From NCBI GenBank assembly GCA_019347675.1, contig JAHWKW010000022.1:1-47226 (forward strand): 47,226 nt of DNA, in the 5' to 3' direction. A program made the translations under genes and the position numbers. This DNA is from Actinomycetota bacterium (GTDB taxonomy: Bacteria > Actinomycetota > Nitriliruptoria > Nitriliruptorales > JAHWKO01). A model generated the notes under the pieces. It did not search any database, was not told where the DNA came from, and was given only the letters and a program-made list of their open reading frames with translations. Shown here in pieces: positions 1 through 47,226 of this stretch; the first letter of the stretch is position 1; every line of letters begins with the position of its first letter.

Positions 1-141
1 CCCAACTCCGACGTGGCGCTCGAACACGGCATGACGAACCTCCGGGTGCAGGAGTGGTTCACGCCGTTCAGAGCCTCCGAGCCGGTCCATCCCTACCTCA
101 GCAACCTGGGATCGACGGAGCCCGGTCCGGGTAATCCTTGA
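1..141 (+). CDS. C-terminal end of an unidentified protein (5' end outside window)
   Basis: Frame 1 is open from the first base and stops with TGA at 139-141, giving 46 residues that end in ...STEPGPGNP. I do not recognise a family. The fragment lies just upstream of an excisionase-like gene and an integrase. In actinobacterial integrative elements this position often holds the replication initiator or a transfer gene, but nothing in these 46 residues proves that. It could also be chance coding in GC-rich DNA. Confidence 0.3.
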   Translation, partial: PNSDVALEHGMTNLRVQEWFTPFRASEPVHPYLSNLGSTEPGPGNP

Positions 142-217
142 GGTCACCTGTCACACAACGGCCTCTGGAACGGCCTCCATGGGTGGAGGAATCACCAGAC
201 GGAAAGAGGAGAGGCTG

Positions 218-430
218 ATGATCACGACGACGTACCCGCCGACGATGACCGTCGAGGAAGCCGGAGAGCTCCTCGGACTGAGCCGAAGCGCTGCCTACCG
301 GGCCGCAGCCAAAGGAGAGCTCCCCACCCTGCGCTTCGGTCGGCGCCTGTTCGTCCCCACGATCCGCCTCCTGAACATGCTCGGACTCGACAACGGCGAC
401 TTCGAGATCCACCACGACGACGGCTCATAG
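218..430 (+). CDS. Excisionase-like helix-turn-helix protein (MerR/Xis type)
   Basis: This is a 70-residue protein. Residues about 8-45 read TVEEAGELLGLSRSAAYRA followed by GELPTLRFGRR and a short wing, which is the pattern of helix-turn-helix 17/excisionase domains. I chose the ATG at 218 because a purine-rich ribosome site (GGAAAGAGGAG) lies a few bases upstream. The frame also opens earlier, at 179. It precedes the integrase gene by about 100 bases, the usual xis-int order of actinobacterial integrative elements. The likely role is directing excision by bending DNA at the attachment site, or controlling the element's own genes. The C-terminal tail is acidic (DNGDFEIHHDD). Confidence 0.75.
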   Translation: MITTTYPPTMTVEEAGELLGLSRSAAYRAAAKGELPTLRFGRRLFVPTIRLLNMLGLDNGDFEIHHDDGS

Positions 431-527
431 CACGAACCTGAGGGAACTATCCACAGGCAGGCGCGTCACCAGCTGCGTCGTGACCCGCGGCGCGCGACTC
501 TGGTGACGCGACGGAGGGGAGGTCTGA

Positions 528-1856
528 TTGGCTGGTCGGTGGGGCGAGGTCAACGGTCACGTCGAGAAGCGGCGCGGACGCTGGCAGGTCGTCGTCGAAC
601 TGGGCGAGCAGCGGTTCCGTCAGTGTTCGGTCTGCCGGGACGAGCTCAGGGCCGACGGCCGGCGCAAGGGCTCGACTCGCTGGTGGGTGACCGACGGCAA
701 CGCTCCGCGACGGTGCCCCGACTGCGACGCGCCGCTCGTCGAGGAGGAAGGACGTCGGCAGGAACGCATCGGCGGGTTCTCGCGCAAGGTCGATGCCGAG
801 GAGGAACTGTCCCGCATCATCAGCGAACATCGGGCCGGCCGCGACCCCAGCCCCTCCAATCTGACGCTCTCCGAGTGGTTCGAACAGTGGCTCGACATCA
901 TCGCGGCCAGCGTTCGCGTCGGGGAACTCTCCCCCAAGACCGCAGCGGGGTACGAGTCCCACGTGCGCAACCACCTACGTACGAAGGTCGGGCACATCGA
1001 CATCCGCAAGCTCACGCCCGGCAACGTGGCCGATCTCATTCGCGACCTTCAGGCTTGGGGACGGTCTCCGGCGACTGCTGCCCGGGTGCGAGCCACGCTG
1101 TCGCGAGCCCTGTCCGACGCCATGCGCCACGAGATCGTCCACCGCAACGTCGCCCAGATCGCCAAGCCGCCGAGGGCGACCAAGCGAGAACCGTCGGTCT
1201 TCGACAGGGACGAGTTCGAGCGCATCGTAAAGGTCCTCGAGGACCACCGGCTCGGTCCAGCCTTCCTGTTCGCCGCCTGGTCGGGACTCCGCGCGTCCGA
1301 GCTGCGGGGACTGCGGTGGAGCGACCTCAATCTCGACCAGGGGACGTTCCAGGTCCGCCGCGGGCTGCACCGCATCACCAAGGCGGCGGAGCGTGTGGTA
1401 CCCGAGATTGGACTGATCGAGAGCAAGCCCAAGACAGACGACTCGGGCAACGAGCTGCCGCTCGCGAAGCACGCCATCGCGCTACTCGAAGAGCATCGTG
1501 AGGTACAGCGAACTGAGTACGACGGACTCGGGATCCCGTGGGGAGAGGACGGCTACGTGTTCACCTCCGTGACGGGTACGCCACTTGAGCCGTCGAATCT
1601 CAACCACGCCTGGCAGAAGCTCCTCGAGGAAGCCAAGGTCGAGTACCACACTCGCGACGGCCGCGGCCGAGGGCTCCACGAGCTGCGCCGCACCTTCGCG
1701 ACGAGACTTCGCGACAGCGGTGTCCCGCTCGAGGACGTACAGCGCCTAGGGCGCTGGTCGTCCCCGCAGGTGCTCCTCCAGCTGTATGCCGCGACCGACG
1801 AGGACCGGCTCCGCGCCGCCGCGGACGAGGCCGCCGACGCGCTCGGCGGATCCTGA
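528..1856 (+). CDS. int: Tyrosine site-specific recombinase (integrase)
   Basis: This 442-residue protein is a phage/ICE-type tyrosine recombinase that joins the element to its attachment site. The start is TTG at 528, 5-6 bases after GGAGGGGAGG. The N-terminal part holds two Cys pairs (CSVC near residue 27 and CPDC near 64), which could form a zinc ribbon before the SAM-like core-binding domain (about 110-210). The catalytic domain shows the Arg in SGLRASELRGLRW (about 254), HELRR (about 384), the Trp in GRWSS (about 409) and the Tyr in LQLYAAT (about 420). All expected catalytic residues are present, so it should be active. The gene ends about 95 bases before a partial tRNA sequence that fits its attachment core. 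Confidence 0.93.
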   Translation: MAGRWGEVNGHVEKRRGRWQVVVELGEQRFRQCSVCRDELRADGRRKGSTRWWVTDGNAPRRCPDCDAPLVEEEGRRQERIGGFSRKVDAEEELSRIISEHRAGRDPSPSNLTLSEWFEQWLDIIAASVRVGELSPKTAAGYESHVRNHLRTKVGHIDIRKLTPGNVADLIRDLQAWGRSPATAARVRATLSRALSDAMRHEIVHRNVAQIAKPPRATKREPSVFDRDEFERIVKVLEDHRLGPAFLFAAWSGLRASELRGLRWSDLNLDQGTFQVRRGLHRITKAAERVVPEIGLIESKPKTDDSGNELPLAKHAIALLEEHREVQRTEYDGLGIPWGEDGYVFTSVTGTPLEPSNLNHAWQKLLEEAKVEYHTRDGRGRGLHELRRTFATRLRDSGVPLEDVQRLGRWSSPQVLLQLYAATDEDRLRAAADEAADALGGS

Positions 1857-1876
1857 TGTGTGCGAAATGTGTGCGA
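1856..1876 (+). repeat. Direct repeat ATGTGTGCGA x2 next to the integrase stop
   Basis: ATGTGTGCGA occurs at 1856-1865 and again at 1867-1876, overlapping the last base of the integrase stop codon. Its position on the integrase side of the tRNA-derived core suggests arm-type integrase or excisionase binding sites. This is inferred from layout only. Confidence 0.5.
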
Positions 1877-1949
1877 GCGACGTTCGAGGCCCCTTCGGCG
1901 AACCTCGGGTGTGGCTTGGAAACCGCCCCTGACCTGCGGTTTCGCGGAG

Positions 1950-1991
1950 TGGGCCCGGCAGGGATCGAACCTGCAACCAACGGATTATGAG
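1950..1991 (-). other. Attachment-site core: 3' half of a tRNA with CAT anticodon (no 5' half)
   Basis: Read on the minus strand, 1991 down to 1950 gives the anticodon loop CTCATAA, a T arm GCAGG-TTCGATC-CCTGC with a perfect 5-bp stem, the acceptor strand CGGGCCC and discriminator A, with no encoded CCA. The 5' side should carry an acceptor strand like GGGCCCG, a D arm and the matching anticodon stem. None of these is found to the right of 1991. This is therefore a 3' half-tRNA (elongator Met or Ile2 type), as left by integrative elements that recombine at the anticodon loop. Together with the neighbouring integrase it marks an att core, not a working tRNA gene. Confidence 0.8.
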
Positions 1992-2004
1992 CGGATCCCC
2001 CGCC

Positions 2005-2034
2005 CTGCCGTTGCGTGCCGTCCTGTGTCGTCTG
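2005..2034 (+). repeat. Three tandem 10-bp repeats (TGCCGTC-like), putative integrase arm sites, cluster 1
   Basis: The sequence reads as three consecutive 10-mers, CTGCCGTTGC, GTGCCGTCCT and GTGTCGTCTG, starting 13 bases beyond the tRNA-derived core. Evenly spaced 10-bp direct repeats beside a core are the hallmark of arm-type sites for tyrosine integrases. Confidence 0.6.
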
Positions 2035-2077
2035 GTCCGCGTTCTCCCAGGTCAGAATGGGGTTCGCCGATCGGCTC

Positions 2078-2107
2078 ATGCCGTCGAATGCCGTCGCGTG
2101 TCGTCCC
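2078..2107 (+). repeat. Three tandem 10-bp repeats (TGCCGTC-like), cluster 2
   Basis: The sequence reads ATGCCGTCGA, ATGCCGTCGC and GTGTCGTCCC in direct succession, with the same core motif and spacing as the cluster at 2005-2034. Beyond it lies CTCGTTAGC twice (about 2129-2149). The pair of clusters suggests a structured attachment arm. Confidence 0.6.
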
Positions 2108-2276
2108 GTTCCGCCCTGTTCAGCGACCTCTCGTTAGCATCTCGTTAGCGAGTCGCCGGACTTCGCGGCGACCACCACCACCCTACTTGAAAGGCTGGTG
2201 AGAGCTCACGGGCGATCCCGGTGAGGTTCTTGAAAGGCGGGCCGAGCGCGATGGCGACCTACCAGTTGATGAGATC

Positions 2277-2390
2277 GTGCAGCGACAGGGCATCAGGCCG
2301 GTGAAAGACATCGGCGAGCTGGCCGGCGACCCGATCGACGACTTCGACGAGTTCCTCGCTGCGGTCCCGTCGGTCCGCAGGTCTACTTGA
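2277..2390 (+). pseudogene. Remnant of a short antitoxin-like protein
   Basis: The frame ending at TGA 2388-2390 reads IVQRQGIRPVKDIGELAGD followed by an acidic DDFDEFLAAVP stretch. That resembles the C-terminal part of small actinobacterial antitoxins of the type QG.RPV.D...LA......DEFL. No ATG is found in frame. The frame opens after a TGA at 2198-2200, and the first plausible start is the GTG at 2277, giving only 37 residues. The sequence CTACTTGA(A/G)AGG occurs both at 2183-2194 and at this gene's stop, hinting at a local duplication. It may be a degraded antitoxin whose toxin is lost. Confidence 0.35.
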
Positions 2391-2470
2391 GAGGTGCGTG
2401 TGAGGCCATGGATCCCAGCCTTGTGAGGTAGCTGTGAGGTAGACCGATCCCGACGAGGACGGAGGGGACG

Positions 2471-2716
2471 ATGGCTCGGCGGGATGAGCCGGTGTTCGGC
2501 GAGCTCGTCGCGATCCCGTGGGGACTCGGCGAGGTGTACTGCTACGTCCACGAGATCTACGGACGGCCGGACCGGCGCTACGTCATTCTTCGCTCGGAAC
2601 CCGAACTCTCCCACTACATGCTCGATGACGAGACCACCGTCGTGGTTCCTCTTGAGCAGGTGCGACGCCTCGGACCGGAAGAGTCGACCAGTGCGTTGAC
2701 GACTACTGCCCGCTGA
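2471..2716 (+). CDS. Small conserved hypothetical protein
   Basis: This 81-residue protein starts at ATG 2471 after a good ribosome site (GGACGGAGGGG). It begins MARRDEPVFGELVAIPWGLGEV and continues with a beta-rich stretch (YVILRSEPELSHYMLD, TTVVVPLEQVRRL). The pattern suggests a small folded domain of alternating strands. There is no signal peptide or membrane segment. I do not recognise a characterised family. It follows the antitoxin-like remnant, and a role in a toxin-antitoxin pair is possible but not shown. The 180 bases after it, up to the next gene on the other strand, hold nothing I recognise. Confidence 0.65.
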   Translation: MARRDEPVFGELVAIPWGLGEVYCYVHEIYGRPDRRYVILRSEPELSHYMLDDETTVVVPLEQVRRLGPEESTSALTTTAR

Positions 2717-2897
2717 CATCGGCGAAGTACCCTGCGGGCAATCCTCCCCGCCGTGCGTCGCTTCCCGGCGCACTGGCGGGGATTACCCCGTTCGGACTCG
2801 CAGCACGCGTCTGCTTCATATAGGCGCCGGCCGGATCGTGCGGTGCACCGAACCCCCGATCGTGTGACACGACACCCCTGTCACGGGACGGGCAGGG

Positions 2898-3932
2898 TCA
2901 GCCTTCGAGTTGTTCCGCCTCGAGTGCAAGGTCTGCCTCAGTGATCTCGCGACGACCCATGCCCCACATCGATGGACCGATGACAGGTCCGTCCACCTCG
3001 AGCAACGCGGGCGCAACGTCGGCAGGGATGCCCATAGCATCCTTCAACAACCGTAGGACCGCTGCGCGGAGCCGCGTCACCTGAGCGTCGATCTGCGCCG
3101 CGCGCTGCCGCGTGAAGTAGTTCCTGCCGTGGACGACCTGCCGGAGTCGCCACATCTCCCGCGCATCCTGCTCGTCCACACCGGCCGCATCCCCAAGGTA
3201 AGCGCGGAGGCTCGCGCCACGAACAAGCGAGGAGACATCGTTCCCGCATTCGGGACACACCTCGATCTCGTGGTCGCATCCCTGGACTCTGTAGGGCGCA
3301 GTGATCTTCTCGCCATCCCGCTCCCACAAGACCTCGAGCGCGATCCAGAGGAATAGGTAGCGATCCGCGACCCATGGGACAGCGAGCGCCTTCACGTACC
3401 ACCACAACGCGAGGAGGAGACGATCGTCGGCCTCCCTCGTGGGACCTAGCGTCGGCACCGGAACGGGGTACTCCTGCCACCGAAAGTTCATCGAGCCGGT
3501 GAGGAACTTCGGCGTCACGAGCGCGGCCGGGTTCGCGACGAAGTGAGAGTCCCGTTCCTGTCCGACCTCAAGAGTCGGCGTCACGTCGAGGACGTCGAGC
3601 CCCACGACTGGGAGCGCCGCCTGAGCCTGGAACGACAGCGAGTCGACGACGCCCTCGAGAATCGGTTGGGCCCTATCGATCGCGTCGCCGAGCGCTGTCT
3701 CGTGGAGCCGGACAACGACCTGCGCCACATCGTGACCCTCGATCTCCGGACCGTCGCCCGTTGCCGGACCGAGAGTCACCGGAAGCCCGTGGAGACGGAC
3801 CGTGTGCCTCGGCGGGACACGGGTCTCGGTCGTCAGTCGCTTCGGGAGACCCCCGGGCTCGTCCGGCGGCTCGGCCGGGACGATCGACCGCGGGAACGCA
3901 ACGGAGGCGGTGACACGCGAAACGGGTTCCAT
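2898..3932 (-). CDS. HEPN (Apea-like) domain protein with a Cys cluster
   Basis: This 344-residue soluble protein has an N-terminal half that is a beta-rich domain of unknown type. The C-terminal half (about 185-310) is alpha-helical and carries WRLRQVVHGRNYF, close to the R-x(4-6)-H motif of HEPN RNases. Between them is CDHEIEVCPECG, a C/H-rich zinc-knuckle-like insertion. The layout (unknown domain, aromatic LWWYVKAL helix, Cys knuckle, R..VHGR) resembles Apea-like HEPN proteins of defence islands. The likely role is an RNA-cleaving effector or accessory of host defence, which is inferred. It is encoded opposite to the hsdR-sir2 genes, with about 160 bases between divergent starts. The start is ATG 3932; its ribosome site is poor. 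Confidence 0.7.
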   Translation of the reverse strand: MEPVSRVTASVAFPRSIVPAEPPDEPGGLPKRLTTETRVPPRHTVRLHGLPVTLGPATGDGPEIEGHDVAQVVVRLHETALGDAIDRAQPILEGVVDSLSFQAQAALPVVGLDVLDVTPTLEVGQERDSHFVANPAALVTPKFLTGSMNFRWQEYPVPVPTLGPTREADDRLLLALWWYVKALAVPWVADRYLFLWIALEVLWERDGEKITAPYRVQGCDHEIEVCPECGNDVSSLVRGASLRAYLGDAAGVDEQDAREMWRLRQVVHGRNYFTRQRAAQIDAQVTRLRAAVLRLLKDAMGIPADVAPALLEVDGPVIGPSMWGMGRREITEADLALEAEQLEG

Positions 3933-4090
3933 CCCTCAAGGGTGACATACGCGATTCACTGACCGCCGCCCATGGCGGACTTCAGGGTGGGAACCCGGGC
4001 GTCCTGTCGCTACGTGAGGAATCGCCGCGATCCATTCCAGCACGTGGCTCCTCACCTACTCTTCATCGCGGAGACTGGATTGGGGGTGGG

Positions 4091-6457
4091 GTGACGCCGG
4101 CGGCCGGACCAACTGAAGCGGATACGTGCCGGGACTTCGTCGTCCCGAAGCTTGAGGCCGCCGGTTGGGACGGCAAGTTCAAGGAGCAGTTCCCCATCAC
4201 CGACGGGCGGATCATCCCGACCCGGCGCGGCCATCGACGCGCCGACGAGCGTCTCCGCGCGGACTACGTGCTCGAGCGCGAGCCAGGCTTCCCGCTCGCG
4301 GTCGTGGAGGCGAAGCGGCTCTACAAGATCGCAGCGCACGGCCTGCAGCAGGGCAAGCGCTATGCGGAGCTCCTTGACGTCCCGTTCACGTACGCCACGA
4401 ACGGGAACGAGATCGTCGAGCACGACTACGACACCGGTCTCGACCGGATCGTCGCGGAGTTCCCTACCCCCGACGAGCTCTGGAGCCGCTTCCGCGCATG
4501 GAAAGGGCTCGCCGACGACCCGGTCGCCACCGATCTCGTCCTCCCGTTCAACCGGTCGCTCCGGAACGCCGACGGCACCGTCAAGGAACCTCGCTACTAC
4601 CAAACGACCGCCATCAACCGGATCGTCCAGGCGGTGCTCTCCGGCGACAAGCGAGTGCTCGTCACCATGGCCACCGGCACCGGCAAAACGTTCGTCGCAC
4701 TCCAGGTCGTGTGGAAGCTCTGGAGCAGCTCATGGAAGGGAGCGGCCCGCAAACCGCGGATCCTGTACCTCGCAGACCGCAACATCCTCGTGGACCAACC
4801 GATCTCGCGGGAGTTCCGTCCCGTGTTCGGCGACGCCGTGTGGAAGGTGCAGGGGACTGCACGCACGAGCCGCGAGATCTACTTCGCGCTCTACCAGGCG
4901 CTCACGGGGACGTCGGACGAACCGAGCCTCTTCCACGACTACCCAGAGGACTTCTTCGACCTCGTGATCGTCGATGAGTGCCACCGCGGCAGTGCCCGCG
5001 ACGAGTCGACCTGGCGAAACATCCTCGAGCATTTCTCCCCCGCGGCTCAGCTCGGCATGACCGCGACTCCACTCCGTGACGACAACGTCGACACCTACAA
5101 CTACTTCGGCGATCCGGTGTTGGAGTACTCACTCGCCCGAGGGATCGAGGACGGCTTCCTCGCCCCGTACCGCGTGCGACGCGTCGTGCTCAGTCCCGAC
5201 GCACACGGTTGGGCACCCGAGCCTGGCCAACTCGACCGGTACGGACGCGAGATCCCCCAAGACCTCTACAGGACCCGGGACTTCGAGCGAGTCGTCTCGC
5301 TCCTCGCTCGGACCGAGGCGGCGGCGCGCCACCTCACCGAGTACCTGAAGCGCACCGACAGGTTCGCCAAGACGATCGTGTTCTGCGTCGACTCCGAGCA
5401 CGCCGAGCAGATGCGCATGGCGCTCAACAACGCCAACGCCGACCTGACCCGTCAGCACCCCGACTACGTCGTCCGGATCGTCTCCGACGAGGGCGACATC
5501 GGCCGCATGCATCTCGGCAACTTCATCGATACAGAAGCCGAGACGCCGGTCATCGCGACCACATCCAAGCTGCTGTCGACGGGGGTCGACGCCCCGACGG
5601 TACGCAACATCGTGCTGTTCAAACCGATCGGGTCGATGGTCGAGTTCAAGCAGATCATCGGACGAGGCACCCGCCTGTACCCGGATGACGACAAGCTCTC
5701 GTTCGAGATCATCGACTACTCGGCTGCCACCGCGCTGTTCGGGGATCCGGAGTTCGACGGTCCGCCCGAATCCGTCGCCGTCGACGAGGTGGACGACGAG
5801 GGCGCCGTGGTCACCCCGCCGGTCACAGCGGCAGAGGAGCCCGCCGAGTTCGACGAGGAGGAACCTGAGGAGGAGGTCACCGAACGCGCCCATCGCAAGT
5901 TCTACGTCGAGGACGGTGACGCCTTGGTCACGGTCGAGGGGTTCTACCTGCCCGACGTCGAGACGGGCAAGCTTCGGCTGGTCGAGTACCGCGACTACAT
6001 CGCCGACACGGTGCGAGCACTGTTCCCCTCAACCAAGGATCTTCGTGGCAAGTGGTCATCGCGAGCCGGCCGTGAGGACGTCCGGGAGGCGCTGGCCCGA
6101 CGCGGCATCGACCTCCGGGAGGCGGCGGAGCGGCTCGACCTCACCGAAGCGGACCCGCTCGACCTACTCGTCCACGTGGCCTGGAACGAACCGATCACCA
6201 CCCGCCGCGATCGAGCTCGTCGAGCGCGGGACGCCGAGTTCCTCGATCACTTCGTCCCCGCCGCTCGAGAGATCCTCGAGGAACTGCTCGACAAGTACGC
6301 CGAGCATGGCATCGAACAGCTCGACGACCTGTCCGTCCTCCGCGTCCCACCGTTGAGCGAACACGGGACCGTGGTCGAAATCGCCGGCCTGTTCGGCGGC
6401 CACGAGGAGCTCCGCGACGCGGTCCGCCAACTCGAAGACAACCTCTACGCCGCCTAG
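4091..6457 (+). CDS. hsdR: Type I restriction endonuclease, R subunit (EcoEI-like)
   Basis: This 788-residue motor and nuclease subunit cuts unmodified DNA after translocation. The N-terminal nuclease domain shows RADYVL...LAVVEAKR (about 56-76), the D...ExK pattern of type I enzymes. The SF2 helicase core has Walker A ATGTGKT (about 194), DECH (about 295), GMTATP and the arginine-finger motif QIIGRGTRL. An acidic linker (EEPAEFDEEEPEEEV) leads to the C-terminal domain that binds HsdM. The length fits the EcoEI subclass. Start: the GTG at 4091. It is followed by abiEi, abiEii, hsdM and hsdS on the same strand, so the restriction subunit comes first and is separated from its partners by the toxin-antitoxin pair. 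An inverted repeat overlaps its stop codon. Confidence 0.95.
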   Translation: MTPAAGPTEADTCRDFVVPKLEAAGWDGKFKEQFPITDGRIIPTRRGHRRADERLRADYVLEREPGFPLAVVEAKRLYKIAAHGLQQGKRYAELLDVPFTYATNGNEIVEHDYDTGLDRIVAEFPTPDELWSRFRAWKGLADDPVATDLVLPFNRSLRNADGTVKEPRYYQTTAINRIVQAVLSGDKRVLVTMATGTGKTFVALQVVWKLWSSSWKGAARKPRILYLADRNILVDQPISREFRPVFGDAVWKVQGTARTSREIYFALYQALTGTSDEPSLFHDYPEDFFDLVIVDECHRGSARDESTWRNILEHFSPAAQLGMTATPLRDDNVDTYNYFGDPVLEYSLARGIEDGFLAPYRVRRVVLSPDAHGWAPEPGQLDRYGREIPQDLYRTRDFERVVSLLARTEAAARHLTEYLKRTDRFAKTIVFCVDSEHAEQMRMALNNANADLTRQHPDYVVRIVSDEGDIGRMHLGNFIDTEAETPVIATTSKLLSTGVDAPTVRNIVLFKPIGSMVEFKQIIGRGTRLYPDDDKLSFEIIDYSAATALFGDPEFDGPPESVAVDEVDDEGAVVTPPVTAAEEPAEFDEEEPEEEVTERAHRKFYVEDGDALVTVEGFYLPDVETGKLRLVEYRDYIADTVRALFPSTKDLRGKWSSRAGREDVREALARRGIDLREAAERLDLTEADPLDLLVHVAWNEPITTRRDRARRARDAEFLDHFVPAAREILEELLDKYAEHGIEQLDDLSVLRVPPLSEHGTVVEIAGLFGGHEELRDAVRQLEDNLYAA

Positions 6458-6480
6458 AACTAAAGGATAACTTTAGTTCT
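6456..6480. promoter_or_regulatory. Perfect inverted repeat, likely AbiEi operator
   Basis: AGAACTAAAG, five bases GATAA, then CTTTAGTTCT form a perfect 10-bp inverted repeat overlapping the hsdR stop. It is AT-rich in a GC-rich setting. The motif CTAAAGGATA at 6460 recurs as CTAAAGATA at 6503. AbiEi antitoxins are known to repress their own promoter by binding inverted repeats, so this is the natural operator. It could also act as a weak terminator for hsdR. Confidence 0.6.
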
Positions 6481-6500
6481 GCTTCCTAGGTTTCGTGCGC

Positions 6501-6523
6501 ATCTAAAGATACGATGTAGGACG
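6501..6523 (+). promoter_or_regulatory. Putative abiE promoter with -10 box next to the start codon
   Basis: The AT-rich stretch ATCTAAAGATACGATGTAGG holds a possible -10 (TACGAT, 6510-6515) only eight bases before the GTG start at 6523. No clear ribosome site lies between. If used, transcription would begin at or next to the start codon, giving a leaderless mRNA, which is common in actinobacteria. Inferred from sequence only. Confidence 0.4.
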
Positions 6524-7122
6524 TGCCACTGGACCGCCGCGACCTACGTCGCCAACTACTCGCGCTCGCTGCCAGGCAGTCGGGCTACTTCACCGCTGCC
6601 CAAGCCAAGGAGATCGGCTACTCCTACCAGGCACAGAAGTACCACGTGGACGCCGGCAACTGGCGCAGGATCGCCCGGGGGCTGTTCCGCCTTCCAGAGT
6701 GGCCCGTCGGCGACCACGACGACCTCGTGCGCTGGAGCCTCTGGAGCAAGGAGCGCGCTGTCGTCTCGCACGAGACAGCTCTCGCGGTCCACGATCTGGG
6801 CGACGTCAACCCACGCGCGATCCACCTAACGGTCCCCGACAGCTTCGGACAGGAGCCTCCCAGCCACATCGTCCTCCACCGGAACGAGCTGGATACCGAC
6901 GACGTGGAGGGGTTCGAGGGTTTCCGCGTCACGACTCCACTGCGATCACTCTTCGATGTCGCTGGCTCCGAGACACCTCAGGAGACGGTCGACAAGGCCG
7001 TCGCCGACGCACTGCGGGCGGGTGTCGTCTCCCGGCGGCAACTGCTGCGACGAGCCGACGAGTTCGGACCGGCCGCAGCGCTAGAGATCGAGCGCGCACT
7101 CGCGTCAGCGGCCGCCTCATGA
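6523..7122 (+). CDS. abiEi: Type IV toxin-antitoxin system antitoxin AbiEi
   Basis: This 199-residue protein has an N-terminal winged helix (about 5-50: LLALAARQSGYFTAAQAKEIG, then YQAQKYHVDAGNWRRIARGLFRL), the known AbiEi antitoxin domain that binds DNA. The rest carries the family pattern VSHETALAVHDLGDVNP, IHLTVP and RVTTPLRSLFDVA. AbiEi neutralises the nucleotidyltransferase toxin AbiEii without a stable complex and represses the operon. The GTG start at 6523 is preceded by an operator-like inverted repeat. The stop overlaps the toxin start (ATGA at 7119-7122), which couples their translation. Placement between hsdR and hsdM is unusual. Confidence 0.88.
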   Translation: MPLDRRDLRRQLLALAARQSGYFTAAQAKEIGYSYQAQKYHVDAGNWRRIARGLFRLPEWPVGDHDDLVRWSLWSKERAVVSHETALAVHDLGDVNPRAIHLTVPDSFGQEPPSHIVLHRNELDTDDVEGFEGFRVTTPLRSLFDVAGSETPQETVDKAVADALRAGVVSRRQLLRRADEFGPAAALEIERALASAAAS

Positions 7123-7997
7123 GGTATGACACCCCCGCCGGCTTCCGTGACGCGCTGGAACAGAGGCTCCTCAACCGAGCTGAGGCGACGGGAACGGACA
7201 TCAACCGGCTTCGGCGAAGAGCCGTGTTCGAACGCATCCTCGCCCGGCTCGCCGACGCGACGGGCGAACGATGGATTCTGAAGGGCGGCTTCGCCCTCGA
7301 GGTTCGGCTCGGCGACCGAGCACGGTCGACCCGTGACCTCGACTTGGCACTCGGCGACAGCGCCGCTACCGGTGCTGACGTCCGAGACGCGCTCATCGAC
7401 GCCTTGAGCCTCGACCGCGGCGACATGTTCGACTTCGAGGTCAGAGAGCCGAGGGACATCACGCCGGATGACGCTGGGCGACCTGGCTGGCGGTTCACCG
7501 TCACCGCCAACCTGGCCGGCAAGGAGTTCCAGAAGGTCCGGGTTGACGTTGTTGCGCGCCCCGAAGAGATCGGTGGACGCACCGAACAGGTGGACGTCAG
7601 CACACTACTCGATTTCGCCGACATCGAGAGCGTGACCATGGAAACGATCGACCGTCGCCAGCACTTCGCCGAGAAGCTCCACGCGCTGACGCGTGATTAC
7701 GGCGACCGACCGAGCTCTCGCGTCAAGGATCTCGCCGACCTCCTCATCCTGATCGAGGACGGGCTGCTTCCGGATGACGACCTCCTGACGGCAGTTCAGG
7801 ACGTCTTCGAGGTCCGCGCTACCCACGACGTTCCCGACACGATCCCGGCACCGCCGTCGAGCTGGCAGGCGGAGTACGAGGCCTACGTGAGCGAGCTCGA
7901 CCTTGACGCTGCTGACCTGGATGTCGCACACCAACGCTTGGATGAGTTCTGGTCGAAGGCCCGCAGCGGGGACGACCCACAGGGAGGAACACGATGA
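7119..7997 (+). CDS. abiEii: AbiEii-type nucleotidyltransferase toxin
   Basis: This 292-residue protein belongs to the AbiEii/AbiGii/MenA nucleotidyltransferase family. The characteristic catalytic region is GGFALEVRLGD followed by STRDLDLAL (about 58-86), the G-x-x...DxD motif that holds metal and nucleotide. A second motif is FAEKLHALTRDYGDRPSSRVKDLADLL (about 188-214), with the conserved Lys and Asp of the family. Members transfer nucleotides, for MenA to tRNA 3' ends, and halt growth. The ATG at 7119 overlaps the antitoxin stop. Its own stop overlaps the hsdM ATG (7994-7997), so the toxin, not the antitoxin, is coupled directly to the methylase. Confidence 0.88.
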   Translation: MRYDTPAGFRDALEQRLLNRAEATGTDINRLRRRAVFERILARLADATGERWILKGGFALEVRLGDRARSTRDLDLALGDSAATGADVRDALIDALSLDRGDMFDFEVREPRDITPDDAGRPGWRFTVTANLAGKEFQKVRVDVVARPEEIGGRTEQVDVSTLLDFADIESVTMETIDRRQHFAEKLHALTRDYGDRPSSRVKDLADLLILIEDGLLPDDDLLTAVQDVFEVRATHDVPDTIPAPPSSWQAEYEAYVSELDLDAADLDVAHQRLDEFWSKARSGDDPQGGTR

Positions 7998-9457
7998 CGA
8001 GCCAGGCCACGCTCTCCGCGGTGATCAAGAACGCGCGCGACACCATGCGCAAGGACGCCGGTCTCAGCGGAGACATCGATCGCATCCCCCAGCTCGCATG
8101 GCTGCTCTTCCTCAAGGCCTTCGATGCCCAGGAACAGGAACGCGAGGTCGTCGAACCCGACTTCGAACCGGCGATCGCGGCCCCCTATCGGTGGCGGGAC
8201 TGGGCCGCCGACCCGATCGAAGGCAAGACAGGCGAGGAGCTGCTGCAGTTCGTCAACAACGATCTCATCCCCTACCTCCGATCCCTCAGCGGGACCAGGA
8301 AGGACGACCCTCGAGACGTCATCGCCGACGCCTTCAAGGAGACCCACAACCGGATGCTGTCCGGCTATCTGCTTCGAGATGTCGTCGACGAGGTCAACAA
8401 GGTCGACTTCACGTCCTCGGACGACATCTACACCATGGCGCACCTGTACGAGAGCATGCTGCGACAGATGCGCGACGCGGCCGGTGACGCGGGCGAGTTC
8501 TACACCCCCCGTCCAGTAATCCGGTTCATGGTCGAGCAGGTGGGCCCGCAGCTCGGCGAATCCATCCTGGATCCCGCCGCGGGGACGGGCGGGTTCCTCG
8601 TCGAGGCCTACGAGCACCTCCGCCCCGAGGTCGGCAACGTCGAAGAGCTGCAGGAGCTCGAAGCGAACCTGCAGGGCATCGAGAAGAAGCCATTGCCCTA
8701 CCTGCTCGGGATGATGAACCTGCTGCTGCACGGGATCAAGCGTCCGGCGATCGTGCGCCAGAACGCCCTCGCCCAACCCGTCACGCAGATCGCGAAACGC
8801 GACAAAGTCGACGTGGTCCTCACGAACCCACCGTTCGGCGGTGAGGAGGAGAAGGGGATCCAGGACAACTTCCCAGCGGCGACTCAAACGGCAGAGACTG
8901 CCTGGCTCTTCCTCCAGCTCGTGATGCGACGGCTCAAGACTGATGGCCGATGTGGGATCGTCGTCCCCAACGGCGTCCTCTTCGCCGACGGAGTGGGCGC
9001 GAGGATCAAAGAACAGCTCTTGGACCAGTGCGACCTCCACACGATCGTGCGGCTCCCTGATGGGGTCTTTGCGCCCTACACGGATATCCCGACCAACCTG
9101 CTGTTCTTCCAGAAGACCGGACGTACCAAGGAGGTGTGGTTCTACGAGCTTCCGCTGCCCCAGGACCGGCGGAAGTACACCAAGACGAATCCGCTCCAGT
9201 TCGAGGAGTTCGAGGAAGCCCACGAGTGGTGGGGAGGCTCGCATCGCGAGGGACGCAAAGAAACAGACCACGCCTGGAGGGTGTCCATCGCAGACATTGA
9301 AGACGCCAACTACAACTTGGACATCACGAATCCGACTGCACCTGGGGATCTATCGCATCGTCCACCAAAGGAGCTGGTCGCTGATCTCTTCGAAGTGGAA
9401 GACGGAATCCGCCAGACGCTTGGCGCCTTGGAAGAGGTGATGACTCATCTTGAGTAA
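7994..9457 (+). CDS. hsdM: Type I DNA methyltransferase subunit
   Basis: This 487-residue N6-adenine methyltransferase modifies the host DNA and is needed for specific restriction. It has an N-terminal HsdM helical domain (about 8-150), then the SAM-binding motif DPAAGTGGF (about 193) and the catalytic motif NPPF (about 278). The C-terminal part (NLLFFQKTGRTKEVWFYELP, ...YNLDITNP) is typical of the family. The start ATG overlaps the abiEii stop by four bases, and the stop TAA (9455-9457) overlaps the TTG start of hsdS. It should form the M2S complex with the next gene product and work with HsdR at 4091. Confidence 0.96.
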   Translation: MTSQATLSAVIKNARDTMRKDAGLSGDIDRIPQLAWLLFLKAFDAQEQEREVVEPDFEPAIAAPYRWRDWAADPIEGKTGEELLQFVNNDLIPYLRSLSGTRKDDPRDVIADAFKETHNRMLSGYLLRDVVDEVNKVDFTSSDDIYTMAHLYESMLRQMRDAAGDAGEFYTPRPVIRFMVEQVGPQLGESILDPAAGTGGFLVEAYEHLRPEVGNVEELQELEANLQGIEKKPLPYLLGMMNLLLHGIKRPAIVRQNALAQPVTQIAKRDKVDVVLTNPPFGGEEEKGIQDNFPAATQTAETAWLFLQLVMRRLKTDGRCGIVVPNGVLFADGVGARIKEQLLDQCDLHTIVRLPDGVFAPYTDIPTNLLFFQKTGRTKEVWFYELPLPQDRRKYTKTNPLQFEEFEEAHEWWGGSHREGRKETDHAWRVSIADIEDANYNLDITNPTAPGDLSHRPPKELVADLFEVEDGIRQTLGALEEVMTHLE

Positions 9458-10685
9458 GCATGCGATGGGCACGCGCCACCTGGCCGACTTCCTTGAGCTC
9501 AGCGTCGAGGAGATTCCGCTCGAACCTTCGTCTCAGTACGAGATGGCTGGACTCTACAGCTTCGGCAGAGGTCTCTTTGAACGAGATCCAGTCCGTGGCA
9601 GCGACACGTCATATGCGAAATTCAACCGACTTCGAGAAGGCCAGCTAGTAATTAGTCGTCTCAAGGCGTTCGAGGGCGCTGTCACCGTTGTTCCACCGGA
9701 GTTCGATGGTCGCCACCTCTCTCGAGAATTTCCGACCTATGACATCGACCCCACCCAGGCTGATCCGCGATTCGTTCGACACCTGTGTCGTTGGCCGGGA
9801 TTTTGGGATCTTCTACGCGAAGCGTCATACGGCGTCGGAGCCCGTCGAGAGCGCGTTCACAAGACTGAGATCCTCACGACTGTGAGCGTGCCCCTCCCAG
9901 ATTTTGCAGAGCAGCGTCGGTTGGCCGAAGTGCTAGACGCTGCCCAAACCCATGTCTCGTCGGCGAAGAGCTCAGTGGAGCGATCGCGCGCGCTAGCGTC
10001 AGCTCTTGTCACCTCGCTGACACATCGCGGCGACCTGTCCGAGGATGAGAGATTACGAAGGGGATGGCGCCTAGTTCCTGTCGGAGAATTCGTCGACCTT
10101 GATCTCGACGAAGTCCGGGTTAGTGACGACGGGACTTATCCTATGGTTGGCGTGTTCAGCTTCGGCCGTGGCCTCTTCGCCAAGGACTCTGTATCCGGAT
10201 CGGACACGTCCTATACCAAGTACTACCGCCTCCACCCAGGCCAGATTGTCCTAAGCCGGCTCTTCGGATGGGAAGGGGCTATTGCGCTGGTCACCGACGA
10301 GTTCGAAGGTCGTTTCGTATCAACCGAGTTCCCGACATTCCGAGTAGATGAGAACAAGGCTGTTTCGGAGTTTTCAGCGGCCTTGTTCGCGACAGAGGCA
10401 TTCTGGGGTCAACTCCGGAGCGAGGCCGAGGGCATGGGCGTCAGACGGCAACGCATCCACGCGGAGCGATTCATGAACCAGGAGGTCTGGCTGCCTCCAT
10501 TGCCGTACCAGTATGCGACCACCACTCAGATTGCAGAGCTCCGTGAGATCGCTACGGAGGAGAGACGTGACGAGCTCCTCGACGCCGTCATGCCCTCGCT
10601 GCTCAACGCCACGTTCAGCGCAGTTCCATTGAGCCAGCAGACGGTTCAGCACATAGAGGAAAGAGAGCTTCGCGACCATGACTGA
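9450..10685 (+). CDS. hsdS: Type I specificity subunit with two near-identical target-recognition domains
   Basis: This 411-residue subunit reads the bipartite DNA target for HsdM and HsdR. It has two target-recognition domains, each followed by a coiled-coil spacer (about 150-190 and 355-400). The cores at about 36-100 (YSFGRGLFERD..GSDTSY) and 236-300 (FSFGRGLFAKD..GSDTSY) match at roughly 38 of 65 positions by eye. Both halves should therefore recognise similar half-sites, giving a near-palindromic bipartite target. TTG 9450 overlaps hsdM by eight bases; ATG 9465 is an alternative start. GC content drops visibly from here through the next gene. The stop overlaps the sir2 start by eight bases. 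Confidence 0.92.
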   Translation: MSKHAMGTRHLADFLELSVEEIPLEPSSQYEMAGLYSFGRGLFERDPVRGSDTSYAKFNRLREGQLVISRLKAFEGAVTVVPPEFDGRHLSREFPTYDIDPTQADPRFVRHLCRWPGFWDLLREASYGVGARRERVHKTEILTTVSVPLPDFAEQRRLAEVLDAAQTHVSSAKSSVERSRALASALVTSLTHRGDLSEDERLRRGWRLVPVGEFVDLDLDEVRVSDDGTYPMVGVFSFGRGLFAKDSVSGSDTSYTKYYRLHPGQIVLSRLFGWEGAIALVTDEFEGRFVSTEFPTFRVDENKAVSEFSAALFATEAFWGQLRSEAEGMGVRRQRIHAERFMNQEVWLPPLPYQYATTTQIAELREIATEERRDELLDAVMPSLLNATFSAVPLSQQTVQHIEERELRDHD

Positions 10686-11802
10686 GCACAGTGTGATGAC
10701 CTTTACGAACGAGTTGGGCACGAAACTGTCCACCCGTTCGAGGCACGTGTGCACCTTTCTTGGGGCAGGTATCTCTAAGGCTTGCGGCCTTCCAGATGTC
10801 GCGACTCTCGAACAAGACGTAGTCGGGGGCTTGGAAGGTGATGAGCAGGAAGCCCTGCAGGCGCAGCTCGAAGACAGGAACCTTGAACAGACACTAAGCC
10901 GTCTTCGACGAATCTCCTCCCTCGTTTCTGGTGATGAGAGGGTCGATGGGCTGACTGGGACAGACGCGGCCCAGTTGGACAACAACATTTGCCGACTCAT
11001 CGTAGGTCGATTGGCTGTAGACCAAGCGAATCTCGCTCCAGCTTTGCAGTTCGTATCGTGGGCGGGTCGCACCTCTTATTCGCGACCAGTAGAAATCTTC
11101 ACCGTGAACTACGACCTTCTTCTCGAAACCTCGCTGGAGCGTCTGGGAATACCGTACTTCGACGGCTTCGTGGGATACCTCACTGGGCGGTTCAGGACCG
11201 ACCTAGTCGAAGCTAAGCCCACTGATGAAGAGGCCTGGCTCCCTAGGTTCGTGGCTCGTCTATGGAAACTTCATGGATCTGTGAACTGGCGCTGGGATTC
11301 TGAGCATTCGTCGACGGTGTCACGGCTCGGGACAACCGTTTCGGAAGGAGAGCCGGCTGCAATCTACCCGTCCGATGCCAAGTACGAGGAGTCGAGACGG
11401 GTACCGTTCGTCGTGCTGCAAGATCGATTTCGTCGGGCCCTGCAGGAGCCTGAGACGCTACTTCTCGTCTGTGGCTATTCGTGGAGCGATGCGCATCTCA
11501 ACGAGATGATTTTCGAAGCAGCGCGGCGCCACCCGCGGTCAGAGATCATCTCATTCTGCTACTCCACCATCCCCGAGGAGCTGGCGAATGAAGCAGTTGC
11601 AACACCGAACCTTCAGGTTGTTGCCCAGAAGGAAGCGATCATCGGGGCGATTCGCGGTGCCTGGCAAGAGCCCACAGAGGCGCCCCCGGAAACCGTCTGG
11701 ATGAACACGACCCGTGGGGCGCCGTCGGGGACGCCGGCGAACGCGCGGTCCGGGCGGCTCAACCCTGGCCGGTGCGGACCCAGCCCCACGATGTACAGCT
11801 GA
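10678..11802 (+). CDS. SIR2-like domain protein (defence NADase candidate), aberrant C-terminus
   Basis: The reading frame codes for 374 residues. SIR2-type motifs are FLGAGIS (about 27-33), TVNYDLLLE (about 142), LHGSVNW with the catalytic-type His (about 197) and GYSWSDAHLNEMI (about 266). This matches SIR2-like domains of phage-defence proteins, which degrade NAD+ to stop an infection. It overlaps hsdS by eight bases and is the last gene of the operon, suggesting joint expression with the restriction-modification proteins. From about residue 342 (WMNTTRGAPSG...) the frame is simply antisense of a metallophosphoesterase gene. The natural end is thus missing or replaced at a junction near 11702. 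The conserved core is complete. Confidence 0.82.
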   Translation: MTEHSVMTFTNELGTKLSTRSRHVCTFLGAGISKACGLPDVATLEQDVVGGLEGDEQEALQAQLEDRNLEQTLSRLRRISSLVSGDERVDGLTGTDAAQLDNNICRLIVGRLAVDQANLAPALQFVSWAGRTSYSRPVEIFTVNYDLLLETSLERLGIPYFDGFVGYLTGRFRTDLVEAKPTDEEAWLPRFVARLWKLHGSVNWRWDSEHSSTVSRLGTTVSEGEPAAIYPSDAKYEESRRVPFVVLQDRFRRALQEPETLLLVCGYSWSDAHLNEMIFEAARRHPRSEIISFCYSTIPEELANEAVATPNLQVVAQKEAIIGAIRGAWQEPTEAPPETVWMNTTRGAPSGTPANARSGRLNPGRCGPSPTMYS

Positions 11803-12302
11803 TCTTCAGCGCCGCCTGGCTCAGAGGAGGGGACCGCGGCCGATTCATTGAGCAGCACGACGACGCCTCGCTGCTCGAGCACGACGGTCAACTCATCCGC
11901 GGCCCCGACCGCATAGTCATGATTGCCCATCACGGCATAGATCGGGATCCCCGAGCTCGTGAGCGGGGCCAGCAACTCCACGACGTTGTCGACTTGCTTC
12001 GCGACATCCGGGGCATCGCTGTACACGAAGTCCCCTGCCAGGAGCACCGCGTCGGGGTCCGCTTCCACCACCCGCGCCACGACCCGCCTCACCATGTTGA
12101 TGTTCGCCAACCACATCCCGACCTGGAGGTCCGCGAACACCGCCACTTCCGCGCCCTCCCAGTCCTGATCAACTCGTGGCAGAGCGATGCTGTAACGGCG
12201 CTCGTCGAGGATGAGGCGAGGCTCGACCAGCACCCCGTACGCTGTCAGCAGCGCAAGCCCTGCCAGGAGCGCGATCCCGCTCCACTTCAGCAAGCCCTTC
12301 AC
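11613..12302 (-). pseudogene. Metallophosphoesterase, 3'-truncated at the island junction
   Basis: Residues 1-200 form a calcineurin-like phosphoesterase anchored by an N-terminal membrane helix (GIALLAGLALLTAYGVLV). Metal-site motifs visible are FADLQVG (Asp 58), LLAGDFVYS (Asp 91) and MGNHDYA (Asn 127, His 128). Family members continue after VVF with an H.PD segment and a GHTHGGQ motif that supplies the last metal ligands. Here these are absent, and the last 30 codons (QTVSGGASVGS...) are antisense to the sir2 gene. The enzyme should be inactive. It starts at ATG 12302, about 80 bases after the PAP2 gene on the same strand, and was probably co-transcribed with it. Confidence 0.8.
11690..11705. 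other. Recombination junction: right end of the defence island
   Basis: Left of this point the plus strand codes for the SIR2 protein. Right of it the minus strand codes for a metallophosphoesterase that stops matching its family right after GAPRVVF (last good codon 11703-11705). Each gene's frame runs into antisense of the other. Two unrelated coding sequences meeting tail to tail inside both genes indicate an insertion or deletion joint. No direct repeat or tRNA sequence is evident at the joint. Confidence 0.6.
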
Positions 12303-12384
12303 CTGCGACTCCGGTCTCGTGGTGCGTTGCTGTCAGTGCCGCGATGGGCATCCGCGCCACGGGCATTGCGCCACGTGGCATCCG

Positions 12385-13878
12385 TCAGCCTGAAACCTGC
12401 TCGAGGTCCTGGGTGTCCGACTGGCACGTGAAGCGCCCGGGGCTTGGGCACAGCACCCGCCAGCACACGGCCAGCCAGACACCGGCGTAGAGGATGCTGG
12501 CCACGACGTCCGTGGGGTAGTGAACGCCGCGGTAGATCCGGGATAGTGCCACACCCACTGGCGCCAGGACTGCCCACGCGACCGCGACATATCGGATGGA
12601 ACCGCGTGTCCACGCGAGGACGAGGAAAGCGATAGCCCCGTACAGGGCGACCGAGGCGGCGACATGCCCGGAAGGAAACGCGGTGGTCGGCGGCACGGGT
12701 GGTGAGAGATGTTCGACCTGCGGACGATGGCGATGCACGACGTTCGAGGTGGCCAGGAACAGCGTCGTCTCCCCAACCAGCGCTGCGACGAGGAACAGCG
12801 GCTGCCGCCACCGCCTGGTGACGGCCACGGCGAGGGCAGACGAGACCACGAAGACCGAAACGGTCCCGGCGGTGCTGCCCAGTTGCCCGGCGACGACGGC
12901 AATGGTGGTCCGCCACTCGGTTCGCAGGCTCACTAACCACTGGACAACCGCAGCGTCGAACCTGCGCACCGCCTCGAAGGCGTCCGTCTCCGTGACGAGA
13001 GTGCCGACACCGACGAGTGCTCCCCACAGCAACACCCACCCCACCACCAGCTGCGAGATGCTCCGCGTTGCGTCAGGCAGGGCGGCGACCCCAGCGGGAA
13101 CGGGAACGAGGGCGGGGCGGTCCTCCGGTGCCAGCCCCTGCGCCAGACCAGCCCGCTTCAGGCCCTCCTCTTCGCGCCACCGGCGAAACGCCGATGCGGT
13201 CACCGCAAGCCAGAGCGCGCCCACAAGCCAACCGGCCACCACGTCGGAGGGATGATGAACGCCCAGAGCGACGCGCGTCAGGCCGACAACGCCCACAACC
13301 GCGATCACCGAAACGACAAACACTTTGCGGAATCGGGGCGGCACGGCAGGAAGAAAGACGAGGAGCAGCGTCCCGTAGGCGACCGTCGAGCCCAAGGCAT
13401 GCCCACTGGGAAAGCTTCCGCCAGGTGCCAATGCGATCGGGACGTCAACCACCGGTCGGGCCCGCTCGACGATCGCCTTTATCCCGGGGCTGAGCACGGC
13501 CACGCCGATGCCGGTCACCGCGGCATAGGTCGCCAGGCGAAGCGACCGCCGGATGAGAAGCCACAAGACCGTGGCAGGTAGGATCAGCCACGCGGCCTCT
13601 GACCCGCCGAGATGCGTGAGGAACCGCAGCGCCGAGACAGCCCACGCCTTTCCGCTCACTGCCTCGTTCAACGCGTCCACGACCGCGACATCGACCCTCT
13701 GGAGCGGATCCCACCGCGCGACCACCAGCGAAAGAACGAGCGTGAACAGCACCCCGGCCGCGAGGACGCCCAAGAACCCGAGCCCGCTTCTGGCCGTGAA
13801 GCGTGCCTGGCCCGCGGTCACCAGTCGCTCGTCCTCGGTCTCGTGGCTGCCCTCACGCACACCGTCTCCATCCGCCAC
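12385..13878 (-). CDS. Integral membrane protein with two PAP2 phosphatase domains
   Basis: About 497 residues contain two tandem type-2 phosphatidic acid phosphatase domains. Domain 1 has KAIVERARP, FPSGHA and TRVALGVHHPSD. Domain 2 has VVHRHRPQ, FPSGHVAAS and SRIYRGVHYPTD. Both sets of the K/R-x6-RP, PSGH and SR-x5-H-x3-D motifs are complete, so both sites may be active. Each domain has about five to six membrane spans, joined by a linker (APEDRPALVPVP). The substrate is likely a lipid phosphate such as undecaprenyl pyrophosphate or phosphatidic acid; this is a family inference. The start is uncertain: GTG 13878 or TTG 13890 or a GTG slightly downstream. The phosphoesterase gene follows on the same strand. 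Confidence 0.9.
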   Translation of the reverse strand: MADGDGVREGSHETEDERLVTAGQARFTARSGLGFLGVLAAGVLFTLVLSLVVARWDPLQRVDVAVVDALNEAVSGKAWAVSALRFLTHLGGSEAAWLILPATVLWLLIRRSLRLATYAAVTGIGVAVLSPGIKAIVERARPVVDVPIALAPGGSFPSGHALGSTVAYGTLLLVFLPAVPPRFRKVFVVSVIAVVGVVGLTRVALGVHHPSDVVAGWLVGALWLAVTASAFRRWREEEGLKRAGLAQGLAPEDRPALVPVPAGVAALPDATRSISQLVVGWVLLWGALVGVGTLVTETDAFEAVRRFDAAVVQWLVSLRTEWRTTIAVVAGQLGSTAGTVSVFVVSSALAVAVTRRWRQPLFLVAALVGETTLFLATSNVVHRHRPQVEHLSPPVPPTTAFPSGHVAASVALYGAIAFLVLAWTRGSIRYVAVAWAVLAPVGVALSRIYRGVHYPTDVVASILYAGVWLAVCWRVLCPSPGRFTCQSDTQDLEQVSG

Positions 13879-14199
13879 GCCTCCACCCAAGCGGCATCTC
13901 TGTCACGCAAACCTCAGATGCGCATCGTGAGTGTCGAACCCGCCCATGCGCGAGCGGACTCCGCTTGACGTCCACGCGTTATCACCAGTTCGGCGGATCC
14001 GCAGGGCCGGTTCGCAGCGGCTGGAACCTCAAGCCGGTGTCCACCCGTCGCCGAGACCATCCCCGCAGGTGGAAGGATCCTACGTCCTGCCTGCCAAACT
14101 CGTTCGGCTCGAATGAGCGCCGGCCGGCCACAGGCGTGCGGGAGAGTTGAGCCAGGCGGTGCCGGAATCGAATCAGAGCGGACGGCAGGACGAGGAGGA
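13879..14199. other. Intergenic region between divergent genes
   Basis: About 320 bases separate the divergent PAP2 and DUF1206 genes. Only short chance frames are present. Promoters for both directions should lie here, but I see no convincing -35/-10 pair, repeat or RNA. Confidence 0.5.
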
Positions 14200-14962
14200 A
14201 TGACACGCCTGTGGATGAAGCGTGTCGTTCGTCTCGGCTTCGTTGCACGCGGCCTCATCTACTTCATTGTCGGTGCAACCGCCGTCTCCGCTGCGGCGGA
14301 TCAGGGCGAGTTGTTGGGCGGTCATGGTGCGTTGCGCACCCTTGCCAATGAGCCACTTGGCAACGTGCTGCTGGTGGTTGTGTCGATCGGCTTCGGTCGC
14401 TACGGGGTTTGGCGCTTGCTACAGGCAGGGAAGCTCATCCTTCACGGTCCTGGCCTGAACGACGTATCGAAGGCAGTCTTCTGGGCCGTACGCGGCGCCC
14501 TGTACGGTCTGGCGGCCTGGTCCGCGGCAGCCATAGCCGTGACAACACAACGAGGGGACTCCTCCTCTCCGGTCCTCGCGCTTCCGCCTCCCTCCAGTCT
14601 GGTGATCGGCGTGATCCTCCTTGGCGCGACGGCCTTCCTCGCCTACCGAGCGCTCACCTTCGACTTCAACGACGATCTGGGTATCGATGCGGTGACCCCA
14701 CAAAGACGTGGTTTCGTCCTCGCCGTCGGCCTCGTCGGCCACCTTGCGCGGGCCCTTGCAATCGGGCTCCTCGGTTGGGTCATGGTCTCTTCGGGAATTG
14801 GGCTCGACAAGGTCAATAACCTCGGGCTCGACCGCGCACTGAGTGAGCTCCTGGGGGACGGCCACGGGCCGATGGCTACTGGTCACCCTCGGCCTCGGTC
14901 TCATCGCGTTCGGCGTCCTGTCGATCGTTCAAGCGCGCTACCGCAGCATCGAGCTCATGTGA
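14200..14962 (+). pseudogene. DUF1206 membrane protein with a single frameshift
   Basis: ATG 14200 follows a good ribosome site (GAGGAGG). The first 220 or so residues are a DUF1206 protein: repeated two-helix units, including FVARGLIYFIVGATAVSAA, WAVRGALYGLAAWSAAAIAV and LVGHLARALAIGLLGWVM. After GDGHGP (about 14871) the frame shifts. One base over, the sequence reads WLLVTLGLGLIAFGVLSIVQ and ARYRSIELM, then TGA at 14960-14962, the expected C-terminal end of the family. Removing one base at about 14872 restores a 253-residue protein. It may be a recent mutation or a sequencing error. Function of the family is unknown. Confidence 0.8.
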
Positions 14963-15554
14963 CGACGGCCGACCCCGAGGATCCGCTCGAGGCAGGCCGC
15001 GCTCGGCAACGACATGAGCGACTTCTGCGACCACGACTACCTCCTGATCGCCGCCAAGGCGGACGCTTCGGTGATCACCACGTGCATCCGACTGCCACCC
15101 CGCGTTCCGGACCTCCGTCTACACGAACTGGTCGCGGACGTCACCGCGGCCCTGCTCGCATGGAGCAACACGTCGCGCTCGCGATCGTTGCGGGCGTTGA
15201 AGGCCTCCAGCCAGGAGCCACGGCCGCGGGATCGGCGAGGTCCACTCCCTCGGCGGCCATGCCAGCCAGCAGGCTCCTGCTCGGCCCGAGGCGCGCGGGT
15301 TGTCCATCGCCGCGGCGAATGCCTCGAGCAACTCGTCAAGGTGCGCAAGCAGCCGCTGGAGACGGTCGGAGGCAGGCGAGACCAGGATCCGCCGACCGTA
15401 CCCAGCAAGGGACGGAGTCAAGGCCGTCCTGGCGTCCGACGCGTTCACAGCATCAGGGGTCCACGACCTCGATCCCGAAATGGCGCATCGGCCATCCTTC
15501 GTGTCTCGACGGTCCCGGGGCGCCAGCGACCGCGTTCAGTGCCCCACCGTGAGC
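14963..15554. other. Stretch without a recognisable gene
   Basis: About 590 bases lie between the DUF1206 gene and the monooxygenase. Frames are open on both strands but are broken and compositionally poor. On the minus strand 15450 to 15270 encodes LTPSLAGYGRRILVSPASD and LDELLEAFAAAMDNPRASG, which reads like real protein, and then loses frame. A decayed regulator or hypothetical gene is possible; I cannot name it. Confidence 0.4.
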
Positions 15555-16889
15555 TCAGGCGGGCTCGCGGCACAGCGCGTTGGGCTGCCGTGGGACGGGC
15601 TCGGGCGCCCAGCCGGCCGCCGGTTCGGCCATCGACTGCACGATCTTGCCAGAGCGGACGGCAATGTTGGACAGCAGCGTGGCGGTGATGCCATGAGTGT
15701 GTTCTGTGCCGCCTTGTAGGTAGATGGCACCCTGGGTCGGTGTGGAGGTGGCGATGCGATAGTCCCGCTCGACGCGGACCATGCCCTCCTCGTCTCTCAG
15801 GCACAGTTGCCCGGCCTCTCCAAGGACACGCACCGGGTCGACCGGCCGGTAGCCGGTCGCGTAGACGAGCACGTCCGACGTGAGCAAGTTCCGCTCGCCG
15901 GTGGGCATGAACTCCACGGTGGCTTCCACGCCGTCCGCTGTGACGGCCACGTCGACGAGTCGTGAGGCGTTGAGGATGCGCAGCCGCTGGCGCCCCTGCA
16001 CCTTCTCCTGATAGACGCGCCTGTACAGCTCCTGGATGAGCTCGGCGTCGACGACGGAGTAGTTGGTGTTGCGGTGGTAGTCGAACAGCATCCGCTTCAC
16101 CTCCTTCGGTGCGCTGAAGTACAGGTCGACCGCCTCAGGGTCGAAGATGCGATTCGCGAAGGGCGTGTCGTCAGCGGGCGTGTATCCGTACCGGGCGAAC
16201 AGCGAGCACACCTCCGCCTGCCGGAACCGGCGGTGCAGGTACTCCGTGGCTTCCGCGGCGCTTTGGCCTGCCCCGACCACGATGAAGCGGCGAGGCGAGG
16301 GGACGTCGGGCAAGGCAGCGAGCCGCTCGAGGAGATCGAGGTTGTGCCAGACGCGGTCGCACAGTCGTACGCCGGAAGGAACACTCAGCTCGAGGCCGAC
16401 GGCGATGACGAGGTTACGGGCCCGGCGAACCTCGATCTCGCCCGACGGCCCACCGCGGCGGACCACCACGTCGAAGCAGGCGACGACATCGCTGTCGGTC
16501 ACAGGTCGGACGTCGATCACCTCGCTGTCGTAGTCCACGACGTGCCGCATCCTTTGTGCCGCCCACTCCAGGTAGTCGTGGAACTCGAGGCGCAGGGGGA
16601 AGAGGATCTTGTGGTTGATGAAATCAACCAGGCGACCCTTGCTGTGCAGGTAGGACAGGAAACTGAAGTCACTCGACGGGTTGCGCATCGTGACGAGATC
16701 CTTCAGGAACGACACCTGCATGGTGGCGTCGTCGATCAGCATCCCGCGGTGCCATCCGAACCTCGGCTGCTTCTCGAAGAACCGCGCCTGCAACCCGTCG
16801 GGACCGGTCGTCGTGCGGTTGTGCTCGTCGAGCGCGATCGCGAGCGCGAGATTGGACGGTCCGAACCCGATGCCGATCAGATCGAGCAC
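15555..16889 (-). CDS. L-ornithine (or L-lysine) N-monooxygenase for siderophore synthesis
   Basis: This 444-residue flavoprotein of the SidA/IucD/PvdA family adds a hydroxyl to the side-chain amine of ornithine or lysine, the first step to hydroxamate siderophores. Visible: FAD motif GIGFGPSNLALAIAL (about 6-20), the family signature WHRGMLIDD..MQVSFLKDLVTMRNP (about 46-71), NADPH motif VVGAGQSAAEATEYL (about 205) and ATGY (about 352). The start is GTG 16889, 42 bases after the mbtH-like gene on the same strand. The iron box at 17168-17186 should control both. Ornithine is the more likely substrate given the NRPS and the acyltransferase nearby, but lysine cannot be excluded. Confidence 0.92.
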   Translation of the reverse strand: MLDLIGIGFGPSNLALAIALDEHNRTTTGPDGLQARFFEKQPRFGWHRGMLIDDATMQVSFLKDLVTMRNPSSDFSFLSYLHSKGRLVDFINHKILFPLRLEFHDYLEWAAQRMRHVVDYDSEVIDVRPVTDSDVVACFDVVVRRGGPSGEIEVRRARNLVIAVGLELSVPSGVRLCDRVWHNLDLLERLAALPDVPSPRRFIVVGAGQSAAEATEYLHRRFRQAEVCSLFARYGYTPADDTPFANRIFDPEAVDLYFSAPKEVKRMLFDYHRNTNYSVVDAELIQELYRRVYQEKVQGRQRLRILNASRLVDVAVTADGVEATVEFMPTGERNLLTSDVLVYATGYRPVDPVRVLGEAGQLCLRDEEGMVRVERDYRIATSTPTQGAIYLQGGTEHTHGITATLLSNIAVRSGKIVQSMAEPAAGWAPEPVPRQPNALCREPA

Positions 16890-16930
16890 AGCACGTCCCC
16901 GTTCAGGGCTGTGAGAAGGGGGCCACCAGC

Positions 16931-17149
16931 TCAGGCTGTCGAGCCGTCCATGGCTTGGATGAGGCTGTTGGGCCGCATGTCGGTCCAGTGCGTTTCGACG
17001 TATTGGATGCAGACCGAACGAGCGTCCCGCCCGTGCACGACGGTCCAGCCGGCCGGCATGTCGATGAAGTCCGGCCAGAGCGCGTACTGGCCCTCATGGT
17101 TGACGAGCACCATGTCGGTGCCGTTGGGGTCTTCGAAGGGGTTAGTCAT
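16931..17149 (-). CDS. MbtH-like protein
   Basis: This 72-residue small partner of NRPS adenylation domains helps them fold and adenylate. It reads [35 protein letters not shown] and [11 protein letters not shown]. The NxEGQY(S/A)LWP and THWTDMRP signatures and three conserved Trp residues are all present. ATG 17149 was chosen because the MTNPF start is typical; a GTG at 17161 would add four residues. It lies directly after an iron box and before the ornithine monooxygenase gene, forming a two-gene iron-regulated operon. The partner is the NRPS at 18062-22736. Confidence 0.95.
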
Positions 17150-17167
17150 CTGGGCGACCACCTTAGC

Positions 17168-17186
17168 TTAGGGAAACCTTACCTAA
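17168..17186 (-). promoter_or_regulatory. Iron box 1 (IdeR/DmdR type), in front of mbtH-like gene
   Basis: The minus strand reads TTAGGTAAGGTTTCCCTAA, 15 of 19 matches to the actinobacterial consensus TTAGGTTAGGCTAACCTAA. It lies 18 bases upstream of the mbtH-like ATG. It predicts repression of mbtH-like and the monooxygenase gene by an IdeR/DmdR regulator when iron is plentiful. Confidence 0.8.
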
Positions 17187-17201
17187 CTTCTAGCCCTCCG
17201 G

Positions 17202-17981
17202 TCAAGGGTCCCTTGACGACAGGGCCCGACGGTGCGTCCGGTTTCCGGTTTCACGTGCGCCGGTGTCGATCTCGTGATCCGACCACCATCGTTCTCTGAC
17301 CACGTGGGTGGTGGCGGTGAGCAGTGCGACGCTTGCCCCGTACTGAGGGTCGGCGTGCAGGTCGTACAGCCGAACGGGGCCCAGAACCGGCGGGCTCGTC
17401 GCCGGCTGGAGCACCTGCGGCGGCTCCGCAGGTGCTGATACCACCAGGCAGTCCGGACCGGCGGTCAGTCCTTTGCCATCCGCCTTGAGAACCGCCTCCT
17501 TGCGTGTCCAGTACGTCGTGAACGCCCGCACCTGTTCCGCCTCGGGTAGGGAGTCGAGGACCAAGCGCTCGGATTCGGCGAGTGCAGCCGCTACCAGAGC
17601 GGGATCGGGCGGTAGCGCCCCGATCTTCTCGACGTCGATGCCGACGGAAACCCCGGCGGTCACCGCCAGCGCGACGAGATCACCGGAGTGTGACAACGAA
17701 AACCGCAACCGAGAGGCGGGAGTCAGCAGGCGGGGCTTTCCGTGAGGACCGCCGCAGTGGCGACAGGTCGCGTCGAGCCCCACCGATGCCGGGGGTACAC
17801 CCAGGTAGCCGCCCACTACGACACGCAGCAGGACGCGGCCCGTGAGGAAACGCGATCGATCCTCTTGGCGCCGGTAGCGCATCATCCGTGTTCGTTCGTC
17901 GGCGCTGAGCAGCTCCCGCTCGGTGTCGAGGACGGGGCGGGGCCGAGCCCACCAGACGTGGCACTCGTTGACGTCGATCAC
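17202..17981 (-). CDS. 4'-phosphopantetheinyl transferase (Sfp type)
   Basis: This 259-residue enzyme transfers phosphopantetheine from CoA to the serine of carrier domains. The family motifs are FSLSHSGDLVALAV, VGIDVEKIG (metal-binding GIDVE, about 114-118) and WTRKEAVLKADGKGL (about 162-176), with the W..KEA..K signature. It should activate the T domain of the neighbouring NRPS. It lies downstream of the NRPS on the same strand with an 80-base gap, so it is probably the last gene of the acyltransferase-NRPS operon. Its stop is 16 bases from iron box 1. The start is ATG 17981. Confidence 0.93.
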   Translation of the reverse strand: MIDVNECHVWWARPRPVLDTERELLSADERTRMMRYRRQEDRSRFLTGRVLLRVVVGGYLGVPPASVGLDATCRHCGGPHGKPRLLTPASRLRFSLSHSGDLVALAVTAGVSVGIDVEKIGALPPDPALVAAALAESERLVLDSLPEAEQVRAFTTYWTRKEAVLKADGKGLTAGPDCLVVSAPAEPPQVLQPATSPPVLGPVRLYDLHADPQYGASVALLTATTHVVRERWWSDHEIDTGARETGNRTHRRALSSRDP

Positions 17982-18061
17982 GCTTGGTCGTCCGAGTCGT
18001 CGGCTTGGCGTCCATGGTCTGATGAGACCGCGGGCCGCATACCGGTCCAGTGAGCGTTCAC

Positions 18062-21000
18062 CTATTCCGGGCCGGGTCCTGGCGCGGATGGGGGGTCGTC
18101 GGCGAAGCCGTCTTCGAATTCGTCGATCTCGTCCTGGCTCAGCTCCACCAGCAGGTCGGACGGGGTGTGCCCACCCGCACCCGGGGCGCGCGTGTGGGTC
18201 ACCAGCGCGTCGAGGGCGACGAACCAGCCGTCAGCGAGTTCGCGGACGTCGCATTCGGGCAGCAGCGCCGAGGGCCACGACCACGTGACCGACAGCTCCG
18301 GCCCGGTTGGCCGGTCGCGGGTGATGGCGTTGATCTCTACGACATAGGCGACCGGCATATCGTCGTCGACAGAGCCGGACAGCGCCTGGCTCAGCGCGGA
18401 GAAGCCTTCCGGGTCGGGGTTCTCCGGCGACGCTGTGGGGAACCGGCCCAGGTAGTTGAACCCGATCTGAGGCCAGCGCAACGGCGCGAGCTCGACGCGA
18501 GTGCGGGCGTTGAGGTAGCGCAGCAGGCCGAACCCCACGCCGTTGTCCGGCAGCGCCCGCAGTTGCTCCTTGATCCGCTTCACCGCGTGCCCAGCCGCCG
18601 GGCCGCCGCGCAGCGCCTCCGCCCGGTCGATCGCACCCGGCTCGAGCCGGACGGGGAACGTGCTGGTGAACCAGCCGACCGTGCGCGAGACGTTGGCGCC
18701 TGGCACGACGTCCTCACGGCCGTGGCCCTCCAGGTTGATGAGCACGCCATGGTCCCCATCGCCAGCGCGGCCGCGCCGCTGGCGCCAGTCGGCAACGGCC
18801 AGTGCCAGCGCGGTGAGCAGCACGTCGTTGACCCCGGCGTGGAACGCCGCGGGCACCTCGGTCAGCAGAGGCGCGGTCCGCTCCGGCGGGAGCATGCAGG
18901 TCAGGTGGCGGGTGGTGGCCGCGGTGTCGCGCTGACGGTCGATCGGCAGCGACGACAGCGGCGGGTCGGCGGGCTCCAGCATCTCCCGCCACAGGGACAG
19001 CTCGGCCTCCCGGCCGGGCCGTTGCGCCTCCTTGGTGAGTCCGCAGGCCCAGCGGCGGAACGACGTGGCGACCGGCTCCAGCCGAACAGGCCGGCCGGCC
19101 GCGACGGCCTCCCAGGCGGCGGCCAGGTCGGGGACGAGGATCCGCCATGAGACGCCGTCAATGACGAGGTGGTGCACGACGCACAGCAGCCGGCCGGCGT
19201 GGTAGGGACCCGTGTCGAACCACACCGCCTGCACCATGACCCCCGCGTCGGGATCCAGCCGGGACCTCGCCGCGGCCAGATGCTCCTCGACGAGCGCGTC
19301 AAGTGCCCCGGGGTCGGCCCTGGTCGCGTCGACGCGGGTCAGGCAGTGGCCCGCGCGCACCGCGCCGGGCGGCGGCACGTCGAGCTCCCATCCGTCGGCC
19401 GAGCGCAGCAGCCGTGCGCGCAGCATCGCGTGGTGGTCGAGCACCGCCTGGAGCACGGTGGCGAGCCGCTCCTGGCCAGCCCCTGCGGGGATCTGCACCA
19501 GCATGGACTGGTTGTGGCCGTCGATCACGCCGCCGTGCTCGCGCAGCCACGCGATGATCGGGGTGATCGGCACGCGGCCGAGCTCGGCGTCGGGGTGCTC
19601 CGGCTCGGGGGCACCAACCGGGCGGGCCACTCGTGCCAGCCGGGCGACGGTGCGCTGCTCGAAGACGGCCCGCGGGGTGATCTCGAGCCCCTCCCGGCGG
19701 GCCCGACCGACCAGCACGATCGAGGAGATGCTGTCGCCACCGAGGCTGAAGAAGTCGTCGGCGATGCCGACCTCCTCCACCCCGAGCACCTCGCCGACCA
19801 GTCCCGCGAGCAGCTCCTCGGCTGCGGTCCGTGGCCCGGCATCACCCCCACGGCTGGGAGGCCCTGGCGCGGGCAGCGCCTCGCGGTCGAGCTTGCCGTT
19901 GGGGTTGCGCGGCAGCTCGGGCAGCGCCACGAACGCGGCGGGGACCATGTAGTGGGGCAGATCTGCGGCCAGGTGGCGGCGCCACGCCTCAGGGTCGGCG
20001 TCAGCCCGCGGTGCAGGGACGACGTAGGCGACCAGCCGCGCCGGGCTACCGTCCGGCCCGTCGCGACGCGCCACGACGGCGGCGGCGGCGACCCCCGGAT
20101 GGCGCAGCAGCACGCTCTCGACCTCCCCGGGTTCCACCCGGAATCCGCGGATCTGCACCTGGTCGTCGCTGCGGCCGAGGAACTCCAGTTCGCCCGCGGG
20201 CGACCAGCGGGCCAGGTCGCCAGTGCGGTACATCCGCGACCCGGGCGGGCCGAACGGGTCGGCGACGAACCGCTCGGCGGTGAGGCCGGGGCGACCGAGG
20301 TAGCCGCGGGCCACGCCGTCACCGCCGATATAGAGCTCCCCCACCACCCCTTGGGGCTGCGGGAGCAGGCCGGGACCGAGGACGTAGACACGGGCGCCCG
20401 GATCGGGTCGCCCGATCGGCGGCGTTCGGCCGCGCCAGCCGGGCGGGGCGGCCCACAGCGTCTGGTTGACCGTCGACTCGGTCACGCCATAGGCGACGAC
20501 GAAACGCACCCGCTGCGACCAGCGGCTCACCAGCTCCGCCGACACCGTCTCCGAGCCGACGAGCAGGGCGATCCGGTCGGGGAAAGCGGCGTCCAACGGG
20601 ACGACCGCCAGCAGCGAGGGCGGGATCGCCAGCACGGTGAGCTGCTCGTCGCGGGCGAACGTGAGCAACGCGTCGACGTCGGTGCGGCGGTCGGAGGGCA
20701 CCACCACGAGGCAGCCGCCCGACAGCAGCGCCATGCACAGCTCCCACACCGCGATGTCGAAGCTCAGCGCGGCGAACTGACCGACTCGGCTGCCGGGCCC
20801 GACTCCCAACCGGTCCTGCGCCGTCGCGACGAGGCTCGCGATGCCGCTGTGGGTCACCACGACGCCCTTGGGCCGGCCGGTCGAACCGGAGGTGTAGACC
20901 ACGTATGCGGCGCGGCCGAGATCGTCGCCGAGATCGGGCGCCCCGGGGTCGCCGGCGCGGGTGTCCCCCTCGACCCCGTCGGCGGCATCGAACAGCAGCC

Positions 21001-22736
21001 GGTCGATTCCGACGTCTGCCGGCAGCCGAGGCGCTGCCGCTGCGGTGGTCAGCACCAGGGCGGGAGCCGCGTCGGCGAGCACGTAGGCGAGGCGCTCCGC
21101 CGGGTGGTCGAGATCCAGCGGCAGGCAGGCGCCGCCCGCCTTCTGCACGGCGAGGAACGCCACGACGTACTCGACCGAGCGCTCCAGCGCCAGCGCCACC
21201 ACCCGCTCCGGGCCCACACCGCGGTCGCGCAGGACATGAGCGAGGCGGTTCGCGCGCCGGTCCAGCTCGGCGTAGGTCAGCTCGCGTCCGTCGGCGCGCA
21301 CCGCGGCGGCGTGGGGAGTACGGGCCGCCTGCGCGGCGAACAGCGACGGCAGGCTGGCCGCGGGCAAGGGCCGCTGGGCGGTGCCGATGCCGCTGCCGAG
21401 GACCTGCCGGGCCTCGTCGCGGGAAACGAGGCCGCAACGGCCGACCGGCCGGGCCGGGGCGGTTGCGACGGCGGTGAGCATCCGCTCCAAGCGCCCCGCC
21501 AGGGCCGCGGCCTCGGCGGGTGTGACCGCGTCGGTGCGGTGGTGCAGCGCGAGGCGCAGCCGCTCACCGGGCGTCACGACGACGGTCAGGGGGTAGTGGG
21601 TGGCGTCGTGTGACTCGACCCCGGTGATCCGAAGGCCGGCGACCACCTCATCGGAGAGGTCCCGGGGATGGTTCTCGAAGACGACGAGCGTGTCGAACAG
21701 CTGCCCCAGACCCGCCCGGCGCTGGATCTCGGAGAGCCCGACGTGCTGGCTGCCGAGAAGGTCGGCCTGCTCGTCCTGTAGGCGGCGCAGCGCCTGGCAC
21801 AGTGGCTCGGCCGGGCGCACCCGGACCCGCACGGGCACGGTGTTGACGAGCAGTCCCAGCATGTTCTCCACGCCGGGGATCTCGGCGGGGCGAGCGGCGA
21901 CGGTGGTGCCGAACACGACGTCGTCGCGGCCGGTCGTGGCGGCGAGGACGACCGCCCACGCACCCTGCAGCACCGTGTTGAGGGTCAGGCCGTGCTGGCG
22001 GGCAGTGGTGACGAGATCGGCGGTGACTTCGGCGGACAGCTCGGTGACGTGCTCGGCGCCGGGGCCGGGGACGTCGCCGGCGGTGGGAGCGAGCAGCGTG
22101 GGGCGCTGCAGCCCATCGAGCGCGCGTTCCCACGCGGCGTGCGCGGCGTCGCGGTCCTGCTCGAGCAGCCAGGCGAGGTAGTCGCGGTAGGGCGTCACCG
22201 GGGGCAGCGCCGAAGCGTCGCCGCGGCTGGCGTAGAGCGCGAGCAGTTCGCGAACGAGCAGCGGGGTGGACCAGCCGTCAAGCAGGATGTGGTGGCTCGT
22301 CAGCACCAGCCGGTGGTCATCCGCGCCAAGGCGGACGAGCACGAGCCGCAGCGCGGGCGGGCGGGCGAGGTCGAAGCGGTGCGCGCGCTCGGCGGCGATG
22401 AGGTCGGCGAGCCCGGGCCGCGCGCTCGTCCGGGTCGAGGTCGGAGACGTCGACCTCCCGCCAGGGCAGCTCGACGGCGCGCGGCAGCAGCTGTGCGGGC
22501 CGCCCGGAGCGGCCGAGCCGGAACCCGGCGCGCAGGTTGGCGTGGCGCCCGAGCAGGGCCTCGCCGGCTGCGCGGAACGCGGCTGGGTCGACGGGCCCGG
22601 CCAGGGCGACGACGAGCTGCACCGCGTAGACGTCCGGCCCGCGGTCGCCGTTCGTCCCGTCGTAGAGGGCATGGAACAACAGCCCCTCCTGAAGCGGTGA
22701 CAGCGGCAGCAGGTCCTCCAGGCCGGCGCGTCCCAT
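18062..22736 (-). CDS. One-module NRPS, C-A-T-E, with one frameshift in the C domain
   Basis: Corrected length is 1557 residues. The C domain starts [18 protein letters not shown], a form typical of C domains that accept D-residue donors, and holds HHILLDG. The A domain has [34 protein letters not shown] and NGKLDREAL. The carrier site is LGGDSISS. The last domain is epimerase-type: [28 protein letters not shown] and FNYLGR. The tail [18 protein letters not shown] resembles a donor docking (COM) helix. There is no thioesterase. ATG 22736 overlaps the acyltransferase stop (ATGA). One extra base in the GC run at 22416-22430 breaks the frame after DLDPDERA; skipping it restores [18 protein letters not shown]. 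The product is probably a siderophore with an acyl-hydroxyornithine unit. Confidence 0.88.
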
Positions 22737-23380
22737 CAGCTCTCCTCTCCCCGCCTGCCAGGCATGTCGTCCCCGTCGGGGCCCAACAGCTCGAGCCCGT
22801 CCGCGTCGTCGCGTGGCCGCACCAGCAGTGCGGCGGTCTTGTGCGGCAACCGGACGTGTCCGGCGGCGCGGAACCCGGCGCGGCCGAAGGCGCGGACCGC
22901 GGCGGCGTTCTTCTCGTCCGGCTCGGCGACGACCCGGCTGCATGCGGGAGCGGCCGCCAGCAGCCCGTCGGCGACGGCTCGCAGCAGCGCGCTGCCGAGC
23001 CCGCTCCCGCAGCGGGCCGGATCGCCGATGGCGATGTGGACGCCGAGGTCGTGCGGTCGCGCCGGGTAGTGCGCGGCCAGGCGGTCGCGGACGACCCGGT
23101 AGATCTCGAGGTAGGCGAACGGCTCCCCGTCCAGCGCCACAAGGCAGGGCCGCGAGTGCTGCCCGGCGAGCTGGCCGGCGAGCTCGGCCTGCCAGCGCCG
23201 CATGGGCCAGGCCTGGCCCCACCGGGCGGCCACGTGCGGTGCGGACATCCAGGCATGGACACGTTGCAGGTCCTCACCCCACGCCCGGGCGACCCGGATC
23301 GACCACGGGTCGTCGAGCCGGGGCAGGGGCGGCGGACCGACCTCATGCTCCCCCGCTTGCGACGTCTGCAGCACGAGCAA
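22736..23380 (-). CDS. Siderophore GNAT-type acyltransferase (IucB/MbtK-like)
   Basis: This protein of about 214 residues belongs to the family that acylates N-hydroxy-ornithine or -lysine to make the hydroxamate. Motifs include WMSAPHVAARWGQAW (about 44-58), FAYLEIYRV..DRLAAHYP (about 88-106), DLGVHIAIGDP, GLGSALLRAVADGL (acyl-CoA loop, about 126-139) and VVAEPDEKNAAAVRAFGRAGF. The start is TTG 23380 or a nearby GTG. Iron box 2 lies 12 bases upstream. The stop overlaps the NRPS ATG, so the two proteins are translationally coupled. Whether it uses acetyl-, malonyl- or a longer acyl-CoA cannot be read from sequence. Confidence 0.85.
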   Translation of the reverse strand: MLVLQTSQAGEHEVGPPPLPRLDDPWSIRVARAWGEDLQRVHAWMSAPHVAARWGQAWPMRRWQAELAGQLAGQHSRPCLVALDGEPFAYLEIYRVVRDRLAAHYPARPHDLGVHIAIGDPARCGSGLGSALLRAVADGLLAAAPACSRVVAEPDEKNAAAVRAFGRAGFRAAGHVRLPHKTAALLVRPRDDADGLELLGPDGDDMPGRRGEES

Positions 23381-23391
23381 TCCACGTTGAT

Positions 23392-23410
23392 TAAGGTTAG
23401 CCTTACCAAA
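23392..23410. promoter_or_regulatory. Iron box 2 in a divergent promoter
   Basis: TAAGGTTAGCCTTACCAAA matches the IdeR box TWAGGTTAGSCTAACCTWA at 17 of 19 positions. It sits between the acyltransferase-NRPS operon (minus) and the ABC transporter pair (plus), and can serve both. The surrounding 100 bases resemble the region around iron box 3. Confidence 0.85.
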
Positions 23411-23547
23411 TGCAAGCTAGGCCGGGGCCGACTGGCCCGTCAAGCAGAGCGGGGCGCGACAACGCCAAGGGATCGCCGCGCGCGGGCGCAGGGAGCGAAG
23501 CAGCACAGAAGATCACCATCGGTCGGCCACACGAACAAGGATGCTCT

Positions 23548-25239
23548 GTGAGCAGCACATCGACCTCTGGCCGGGCTGTGCTGCGATCCGCCCTCCGCGG
23601 ACAGGGCAGGCAACTGGCCTCGTCCTCGGCCTTCTTCGCCGGGCACCAGGGCAGTGAGGCCCTCGTCCCCGTCCTGATCGGCGTCGTCATCGACCGCGCC
23701 GTCGCCGACAACGACGTGTCGCAGCTGCTGGTGTGGCTCGGGGTCCTCGGGGTGGTGTTCGTCGTGCTGTCGACGAGCTGGCGCTTGGGGGTTCGACGGG
23801 CCCAGCACTCGGCACTGCGAGCGGGCCAGCAGCTGCGACTCGACCTGGCTACCCGCGTGGTGGATGCGTGCGGCGGGGCCGCGACCGGTCGGCTGCCCGG
23901 TGACCTTGTCAATGTTGCCACCGCCGACGCCACCCGGGTGGGGACGGTCTGCTTCGGACTGCCCCCGGCCGTCAGCGCGCTCACCGGGCTTGTGGTCGCC
24001 GCCGCCGCACTGCTGGTGATGTCGATCCCTTTGGGGATGCTGGTGCTGCTCGGCACCCCCCCGCTGCTCTCCCTGCTGGGGCTGCTGAGCCGCCCGCTCG
24101 AGCGCCGCTCCAGCGCCGAGCAGGAGGAGGCCGGGCAGGCCTCGGGCCTCGCCGCCGACCTGGTCGCCGGCATCCGCGTGCTCAAAGGCGTCGGCGCCGA
24201 AGTGGCGGCGCGCGACCGCTACCGCGACGTCAGCCGATTGTCGTTGGCCGCGACGCTTCGCGCCGCCCGCGCGCAGGCCTGGTACAAGGGAGCAGTCCTG
24301 GCCGCGAACGGGCTGTTCCTCGCCCTGGTCGCGCTAGTCGGCGGCCGGCTGGCCGTTCAGGGTGGGATCACCGTCGGTGAGCTGGTGGCCGCCGTCGGCC
24401 TGGCCCAGTACCTCATCGGCCCGCTGAAGGTGTTCGGCTGGTTCAGCGAGCGGCTGGCACAGGGTCGCGCCTCCGCCGACCGCATCGCCGCGGTGCTCTC
24501 CGCACCGCCCGCTGTCACCGCCGGCACGGGCACGCTGCCCGATCCGATCCGTGGCGAGGTCCGGCTGCGCGGCGTGCGGGAGGGGACCCTCGCCGGACTG
24601 GATCTGACCGTGCGCCCCGGGGAGCTGCTCGGGGTCGTCGCCGAGCCGGGCGACGCCGCATCGCTGCTGCGTTGCCTCAGCCGCGACACCGACCCAGTGG
24701 CCGGTCGCGTGGAGCTCGACGGCCTGCCGCTCACCGACCTCGATACCGCTGACGTCCGGTCGGCGATCCTCGTCGTGACCCACCATGCCACGCTGTTCGA
24801 GGACAGCCTGGCCGACAACGTCCGCGCAGCCGCCCCTGCCGGCGCGGACGTCGATGCGGCGATGCGGGCGGCGCAAGCACACGAGGTGGCGCGCGCGCTG
24901 CCCAACGGCGCGGCGTCGATGGTCAGCGAGGCGGGCCGATCCCTGTCGGGCGGGCAGCGCCAGCGGGTCGTGCTCGCGCGCGCTCTCGCCGCAGACCCGC
25001 CCGTCCTGGTCCTGCACGACCCGACCACCGCCATCGACGCGGTGACCGAGGCACGGATCGCCGACGGGATCCGCGCACTGCGCCGAGGTCGGACCACGAT
25101 CGTGGTCACGACCAGCCCGACGCTGCTCTCCTCGACCGACCGGGTCGTCACGCTCGAGCATGGCGTCGCCACGGCCGAGGGTGCTCACGCCCACCTGTTG
25201 GGCACCCTCGAACCGTACCGGCGGACCGTGCTGGCATGA
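23548..25239 (+). CDS. ABC transporter half 1, degenerate nucleotide-binding domain
   Basis: This 563-residue protein has a six-helix ABC exporter-type membrane domain (about 1-320) and a C-terminal ATPase domain. In the ATPase domain the Walker A region reads VVAEPGDAASLL (about 364-375), lacking the GKS/T lysine. Walker B is VLVLHDPTTAID, with His for the Asp and Asp for the catalytic Glu. The H-loop has TTSPTLL with no His. The signature LSGGQRQR (about 466) is intact. It should therefore lend its signature to the partner's ATP site and not hydrolyse ATP itself. GTG 23548 was chosen because the frame further upstream runs across iron box 2. The gene overlaps its partner (ATGA, 25236-25239). 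The likely role is siderophore export, or IrtAB-like import. Confidence 0.87.
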   Translation: MSSTSTSGRAVLRSALRGQGRQLASSSAFFAGHQGSEALVPVLIGVVIDRAVADNDVSQLLVWLGVLGVVFVVLSTSWRLGVRRAQHSALRAGQQLRLDLATRVVDACGGAATGRLPGDLVNVATADATRVGTVCFGLPPAVSALTGLVVAAAALLVMSIPLGMLVLLGTPPLLSLLGLLSRPLERRSSAEQEEAGQASGLAADLVAGIRVLKGVGAEVAARDRYRDVSRLSLAATLRAARAQAWYKGAVLAANGLFLALVALVGGRLAVQGGITVGELVAAVGLAQYLIGPLKVFGWFSERLAQGRASADRIAAVLSAPPAVTAGTGTLPDPIRGEVRLRGVREGTLAGLDLTVRPGELLGVVAEPGDAASLLRCLSRDTDPVAGRVELDGLPLTDLDTADVRSAILVVTHHATLFEDSLADNVRAAAPAGADVDAAMRAAQAHEVARALPNGAASMVSEAGRSLSGGQRQRVVLARALAADPPVLVLHDPTTAIDAVTEARIADGIRALRRGRTTIVVTTSPTLLSSTDRVVTLEHGVATAEGAHAHLLGTLEPYRRTVLA

Positions 25240-26996
25240 CCGCGCGCAGTCTGCTCCCCACCGCAACACCCAGCCGAACCCGCGCCGGGCTACGACAGCT
25301 GATACGCCCGCATCGGCTGCTCGCGGTCGGCGCGCTTGCTGCCCTTGCCGCCTCCGCAGCGGTGAGCCTGTTGGCGGCTCCCCTGCTCGGCCACATCGTG
25401 GACCTCGTGGTGCAGGACCGCCCGGCCACCGCGATCAGCGTTCCGGTGCTGATGCTCGCCGTGGTGGGCATCGCTCAGGGACTGCTGGCGGTTGTTGGCA
25501 TCACGTGGATCTCTCGGCTTGGCGAGGGCCTGCTGGCCGAGCTGCGGGAACGCTTCGTCGAGCGGGCTCTCGCGCTGCCGCTGGAGCAGATCGAGCTGGC
25601 CGGTAGCGGCGACCTGACCTCGCGCGTCACCGAGGACGTCAGCGTGATCGGCGAGGCGGTGCGCGACGCCCTACCCGAGTTCACGCGGTCCGTGCTGCTC
25701 ATCGGCCTGACCCTGGTGGCCCTGGGCGCGCTGGACTGGCGGTTCGCTGTGGCCGCGCTCCTCGCCACCCCGGTGCAGGTCGTGACGGCACGCTGGTACC
25801 TGCGTCGATCCACGCCGGTCTACCGCACCCAGCGAGAGGCCATCGGCGCACAGCGCCAGCAGCTCCTCAGCACCCTCGGTGGCGCGGAGACGGTGCGCGC
25901 ACTCGGTGTCGGGACGGACCACGTCCGCCGCGTGCGCAACCGGACCGAGCACACCGTCGCGACGTCGATGCGCGTGGTCGGTCTCCACACCCGTTTCTTC
26001 GGCCAGCTCAACGCCGCCGAGTACATCGGGCTGAGCGCGGTCCTCCTCACGGGGTTTCTGCTCGTCCGCGCCGACGCGGTCACGCTCGGGATGGCCAGCG
26101 CGGCCGCACTGTACTTCGTGAACCTGTTCGACCCGATCAACCAGGCGCTGTTCCTACTGGACAAAGTGCAGGCGGCAACGGCCAGCCTTTCCCGGTTGAT
26201 CGGGGTCGTGGAGCTGGCGCCCGCACCCCAGCCCGAACACGGCTGCCACCCCAACGATTCGTCGATCAAGACGGCCGGGCTCGGCCACGCCTACGAGCAA
26301 GGCCACGACGTCCTCGCCGACGTCGAGCTGGACATACCGGCAGGCGCGCAGGTCGCCCTGGTGGGGGTGAGCGGCGCCGGAAAGTCCACCCTGGCCAAAC
26401 TGATCGCCGGCATCCACCGACCCACCCGCGGATCGGTGCTCGTTGGCGGGATCGACCTCGACAACCTCGGCGACGGACGCAGCCGGCAGACCGTCATGCT
26501 CATCACCCAAGAGGTGCACGTCTTCGCCGGGCCGCTGTCCGCGGACCTGCGCTTGGTCCGCCCGTGCGCGATCGACGACGAGCTGCGGGACGCGCTGAGC
26601 CGGGTCGACGCGTTGACCTGGGTGGAGGCACTGCCCGACGGCATCGACACGGTGGTCGGCTCGGGGGGTCACGAACTTACCGTGGTCCAGGCCCAGCAGA
26701 TCGCGCTCGCCCGGTTGGTACTGGCCGACCCTCCGGTCGCGATCCTAGACGAGGCGACCGCCGAGGCGGGCAGTGCCGGGGCCCGGATCCTGGAGGGTGT
26801 CGCGCTGCGCGCGCTAGAGGGCCGCACGGGTCTGCTCGTGGCCCACCGGCTGACCCAGGCGGCGGGTGCCGACCTCGTGGTCGTGCTGGAGGACGGTCGG
26901 ATCGTCGAACAGGGCACCCACCACGAGCTCGTGGAGGCCGGAGGCTGCTACGCCCAGCTGTGGACGGCGTGGTCGGTCGACCGCCACCAACCTTGA
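25236..26996 (+). CDS. ABC transporter half 2, catalytic nucleotide-binding domain
   Basis: This 586-residue partner of the preceding half-transporter has a membrane domain (about 1-325) and an ATPase domain with intact Walker A GVSGAGKST (about 377), Walker B VAILDEAT (about 502) and H-loop LVAHRLT. The signature is degenerate: HELTVVQAQQ replaces LSGGQ (about 479). Together with half 1 this leaves exactly one complete ATP site: Walker motifs from this protein, signature from the other. ATG 25236 overlaps the half 1 stop. It ends 76 bases from the convergent binding-protein gene, and that gap holds no clear terminator. Iron box 2 upstream of half 1 should control it. Confidence 0.9.
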   Translation: MTARSLLPTATPSRTRAGLRQLIRPHRLLAVGALAALAASAAVSLLAAPLLGHIVDLVVQDRPATAISVPVLMLAVVGIAQGLLAVVGITWISRLGEGLLAELRERFVERALALPLEQIELAGSGDLTSRVTEDVSVIGEAVRDALPEFTRSVLLIGLTLVALGALDWRFAVAALLATPVQVVTARWYLRRSTPVYRTQREAIGAQRQQLLSTLGGAETVRALGVGTDHVRRVRNRTEHTVATSMRVVGLHTRFFGQLNAAEYIGLSAVLLTGFLLVRADAVTLGMASAAALYFVNLFDPINQALFLLDKVQAATASLSRLIGVVELAPAPQPEHGCHPNDSSIKTAGLGHAYEQGHDVLADVELDIPAGAQVALVGVSGAGKSTLAKLIAGIHRPTRGSVLVGGIDLDNLGDGRSRQTVMLITQEVHVFAGPLSADLRLVRPCAIDDELRDALSRVDALTWVEALPDGIDTVVGSGGHELTVVQAQQIALARLVLADPPVAILDEATAEAGSAGARILEGVALRALEGRTGLLVAHRLTQAAGADLVVVLEDGRIVEQGTHHELVEAGGCYAQLWTAWSVDRHQP

Positions 26997-27072
26997 TACG
27001 GCTCTCCAGCTGGACGAGGACCGAGCAGTGAGTGCGCGAGCGGATCGAGGAGCGAGCCACGGCTGCAGTTGC

Positions 27073-28161
27073 TCACGAGCGACCCGGGGACGGCGAAGGC
27101 TCACGTTCCGTCGTCACTTCTGTGCGGGGGTTGCCGTCGACGGCGGCCGCCAGCTGGGGCACCAGCTCGTCGAGCAGGAAGGGCAGGCTCAGCACCGTGC
27201 TGAACGACAGCGCCCCGGCGAGCTGTCCGTCGGGTTCCAGGAACAGGTCGCGGCCTTCCTTGACAACATCGAGGCGCTGGTAGAGCGGCTCGTCCGCGAG
27301 CTGCTCACGGCCCTCGGTGTCGTTGACGACCCAGACCATGACGTCGACGTCGGTCAGGCTCAGCCGTTCGCGGCTGATCGGTGCGGAGAACTCGTCGCCG
27401 ACGAACCGTGCGACCTCTTCGGGGATCTCGAAGCCCAGGGCGGTCATGAAGCGCGAGCGGAGGTCCTGCCGACCGTAGACGTGGTAGTCGGCATCGCCAC
27501 CCCCGAGGAATCCGACCATCCCGGTCGCATCCTGAAACGCGGCATGCTGCTCACGCACAGCCTCGAAACGCGACTCCAGCGCGCTGATCAGCTCCTCGGC
27601 GCGGTCCTCCCGGCCCACAGCGCGACCGATGATCCGGGTCTGCTCCTGCCAGGGGACGCCGAAGTCGACGTAGTCGTCGGACTGGGCCACTGTGGGAGCG
27701 ATCTGCGACAGCAGGCCGTACTGCTCCTGGGTCATCCCCGAATAGATGCCGACGATCAGGTCAGGTTGCAGGGCCGCGACCTGCTCGAAGTCGAGCTCTC
27801 CCACGGGCAGGACCGTCGGCTCGGCGTCGCCCAATTCGTCCTGCGCCCACACCCAGGTGGCGTGGGGCTTGCCACCGAACCACTCGCGGACGGCCACGGG
27901 GGTGATCCCCAGCGCCAGCAGCGGGTCCTGGTCATTGAAGCCGACCGACACCACCCGTTGGGGCTCGGATTCGATGGTCGTCTCCCCGAATTTGTGCTGG
28001 ATGGTGACCGGGAAGTCCGTCTCGGCGGCCGTCTCCCGGTCGCTCCCGGTGGAGGTACCGGTGCCCGTTGCGGTGGTGGCGTCGGTGTCGCCGTCTCCGC
28101 CGCAGGCGGTCAGCGTGAGCAGAGCGGCGAGCAGGGCGGCCAGTCTCGTCCAGGTCGTCAA
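27073..28161 (-). CDS. Iron-siderophore-binding lipoprotein
   Basis: About 362 residues. TTG 28161 was chosen: GGAGGT lies four bases upstream, and the product starts with a clean lipoprotein signal (TTWTRLAALLAALLTLTACGG) with lipobox LTAC. A Thr/Gly/Asp-rich linker is followed by the class III periplasmic-binding fold of FepB/FhuD-like proteins: RVVSVGFNDQDPLLALGITPVAV, LDFEQVAALQPDLIVG and IAPTV. It should capture the ferric siderophore outside the membrane. No matching permease or ATPase gene is in the window, so it must use one elsewhere or, less likely, the ABC pair next door. Iron box 3 lies 46 bases upstream of the start. Confidence 0.92.
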   Translation of the reverse strand: MTTWTRLAALLAALLTLTACGGDGDTDATTATGTGTSTGSDRETAAETDFPVTIQHKFGETTIESEPQRVVSVGFNDQDPLLALGITPVAVREWFGGKPHATWVWAQDELGDAEPTVLPVGELDFEQVAALQPDLIVGIYSGMTQEQYGLLSQIAPTVAQSDDYVDFGVPWQEQTRIIGRAVGREDRAEELISALESRFEAVREQHAAFQDATGMVGFLGGGDADYHVYGRQDLRSRFMTALGFEIPEEVARFVGDEFSAPISRERLSLTDVDVMVWVVNDTEGREQLADEPLYQRLDVVKEGRDLFLEPDGQLAGALSFSTVLSLPFLLDELVPQLAAAVDGNPRTEVTTEREPSPSPGRS

Positions 28162-28207
28162 TGCACCTCCGGTTCCGACGTCTGCAGCAAGAGGCACCCG
28201 CCTTTAC

Positions 28208-28226
28208 TAAGGTTAACCTTACCGAA
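28208..28226. promoter_or_regulatory. Iron box 3, in front of the siderophore-binding protein
   Basis: TAAGGTTAACCTTACCGAA matches the IdeR-type box TWAGGTTAGSCTAACCTWA at 16 of 19 positions, with a strong GGTTAACC centre. Flanks on both sides resemble those of iron box 2, so the promoter is a duplicated copy. Confidence 0.8.
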
Positions 28227-28355
28227 CCAGAAACATAGGCGGGGCCCAACTCCTCCGTCAAGCAGGGCGCGAAACCTGGAGCGGGGGACGCCCCCGCTCG
28301 GGACGAGGGCGCTCACCACGGCTCGAAGCCGGTTCGGCGTATCGCGAACAGAGGC

Positions 28356-29396
28356 TCAGGCGTCGCTCGGCTCGTTGGCGTCCGCAGGCGCTGGCCTGCT
28401 GTCGAGGGCGGCTGCGAGCGCGCCTACGGACAAGCCGATCGCTGCCGCGACGAGCACGGCCGTGAGCGTGGGAGGCAGCAGGTTCGTCTGCACAGCCAGC
28501 CGTGCCTGTGGCAGGCGGGAGACCCCCCATACGACCACCGCCACGATCGCCGCCAGCGTCGGGGCGAACCTCGAACGTTCGTCGGTGGTGCGCAGTGCGA
28601 GCGCGCCACCGAGCACGGCGAGCACGGGGAGCCCGATGCCGACGAGGTTCGCGGACGACTCCGCATGCAACAGTTCCCCGAGCGCGGCGGCGAGGGCCAG
28701 CAGGCTGGCTCCGACGACCGGTACGACCGACGCCCGGCCCGACCGACGACCCCCGACCAAAGCGAGGCCCCCGGCAGCGAGGGCAGCGACGACGAGGACC
28801 CACCAAGGCACGGGTGGGAGCCACTCGAGCTGTCCGTGGACGACCACCGGCTCACCGTCGACAGTGAGCGGCACCGTCCAGTCGAACACGATCCGACGCT
28901 GTCGCGGGTCGGATTGCACGGCGGGCGGGGGTTCGGGGGACATCCAGTGGATGCGGTGGTCGTGCCACTCGGCGACGTAGGCGCCTTCCGCCCCGATGAT
29001 CTGCCAGCTGGGTTCCGCGCCGGACTCGGCGCGATCGGGCACGGCGACGTCGGCGTAGCGGTCCTCGTTGAGGGACGCGGCCGGTGAGTTGTCGTTGATG
29101 TGCAGCGATCCGTCGGGGTCGATGCGCAGGTACGGCTCGGGGTCTTCGCCTCGGCCTCCGTAGCCGTGGATCACCACGGTGTGGCCGGGTTGCACGACCA
29201 GCCGCAGGTAGGAGTCGCCGCCTCCCACGCTGACGTCGATCGCGTCGGTGGCGGGCTCCAGGCGGGTCACGGTCGAGCGGTAGCTGGTCGAGCCGACGTC
29301 GTCGACGGCGTGGGCGTGGGCGGGCGCGGCCGCGACGGTCGCGACCGTGCCCATCGCCGCCGCCGTGACGATGATGTTCCTCAGGATTGTGGACAC
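28356..29396 (-). CDS. Exported membrane protein of the copper operon, function unknown
   Basis: This 346-residue protein starts at GTG 29396 after GGGAGG. It has a signal peptide ending in AAPAHAHA, so the mature N-terminus would begin with His, as in copper-binding exported proteins. An extracytoplasmic domain of about 170 residues (VVQPGHTVVIHGYGGRGEDPEPYLRI, EWHDHRIHWMSP) is rich in His and Trp. It is followed by five or six membrane helices. I do not know a named family. It lies 14 bases after the copC-copD fusion gene in the same operon, and so most likely helps in copper uptake or delivery. Confidence 0.75.
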   Translation of the reverse strand: MSTILRNIIVTAAAMGTVATVAAAPAHAHAVDDVGSTSYRSTVTRLEPATDAIDVSVGGGDSYLRLVVQPGHTVVIHGYGGRGEDPEPYLRIDPDGSLHINDNSPAASLNEDRYADVAVPDRAESGAEPSWQIIGAEGAYVAEWHDHRIHWMSPEPPPAVQSDPRQRRIVFDWTVPLTVDGEPVVVHGQLEWLPPVPWWVLVVAALAAGGLALVGGRRSGRASVVPVVGASLLALAAALGELLHAESSANLVGIGLPVLAVLGGALALRTTDERSRFAPTLAAIVAVVVWGVSRLPQARLAVQTNLLPPTLTAVLVAAAIGLSVGALAAALDSRPAPADANEPSDA

Positions 29397-29410
29397 GTCT
29401 GCCTCCCGAG

Positions 29411-31102
29411 TCAGGGATTGACGGTGAAGGTGACGGTGGCGGTCTCCCGCTCGAAACGGGACATGGTCACGACGGCCTCGATCTGCCAGGTGCCGGCGAT
29501 CTGCAGCTCAGGACCGGTGTGCAGCCAATGGCCGGGACCGGCGACGGCCGGTTCGCGTTCGAGCGGCCCGATGTCCTGCTCGGGCATGGCGAACCGCAAG
29601 GTCACGTCCTGGGCGTCCACCGGTCGTCCGGTCTGATCGAGCAGATACAGGTGGATCTCGTTCGTGCCGGCACGGTTGGGGTCCACGGTGACGTTCAGCG
29701 TGTGGTCGGCCACGGTCACGTCGGTGGTGAACACCCCGCCGACGCCGGCCGCTTCACGTGCCGGCTGCAGCGAGACGAGCACGGAGGTGACCGCGATCAC
29801 CGCGACCATGAGCCCGGCCTCGACCGCGACGGTACGGCGCAGCAGACGGCGCCCAGCACCAAGCCGCTCCACGTCCCGCACCGCGGGGACCAGCCGGTAA
29901 CGGTTGTAAGCCGCGACAGCCATGATCAACGCGACGAGGGCGAGCTTGGCGACCAGCACCTGCCCGTAGGGCGTGGTCAGCAACGCCCGCAGGGCACGCA
30001 CCTCCAGCCACGCCAACCCCCCGCCCGAGACGGCGACCGCCGCGAGCGCACCGGCGGCGACCTGCGAGTAGCGGCTCACCGCGGCCGCCGACACCGACGC
30101 GTCCGCCTCACGGCGTTGCCACCACAGCACCGCGCCCAGCGCCACCAACCCTCCGAACCACACCGCGGCCGCTGCGACGTGGGTCACGTCGGCCAGGCCG
30201 GCGAACCAGCGTGGCTGGGTGACGGCGGAGTGCCCCACGAGCACGAACGACGCGACCGCGACCGCCCCCGCCACAGCCGCGTACAAGGTGCGGTCGGGCC
30301 ACCGGCTCAACAGCGTGGCGAGCGCGACGAGAGCGGCGGTGCGCACCACCATCCCGATCCCGAAGGGGCTGGCGGTCACCTCCACCAGGACCTCCCGGTC
30401 GAACATGCCGGCCAGTCCGGTGCCGGCGAGGCTGCCCACCTGGACCGCGAGGAGGGCGATCGTGGCGGCGGCGGCGCCAGCCGCGGCCCACACGCCGAAG
30501 CGCCGCAGGCGACGGTCGACCGCCGCGGCGAGCTCACCATCCGAGGCCACCGCCTGCCGTCCCTCGGCCGGTCGGCGCCAGACCGTCGCGAGGAAGAACG
30601 TGCCGCCAGCAGCCAGGAGCCTGGCGAGGAACGCCACCGTGCGTACCACCGCGCCGGCCAGCGTCCAGCGGTTGGCGGACGCGTCGGAAAAGATCGCCGC
30701 GAACGTGCCCTCGTCCACCGCCGTGTCGACCCCGGCGGCGAACAGGAACGCCCCACGCACCAGATGACCGTCAGCGGACACCACCCGCCACGTCAGGATG
30801 TAGACGCCGTCAGCGAGTTCGCCGTCCACCGGCACGACGATCTCGTCGGGGGCGGACGCGGTGTCGGAGCCCACAGACACCTGTTCAGCGGACTCGTCGT
30901 AGAGGCGGATGCCCCGTGGGGGCACGCTCACCGGTTCGTTGAACCGCAACGTCACCTCGGCAGGGGCCTCGTCGAGCACACTGCCGTCGACGGGTGAGGT
31001 CTGCGTCAGGACGGCGTGCGCTGCTGCCGGTGCGGCCAGAGCCGCCAGCACGCCCGCGACCGCCGTCACGACCAGCGCGAGACGCCACACGTGGAACCGC
31101 AT
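29411..31102 (-). CDS. CopC-CopD fusion protein, copper handling
   Basis: About 563 residues. A signal peptide (ALVVTAVAGVLAALAAPAAA) is followed by a CopC domain: HAVLTQTSPVDGSVL with the N-terminal copper-binding His, RFNEPV and VVSADGHLVRGAF. Next comes a CopD domain of about eight membrane helices with His residues (LVGHSAV, DVTHVAAAAVWFGG). The end is a beta-rich domain (VADHTLNVTVDPNRAG..., ...ETATVTFTVNP) similar to YtkA-like domains. Together they move copper across the membrane for cuproproteins. ATG 31102 (MRFHVW) fits the signal peptide; an earlier start at 31123 adds seven residues. The gene is third of four in the operon. Confidence 0.92.
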   Translation of the reverse strand: MRFHVWRLALVVTAVAGVLAALAAPAAAHAVLTQTSPVDGSVLDEAPAEVTLRFNEPVSVPPRGIRLYDESAEQVSVGSDTASAPDEIVVPVDGELADGVYILTWRVVSADGHLVRGAFLFAAGVDTAVDEGTFAAIFSDASANRWTLAGAVVRTVAFLARLLAAGGTFFLATVWRRPAEGRQAVASDGELAAAVDRRLRRFGVWAAAGAAAATIALLAVQVGSLAGTGLAGMFDREVLVEVTASPFGIGMVVRTAALVALATLLSRWPDRTLYAAVAGAVAVASFVLVGHSAVTQPRWFAGLADVTHVAAAAVWFGGLVALGAVLWWQRREADASVSAAAVSRYSQVAAGALAAVAVSGGGLAWLEVRALRALLTTPYGQVLVAKLALVALIMAVAAYNRYRLVPAVRDVERLGAGRRLLRRTVAVEAGLMVAVIAVTSVLVSLQPAREAAGVGGVFTTDVTVADHTLNVTVDPNRAGTNEIHLYLLDQTGRPVDAQDVTLRFAMPEQDIGPLEREPAVAGPGHWLHTGPELQIAGTWQIEAVVTMSRFERETATVTFTVNP

Positions 31103-31161
31103 GAGCACCTCACCGTCAGGCAAGGCGACCCCCAGGTGAGAGGAGGCCGCCCCGCTCCCGA

Positions 31162-31857
31162 TCAGCCTCGTCGGGCCAACGCGACTGCCGCACCGCCAGC
31201 GGCGAGCGCGGCGACCAGTGCCGCGACCGCCAGGATCCGCGCCTGGGAGGCCGCCGCTTCCGCGTCGCGCACGGCCGACGTCAGCGTGTCCTCGTCGCCC
31301 GAGGCGGCATCGGCGGCCGCCTGGCCGTGCCCGCTGCCGCCTTCGGTCAGCGTCAGGGCCGGTGCCGGCTCTTCCAGATCACCGGGTGACTGCCCCTCGG
31401 CGGGACGTTCGATCCAGGCGTGCTCGCCTTCCTCGCAGGTCTGGATCACCGGGAAGTACAGGGTCTCGCCGGGCGCGTCGGGCAGTCGGACCGACAGGCC
31501 GAACTCCTGGAACGCCCCGTCGGGGATCGGCGGCCCGCCGAACCAGCGCACCTGCTGCACCCCTTCGGTGATCTTCTCACCGTGCAGCATCACGGGTTCG
31601 GAGAGCTCGCCGACGACGGTCTCGTACTCCCAGCCCGGGACGAGCTCCGGCTTGACCGACACGACACCGTCGGGGATCTGGATCGCGATCTCGGTCGTCG
31701 GTGACCCCTCACAGCCGTGCCCGATCCGGAACGCGAACCGGGCGAAGCTGTCCGCCGGGGCCTCAGACGGGTTGATGGTGGCGTGCGCCCAGACCGGTGC
31801 CGACCCGAGCGCGACGAACGTGACAGCGGCCAACGCCGCGATGATGAACCGACGCAT
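31162..31857 (-). CDS. YcnI-like DUF1775 copper-binding protein
   Basis: This 231-residue exported, membrane-anchored protein starts at ATG 31857 after AGGAGG. The signal peptide ends VWA and the mature protein begins HATINPSEAPADSF, the His brace typical of DUF1775. It also has the conserved W and C-rich segments PGWEYE, QVRWFGGPP and VIQTCEEGEHAW. A C-terminal membrane helix (ARILAVAALVAALAAGGAAVAL) anchors it. In Bacillus and actinobacteria these proteins bind copper(II) and partner CopC/CopD, which is exactly its neighbour here (38-60 bases downstream). Confidence 0.93.
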   Translation of the reverse strand: MRRFIIAALAAVTFVALGSAPVWAHATINPSEAPADSFARFAFRIGHGCEGSPTTEIAIQIPDGVVSVKPELVPGWEYETVVGELSEPVMLHGEKITEGVQQVRWFGGPPIPDGAFQEFGLSVRLPDAPGETLYFPVIQTCEEGEHAWIERPAEGQSPGDLEEPAPALTLTEGGSGHGQAAADAASGDEDTLTSAVRDAEAAASQARILAVAALVAALAAGGAAVALARRG

Positions 31858-31936
31858 GATGAAAGAACCTCCTGTGCTGTGACCTTCGAGAACGTGCCGC
31901 CATCACGGCTGCGCGCAGGCAGCCGCGATCGACAGG

Positions 31937-32512
31937 TCAACAGCGAACGGGAGGCCCCCGACGGGTCAGGCCGACCCGATCGGGCCGGCAGCGGACCGGC
32001 ACCACCGTCGCCACCGGCGCCTCGACGCGGACGGCGATGCCCAGACGGACGCGAGGGACGGGCTGCCCAAGCCAGGCGGCCACGCGTTCACCGGTGCGCA
32101 GCAGCGCCGTGGCCAGCAACGCAGCCGCCAGCTGGACGACGAGGCCCGTGAGGACGACCGGCTCGGCGAGAAGTTGCTCCGTGCCGATCCCCGCTGCGGC
32201 GCGTTCGCCCGCCTCCAACAGCAGGAAGCTGACGACCTGCGCCGACGCCAGCTGCGGCCACAGACCTCGCCACGACGAGCCGCCGCGGCGCCGCTCACGT
32301 GCGAACCCGTACCCGCACGCCCCCACGACGCCGAACAAGGCCGCGGCGAGCCACGGCAACGGCCAGCTCGCGTGCCCGGACTCCGCGAGGGCGTTCGTGT
32401 GCGCGTGCCCTGTCGGACCGAGCGTGTACACGAGCGCGTGCCCGCCGACGATCGCCGCCACCACCACGACGGACGCGGCGACGAGACGCACGATCCGGCG
32501 GGACACGACCAC
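31937..32512 (-). CDS. Small membrane protein, first gene of the copper operon
   Basis: This 191-residue protein starts at GTG 32512, just after GGGAGGT. It shows four or five membrane helices (VRLVAASVVVVAAIVGGHALV, WLAAALFGVVGACGY, AQVVSFLLLEAGE, VVLTGLVVQLAAALLATALL). A short outer loop, GHAHTNALAESGHASW, has three His residues that could bind copper. I do not recognise a named family. It is 79 bases upstream of the ycnI-like gene on the same strand. From the 5' side of this operon to the next plus-strand gene (32513-32704) I see no other feature. Confidence 0.65.
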   Translation of the reverse strand: MVVSRRIVRLVAASVVVVAAIVGGHALVYTLGPTGHAHTNALAESGHASWPLPWLAAALFGVVGACGYGFARERRRGGSSWRGLWPQLASAQVVSFLLLEAGERAAAGIGTEQLLAEPVVLTGLVVQLAAALLATALLRTGERVAAWLGQPVPRVRLGIAVRVEAPVATVVPVRCRPDRVGLTRRGPPVRC

Positions 32513-32704
32513 CTCCCGGCGACCAGACGGGTGGAGCGACTGCAGAAGATAGTACGCGCCGCTTCTCGGCTCGTGGCGGGCTAGTCACGGCAGGCCATCT
32601 TGAGGTCACCCGTAACTCCAAGGCCCCCACCCGCGCCAACGTGACTGCAATCAATCAACAGCCGACCACACACCGTGGGTCGAACGTCCCAGAGGAGACC
32701 AACG

Positions 32705-33358
32705 ATGCTCGAGACACTCTTCAGCGCGCTGAGCGCCAAGGTCGCTGCCGGTGCGATCAGCGCCGTCACCGCAGCCGGCCTGGTCGCAGGCGCCACCGGA
32801 CAGCTCCCCGACGCGATGCAGGACGGGCTCAGCGAAGCCGCTGCCCGCGTGGGGATCTCGGTCCCCGCCGGCGGCCAGGACCAGCCGGTCGACACCACCA
32901 CCGAACAGACCGAAGAGCTTGGCACGCACGACGTCGAGACCCACGAGCGCGGCGACGAAGACCGCAGCGATGCGGTGCGTTCGGTGATCGACGAGTACCA
33001 CGGCGAGCCGGGCGAGTTCGGCAAGTCGCAGTCGCAGTCCGATGACCCCAGCGAGTTCGGTCGTGCGGTGTCCGACGCCGCGTCCGAGGGTCGGGCGTCG
33101 GCAGGCCGCGAAGCCGGTACCGACGTCGCCGATGACAAGCGCCCCGAGCGGCCCGCCGCGGCCGACGAGGCCAGCCGTCCCAGCAACCCGCCGGCGGACG
33201 TCACGGCCGACGAGGCCAGCGACGCCTACCGCCCCAGCAACCCGCCAGCGGACGTCCCCGCCAACGAGGCCAGCGACGCCTACCGCCCGCAGGACCCCCC
33301 CGCGGACGCCGGTGAGGGCGAGCACTCCGACAGCGTGGAGCGCCCCACCCGCCCGTAA
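32705..33358 (+). CDS. Membrane-anchored acidic repeat protein, unknown function
   Basis: About 217 residues from ATG 32705 (ribosome site AGAGGAGA). The N-terminus holds one hydrophobic segment (KVAAGAISAVTAAGLVAGATG) that may be a membrane anchor or uncleaved signal. The rest is hydrophilic, acidic and likely disordered (TTTEQTEELGTHDVETHERGDED). It ends with 18-residue repeats PSNPPADV(T/P)A(D/N)EASDAYR. A pattern DRSDAVRSVIDEYHG..PGEFGKSQSQSDDPSEFGRAV lies in the middle. No family is recognised. A strong hairpin follows the stop, so it looks like a single-gene unit. There may be a role at the cell surface or in spore/stress biology, but nothing shows it. Confidence 0.6.
   Translation: MLETLFSALSAKVAAGAISAVTAAGLVAGATGQLPDAMQDGLSEAAARVGISVPAGGQDQPVDTTTEQTEELGTHDVETHERGDEDRSDAVRSVIDEYHGEPGEFGKSQSQSDDPSEFGRAVSDAASEGRASAGREAGTDVADDKRPERPAAADEASRPSNPPADVTADEASDAYRPSNPPADVPANEASDAYRPQDPPADAGEGEHSDSVERPTRP
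33179..33313 (+). repeat. 54-bp in-frame tandem repeats (two full and one partial copy)
   Basis: Copies at 33179-33232 and 33233-33286 encode 18-residue units starting PSNPPADV and ending ASDAYR. A diverged half copy (PQDPPADA) runs from 33287. Half of the unit also precedes the first copy (ADEASR). Copy number may vary between strains. Confidence 0.8.
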
Positions 33359-33375
33359 CCCCCGACAGCCAGCAG

Positions 33376-33408
33376 GCGGACCCCGGACGACCATCGTCCG
33401 GGGTCCGC
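33376..33408 (+). terminator. Perfect 15-bp hairpin after the repeat protein gene
   Basis: GCGGACCCCGGACGA, loop CCA, then its exact reverse complement. It lies 17 bases after the stop of the repeat protein. No T-run follows, as is usual for actinobacterial terminators. Confidence 0.75.
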
Positions 33409-33939
33409 GCCATCCCGGTGGCGAGGCCCGGCGGACGCGCTAGCCCCGGTGCGATCTGTCCGACCGCAACGACCGCATCAACCTGCGAGCGGCGACCGCG
33501 AGACAGCGAGGCCGCAAGACCATCTCGCTGCGCCAGATCACCGGTCGCAGTCCCGCCGGGCACCAAACCGAGCAGAGGTACGGATGTACCGGGACGAACG
33601 TCGGCGCCTGGGACGCCACGTGCCGCCCCTCGTCGGGTGTACTCGGAGCGGAGGGCGCCCCGGCGGCAGATGAGGCCGACGGCGAGGGATCGGGCTGCCG
33701 CTCCGGTCCGGAGGGCGGTCAAGCGATGGTGTGGGTCGTGCTGGGATGCCCCTGCGTGTCAACGAGCTCACAGACCGCAGCCCATTCCCGCCGGCACCGA
33801 CTTCTCCTTGGTCGTGGAGTCCGACGTCCCCATCGTCGTCCGGCACACCCGGCTGCCGAGCAGGGATCGCCTGATGCGCACGTGCGTGTGGGAACAGCCA
33901 CCGCACACGCAGCAAAGCGACCATAGGAAGGACGATGAG
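33409..33939. other. Region without an intact gene, upstream of the ThDP enzyme
   Basis: About 530 bases follow the hairpin. The only part I can assign is the ASRT-like fragment at 33781-33864. The rest carries frames on both strands with biased composition and no recognised domain. The promoter of the downstream cluster should be here, but no clear boxes are seen. Confidence 0.5.
33781..33864 (+). pseudogene. Fragment of an ASRT-family gene (copy of the end of 41164-41544)
   Basis: The frame reads PAGTDFSLVVESDVPIVVRH then TRLPSR. The intact ASRT gene at 41164-41544 has PRDTDYASVIESDVPIVVQH then TRLDSR at its C-terminal end. The match is clear, but no start, upstream domain or stop in frame is present. 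It is a broken paralogue at the head of the same cluster. Confidence 0.75.
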
Positions 33940-35721
33940 ATGGTGACGACCGCCGAAGCGGCCATGACCCGCCTCAAGCAGTGGGGGGTCACCCAGATCT
34001 TCGGATATCCCGGCGACGGTATAAACGGGCTGCTAGAGGCCTTCGAATCCGTGGAAGGAACTCGCTTCATACAGGTTCGCCACGAGGAGCTTGCCGCTTT
34101 CGCGGCCTGCGCGTACGGCAAGTTCACCGACCGCCCAGGGGTTTGCATGGCCACCTCCGGACCTGGGGCGATCCATCTGCTGAATGGCCTCTACGACGCG
34201 AAGCTCGACCACTCACCGGTTGTCGCCATCGTTGGAGACCAGGCCACGAGTAGCCGCGGGACGTCCTTCCAGCAGGAGGTCGACCTGCGCAACCTGTTCA
34301 AAGACGTCGCAAGCGACTACGTGGTGGAGGTGACCTCACCGAAGCAGATCCCGGTCGTCATCGATCGCGCCTACCGCACCGCGGTGGCGGGCAGGACCGT
34401 GACCTGCATCATCATGGCCAGCGACGTCCAGGAAGAGGAGCACCAGAACCCGTCGAACACCTTCAAGGAGCTGCCCGGCAGTCTGGCAGGTGTCAAGCAG
34501 CCCATCGTGTACCCGCCTGAGGACGAGCTTGACCGGGCCGCCGACGTCATAAACGCGGGATCGAAGGTCGCCATTCTCGTCGGGCAGGGAGCCGCGGGCG
34601 CGAAGGATGAGGTCAAGGAGCTGACCGAGCTGACCGGGGCCGGCATCTCCAAGGCACTCGTGGGCAAGGACGTCCTGCCCGACGATCTTCCCTACATGTG
34701 CGGCGCGATCGGGCTGCTCGGGACGCGTCCAAGCTGGGTGCTCATGGAGCAGTGTGACACGCTCGTCATGATCGGAACCACCTTCCCGTACACACAGTTC
34801 CTGCCCGAGTACGGTCAGGCGAGAGGGGTGCAGATCGACATCTCCGCCCGCAATATCGGCTTGCGCTACCCGACCGAGGTGAACCTGCTGGGCGACGCGA
34901 AGCTGACCCTCCAGCATCTGCTCCCCAAAGTCCATTACAAGCAGGACCGCTCCTGGCGTCAACAGATAGAGCACGAGGTCTCCGACTGGTGGAACCTGAT
35001 GGAGACCCGTGCGAGGATGGACGCTGACCCCGTCAACCCCCAGCGGATCTTCTGGGAGTTGTCGCCGAAGCTGCCGGAGCGCTGCATCCTCACGGCGGAT
35101 TCCGGATCAAGCACGAACTGGTGGGCACGCTACCTCAAGGTACGCGAGGGCATGCGCGCCAGCCTGTCCGGCAACCTCGCCACCATGGGACCGGCCCTGC
35201 CGTACGCGTTCGCCGCGAAAATGGCCCATCCGGATCGGCCGGTCATCGCCACCGTCGGTGACGGCACGATGCAGATGAACGGCATGAACGTGCTGATCGA
35301 CGTGGCGAAGTATTGGCAGGAGTGGGAGAACCCGACCTTCATCGTGGTCATCCTCAACAACTCCGACCTCAACCAGGTCACGTGGGAGCAGCGGGCCATG
35401 GGTGGGTTCGCGAAGGTTGCCGCGACCCAAGACATCCCGACGCTCGATTTCGCCGGCTACGCGCAGCTGCTGGGCCTCGACGGCGTCCGCATCGAGAAAC
35501 CGGAGGACATCGTTCCTGCGCTCGATGTCGCCCTGCGGGCGGATCGGCCGATGGTCATCGACGCGCTCACCGACCCGGAGGTTCCACCGATCCCACCCCA
35601 CGTGTCCCCCGACCAGGTGAAGAACCTGATGAGCGCGCTGCGGGAGGGCGATCCCAACGCCCGCCACCTCATCGGCATGGGCGCGAAGCAGAAGTTGGCC
35701 GAGTTCCTCCCACGGCACTGA
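33940..35721 (+). CDS. Thiamine-diphosphate-dependent enzyme (pyruvate oxidase/acetolactate synthase family)
   Basis: This 593-residue protein starts at ATG 33940 after AGGAAGGA. The N-terminal ThDP-binding domain has GYPGDGINGLLEAF and the catalytic Glu in VRHEELAAF (about 49-50). The middle domain contains VAILVGQGA. The C-terminal domain has the ThDP-metal motif VGDGTMQMNGMN..ILNN (about 440-470). The family oxidises or decarboxylates 2-keto acids. PoxB-like pyruvate:quinone oxidase is the closest impression, but substrate residues cannot be judged by eye. It is the first gene of the cluster and ends three bases before the enolase-superfamily gene. It may decarboxylate a keto acid made by that enzyme. 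Confidence 0.9.
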   Translation: MVTTAEAAMTRLKQWGVTQIFGYPGDGINGLLEAFESVEGTRFIQVRHEELAAFAACAYGKFTDRPGVCMATSGPGAIHLLNGLYDAKLDHSPVVAIVGDQATSSRGTSFQQEVDLRNLFKDVASDYVVEVTSPKQIPVVIDRAYRTAVAGRTVTCIIMASDVQEEEHQNPSNTFKELPGSLAGVKQPIVYPPEDELDRAADVINAGSKVAILVGQGAAGAKDEVKELTELTGAGISKALVGKDVLPDDLPYMCGAIGLLGTRPSWVLMEQCDTLVMIGTTFPYTQFLPEYGQARGVQIDISARNIGLRYPTEVNLLGDAKLTLQHLLPKVHYKQDRSWRQQIEHEVSDWWNLMETRARMDADPVNPQRIFWELSPKLPERCILTADSGSSTNWWARYLKVREGMRASLSGNLATMGPALPYAFAAKMAHPDRPVIATVGDGTMQMNGMNVLIDVAKYWQEWENPTFIVVILNNSDLNQVTWEQRAMGGFAKVAATQDIPTLDFAGYAQLLGLDGVRIEKPEDIVPALDVALRADRPMVIDALTDPEVPPIPPHVSPDQVKNLMSALREGDPNARHLIGMGAKQKLAEFLPRH

Positions 35722-35724
35722 CTC

Positions 35725-36846
35725 GTGCATTGCGACACGACAGGCGCCGCTCCGATCGAACGGGTCGACGCTTCCGCCTACACCATCCCCACGGAGCGGC
35801 CGGAGAGCGACGGGACCCTCCAGTGGGACGCCACGACCGTCGTGGTGGTCGAAGTACAGGCCGGTGACCAGGTCGGGCTGGGTTACACCTACGCGCACGA
35901 GGCAGCAGCGACCCTCGTCACCGGCAAGCTCGCCGGGATCGTCGAGGGTCGCGACGCGCTGGCGGTGCGCAGCCGGTGGCTGGAGGTGATGCGGGCGACG
36001 CGGAACCTCGGCCGGCCCGGCGAGGTCTCGATGGCGATCTCCGCCGTCGACATCGCGCTCTGGGATCTAAAGGCGAAGCTGTTCGACCTGCCGCTCACCG
36101 TTCTGCTCGACGCCGCTCACGACGGTGTGCCGATCTACGGCAGCGGAGGTTTCACCTCCTACACCATCCCGGAGCTGCAAGCCCAGCTCGCGGGCTGGGC
36201 CGAGCAGGGCATCCCGCGGGTGAAGATGAAGGTTGGTCGCGACCCGGACGTGGACGTGGATCGGGTCGCGGCTGCCCGCCGCGCCATCGGCGACGACGTC
36301 GAGCTCTATGTCGACGCGAACGGCGCCTACACGCGCAAACTGGCCCTGCGCATGTCCTATGCGTTCTCGGACTACGACGTCCGCTGGCACGAGGAGCCGG
36401 TCACCTCCGATGACCTCGAAGGGCTGCGCCTGCTGCGCGACCAGGGGCCGCCGGGGATGGACATCGCCGCCGGAGAGTACGGCTGGGACCTGCCCTATTT
36501 TCGCAGGATGCTCGACGGCGGCGCGGTGGACTGTCTCCAGTGCGACGTGACCCGCTGCGGGGGGATCACCGCGGTGCTCATGACCGGCGCCCTCTGCCAC
36601 GCGCACAGCGTCGACGTCTCCGCCCACACCGCACCCCAAGCCAGCGCCCACGTGTTCAGCGCGGTGGTGCCCCTGCGCCATCTCGAGTACTTCCACGACC
36701 ACGTACGCGTCGAGCGTCTGCTCTTCGACGGTGTCCTCGAGCCCGAGGCCGGCATGCTGCGGCCTGACCGGTCCCGGCCGGGGATGGGACTGGAGTTCAA
36801 ACACGCCGACGCCGAACGTCTCGCGGCCACATCGCATAAGCAGTGA
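35725..36846 (+). CDS. Enolase-superfamily enzyme (mandelate racemase/sugar acid dehydratase type)
   Basis: About 373 residues from GTG 35725, three bases after the previous stop. The capping domain (about 12-120) is followed by a barrel with the catalytic set: KMKVG (Lys pair, about 167), DANGAY (Asp, about 197), HEEPV (Glu, about 222), AGEYG (Glu, about 250) and SAHTAPQ (His, about 301). Three acidic metal ligands plus a Lys and a His place it with the mandelate racemase subgroup, which racemises or dehydrates hydroxy and sugar acids. The substrate is not predictable here. It lies between a keto-acid enzyme and a 2-hydroxy-acid type oxidase, which suggests an acid-degrading pathway. Confidence 0.88.
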   Translation: MHCDTTGAAPIERVDASAYTIPTERPESDGTLQWDATTVVVVEVQAGDQVGLGYTYAHEAAATLVTGKLAGIVEGRDALAVRSRWLEVMRATRNLGRPGEVSMAISAVDIALWDLKAKLFDLPLTVLLDAAHDGVPIYGSGGFTSYTIPELQAQLAGWAEQGIPRVKMKVGRDPDVDVDRVAAARRAIGDDVELYVDANGAYTRKLALRMSYAFSDYDVRWHEEPVTSDDLEGLRLLRDQGPPGMDIAAGEYGWDLPYFRRMLDGGAVDCLQCDVTRCGGITAVLMTGALCHAHSVDVSAHTAPQASAHVFSAVVPLRHLEYFHDHVRVERLLFDGVLEPEAGMLRPDRSRPGMGLEFKHADAERLAATSHKQ

Positions 36847-36914
36847 AGCGGTAGCGAGTTGATGAGCCGCAGCCGCTGGCGATCGGGTCGCGGCCGATAT
36901 GGAGGAGTAGCTTC

Positions 36915-39900
36915 ATGAGCCTTGATCCGCCGGACACCCGGCCGACCTCCCACCAGATGTCCATCCCGAAGTCCCAGCTCGACCTCGACGTCGAGGGTCT
37001 CGTCGCCGCACTCGAGCGTACGATCGAGGGGGAGGTGCGCTTCTCCGACGGCGACCGCCACCTCTACTCGACCGACGCGTCGAACTTCCGTCAGATCCCG
37101 CTCGGCGTGGTTCTCCCCAAGACCCTCGACGACGTGATCCAAACCCACAAGCTGTGCCGACAGTTCGGCGCTCCCATCACGAACCGGGGTGGGGGAACCA
37201 GCCTCGCCGGGCAGGCTTGCAACGTCGCAGTCATACTCGACACTTCGAAGTACCTGCGGGAGATCGTCGACTTCGACCCCGCCAACCGCACCGTCACCTG
37301 CCAGCCCGGCATCGTGCTCGACACGCTCCGAACGTTCACTGCGCGGGAAGCCAGCCTGACCTGGGGGCCGGATCCTTCCACCCACAACCGCTGCACGGTC
37401 GGCGGGATGATCGGCAATAACGCCTGCGGCATCCACGCCTTCGCCTATGGCCGGACCGAGGACAACGTCAAGGCCATGGACGTGCTGCTCTACGACGGCA
37501 CCCGGATATGGGTGGGTCCGACAGGCCAGGACGAACTCGAGGCCATCATCCGCTCGGGGGGCCGTCGGGGCGAGATCTATGGGCGGCTGCGCGACCTGCG
37601 CGACCGCTATGCGGACCTGATCCGTGAGCGGTTCCCTGACATCCCTCGCCGGGTGTCCGGCTACAACCTCACGGAACTGCTGCCCGAGCAAGGTTTCAAC
37701 GTCGCTCGTGCCCTGGTCGGCACCGAAGGGACCTGCGTCACGGTCCTGCAGGCGAAACTCGACCTCAACCCCTACTACCCGCAGCGCGTGCTGCTCGTCC
37801 TGGGCTACCCCGACGTCTTCGAGGCCGGCGACCACGTCGCGGAGATCCGCCGCCAGTCGAAGGCCATCGCTTTGGAGGGCATCGACCAGAAGCTGATCGA
37901 GCAGATGGAGGAGCGGGGTCTTCACACCGACTCGATCGGTCTGCTCCCCGAGGGGCGGGGCTGGCTACTCGTGGAGTTCGGAGCCGACACACGCGAGGAG
38001 GCGGTGGAGCACGCCCGCGAGCTGATGCAACTGCTGAGGGAGAGCGATGCTCCCCCGAGCATGCGGCTCTACGACGACCCGAAGGATGAGGCGGTCGTCT
38101 GGGACGCTCGAGAGGCCGGACTGGGAGCCACCGCCCACACCTCCCACGGCGACGACTGGCCGGGGTGGGAGGACTCGGCTGTGCACCCCGATCGGATCGG
38201 GGACTATCTACGCGACCTCAAGAAGCTGTTTCACGAGTACGGCCTTGACGCCGCGCTGTACGGCCATTTCGGCGACGGATGCGTGCACTGCCGCATCAAC
38301 TTCGATCTCATCACCGCCGATGGGGTGCGCACCTACCGGGAGTTCCTCGAGGCTGCCGCCGAGCTCGTGTCATCGTACGACGGCTCCTACTCCGGCGAGC
38401 ACGGCGACGGCCAACAGCGCGCCGAGCTGCTCGACAAGATGTTCGGACCGGAGATCGTGCAGGCCTTCCGCGAGTTCAAGGCCATCTGGGACCCCGACAA
38501 CAGCATGAATCCGGGGAAGGTCGTCGACCCGTACAGGGTCGACCAGAACCTGCGTCTCGGCGCGAACTACCGGCCCTGGGAGCCGCAGGTGAAGTTCGGC
38601 TACCCCCAGGACGGCGGCTCCTTCGCGCACGCCGCGCTGCTGTGTGTCGGTGTGGGCAAGTGCCGGCGCGACGATGGGCACGGGGTCATGTGCCCCAGCT
38701 ACATGGTCACCCACGAGGAGATGCACTCGACCCGCGGCCGGGCGCGGCTGCTGTTCGAGATGCTCCAGCCCGACTCCCAGCTGGACGGCTGGCGTGACGA
38801 GCACGTCAAGGAGGCGCTCGAGTTGTGCCTGTCCTGCAAGGGCTGCACGACAGACTGCCCGGTCAATGTGGACATGCCGACCTACAAGGCGGAGTTCTTC
38901 TACCACCACTACAAACGCCGGCTGCACCCACCTGCCCACTACGCCTTGGGGCTCATCAACGTCTGGTCGCGGCTCGCCTCGTTCATCCCAGGCATCACCA
39001 ACGGGGTTCTGCGGGCGCGGGGGTTGAGCACCGTGGTGAAGAAGGCGGCCGGGATCGCCCCGCAGCGGCCGGCGCCCATCTATGCCGGTCAGACCTTCCA
39101 TGAGTGGTTCGAACAGCGGCCGGTGCGCAACGCAGACAGGCCGCCGGTGCTGCTGTTCCCCGACACGTTCACGAACTACTTCCACCCAGCGGTCGGCAAA
39201 GCCACGGTGACGGTGCTCGAGGACGCCGGCTACCAGGTGACGATCCCGCCCCAGCTGTTTTGCTGCGGGCGGCCCCTGTACGACTACGGCTTCCTGGACC
39301 TCGCCCAGCGCTACCTCGACCGCCTCATCGACGTCGTGCGCGCGGAAGTCTCAGCGGGCGTGAAGATCATCGGGATGGAGCCCAGTTGCACGGCGGTGTT
39401 TCGCGACGAGCTCGTGAAGATGAAACCGCATGACGTCGACGCTCGACGCATCGCCGCAGCCACCATGACCCTGTCCGAGTTCCTCCTGGACGAAGCCGAG
39501 TACGACTTTCCCCGACTCGACCGCAAGGCCGTCGTCCACGGCCACTGCCACCACAAGGGGACGATGGGCATGGATGCAGAGTTCGAGGCGCTCGACCAGC
39601 TGGGACTCGACTGGGAGGAACTCGACGCGGGCTGCTGCGGCCTGGCCGGCTCGTTCGGTTTCGAGGCCGGCGATAAGTTCGATATCTCCGTCAAGGCCGG
39701 CGAACGCAAGCTGCTGCCTGCCGTGCGCGACGCCGACGGCGACACGCTCATCGTCGCCAACGGGTTCAGCTGCGCGACCCAGATCGACCACCTGCAGCTG
39801 ATCAACGGCGGCCCCGGCCGCCGCGCCTTGCACCTCGCCCAGGTCGTCCAGTTGGCCAAGGACCACGGCCCCGACGGACCGGTGGGCCCGGGGCCGGTGG

Positions 39901-40013
39901 AGAGTGCGGTGCTCGAGGACGCGACGGCGAGCACCGCCCTGTGGACGGCTGTGTGCGCCGCTGCGGCGACCCTGGCGGTGACCGCCGGGGCGCGCTGGCT
40001 GCGCCGACGCTGA
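36915..40013 (+). CDS. FAD-linked oxidase fused to Fe-S and CCG domains (D-2-hydroxyacid dehydrogenase type)
   Basis: This 1032-residue protein starts at ATG 36915 after GGAGGAG. Its FAD-binding part (about 45-540) shows ITNRGGGTSLAGQ, GPDPSTHNRCTVGGMIGNNACG, GHFGDGCVHCRI and SGEHGDGQQR. Next are two 4Fe-4S cysteine sets (CVGVGKC..CPSY near 576 and CLSCKGCTTDCP near 638) and two CCG motifs (FCCGRPL near 783, GCCGLAGSFG near 906). The tail has a membrane helix and RWLRRR. This is the layout of large D-lactate/glycolate-type dehydrogenases that feed electrons to the respiratory chain. The substrate is probably a 2-hydroxy acid. It is followed after 12 bases by the FNT channel gene. Confidence 0.92.
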   Translation: MSLDPPDTRPTSHQMSIPKSQLDLDVEGLVAALERTIEGEVRFSDGDRHLYSTDASNFRQIPLGVVLPKTLDDVIQTHKLCRQFGAPITNRGGGTSLAGQACNVAVILDTSKYLREIVDFDPANRTVTCQPGIVLDTLRTFTAREASLTWGPDPSTHNRCTVGGMIGNNACGIHAFAYGRTEDNVKAMDVLLYDGTRIWVGPTGQDELEAIIRSGGRRGEIYGRLRDLRDRYADLIRERFPDIPRRVSGYNLTELLPEQGFNVARALVGTEGTCVTVLQAKLDLNPYYPQRVLLVLGYPDVFEAGDHVAEIRRQSKAIALEGIDQKLIEQMEERGLHTDSIGLLPEGRGWLLVEFGADTREEAVEHARELMQLLRESDAPPSMRLYDDPKDEAVVWDAREAGLGATAHTSHGDDWPGWEDSAVHPDRIGDYLRDLKKLFHEYGLDAALYGHFGDGCVHCRINFDLITADGVRTYREFLEAAAELVSSYDGSYSGEHGDGQQRAELLDKMFGPEIVQAFREFKAIWDPDNSMNPGKVVDPYRVDQNLRLGANYRPWEPQVKFGYPQDGGSFAHAALLCVGVGKCRRDDGHGVMCPSYMVTHEEMHSTRGRARLLFEMLQPDSQLDGWRDEHVKEALELCLSCKGCTTDCPVNVDMPTYKAEFFYHHYKRRLHPPAHYALGLINVWSRLASFIPGITNGVLRARGLSTVVKKAAGIAPQRPAPIYAGQTFHEWFEQRPVRNADRPPVLLFPDTFTNYFHPAVGKATVTVLEDAGYQVTIPPQLFCCGRPLYDYGFLDLAQRYLDRLIDVVRAEVSAGVKIIGMEPSCTAVFRDELVKMKPHDVDARRIAAATMTLSEFLLDEAEYDFPRLDRKAVVHGHCHHKGTMGMDAEFEALDQLGLDWEELDAGCCGLAGSFGFEAGDKFDISVKAGERKLLPAVRDADGDTLIVANGFSCATQIDHLQLINGGPGRRALHLAQVVQLAKDHGPDGPVGPGPVESAVLEDATASTALWTAVCAAAATLAVTAGARWLRRR

Positions 40014-40025
40014 GCAGCGCACACC

Positions 40026-40856
40026 GTGGCGGAAACGGCGGACTCGAACGGGCTCCCGCCGTTCCAGCACCTCCGCGCCGTGCACGTCATCGACGCGATG
40101 GCGACCTTCGGGCAAGACCGGCTCGAACGCTTGGGCCTGCCCCGGGCGTTCTTGCTGGCTGCGCTGGCCGGTGGGTTCATCACGCTGGGAGGGCTGCTTT
40201 CCATCCTCCTGCCCGTGGGGATCGCCGCCGATGGGCTCGTCCGGCTCGTCGAGGGGTTCGCGTTCAGCGCCGGGTTCTTCTTCGTGGTGCTGTCCGAGGC
40301 GGTGCTGTTCACCGAGGCGAACGTCGTGCTGCCCGCCACGCTGCTCAAGAGCGACCGGCCGGCCCGCAAGGTTGCGGCGTTCTGGGCGACCGCCTGGATC
40401 GGGAACCTGACCGGCGCGATCGCCACCGGCGAGCTCGTCATGTGGGCCCAGTCGTACCCGGACGCGTCCTTGGAGATGCTGCGGCACGTGATCGACCTGA
40501 AGCTGCAGTACTGGCGGGAAGGCGGCGCCCAGGCGTGGCTGCAGGTGGTCGGATCCGGTGTGCTCGCCAACTGGCTGGTCGGCATGGCCGCGTTCTTTGG
40601 GATGATGGGACGCACCATCTTCGGCAAGTTCATCCCCATCAGCCTGGCCGTCACCCTGTTCGTCGCCGCGAACTTCCAGCACAGCCCGGCCAACATGGGC
40701 TACTTCGCGCTGCTCCACGCCCACGGCGATGGCGCCGGCTGGCCGGTCGCGCTGGTCTGGAACATCGTTCCTGCCGGCATCGGCAACGTCATCGGGGCCG
40801 CCGTGTTGGTCACGATCCCCTTCTGGTTCGTGTTCCGAACCGCCGCGCGGCGCTGA
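40026..40856 (+). CDS. Formate/nitrite transporter family (FNT) channel
   Basis: This 276-residue membrane protein has about six helices. FNT features are FLLAALAGGFITLGGLLS, EAVLFTEANVVL, NWLVGMAAFFG and the pore segment AANFQHSPANMGYF, whose His (about 219) is the central proton-relay residue of the family. FNT proteins move small monocarboxylates or nitrite with protons. The pore loop here is FQHSPANM instead of the common F.HSVANM. The gene starts at GTG 40026 and sits 12 bases after the large oxidoreductase. The likely cargo is therefore the pathway's acid, such as lactate, glycolate or formate. The stop overlaps the next ATG (TGATG). Confidence 0.88.
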   Translation: MAETADSNGLPPFQHLRAVHVIDAMATFGQDRLERLGLPRAFLLAALAGGFITLGGLLSILLPVGIAADGLVRLVEGFAFSAGFFFVVLSEAVLFTEANVVLPATLLKSDRPARKVAAFWATAWIGNLTGAIATGELVMWAQSYPDASLEMLRHVIDLKLQYWREGGAQAWLQVVGSGVLANWLVGMAAFFGMMGRTIFGKFIPISLAVTLFVAANFQHSPANMGYFALLHAHGDGAGWPVALVWNIVPAGIGNVIGAAVLVTIPFWFVFRTAARR

Positions 40857-41173
40857 TGCCGACCGCCTCCACGGCCCTGACCATCTGGGCGAACCGGCTC
40901 GCCAAGCCGCTGGTGGACCGCTACCTCGCACGGACCAACAGCGAGGCCCAGCAGACCGACACCCCGGCCTCCGCCGACGACCCCGACAACCTGTTGGAGC
41001 CGCAGGACCAGGATCGCGACCGCGGCTCGCACGGTCCGTTCGACGACCAGGCTCACCAGATCAGCCAGCTGCAGGTGCTGTCCCGCAACCGCGGCAAGGT
41101 CCGCCGCTGCAACCGCGTTCGCGGGCATCCGCGGCCCCGACCGTCACGAGGAGGAGGAGTGAGATGTCGATGA
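40856..41173 (+). CDS. Short protein resembling the C-terminal tail of an SDR dehydrogenase
   Basis: 105 residues from ATG 40856, overlapping the previous stop (TGATG). The middle reads DDPDNLLEPQDQDRDRGSHG then PFDDQA, close to the tail DNLFEPVPGDHGAHGRFDDRA that I know from actinobacterial short-chain dehydrogenases. The Rossmann fold itself is missing: no TGxxxGIG and no YxxxK. It may be a remnant of a deleted SDR gene that still has a start codon, or a tail-like small protein. The last 25 residues are Arg/Pro-rich, look non-coding and overlap the next gene's start by ten bases. Confidence 0.45.
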   Translation: MPTASTALTIWANRLAKPLVDRYLARTNSEAQQTDTPASADDPDNLLEPQDQDRDRGSHGPFDDQAHQISQLQVLSRNRGKVRRCNRVRGHPRPRPSRGGGVRCR

Positions 41174-41544
41174 AGAGCCCGCCGGGTACGACCCGTTGGG
41201 TGATCGCCGAGGGCTACATCCCCGACGAGAGCCACGGGCCGGTCCCGCAGATGACCAGCCACGAGACCGCCTGCATCCTCAACGCCGCCGACGCGGACGC
41301 TCACGTGCGGATCACGCTCTACTTCTCCGACCGTGACCCCGTCGGCCCCTACGAGGTCACCGTCCCGGCACGCCGCACCCGGCACCTGCGCTTCAACGAG
41401 CTCGACGACCCTGAACCGGTCCCCCGTGACACCGACTACGCTTCCGTGATCGAATCCGACGTGCCGATCGTGGTGCAGCACACCCGCCTGGACAGCCGCC
41501 AGCCGGAGCTGGGGCTTCTGAGCACCATCGCTTATCCGGCGTGA
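41164..41544 (+). CDS. ASRT-family protein (Anabaena sensory rhodopsin transducer homologue)
   Basis: This 126-residue soluble protein starts at ATG 41164 after GGAGGAGG. It reads WVIAEGYIPDESHGPVPQMT, HETACILNAAD, ITLYFSDRDPVGPYEVTVPA, RRTRHLRFNELDDPEPVPRD and ESDVPIVVQHTRLDSRQP, i.e. the full ASRT beta-barrel. Family members form tetramers and have been proposed to bind small molecules such as sugars; one couples to a rhodopsin. No rhodopsin is in this window. The enzyme neighbours support a ligand-sensing or carrier role for the cluster's substrate. A broken copy lies at 33781-33864, at the other end of the cluster. Confidence 0.93.
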   Translation: MSMKSPPGTTRWVIAEGYIPDESHGPVPQMTSHETACILNAADADAHVRITLYFSDRDPVGPYEVTVPARRTRHLRFNELDDPEPVPRDTDYASVIESDVPIVVQHTRLDSRQPELGLLSTIAYPA

Positions 41545-41663
41545 TGGAGATACGCGACGGCCGGCCGGTCCCCGGCGACCTGCAGCGCGCCGAGGCGTGG
41601 TTCAAGCGGACCGAGGGACACGCCAACGACCTCGGGGTTCTCCGAGGAGGCACAGCCGGCTGA
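41544..41663 (+). CDS. Possible 39-residue peptide
   Basis: ATG 41544 overlaps the ASRT stop (TGATG) and the frame runs to TGA 41661-41663: MEIRDGRPVPGDLQRAEAWF then KRTEGHANDLGVLRGGTAG. Coupling to the ASRT gene is the only support. No family is recognised, and it may be a gene remnant. Confidence 0.3.
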   Translation: MEIRDGRPVPGDLQRAEAWFKRTEGHANDLGVLRGGTAG

Positions 41664-41720
41664 GTCACCGTCGGCGGACACGACGGTGCGGCGGGCACTC
41701 GACAGGCTGAGAGGCGCTTC

Positions 41721-42197
41721 GTGGATTGGGCGGGATGGGCGACGTTCGGTTTCGTCGCCACGGTGCTGCTGACCGGCATCATGGTGACCGCTCAGCTCGC
41801 GGGCTGGTCGCGGATGGACATCCCCATGATGCTCGGGACGATGTTCGTCGCCGACCCCGATCGCGCCCGTCTTGCTGGCTTCGTCGTGCATCTGGGGGTA
41901 GGGCAGCTGTTCGCGCTGCTGTACCTGTCCGCGTTCGCCCTGCTGGACACGGCCACCTGGTGGCTCGGTGCGCTGTTCGGGCTGTTGCACGGGCTGGCGG
42001 CCCTGACGATCCTGGTCCGGCTGATCGTCGGCATCCACCCGCGCATGGCCTCCGACCGGGCGGGTCCGGAGCTGGGAACGATCCTCGAGCCGCCGGGGCT
42101 GCTCGGGCTCAACTACGGCCGGCACACGCCGCTGTTCGCCCTGCTCGCGCACGTCGCCTACGGAGCCGTGCTAGGAGGTTTCCTCACGCCCCGATGA
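41721..42197 (+). CDS. Membrane protein of unknown function
   Basis: About 158 residues from GTG 41721 with four membrane helices (FGFVATVLLTGIMVTAQLAG, LAGFVVHLGVGQLFALLYLSAF, WLGALFGLLHGLAALTILVRLIVG, PLFALLAHVAYGAVLGGFL). Conserved-looking polar points are the HLGVGQ and LLHGL helix residues and the loop HPRMASDRAGPELG. It resembles small four-helix membrane proteins annotated as hypothetical in actinobacteria. Its 3' end overlaps the 3' end of the GH15 gene on the other strand by 27 bases. It follows the ASRT gene with a 57-base gap after the small peptide and may belong to that cluster. Confidence 0.75.
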   Translation: MDWAGWATFGFVATVLLTGIMVTAQLAGWSRMDIPMMLGTMFVADPDRARLAGFVVHLGVGQLFALLYLSAFALLDTATWWLGALFGLLHGLAALTILVRLIVGIHPRMASDRAGPELGTILEPPGLLGLNYGRHTPLFALLAHVAYGAVLGGFLTPR

Positions 42198-44069
42198 GCG
42201 GTTCGCTTCGGCGTGCTCGATGGCAAGCGCCGCCTGGACCAGCGCGCCGTGGCTGAAAGCCATCGGCATGTTGCCGAGGTGTTCACCGGTCTCCGGGTGT
42301 ATCTCCTCGGCGAACAGACCGAGCGGCGAGGCCCGCTCGACCAGATCCTCGAAGAGCCGACCAGCGTCATCGATCCGGCCGGTCGCAGCCAGCCCCTGGG
42401 CGAGCCAGAACGACGCCGGCAGGAAGGCTCCCTCCGGGCCTTCCAGGCCGTCGGTGCCCGGCGGGTACCGGTAGAGGAGCGGCCCTCCGGCGGACAGCTC
42501 GCGGTGGACCGCGTCGACGGTTCCGATCACCCGCAGCGATCGCGCCGGCTCGAACTCGATGATCGGCAGCAGCAGCAGCGCGGCGTCGAGCTCGTCGGTG
42601 TCGTAAGTCCGCAGGTAGCTGCCGCGCCGGTGGTCGAAGCCTCGCTCGCGTATGTCGGCCGCCAGGGCGTCACGTTCCCGCCGCCAGCGCCCGACCCGGC
42701 GCCGACCGGTGCGGTGATGGTGGGCCATGCGCAAGCCCCGGTCGAGCGCCAGCCAGCCCATCAGCTTGGAGTGGACGTAATGCCTGGGCTCCCCGCGAAC
42801 CTCCCAGATTCCCGCATCGGGCTCGTGCCAGTGCCGGGCGACGAAGTCGATGAGCTGGTAGAGCATGCGCCACGTCTCGCCGTACAGGCGCCCGCCAGCA
42901 CGGTGGTAGGCCCAGGCGGCGTCCACCACCCAGCCGTAGCCGTCGAGCTGGTGTTGAAGGCCCGCCGCGTTGCCGACCCGGACCGGGCGAGAGCCGCGGT
43001 AGCCGATCCAGTCCGCCATCGCCCGCTCAGGAGGCGTCGGTCGGCCGTCCAGGGTGAGCGCGGGCGGGAGGTGTGGCCGGTTCACGCGTCCCGCATGCAG
43101 GAGCCAGTACAGGAAGGCGGTGGCCTCGTCGCTCTTGCCTGCCGCCAGAGACGCCGAGATCCCGATACTGGCGTCGCGGGTCCACGCGTAGCGGTAGTCC
43201 CAGTTCCGCGACGCGCCCGGCCACTCCGGCAAGGAGGTCGTCGGCGACGCAACCGGTGCGCCCGACGGCGCGTACGTCAACAGGCGCAACGTGATCATGC
43301 TGCGCACGACGGCGTCACGGGCGAACGCCGGGGCGTCGATGTCGCGCGCCCAGCCTCGCCACCAGCGATCGGATCGCTCCAGCAGCCGCCAGGCGTGCCC
43401 GGGATCCACGTAGACCAGCGGCTCGCGGTCAACCGCCGCAACCGCGAACGTCACTGGCGCGCCGGGGCGGACAGTCACGGCCGTCTCTGCACCCACCGGC
43501 AGGCGCAGCGGCGGTGCCGTGGTGACCGCGAGTGCGACACGCTGCCAGAGACAGACGAGGGCCTCGCCGCGGCGTTCGATACGGGGGGGACGGCGGCCCT
43601 CCCCGCGGCACGGATCGAAGCGCACGAGGACGTCCTGCGGCCCGCCTCGCGCTTGCACCCGACGAACCAGGAGCGTCTGGGGCAACAGGGAGCCGGTGAC
43701 CTCCACGACGAGACCGTCGGTGAGCGTGACCTCACCCTCGTCCGAGCGCCACACGGTTTCGATCACCGCGGAATCCGCCCGGTACTGGCAGACCGAGGGC
43801 CGGGGTCCGCTGCGGGCGGGGCGGATCGAGAAGCTCCCGGCCTGCCGACCACCGACCAGGCGACCGAACACGGGTGGAGAGTCGAACCGCGGCAAGCACA
43901 GCCAGTCGATGGATCCGTGGGCGGCGATCGCGGCCGTGCGTGTGTCCCCGATCGCCCCGTACTCGCCGATCGCAGGCAGCTTCGCCGGCTCGAGCACGGC
44001 GCCACCGACCCGCGCCGCCGAGGACAGGTCGTCCAAGATCCCGTCCTGAGAGCCCTCGGCAGCGACCAT
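42171..44069 (-). CDS. Glycoside hydrolase family 15 enzyme (glucoamylase/trehalase-like)
   Basis: This 632-residue protein has the GH15 layout of actinobacteria. An N-terminal beta-sandwich (about 35-260: IGEYGAIGDTRTAAIAAHGSID and WLCLPRFDSPPVFGRL) is followed by an (alpha/alpha)6 barrel. Barrel motifs are PEWPGASRNWDYRYAWTRDAS (about 283-303), GIWEVRGEPRHYVHSKLMGW with the general acid Glu (about 418) and LFAEE with the general base Glu (about 590). It cleaves glucose from alpha-linked di- or oligosaccharides; some close relatives are trehalases. There is no signal peptide, so it is cytoplasmic. The start is ATG 44069, ten bases after the PPC-domain gene stop on the same strand, so the two form an operon. 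Confidence 0.93.
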   Translation of the reverse strand: MVAAEGSQDGILDDLSSAARVGGAVLEPAKLPAIGEYGAIGDTRTAAIAAHGSIDWLCLPRFDSPPVFGRLVGGRQAGSFSIRPARSGPRPSVCQYRADSAVIETVWRSDEGEVTLTDGLVVEVTGSLLPQTLLVRRVQARGGPQDVLVRFDPCRGEGRRPPRIERRGEALVCLWQRVALAVTTAPPLRLPVGAETAVTVRPGAPVTFAVAAVDREPLVYVDPGHAWRLLERSDRWWRGWARDIDAPAFARDAVVRSMITLRLLTYAPSGAPVASPTTSLPEWPGASRNWDYRYAWTRDASIGISASLAAGKSDEATAFLYWLLHAGRVNRPHLPPALTLDGRPTPPERAMADWIGYRGSRPVRVGNAAGLQHQLDGYGWVVDAAWAYHRAGGRLYGETWRMLYQLIDFVARHWHEPDAGIWEVRGEPRHYVHSKLMGWLALDRGLRMAHHHRTGRRRVGRWRRERDALAADIRERGFDHRRGSYLRTYDTDELDAALLLLPIIEFEPARSLRVIGTVDAVHRELSAGGPLLYRYPPGTDGLEGPEGAFLPASFWLAQGLAATGRIDDAGRLFEDLVERASPLGLFAEEIHPETGEHLGNMPMAFSHGALVQAALAIEHAEANRSSGREETS

Positions 44070-44078
44070 GGCGGTTGG

Positions 44079-44519
44079 CTACGCCGTCGGGTCGATCAAC
44101 GCCAATCCCGTCTCCTCGTCGACGCGCTTGCGGAGGTGCGCGGGCGTCTCCTCGACGATGACCTCGAGCGTCGGCCACACCACGCCCGACTGGAGGTGTC
44201 CTCCGGCGGTCGTGCCGTCGGGCTTGCCGACCACGACGTGCGCGTGCAGCTCCGGCTCGTCGTCGTGGAGGGCGATGTCACCGGTCAGGGAGAGAACCTC
44301 CACCTGCCCGTCGACGGGGATGTCGCGATACCGCTTCTCTTCGCGGTCGAAATACGCCAGCATCGTGTCCTGGAACGCTCCGATCGCCGTCAGGGACGCG
44401 CCAGTGACGTCGTTTTCCCGGGCGAACGACTCGAGGCCGGCCTTCGTCTCGTCACCCTTGTCGAACACGACCGCGAACGTTCGCAGGCCAGCCGACTCAT
44501 GAAGAAGCTTTACGCGCAT
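44079..44519 (-). CDS. PPC (DUF296) domain protein
   Basis: This 146-residue protein starts at ATG 44519 (MRVKLLHES). The family pattern is RTFAVVFDKGDE, LESFARENDVTGASLTAIGA, VLSLTGDIAL, and the metal-site pair ELHAHVVVG with GGHLQSG. PPC domains form trimers; in plants they accompany AT-hooks, and in bacteria they stand alone with an unclear role. There is no DNA-binding extension. It precedes the GH15 gene by ten bases. Bases 44520-44812, up to the antiporter start, hold short frames only and must contain the two divergent promoters. Confidence 0.9.
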   Translation of the reverse strand: MRVKLLHESAGLRTFAVVFDKGDETKAGLESFARENDVTGASLTAIGAFQDTMLAYFDREEKRYRDIPVDGQVEVLSLTGDIALHDDEPELHAHVVVGKPDGTTAGGHLQSGVVWPTLEVIVEETPAHLRKRVDEETGLALIDPTA

Positions 44520-44812
44520 CCAACAAGTCCCTCGGAGACGACATGGGCACGTTCCGATCAAGTGCCGAAACCAGCATGGGACACGACATCGCCGCGTACA
44601 GCTCGGCGTGACGTCCGATTGGACAGACGGCCGCGGCACCGGGCTCCCGGCGCGATACCACCTGATCGGCGGGCACGTTGGATCTGTGGAGGGTTGAGCC
44701 CGGCGTGGCTCGCACATGGATGCGGCAAGGGTCGAGCAGCGAGCCGCTAGCGTCTCTTCACGGGCTGCTGGTAGTGGTCGTGGCACCGCGGCACACATCT
44801 CGAGGTCGTCCC

Positions 44813-46033
44813 ATGCTGTACGTGATCCTCGCTGCCGTGGGCCTGCTCGCCATGCTGGTCGCCCGCTTCTCCGGGCGCCTGCGCAGTATGCCGATGAGCC
44901 CGCCACTGCTCGGCCTGGCACTGGGAGTGGTAATCGGCCCCGCCGTCCTCGACCTGGCCCGCGTGCCGGCCGGCGAAGAGCTGGCTGTGATGCGGACGGC
45001 GACGCGTCTGCTACTCGCTGTGGCCCTGATGGCGATCGCGCTGCGGTACCCGCTACGGGCCGCGCGGCAGCGGGCATGGAAGGTCGTCCTCCTGGTGGCC
45101 GTGGTGATGCCCGCCATGGGCGCCGCTGTGGGTGGCCTCGCTGTTCGATTGCTCGGCGTACCCGTGGCCGTCGCGGCCGCCGTCGGTGGGGCACTGTCGC
45201 CGACGGACCCGGTGCTGGCATCCAGCGCGGTCGCTGGTCAGCCGGCAGAGGCGTCCATCCCCGCGCGGCTGCGCGAGATGCTCTCCCTGGAGGCTGGTGC
45301 CAACGACGGGCTCGCGCTGCCTCTGGTGGTGGTGGCGACAGCGATGGTCACTGGCTCCTCGCCAGCTCGTGGCCTTGGGGCCGCGCTCGTCCAAGTGCTC
45401 GTCGGTCTCGCCATCGGCCTGGCGGTCGGGACCGTGGCCGGGGCGCTCATGCACAAGTCGCCACAGGATCGAGACATGGAAAGGTCTGCTCTCGTCCTCT
45501 ACACCGCACTGCTGGCGTTCGCGGTCCTCGGTTTCGTCGGTGCCGTGCACGGTGACGCGCTCGTGGGCGTCTTCGCCGCAGGCCTCGTGTACAACTACCT
45601 CGCCACCGGAGGCGATCGCCGGGCTGAGGCCGAGATCGACGAGGGTATGAACCACTTCCTGGTGCTGCCGGTGTTCGTGCTGTTCGGGATGGTCCTGCCG
45701 TGGGAGGCGTGGGCCCGACTCGGTTGGAGTGGGTTGGCGTTCGCCGTCGCGGCACTCGTCTTTCGCCGTCTGCCGTGGGTCATGCTCGTCAAGAGGTTGC
45801 TGCGTCTCCGCTGGCACGAAGCCGTCTGGCTCGGCTGGTACGGGCCGATCGGGGTCGCGGCGATCTTCTACCTCACACACCTGCCAGAGCTCGGCGTCAC
45901 CGATCCCATCGTCTGGGAGGCCGGGACCTTGGTGGTGGTCGCCAGCACGTTGGCCCACGGCATCACGTCAGGGGTAGGGCCCGGTCTGTTCCAGCGAGCC
46001 AACGAGTACGCGGTCGCCGAGGAAGGAAGCTAA
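44813..46033 (+). CDS. CPA1-type sodium (or potassium)/proton antiporter
   Basis: About 406 residues with 11 to 13 membrane helices. ATG 44813 follows GAGGT. Antiporter motifs are VGGALSPTDPVLASS (about 120-135, unwound helix 4) and SLEAGANDGLALP (about 155-167, with the ion-binding Asn-Asp pair of helix 5). It lacks the long soluble C-terminal tail seen in some relatives and ends EYAVAEEGS. The role is pH and cation balance in the cytoplasmic membrane. An upstream in-frame extension to 44678 exists but is hydrophilic and probably not translated. It is convergent with the response regulator gene, with 76 bases between the stops. Confidence 0.92.
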   Translation: MLYVILAAVGLLAMLVARFSGRLRSMPMSPPLLGLALGVVIGPAVLDLARVPAGEELAVMRTATRLLLAVALMAIALRYPLRAARQRAWKVVLLVAVVMPAMGAAVGGLAVRLLGVPVAVAAAVGGALSPTDPVLASSAVAGQPAEASIPARLREMLSLEAGANDGLALPLVVVATAMVTGSSPARGLGAALVQVLVGLAIGLAVGTVAGALMHKSPQDRDMERSALVLYTALLAFAVLGFVGAVHGDALVGVFAAGLVYNYLATGGDRRAEAEIDEGMNHFLVLPVFVLFGMVLPWEAWARLGWSGLAFAVAALVFRRLPWVMLVKRLLRLRWHEAVWLGWYGPIGVAAIFYLTHLPELGVTDPIVWEAGTLVVVASTLAHGITSGVGPGLFQRANEYAVAEEGS

Positions 46034-46109
46034 CCCGGCGGTCATCGCCGTTGTCGTCCACAGAGCAACCGCAACAACGACGCCGCAGCCGAGGGGATTT
46101 GGTCGGACG

Positions 46110-46799
46110 TCAGGGGCGGTCGTTGAACCGGTAGCCGATCCCGCGCACGGTTTCGATCCGCGTGGGGTCGTGGGGTTCACGCTCGACGCGACTTCGCAGA
46201 CGCCTGATGTGAACGTCCAGCGTCTTGGTGTCTCCGACGTAATCCGTGCCCCATACCTCCTGGATCAACTGTCCCCGCGTGAGCACACGCCCGGCATGCT
46301 CGATCAGGATGGCGAGGAGGTCGAACTCCTTCGGCGGTAGACGGATCTGGTTCCCGTCGACCTGCACTTCGTGCCGTGCACGATCGACACGGACCCCGGC
46401 GGCCTCGGACGCTGGTTCGGGCGCGCCGAGGTCCATGGTGGATCGCCGCAGGACCGCCCGGATCCGGGCTGCGAGCTCGCGGATCGAGAACGGTTTGGTC
46501 ACGTAGTCGTCCGCCCCGAGCTCGAGTCCGAGGACGCGATCGAGCTCGGCATCTCTGGCGGTCAACATGATGATCGGCACGCCGCTGCGGCGGCGTAGCT
46601 GTCGGCACACCTCCGTGCCGGGTAGACCCGGGAGCATCAGGTCGAGGAGGACGAGGTCAGGACGGGTCCGCTCCCACGTCGTGAGCGCTTCTTCGCCGTT
46701 CATCACCCAGACCACGTCGAAGCCCTCGGCCCCGAGCGAGATCGTGAGCCCTTCCCCGATGGCACGCTCGTCTTCCACGAGCAGCAGCTTGCTCACCAT
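46110..46799 (-). CDS. OmpR/PhoB-family response regulator
   Basis: This 229-residue protein starts at ATG 46799 (MVSKLLLVEDERAIGEG). The receiver domain has the acidic pair in LVEDE, the phospho-acceptor Asp in LVLLDLMLPG (about 52), MLTARD and the Lys in YVTKPFS (about 102). The C-terminal winged helix shows IRLPPKEFDLLAILIEHAGRVLTRGQLI, WGTDY and VDVHIRRLR-type recognition (TLDVHIRRLRSRVE), ending RGIGYRFN. It resembles RegX3/PhoB regulators. No sensor kinase lies within the window; upstream there is an insertion sequence, which may have separated them. The target genes are unknown; the neighbouring antiporter is one candidate. Confidence 0.92.
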   Translation of the reverse strand: MVSKLLLVEDERAIGEGLTISLGAEGFDVVWVMNGEEALTTWERTRPDLVLLDLMLPGLPGTEVCRQLRRRSGVPIIMLTARDAELDRVLGLELGADDYVTKPFSIRELAARIRAVLRRSTMDLGAPEPASEAAGVRVDRARHEVQVDGNQIRLPPKEFDLLAILIEHAGRVLTRGQLIQEVWGTDYVGDTKTLDVHIRRLRSRVEREPHDPTRIETVRGIGYRFNDRP

Positions 46800-47133
46800 G
46801 GACACCTCATCGTTCGTCACGTCCTCCACCCGCACGGTCGCCTGTTGCGTCGAGGATCGGGAGCGACCGTGCAGCGGCTGGCTCGTTGTCGCGGGGAAGG
46901 CGCCGGCGAAGCCCATCGATGCTCCGATCGAGTGACGGCCGGATGCTACGCCGGGCGGGTTACGAGAAAACGGCGGCAGGGTGTCGGCCCACTGAACGCT
47001 TGCTGGCGATACGGCGACGTCGACGATCGTTCCGACACTCGTCGCTAGTGTGCCGTCCGCTAAATACGCTAAATAATGGCTGGGCGGGTGTAGATTCCAT
47101 GTGACGGGCTGATGGTGGCGACCAGGAGCTGGC
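46800..47133. other. Intergenic region with AT-rich tandem motif GCTAAATA
   Basis: About 330 bases without a gene. It holds the response-regulator promoter and, near its right end, GCTAAATAC followed by GCTAAATAA (about 47058-47076), the most AT-rich spot here. This may belong to the left end of the insertion sequence that starts at 47134, but I cannot fix a terminal repeat without its other end. Confidence 0.45.
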
Positions 47134-47226
47134 ATGGGGCGTGCGGGGCGACCGACGGTGGCGATCGAGCTGAACGACGACGAGCGGCAGACCTTGCAGC
47201 GGTGGGCGCGGCGGCACACGTCGTCG
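47134..47226 (+). mobile_element. IS630-family transposase, N-terminal 31 residues, cut by window end
   Basis: ATG 47134 opens a frame running to the end of the window: MGRAGRPTVAIELNDDERQT then LQRWARRHTSS. The opening V-x-L-x-D-E-R-x-x-L-x-R-W-A-R-R-x-T-S is the typical N-terminal helix-turn-helix of IS630-like transposases. The catalytic DDE domain would lie beyond the edge. AGGAGC about ten bases upstream may be the ribosome site. Confidence 0.7.

Follow-up and report, generated by a model that had tools for sequence, protein, structure and literature searches.

An AbiE toxin-antitoxin pair nested in EcoAI-like type I restriction-modification operons, mostly of Actinomycetota, as a candidate regulatory front end

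Introduction

The safe switch-on of a type I restriction-modification (R-M) system in a new host has a known answer in the proteolysis of HsdR, and the recently described repressor RptR is another. In the RRDM island of EPEC, a type I R-M operon under RptR houses the toxin-antitoxin pair DarTG2 (PMC12255303). This island is the closest precedent for the locus described in this study, as both hold a toxin-antitoxin pair within a type I R-M operon and a small repressor (here a candidate) that is encoded by the operon and acts at its promoter. They differ in layout: RptR has a gene of its own in EPEC, where the pair is inserted between hsdS and hsdR, while in our locus the candidate repressor is the antitoxin and the pair separates hsdR from hsdM. 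The DarTG2 toxin family is unrelated to AbiE, and RptR-type R-M systems carry TAGCTA repeats, unlike the repeats in the gap discussed below.

With reference to AbiE itself, the streptococcal AbiEi is an experimentally proven autorepressor that acts on two inverted repeats (PMC3985639). Our locus shares with that system the two-gene pair, a winged helix-turn-helix (wHTH) antitoxin that would autorepress through inverted repeats, and a nucleotidyltransferase (NTase) toxin with the motif hG[G/S]x15DhD; the streptococcal operon is bicistronic, whereas the same kind of promoter would here also read into hsdM and hsdS. The C-protein type II R-M systems also encode a small regulator with the R-M genes, which could set when the methylase appears in relation to the nuclease, but these regulators come from a different HTH family and control the endonuclease gene (in part after PMC12255303), while the regulator here is on the methylase side. 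The EcoAI family of type I R-M systems has the same HsdR family and the same arrangement of hsdR followed by an hsdM-hsdS unit; its relatives without AbiE have approximately 10-350 bp between hsdR and hsdM, to which AbiE adds about 1.5 kb in our locus. Toxin-antitoxin pairs in type I R-M operons are thus already known, while no description of AbiE inside hsd operons was found in the open-access literature; what would be new is the antitoxin's candidate role in regulation.

Results

The window, i.e., the whole stretch of 47,226 nucleotides analysed, is the entire contig C22 of a 76-contig, 3.49-Mb assembly; judged by its relatives, it probably belongs to Actinomycetota. All six open reading frames proposed by a sequence-only reading were confirmed on the forward strand in the order hsdR (4091-6457), abiEi (6523-7122), abiEii (7119-7997), hsdM (7994-9457), hsdS (9450-10685) and a sir2 frame (10678-11802), and the four overlaps at 7119-7122, 7994-7997, 9450-9457 and 10678-10685 are each present. 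The restriction subunit belongs to the EcoAI/FtnUII family (NCBIfam NF046051, 945 bits against a cut-off of 550) and displays ResIII and EcoEI_R_C domains. The product of abiEi, which starts with GTG, is the antitoxin and probable repressor (Pfam AbiEi_4, 2e-10; PADLOC AbiEi, 5e-71), and this wHTH protein adjoins the AbiEii NTase toxin (Pfam AbiEii, 1e-32; PADLOC, 3e-84). The NTase residues G56-G57, R69, D73, D75, K186, R192 and D204 are present in AbiEii, the spacing of hG[G/S]x15DhD matches that published (PMC3985639), and the motifs I-IV required for toxicity are complete. The hsdM gene encodes an N6-adenine methyltransferase (Pfam N6_Mtase, 242 bits, with HsdM_N; PADLOC, 9e-197) and is adjacent to the specificity gene hsdS (TTG start; PADLOC Specificity_I, 2e-52), as in the EcoAI family. 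Taken together, the domain assignments identify the locus as an EcoAI-like type I R-M system with a nested AbiE pair. No tRNA was found in the window, and a loose-threshold Rfam search of it returned chance-level matches only.

The core order hsdR-abiEi-abiEii-hsdM-hsdS was detected in 39 loci, a few of which run off the end of their contig or have a split or fused gene. An AbiEii-alignment scan with one genome per species gave 80 loci but favours embedded pairs, since some of these were in the query, and the 39-locus set adds loci fetched locally. Most carriers are Actinomycetota, including Streptomyces, such as the culturable S. griseofuscus DSM 40191 with locus L090, Actinomadura, Microbispora, Micromonospora, Nocardioides, Terrabacter and Blastococcus; the others are one metagenome-assembled genome (MAG) of Nitrospirota and one of Acidobacteriota (L096 and L102). 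AbiEii searches of genomes of the same class and phylum revealed the window's order of core genes in G048, G087 and G066, and the window's HsdM is 69% identical to those of G048 and G066. Across the 39 loci, the hsdR-abiEi gap measures 24-113 bp, the spacing of abiEi and abiEii is exactly -4 in 36, abiEii and hsdM lie -86 to +39 bp apart in every one, and hsdM and hsdS are mostly spaced by -4 or -1. A five-gene core that recurs with the same overlaps in so many loci is therefore more than chance. The earlier reading had taken AbiE to be nested in the R-M operon, with the toxin gene joined directly to hsdM, and had counted an order found only here as evidence against itself; the shared core and the tight toxin-hsdM junction bear out both of its claims and mark the nested arrangement as a conserved unit.

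In a less biased count, 14 of the 396 genomes of the phylum that were screened carry an HsdM at E<=1e-90, and among the seven HsdM proteins with at least 57% identity AbiE is present beside four and absent beside two, while a contig end cuts the remaining one. The 294 genomes of the order of G087 hold four close HsdM genes, two with AbiE, one with abiEi alone and one with neither. These counts indicate that AbiE is frequent in this R-M lineage without being obligatory; AbiE-less relatives exist in which hsdR stands directly before hsdM. Relatives of AbiEii were absent from the viral contigs searched, a phage search gave only weak matches in Mycoplasma phage records, and a plasmid search gave five distant AbiEii. 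The defence genes GmrSD_N and RadC crowd the 3' side of many of the relatives. RadC and GmrSD_N were rejected as members of the unit, as they lie on the opposite strand, occur in only 24 and 19 loci, respectively, and are absent from the window.

The only intergenic gap of the core lies between hsdR and abiEi. It holds a candidate operator and promoter, neither of which the sequence-only reading mentioned, and no other part of the locus is as informative. The candidate AbiEi operator (6456-6480, no strand assigned) reads AGAACTAAAG-GATAA-CTTTAGTTCT, with arms of 10 bp. When the window's octamer alone was used as the query and one mismatch was allowed, the motifs AACTAAAG/CTTTAGTT were found in the gap of 31 of the 36 other loci (shuffled gaps: mean 4.6, maximum 10), and they were nearly absent before hsdR (1/33) and absent before hsdM (0/36). 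An inverted repeat exceeding the shuffles was observed in 20 of 37 gaps, often as CTTTAGTTT...GAAACTAAA; the window's own inverted repeat is by itself borderline against shuffles (p 0.06). The position of the motif in this gap, and its near absence elsewhere, therefore suggests that hsdM and hsdS lie behind an autorepressed promoter of the AbiEi type.

A generic sigma-70 scan yielded nothing useful, and the candidate -10 box surfaced by aligning the start-codon contexts. It is TACGAT at 6510-6515 (+), 7 nt before abiEi in the window; in 22 of 35 loci a TANNNT box precedes abiEi by exactly 6 nt (background 3%), and a similar box occurs 6-7 nt before hsdR in 10 of 35. Given the usual distance from a -10 box to a start, these positions suggest that hsdR and abiEi each begin a leaderless message. 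The operator motif (23/51) and the -10 box (17/31) also accompany solo AbiE pairs of this family, which suggests that AbiE brought its own promoter and that hsdMS came under it.

A natural deletion of the toxin was observed in the Streptomyces genome G590 (locus L198), where abiEi (199 codons), the operator and hsdMS are intact. Its abiEii is reduced to an in-frame remnant of 53 codons, consisting of the first 24 or so codons and an apparent C-terminal stretch, which runs from the abiEi stop to just short of hsdM and thus still bridges both genes. Since abiEi, the operator and hsdMS were kept after this internal deletion, the toxin is not indispensable. Such a pattern would be expected of a system that depends on its regulator and its coupling and can spare the toxin, though G590 is the only example and its loss of the toxin may be recent; a check for faster evolution after toxin loss found the AbiEi identities of G590 only slightly lower.

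The divergence of AbiEi parallels that of HsdR and HsdM; HsdS follows far less closely. In 33 complete loci, the correlations of pairwise distances were 0.69 for AbiEi-HsdR, 0.63 for AbiEi-HsdM, 0.79 for HsdR-HsdM and 0.28 for HsdM-HsdS, and those of AbiEii were weaker (0.59 with HsdR, 0.43 with HsdM); all exceed 999 permutations, and common host phylogeny contributes to them. The HsdM tree has one supported clade of 37, comprising 35 abiE loci, one locus with abiEi only and one without AbiE. The HsdM of the Nitrospirota locus falls among AbiE-less relatives, and its AbiEi is sister to that of a solo Nitrospirales pair, so AbiE probably entered this position a second time, independently, in the Nitrospirota lineage. 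Embedded and solo pairs are intermixed in the AbiEi tree with 16 changes, and the pairs therefore also leave or replace one another.

The sir2 frame proved to be a different matter. The sequence-only reading had placed sir2 as the last gene of the operon; the frame (PADLOC SIR2, 7e-105) and its 8-bp overlap with hsdS exist, but it is not a whole gene, as homology to SIR2 extends only to about 11,700. The true part (10678-11700, +) is the 5' portion of a sir2 of the SIR2-HerA type, and the frame continues by chance to 11802. It is cut at a breakpoint at 11694-11700 (about 11,697, no strand assigned), where a metallophosphoesterase gene, also a 5' part (11694-12302, -) and outside the system, loses homology as well; G006 has a homologue of 293 aa, to which this part is 54% identical along 203 aa. 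On contig C5 of the same genome, we found the missing phosphoesterase end (162,857-163,132), the SIR2 tail and herA from 163,250, with a reciprocal junction near 163,128. The C5 herA is itself disrupted: its reading frame changes, it contains a TGA, and it breaks off at an IS630-like transposase, with its 3' part on contig C44. A chimeric assembly at 11,697 seems less likely, as the reciprocal piece is in the same assembly and the junctions have no common repeat (longest match 10 bp); on the same grounds a real inversion or translocation is likelier, though not proved. A balanced rearrangement thus appears the likelier event to have split sir2, with its partner herA broken.

The window's SIR2 is 57-61% identical to SIR2 genes, of which the annotated ones are members of SIR2-HerA (Nezha) pairs. 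Downstream of the nearest annotated relatives (57-58% identity), of more distant ones and of annotated plasmid homologues lie a HerA-like ATPase or ATP-binding gene and a KTSC gene. The window differs from such pairs in that it has no adjacent herA and has lost the 3' end of sir2; the full-length sir2 followed by herA that Nezha requires is not present in it. SIR2 is absent from every other embedded AbiE locus. The third-position GC content (GC3) of hsdS is 0.64, against 0.78-0.86 for the genes before it, and sir2 shares this lower GC3.

Discussion

We favor the reading that the AbiE pair is a built-in regulatory front end of an EcoAI-like R-M system, in which AbiEi would repress the abiEi-abiEii-hsdM-hsdS message; we put this at about an even chance. 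Within it, AbiEi doubling as the transcriptional controller of the methylase appears to be the best interpretation. Under this arrangement hsdR would be transcribed separately, and a second promoter in the hsdR-abiEi gap would give a message, probably leaderless, running from abiEi to hsdS, the cistrons of which would be translationally coupled. AbiEi would bind the inverted repeats of the gap and repress the entire message, and would alone set the levels of the toxin, the antitoxin and the methylase and specificity subunits. When AbiEi is low, on entry into a new host or when a phage shuts off synthesis, hsdMS would be derepressed; the methylase would rise early during establishment, and the defence genes and AbiEii would rise on infection, with the toxin as a back-up or addiction element. 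We infer the binding, the single transcript, the coupling, the derepression and the role of the toxin from the gene order, the overlaps, the conserved repeats and -10 box, the absence of the motif elsewhere, the co-divergence and the one toxin deletion. As a counterpoint, the association is often broken according to the AbiEi tree, and AbiE-less relatives exist; an internal promoter within abiEii or hsdM could also uncouple hsdMS.

It may also be that AbiE is a passenger which landed, with its own autorepressed promoter, between hsdR and hsdM and was kept only because separate defence genes gain from being inherited together; hsdMS would be transcribed by read-through and the control by AbiEi would be non-adaptive. 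The intermixing of solo and embedded pairs in the AbiEi tree, the R-M relatives without AbiE, the defence genes on the 3' side and the second origin in Nitrospirota, which indicates that insertion can recur, are all consistent with this account, but we consider it rather unlikely, as the overlaps and the promoter have been kept over about 50% protein divergence, the G590 deletion is in frame and preserves the bridge to hsdM, and no locus has acquired a new promoter gap before hsdM. Another explanation, which is the AbiE half of the sequence-only proposal, makes AbiEii the purpose of the arrangement: loss of the R-M locus, or its inhibition by a phage, would free the toxin and stop the cell, and loss or anti-restriction would be punished. 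The intact catalytic and toxicity residues of the window's AbiEii and the direct toxin-hsdM junction in 39/39 loci agree with such a guard, although the tight junction may reflect mere operon compaction, and G590 lost the toxin and kept its R-M genes. Lability is not a known property of type IV antitoxins, which leaves the guard with no obvious trigger and also argues against it. AbiE stabilises an integrative and conjugative element (ICE) in Streptococcus suis (PMC11062541), and this speaks for addiction; on balance, we regard the explanation as unlikely.

SIR2 domains deplete NAD+, and the sequence-only reading had proposed a layered unit whose last layer, SIR2, would kill the cell once restriction had failed. 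That activity has been shown for Nezha (PMC11559045), and together with the 8-bp overlap of sir2 and hsdS it is what speaks for the full model. Against it stand the absence of SIR2 from the other embedded loci, the cut at about 11,700 with the tail and a disrupted herA on another contig, the lower GC3 that sir2 and hsdS share relative to the preceding genes, and the finding that deletion of herA abolishes Nezha immunity in Vibrio cholerae (PMC11559045). With sir2 cut, its partner broken and Nezha immunity dependent on herA, a killing layer formed by SIR2 is not arguable, and SIR2 is not part of the AbiE/R-M unit. What survives of the layered unit is the conserved nested AbiE and its junction with hsdM, and the model as a whole is very improbable. 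The case is also a caution that neighbouring defence genes, such as SIR2 here, may resemble a single operon by accident.

Returning to control by AbiEi, we tentatively propose a wider form of it, in which AbiEi would be a widespread, antitoxin-derived controller of type I R-M systems that times the methylase and specificity subunits apart from hsdR, with the AbiE toxin guarding AbiEi so that loss or inhibition of R-M control would be punished. Testable material exists in nature, where a single R-M lineage has members that lack the toxin, members that lack AbiE and complete members. If the reading is true, it would give a reason why the toxin gene is welded to the methylase gene, and the autorepressed AbiE promoter, doubling as the promoter of hsdMS, would be a second transcriptional answer to the safe switch-on of type I R-M, one that recurs in actinobacteria, including culturable Streptomyces.

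Breakpoints and repeats shared with other contigs of the assembly

The breakpoints in the window (11694-11700) and on contig C5 of the same genome (~163,128) are reciprocal and split both a sir2 gene and a metallophosphoesterase gene; no shared repeats longer than 10 bp were detected between the two sites. The herA gene of the broken SIR2-HerA pair lies on C5 (163250-165261) and on a further contig, C44 (6988-7446). Its reading frame is shifted at one point, it contains a TGA, and an IS630-like transposase disrupts it. The right end of the window (47045-47226) is 99% identical to the start of this IS630-like element of C5. Additionally, a 73-bp repeat, possibly a dispersed small repeat, is found with 97% identity at window 15387-15459 and C5 156160-156232, and its translation at both copies is MNASDARTALTPSLAGYGRR.

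Other features of the window

At the left end of the window contig (179-1856 and 1860-2079 in all), an excisionase and a tyrosine integrase precede ORFs with translations that resemble a tRNA 3' end of the att-site type. No tRNA was called in this region, and a similar stretch of 65-75 bp occurs close to another integrase on C44. Window 15555-25239 is probably a siderophore cluster; it harbors genes for an ornithine monooxygenase, a phosphopantetheinyl transferase and an ABC exporter, as well as a large ORF, a putative NRPS judging by its translation.

Neighborhoods of AbiE in other genomes

Convergent RadC and GmrSD_N genes recur behind hsdS in many related loci (24 and 19, respectively; e.g. 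locus L050, 4485-6873), and this neighborhood is absent from the window. In a Nitrospira MAG (L098, 7432-16852), an hsdM of a different family and further large genes were noticed downstream of the AbiE pair on the same strand. A Phycisphaerales MAG (L118, 4233-8855) displays a type III restriction gene with an AbiE pair starting 74 bp on, signifying that AbiE joins another R-M type too.
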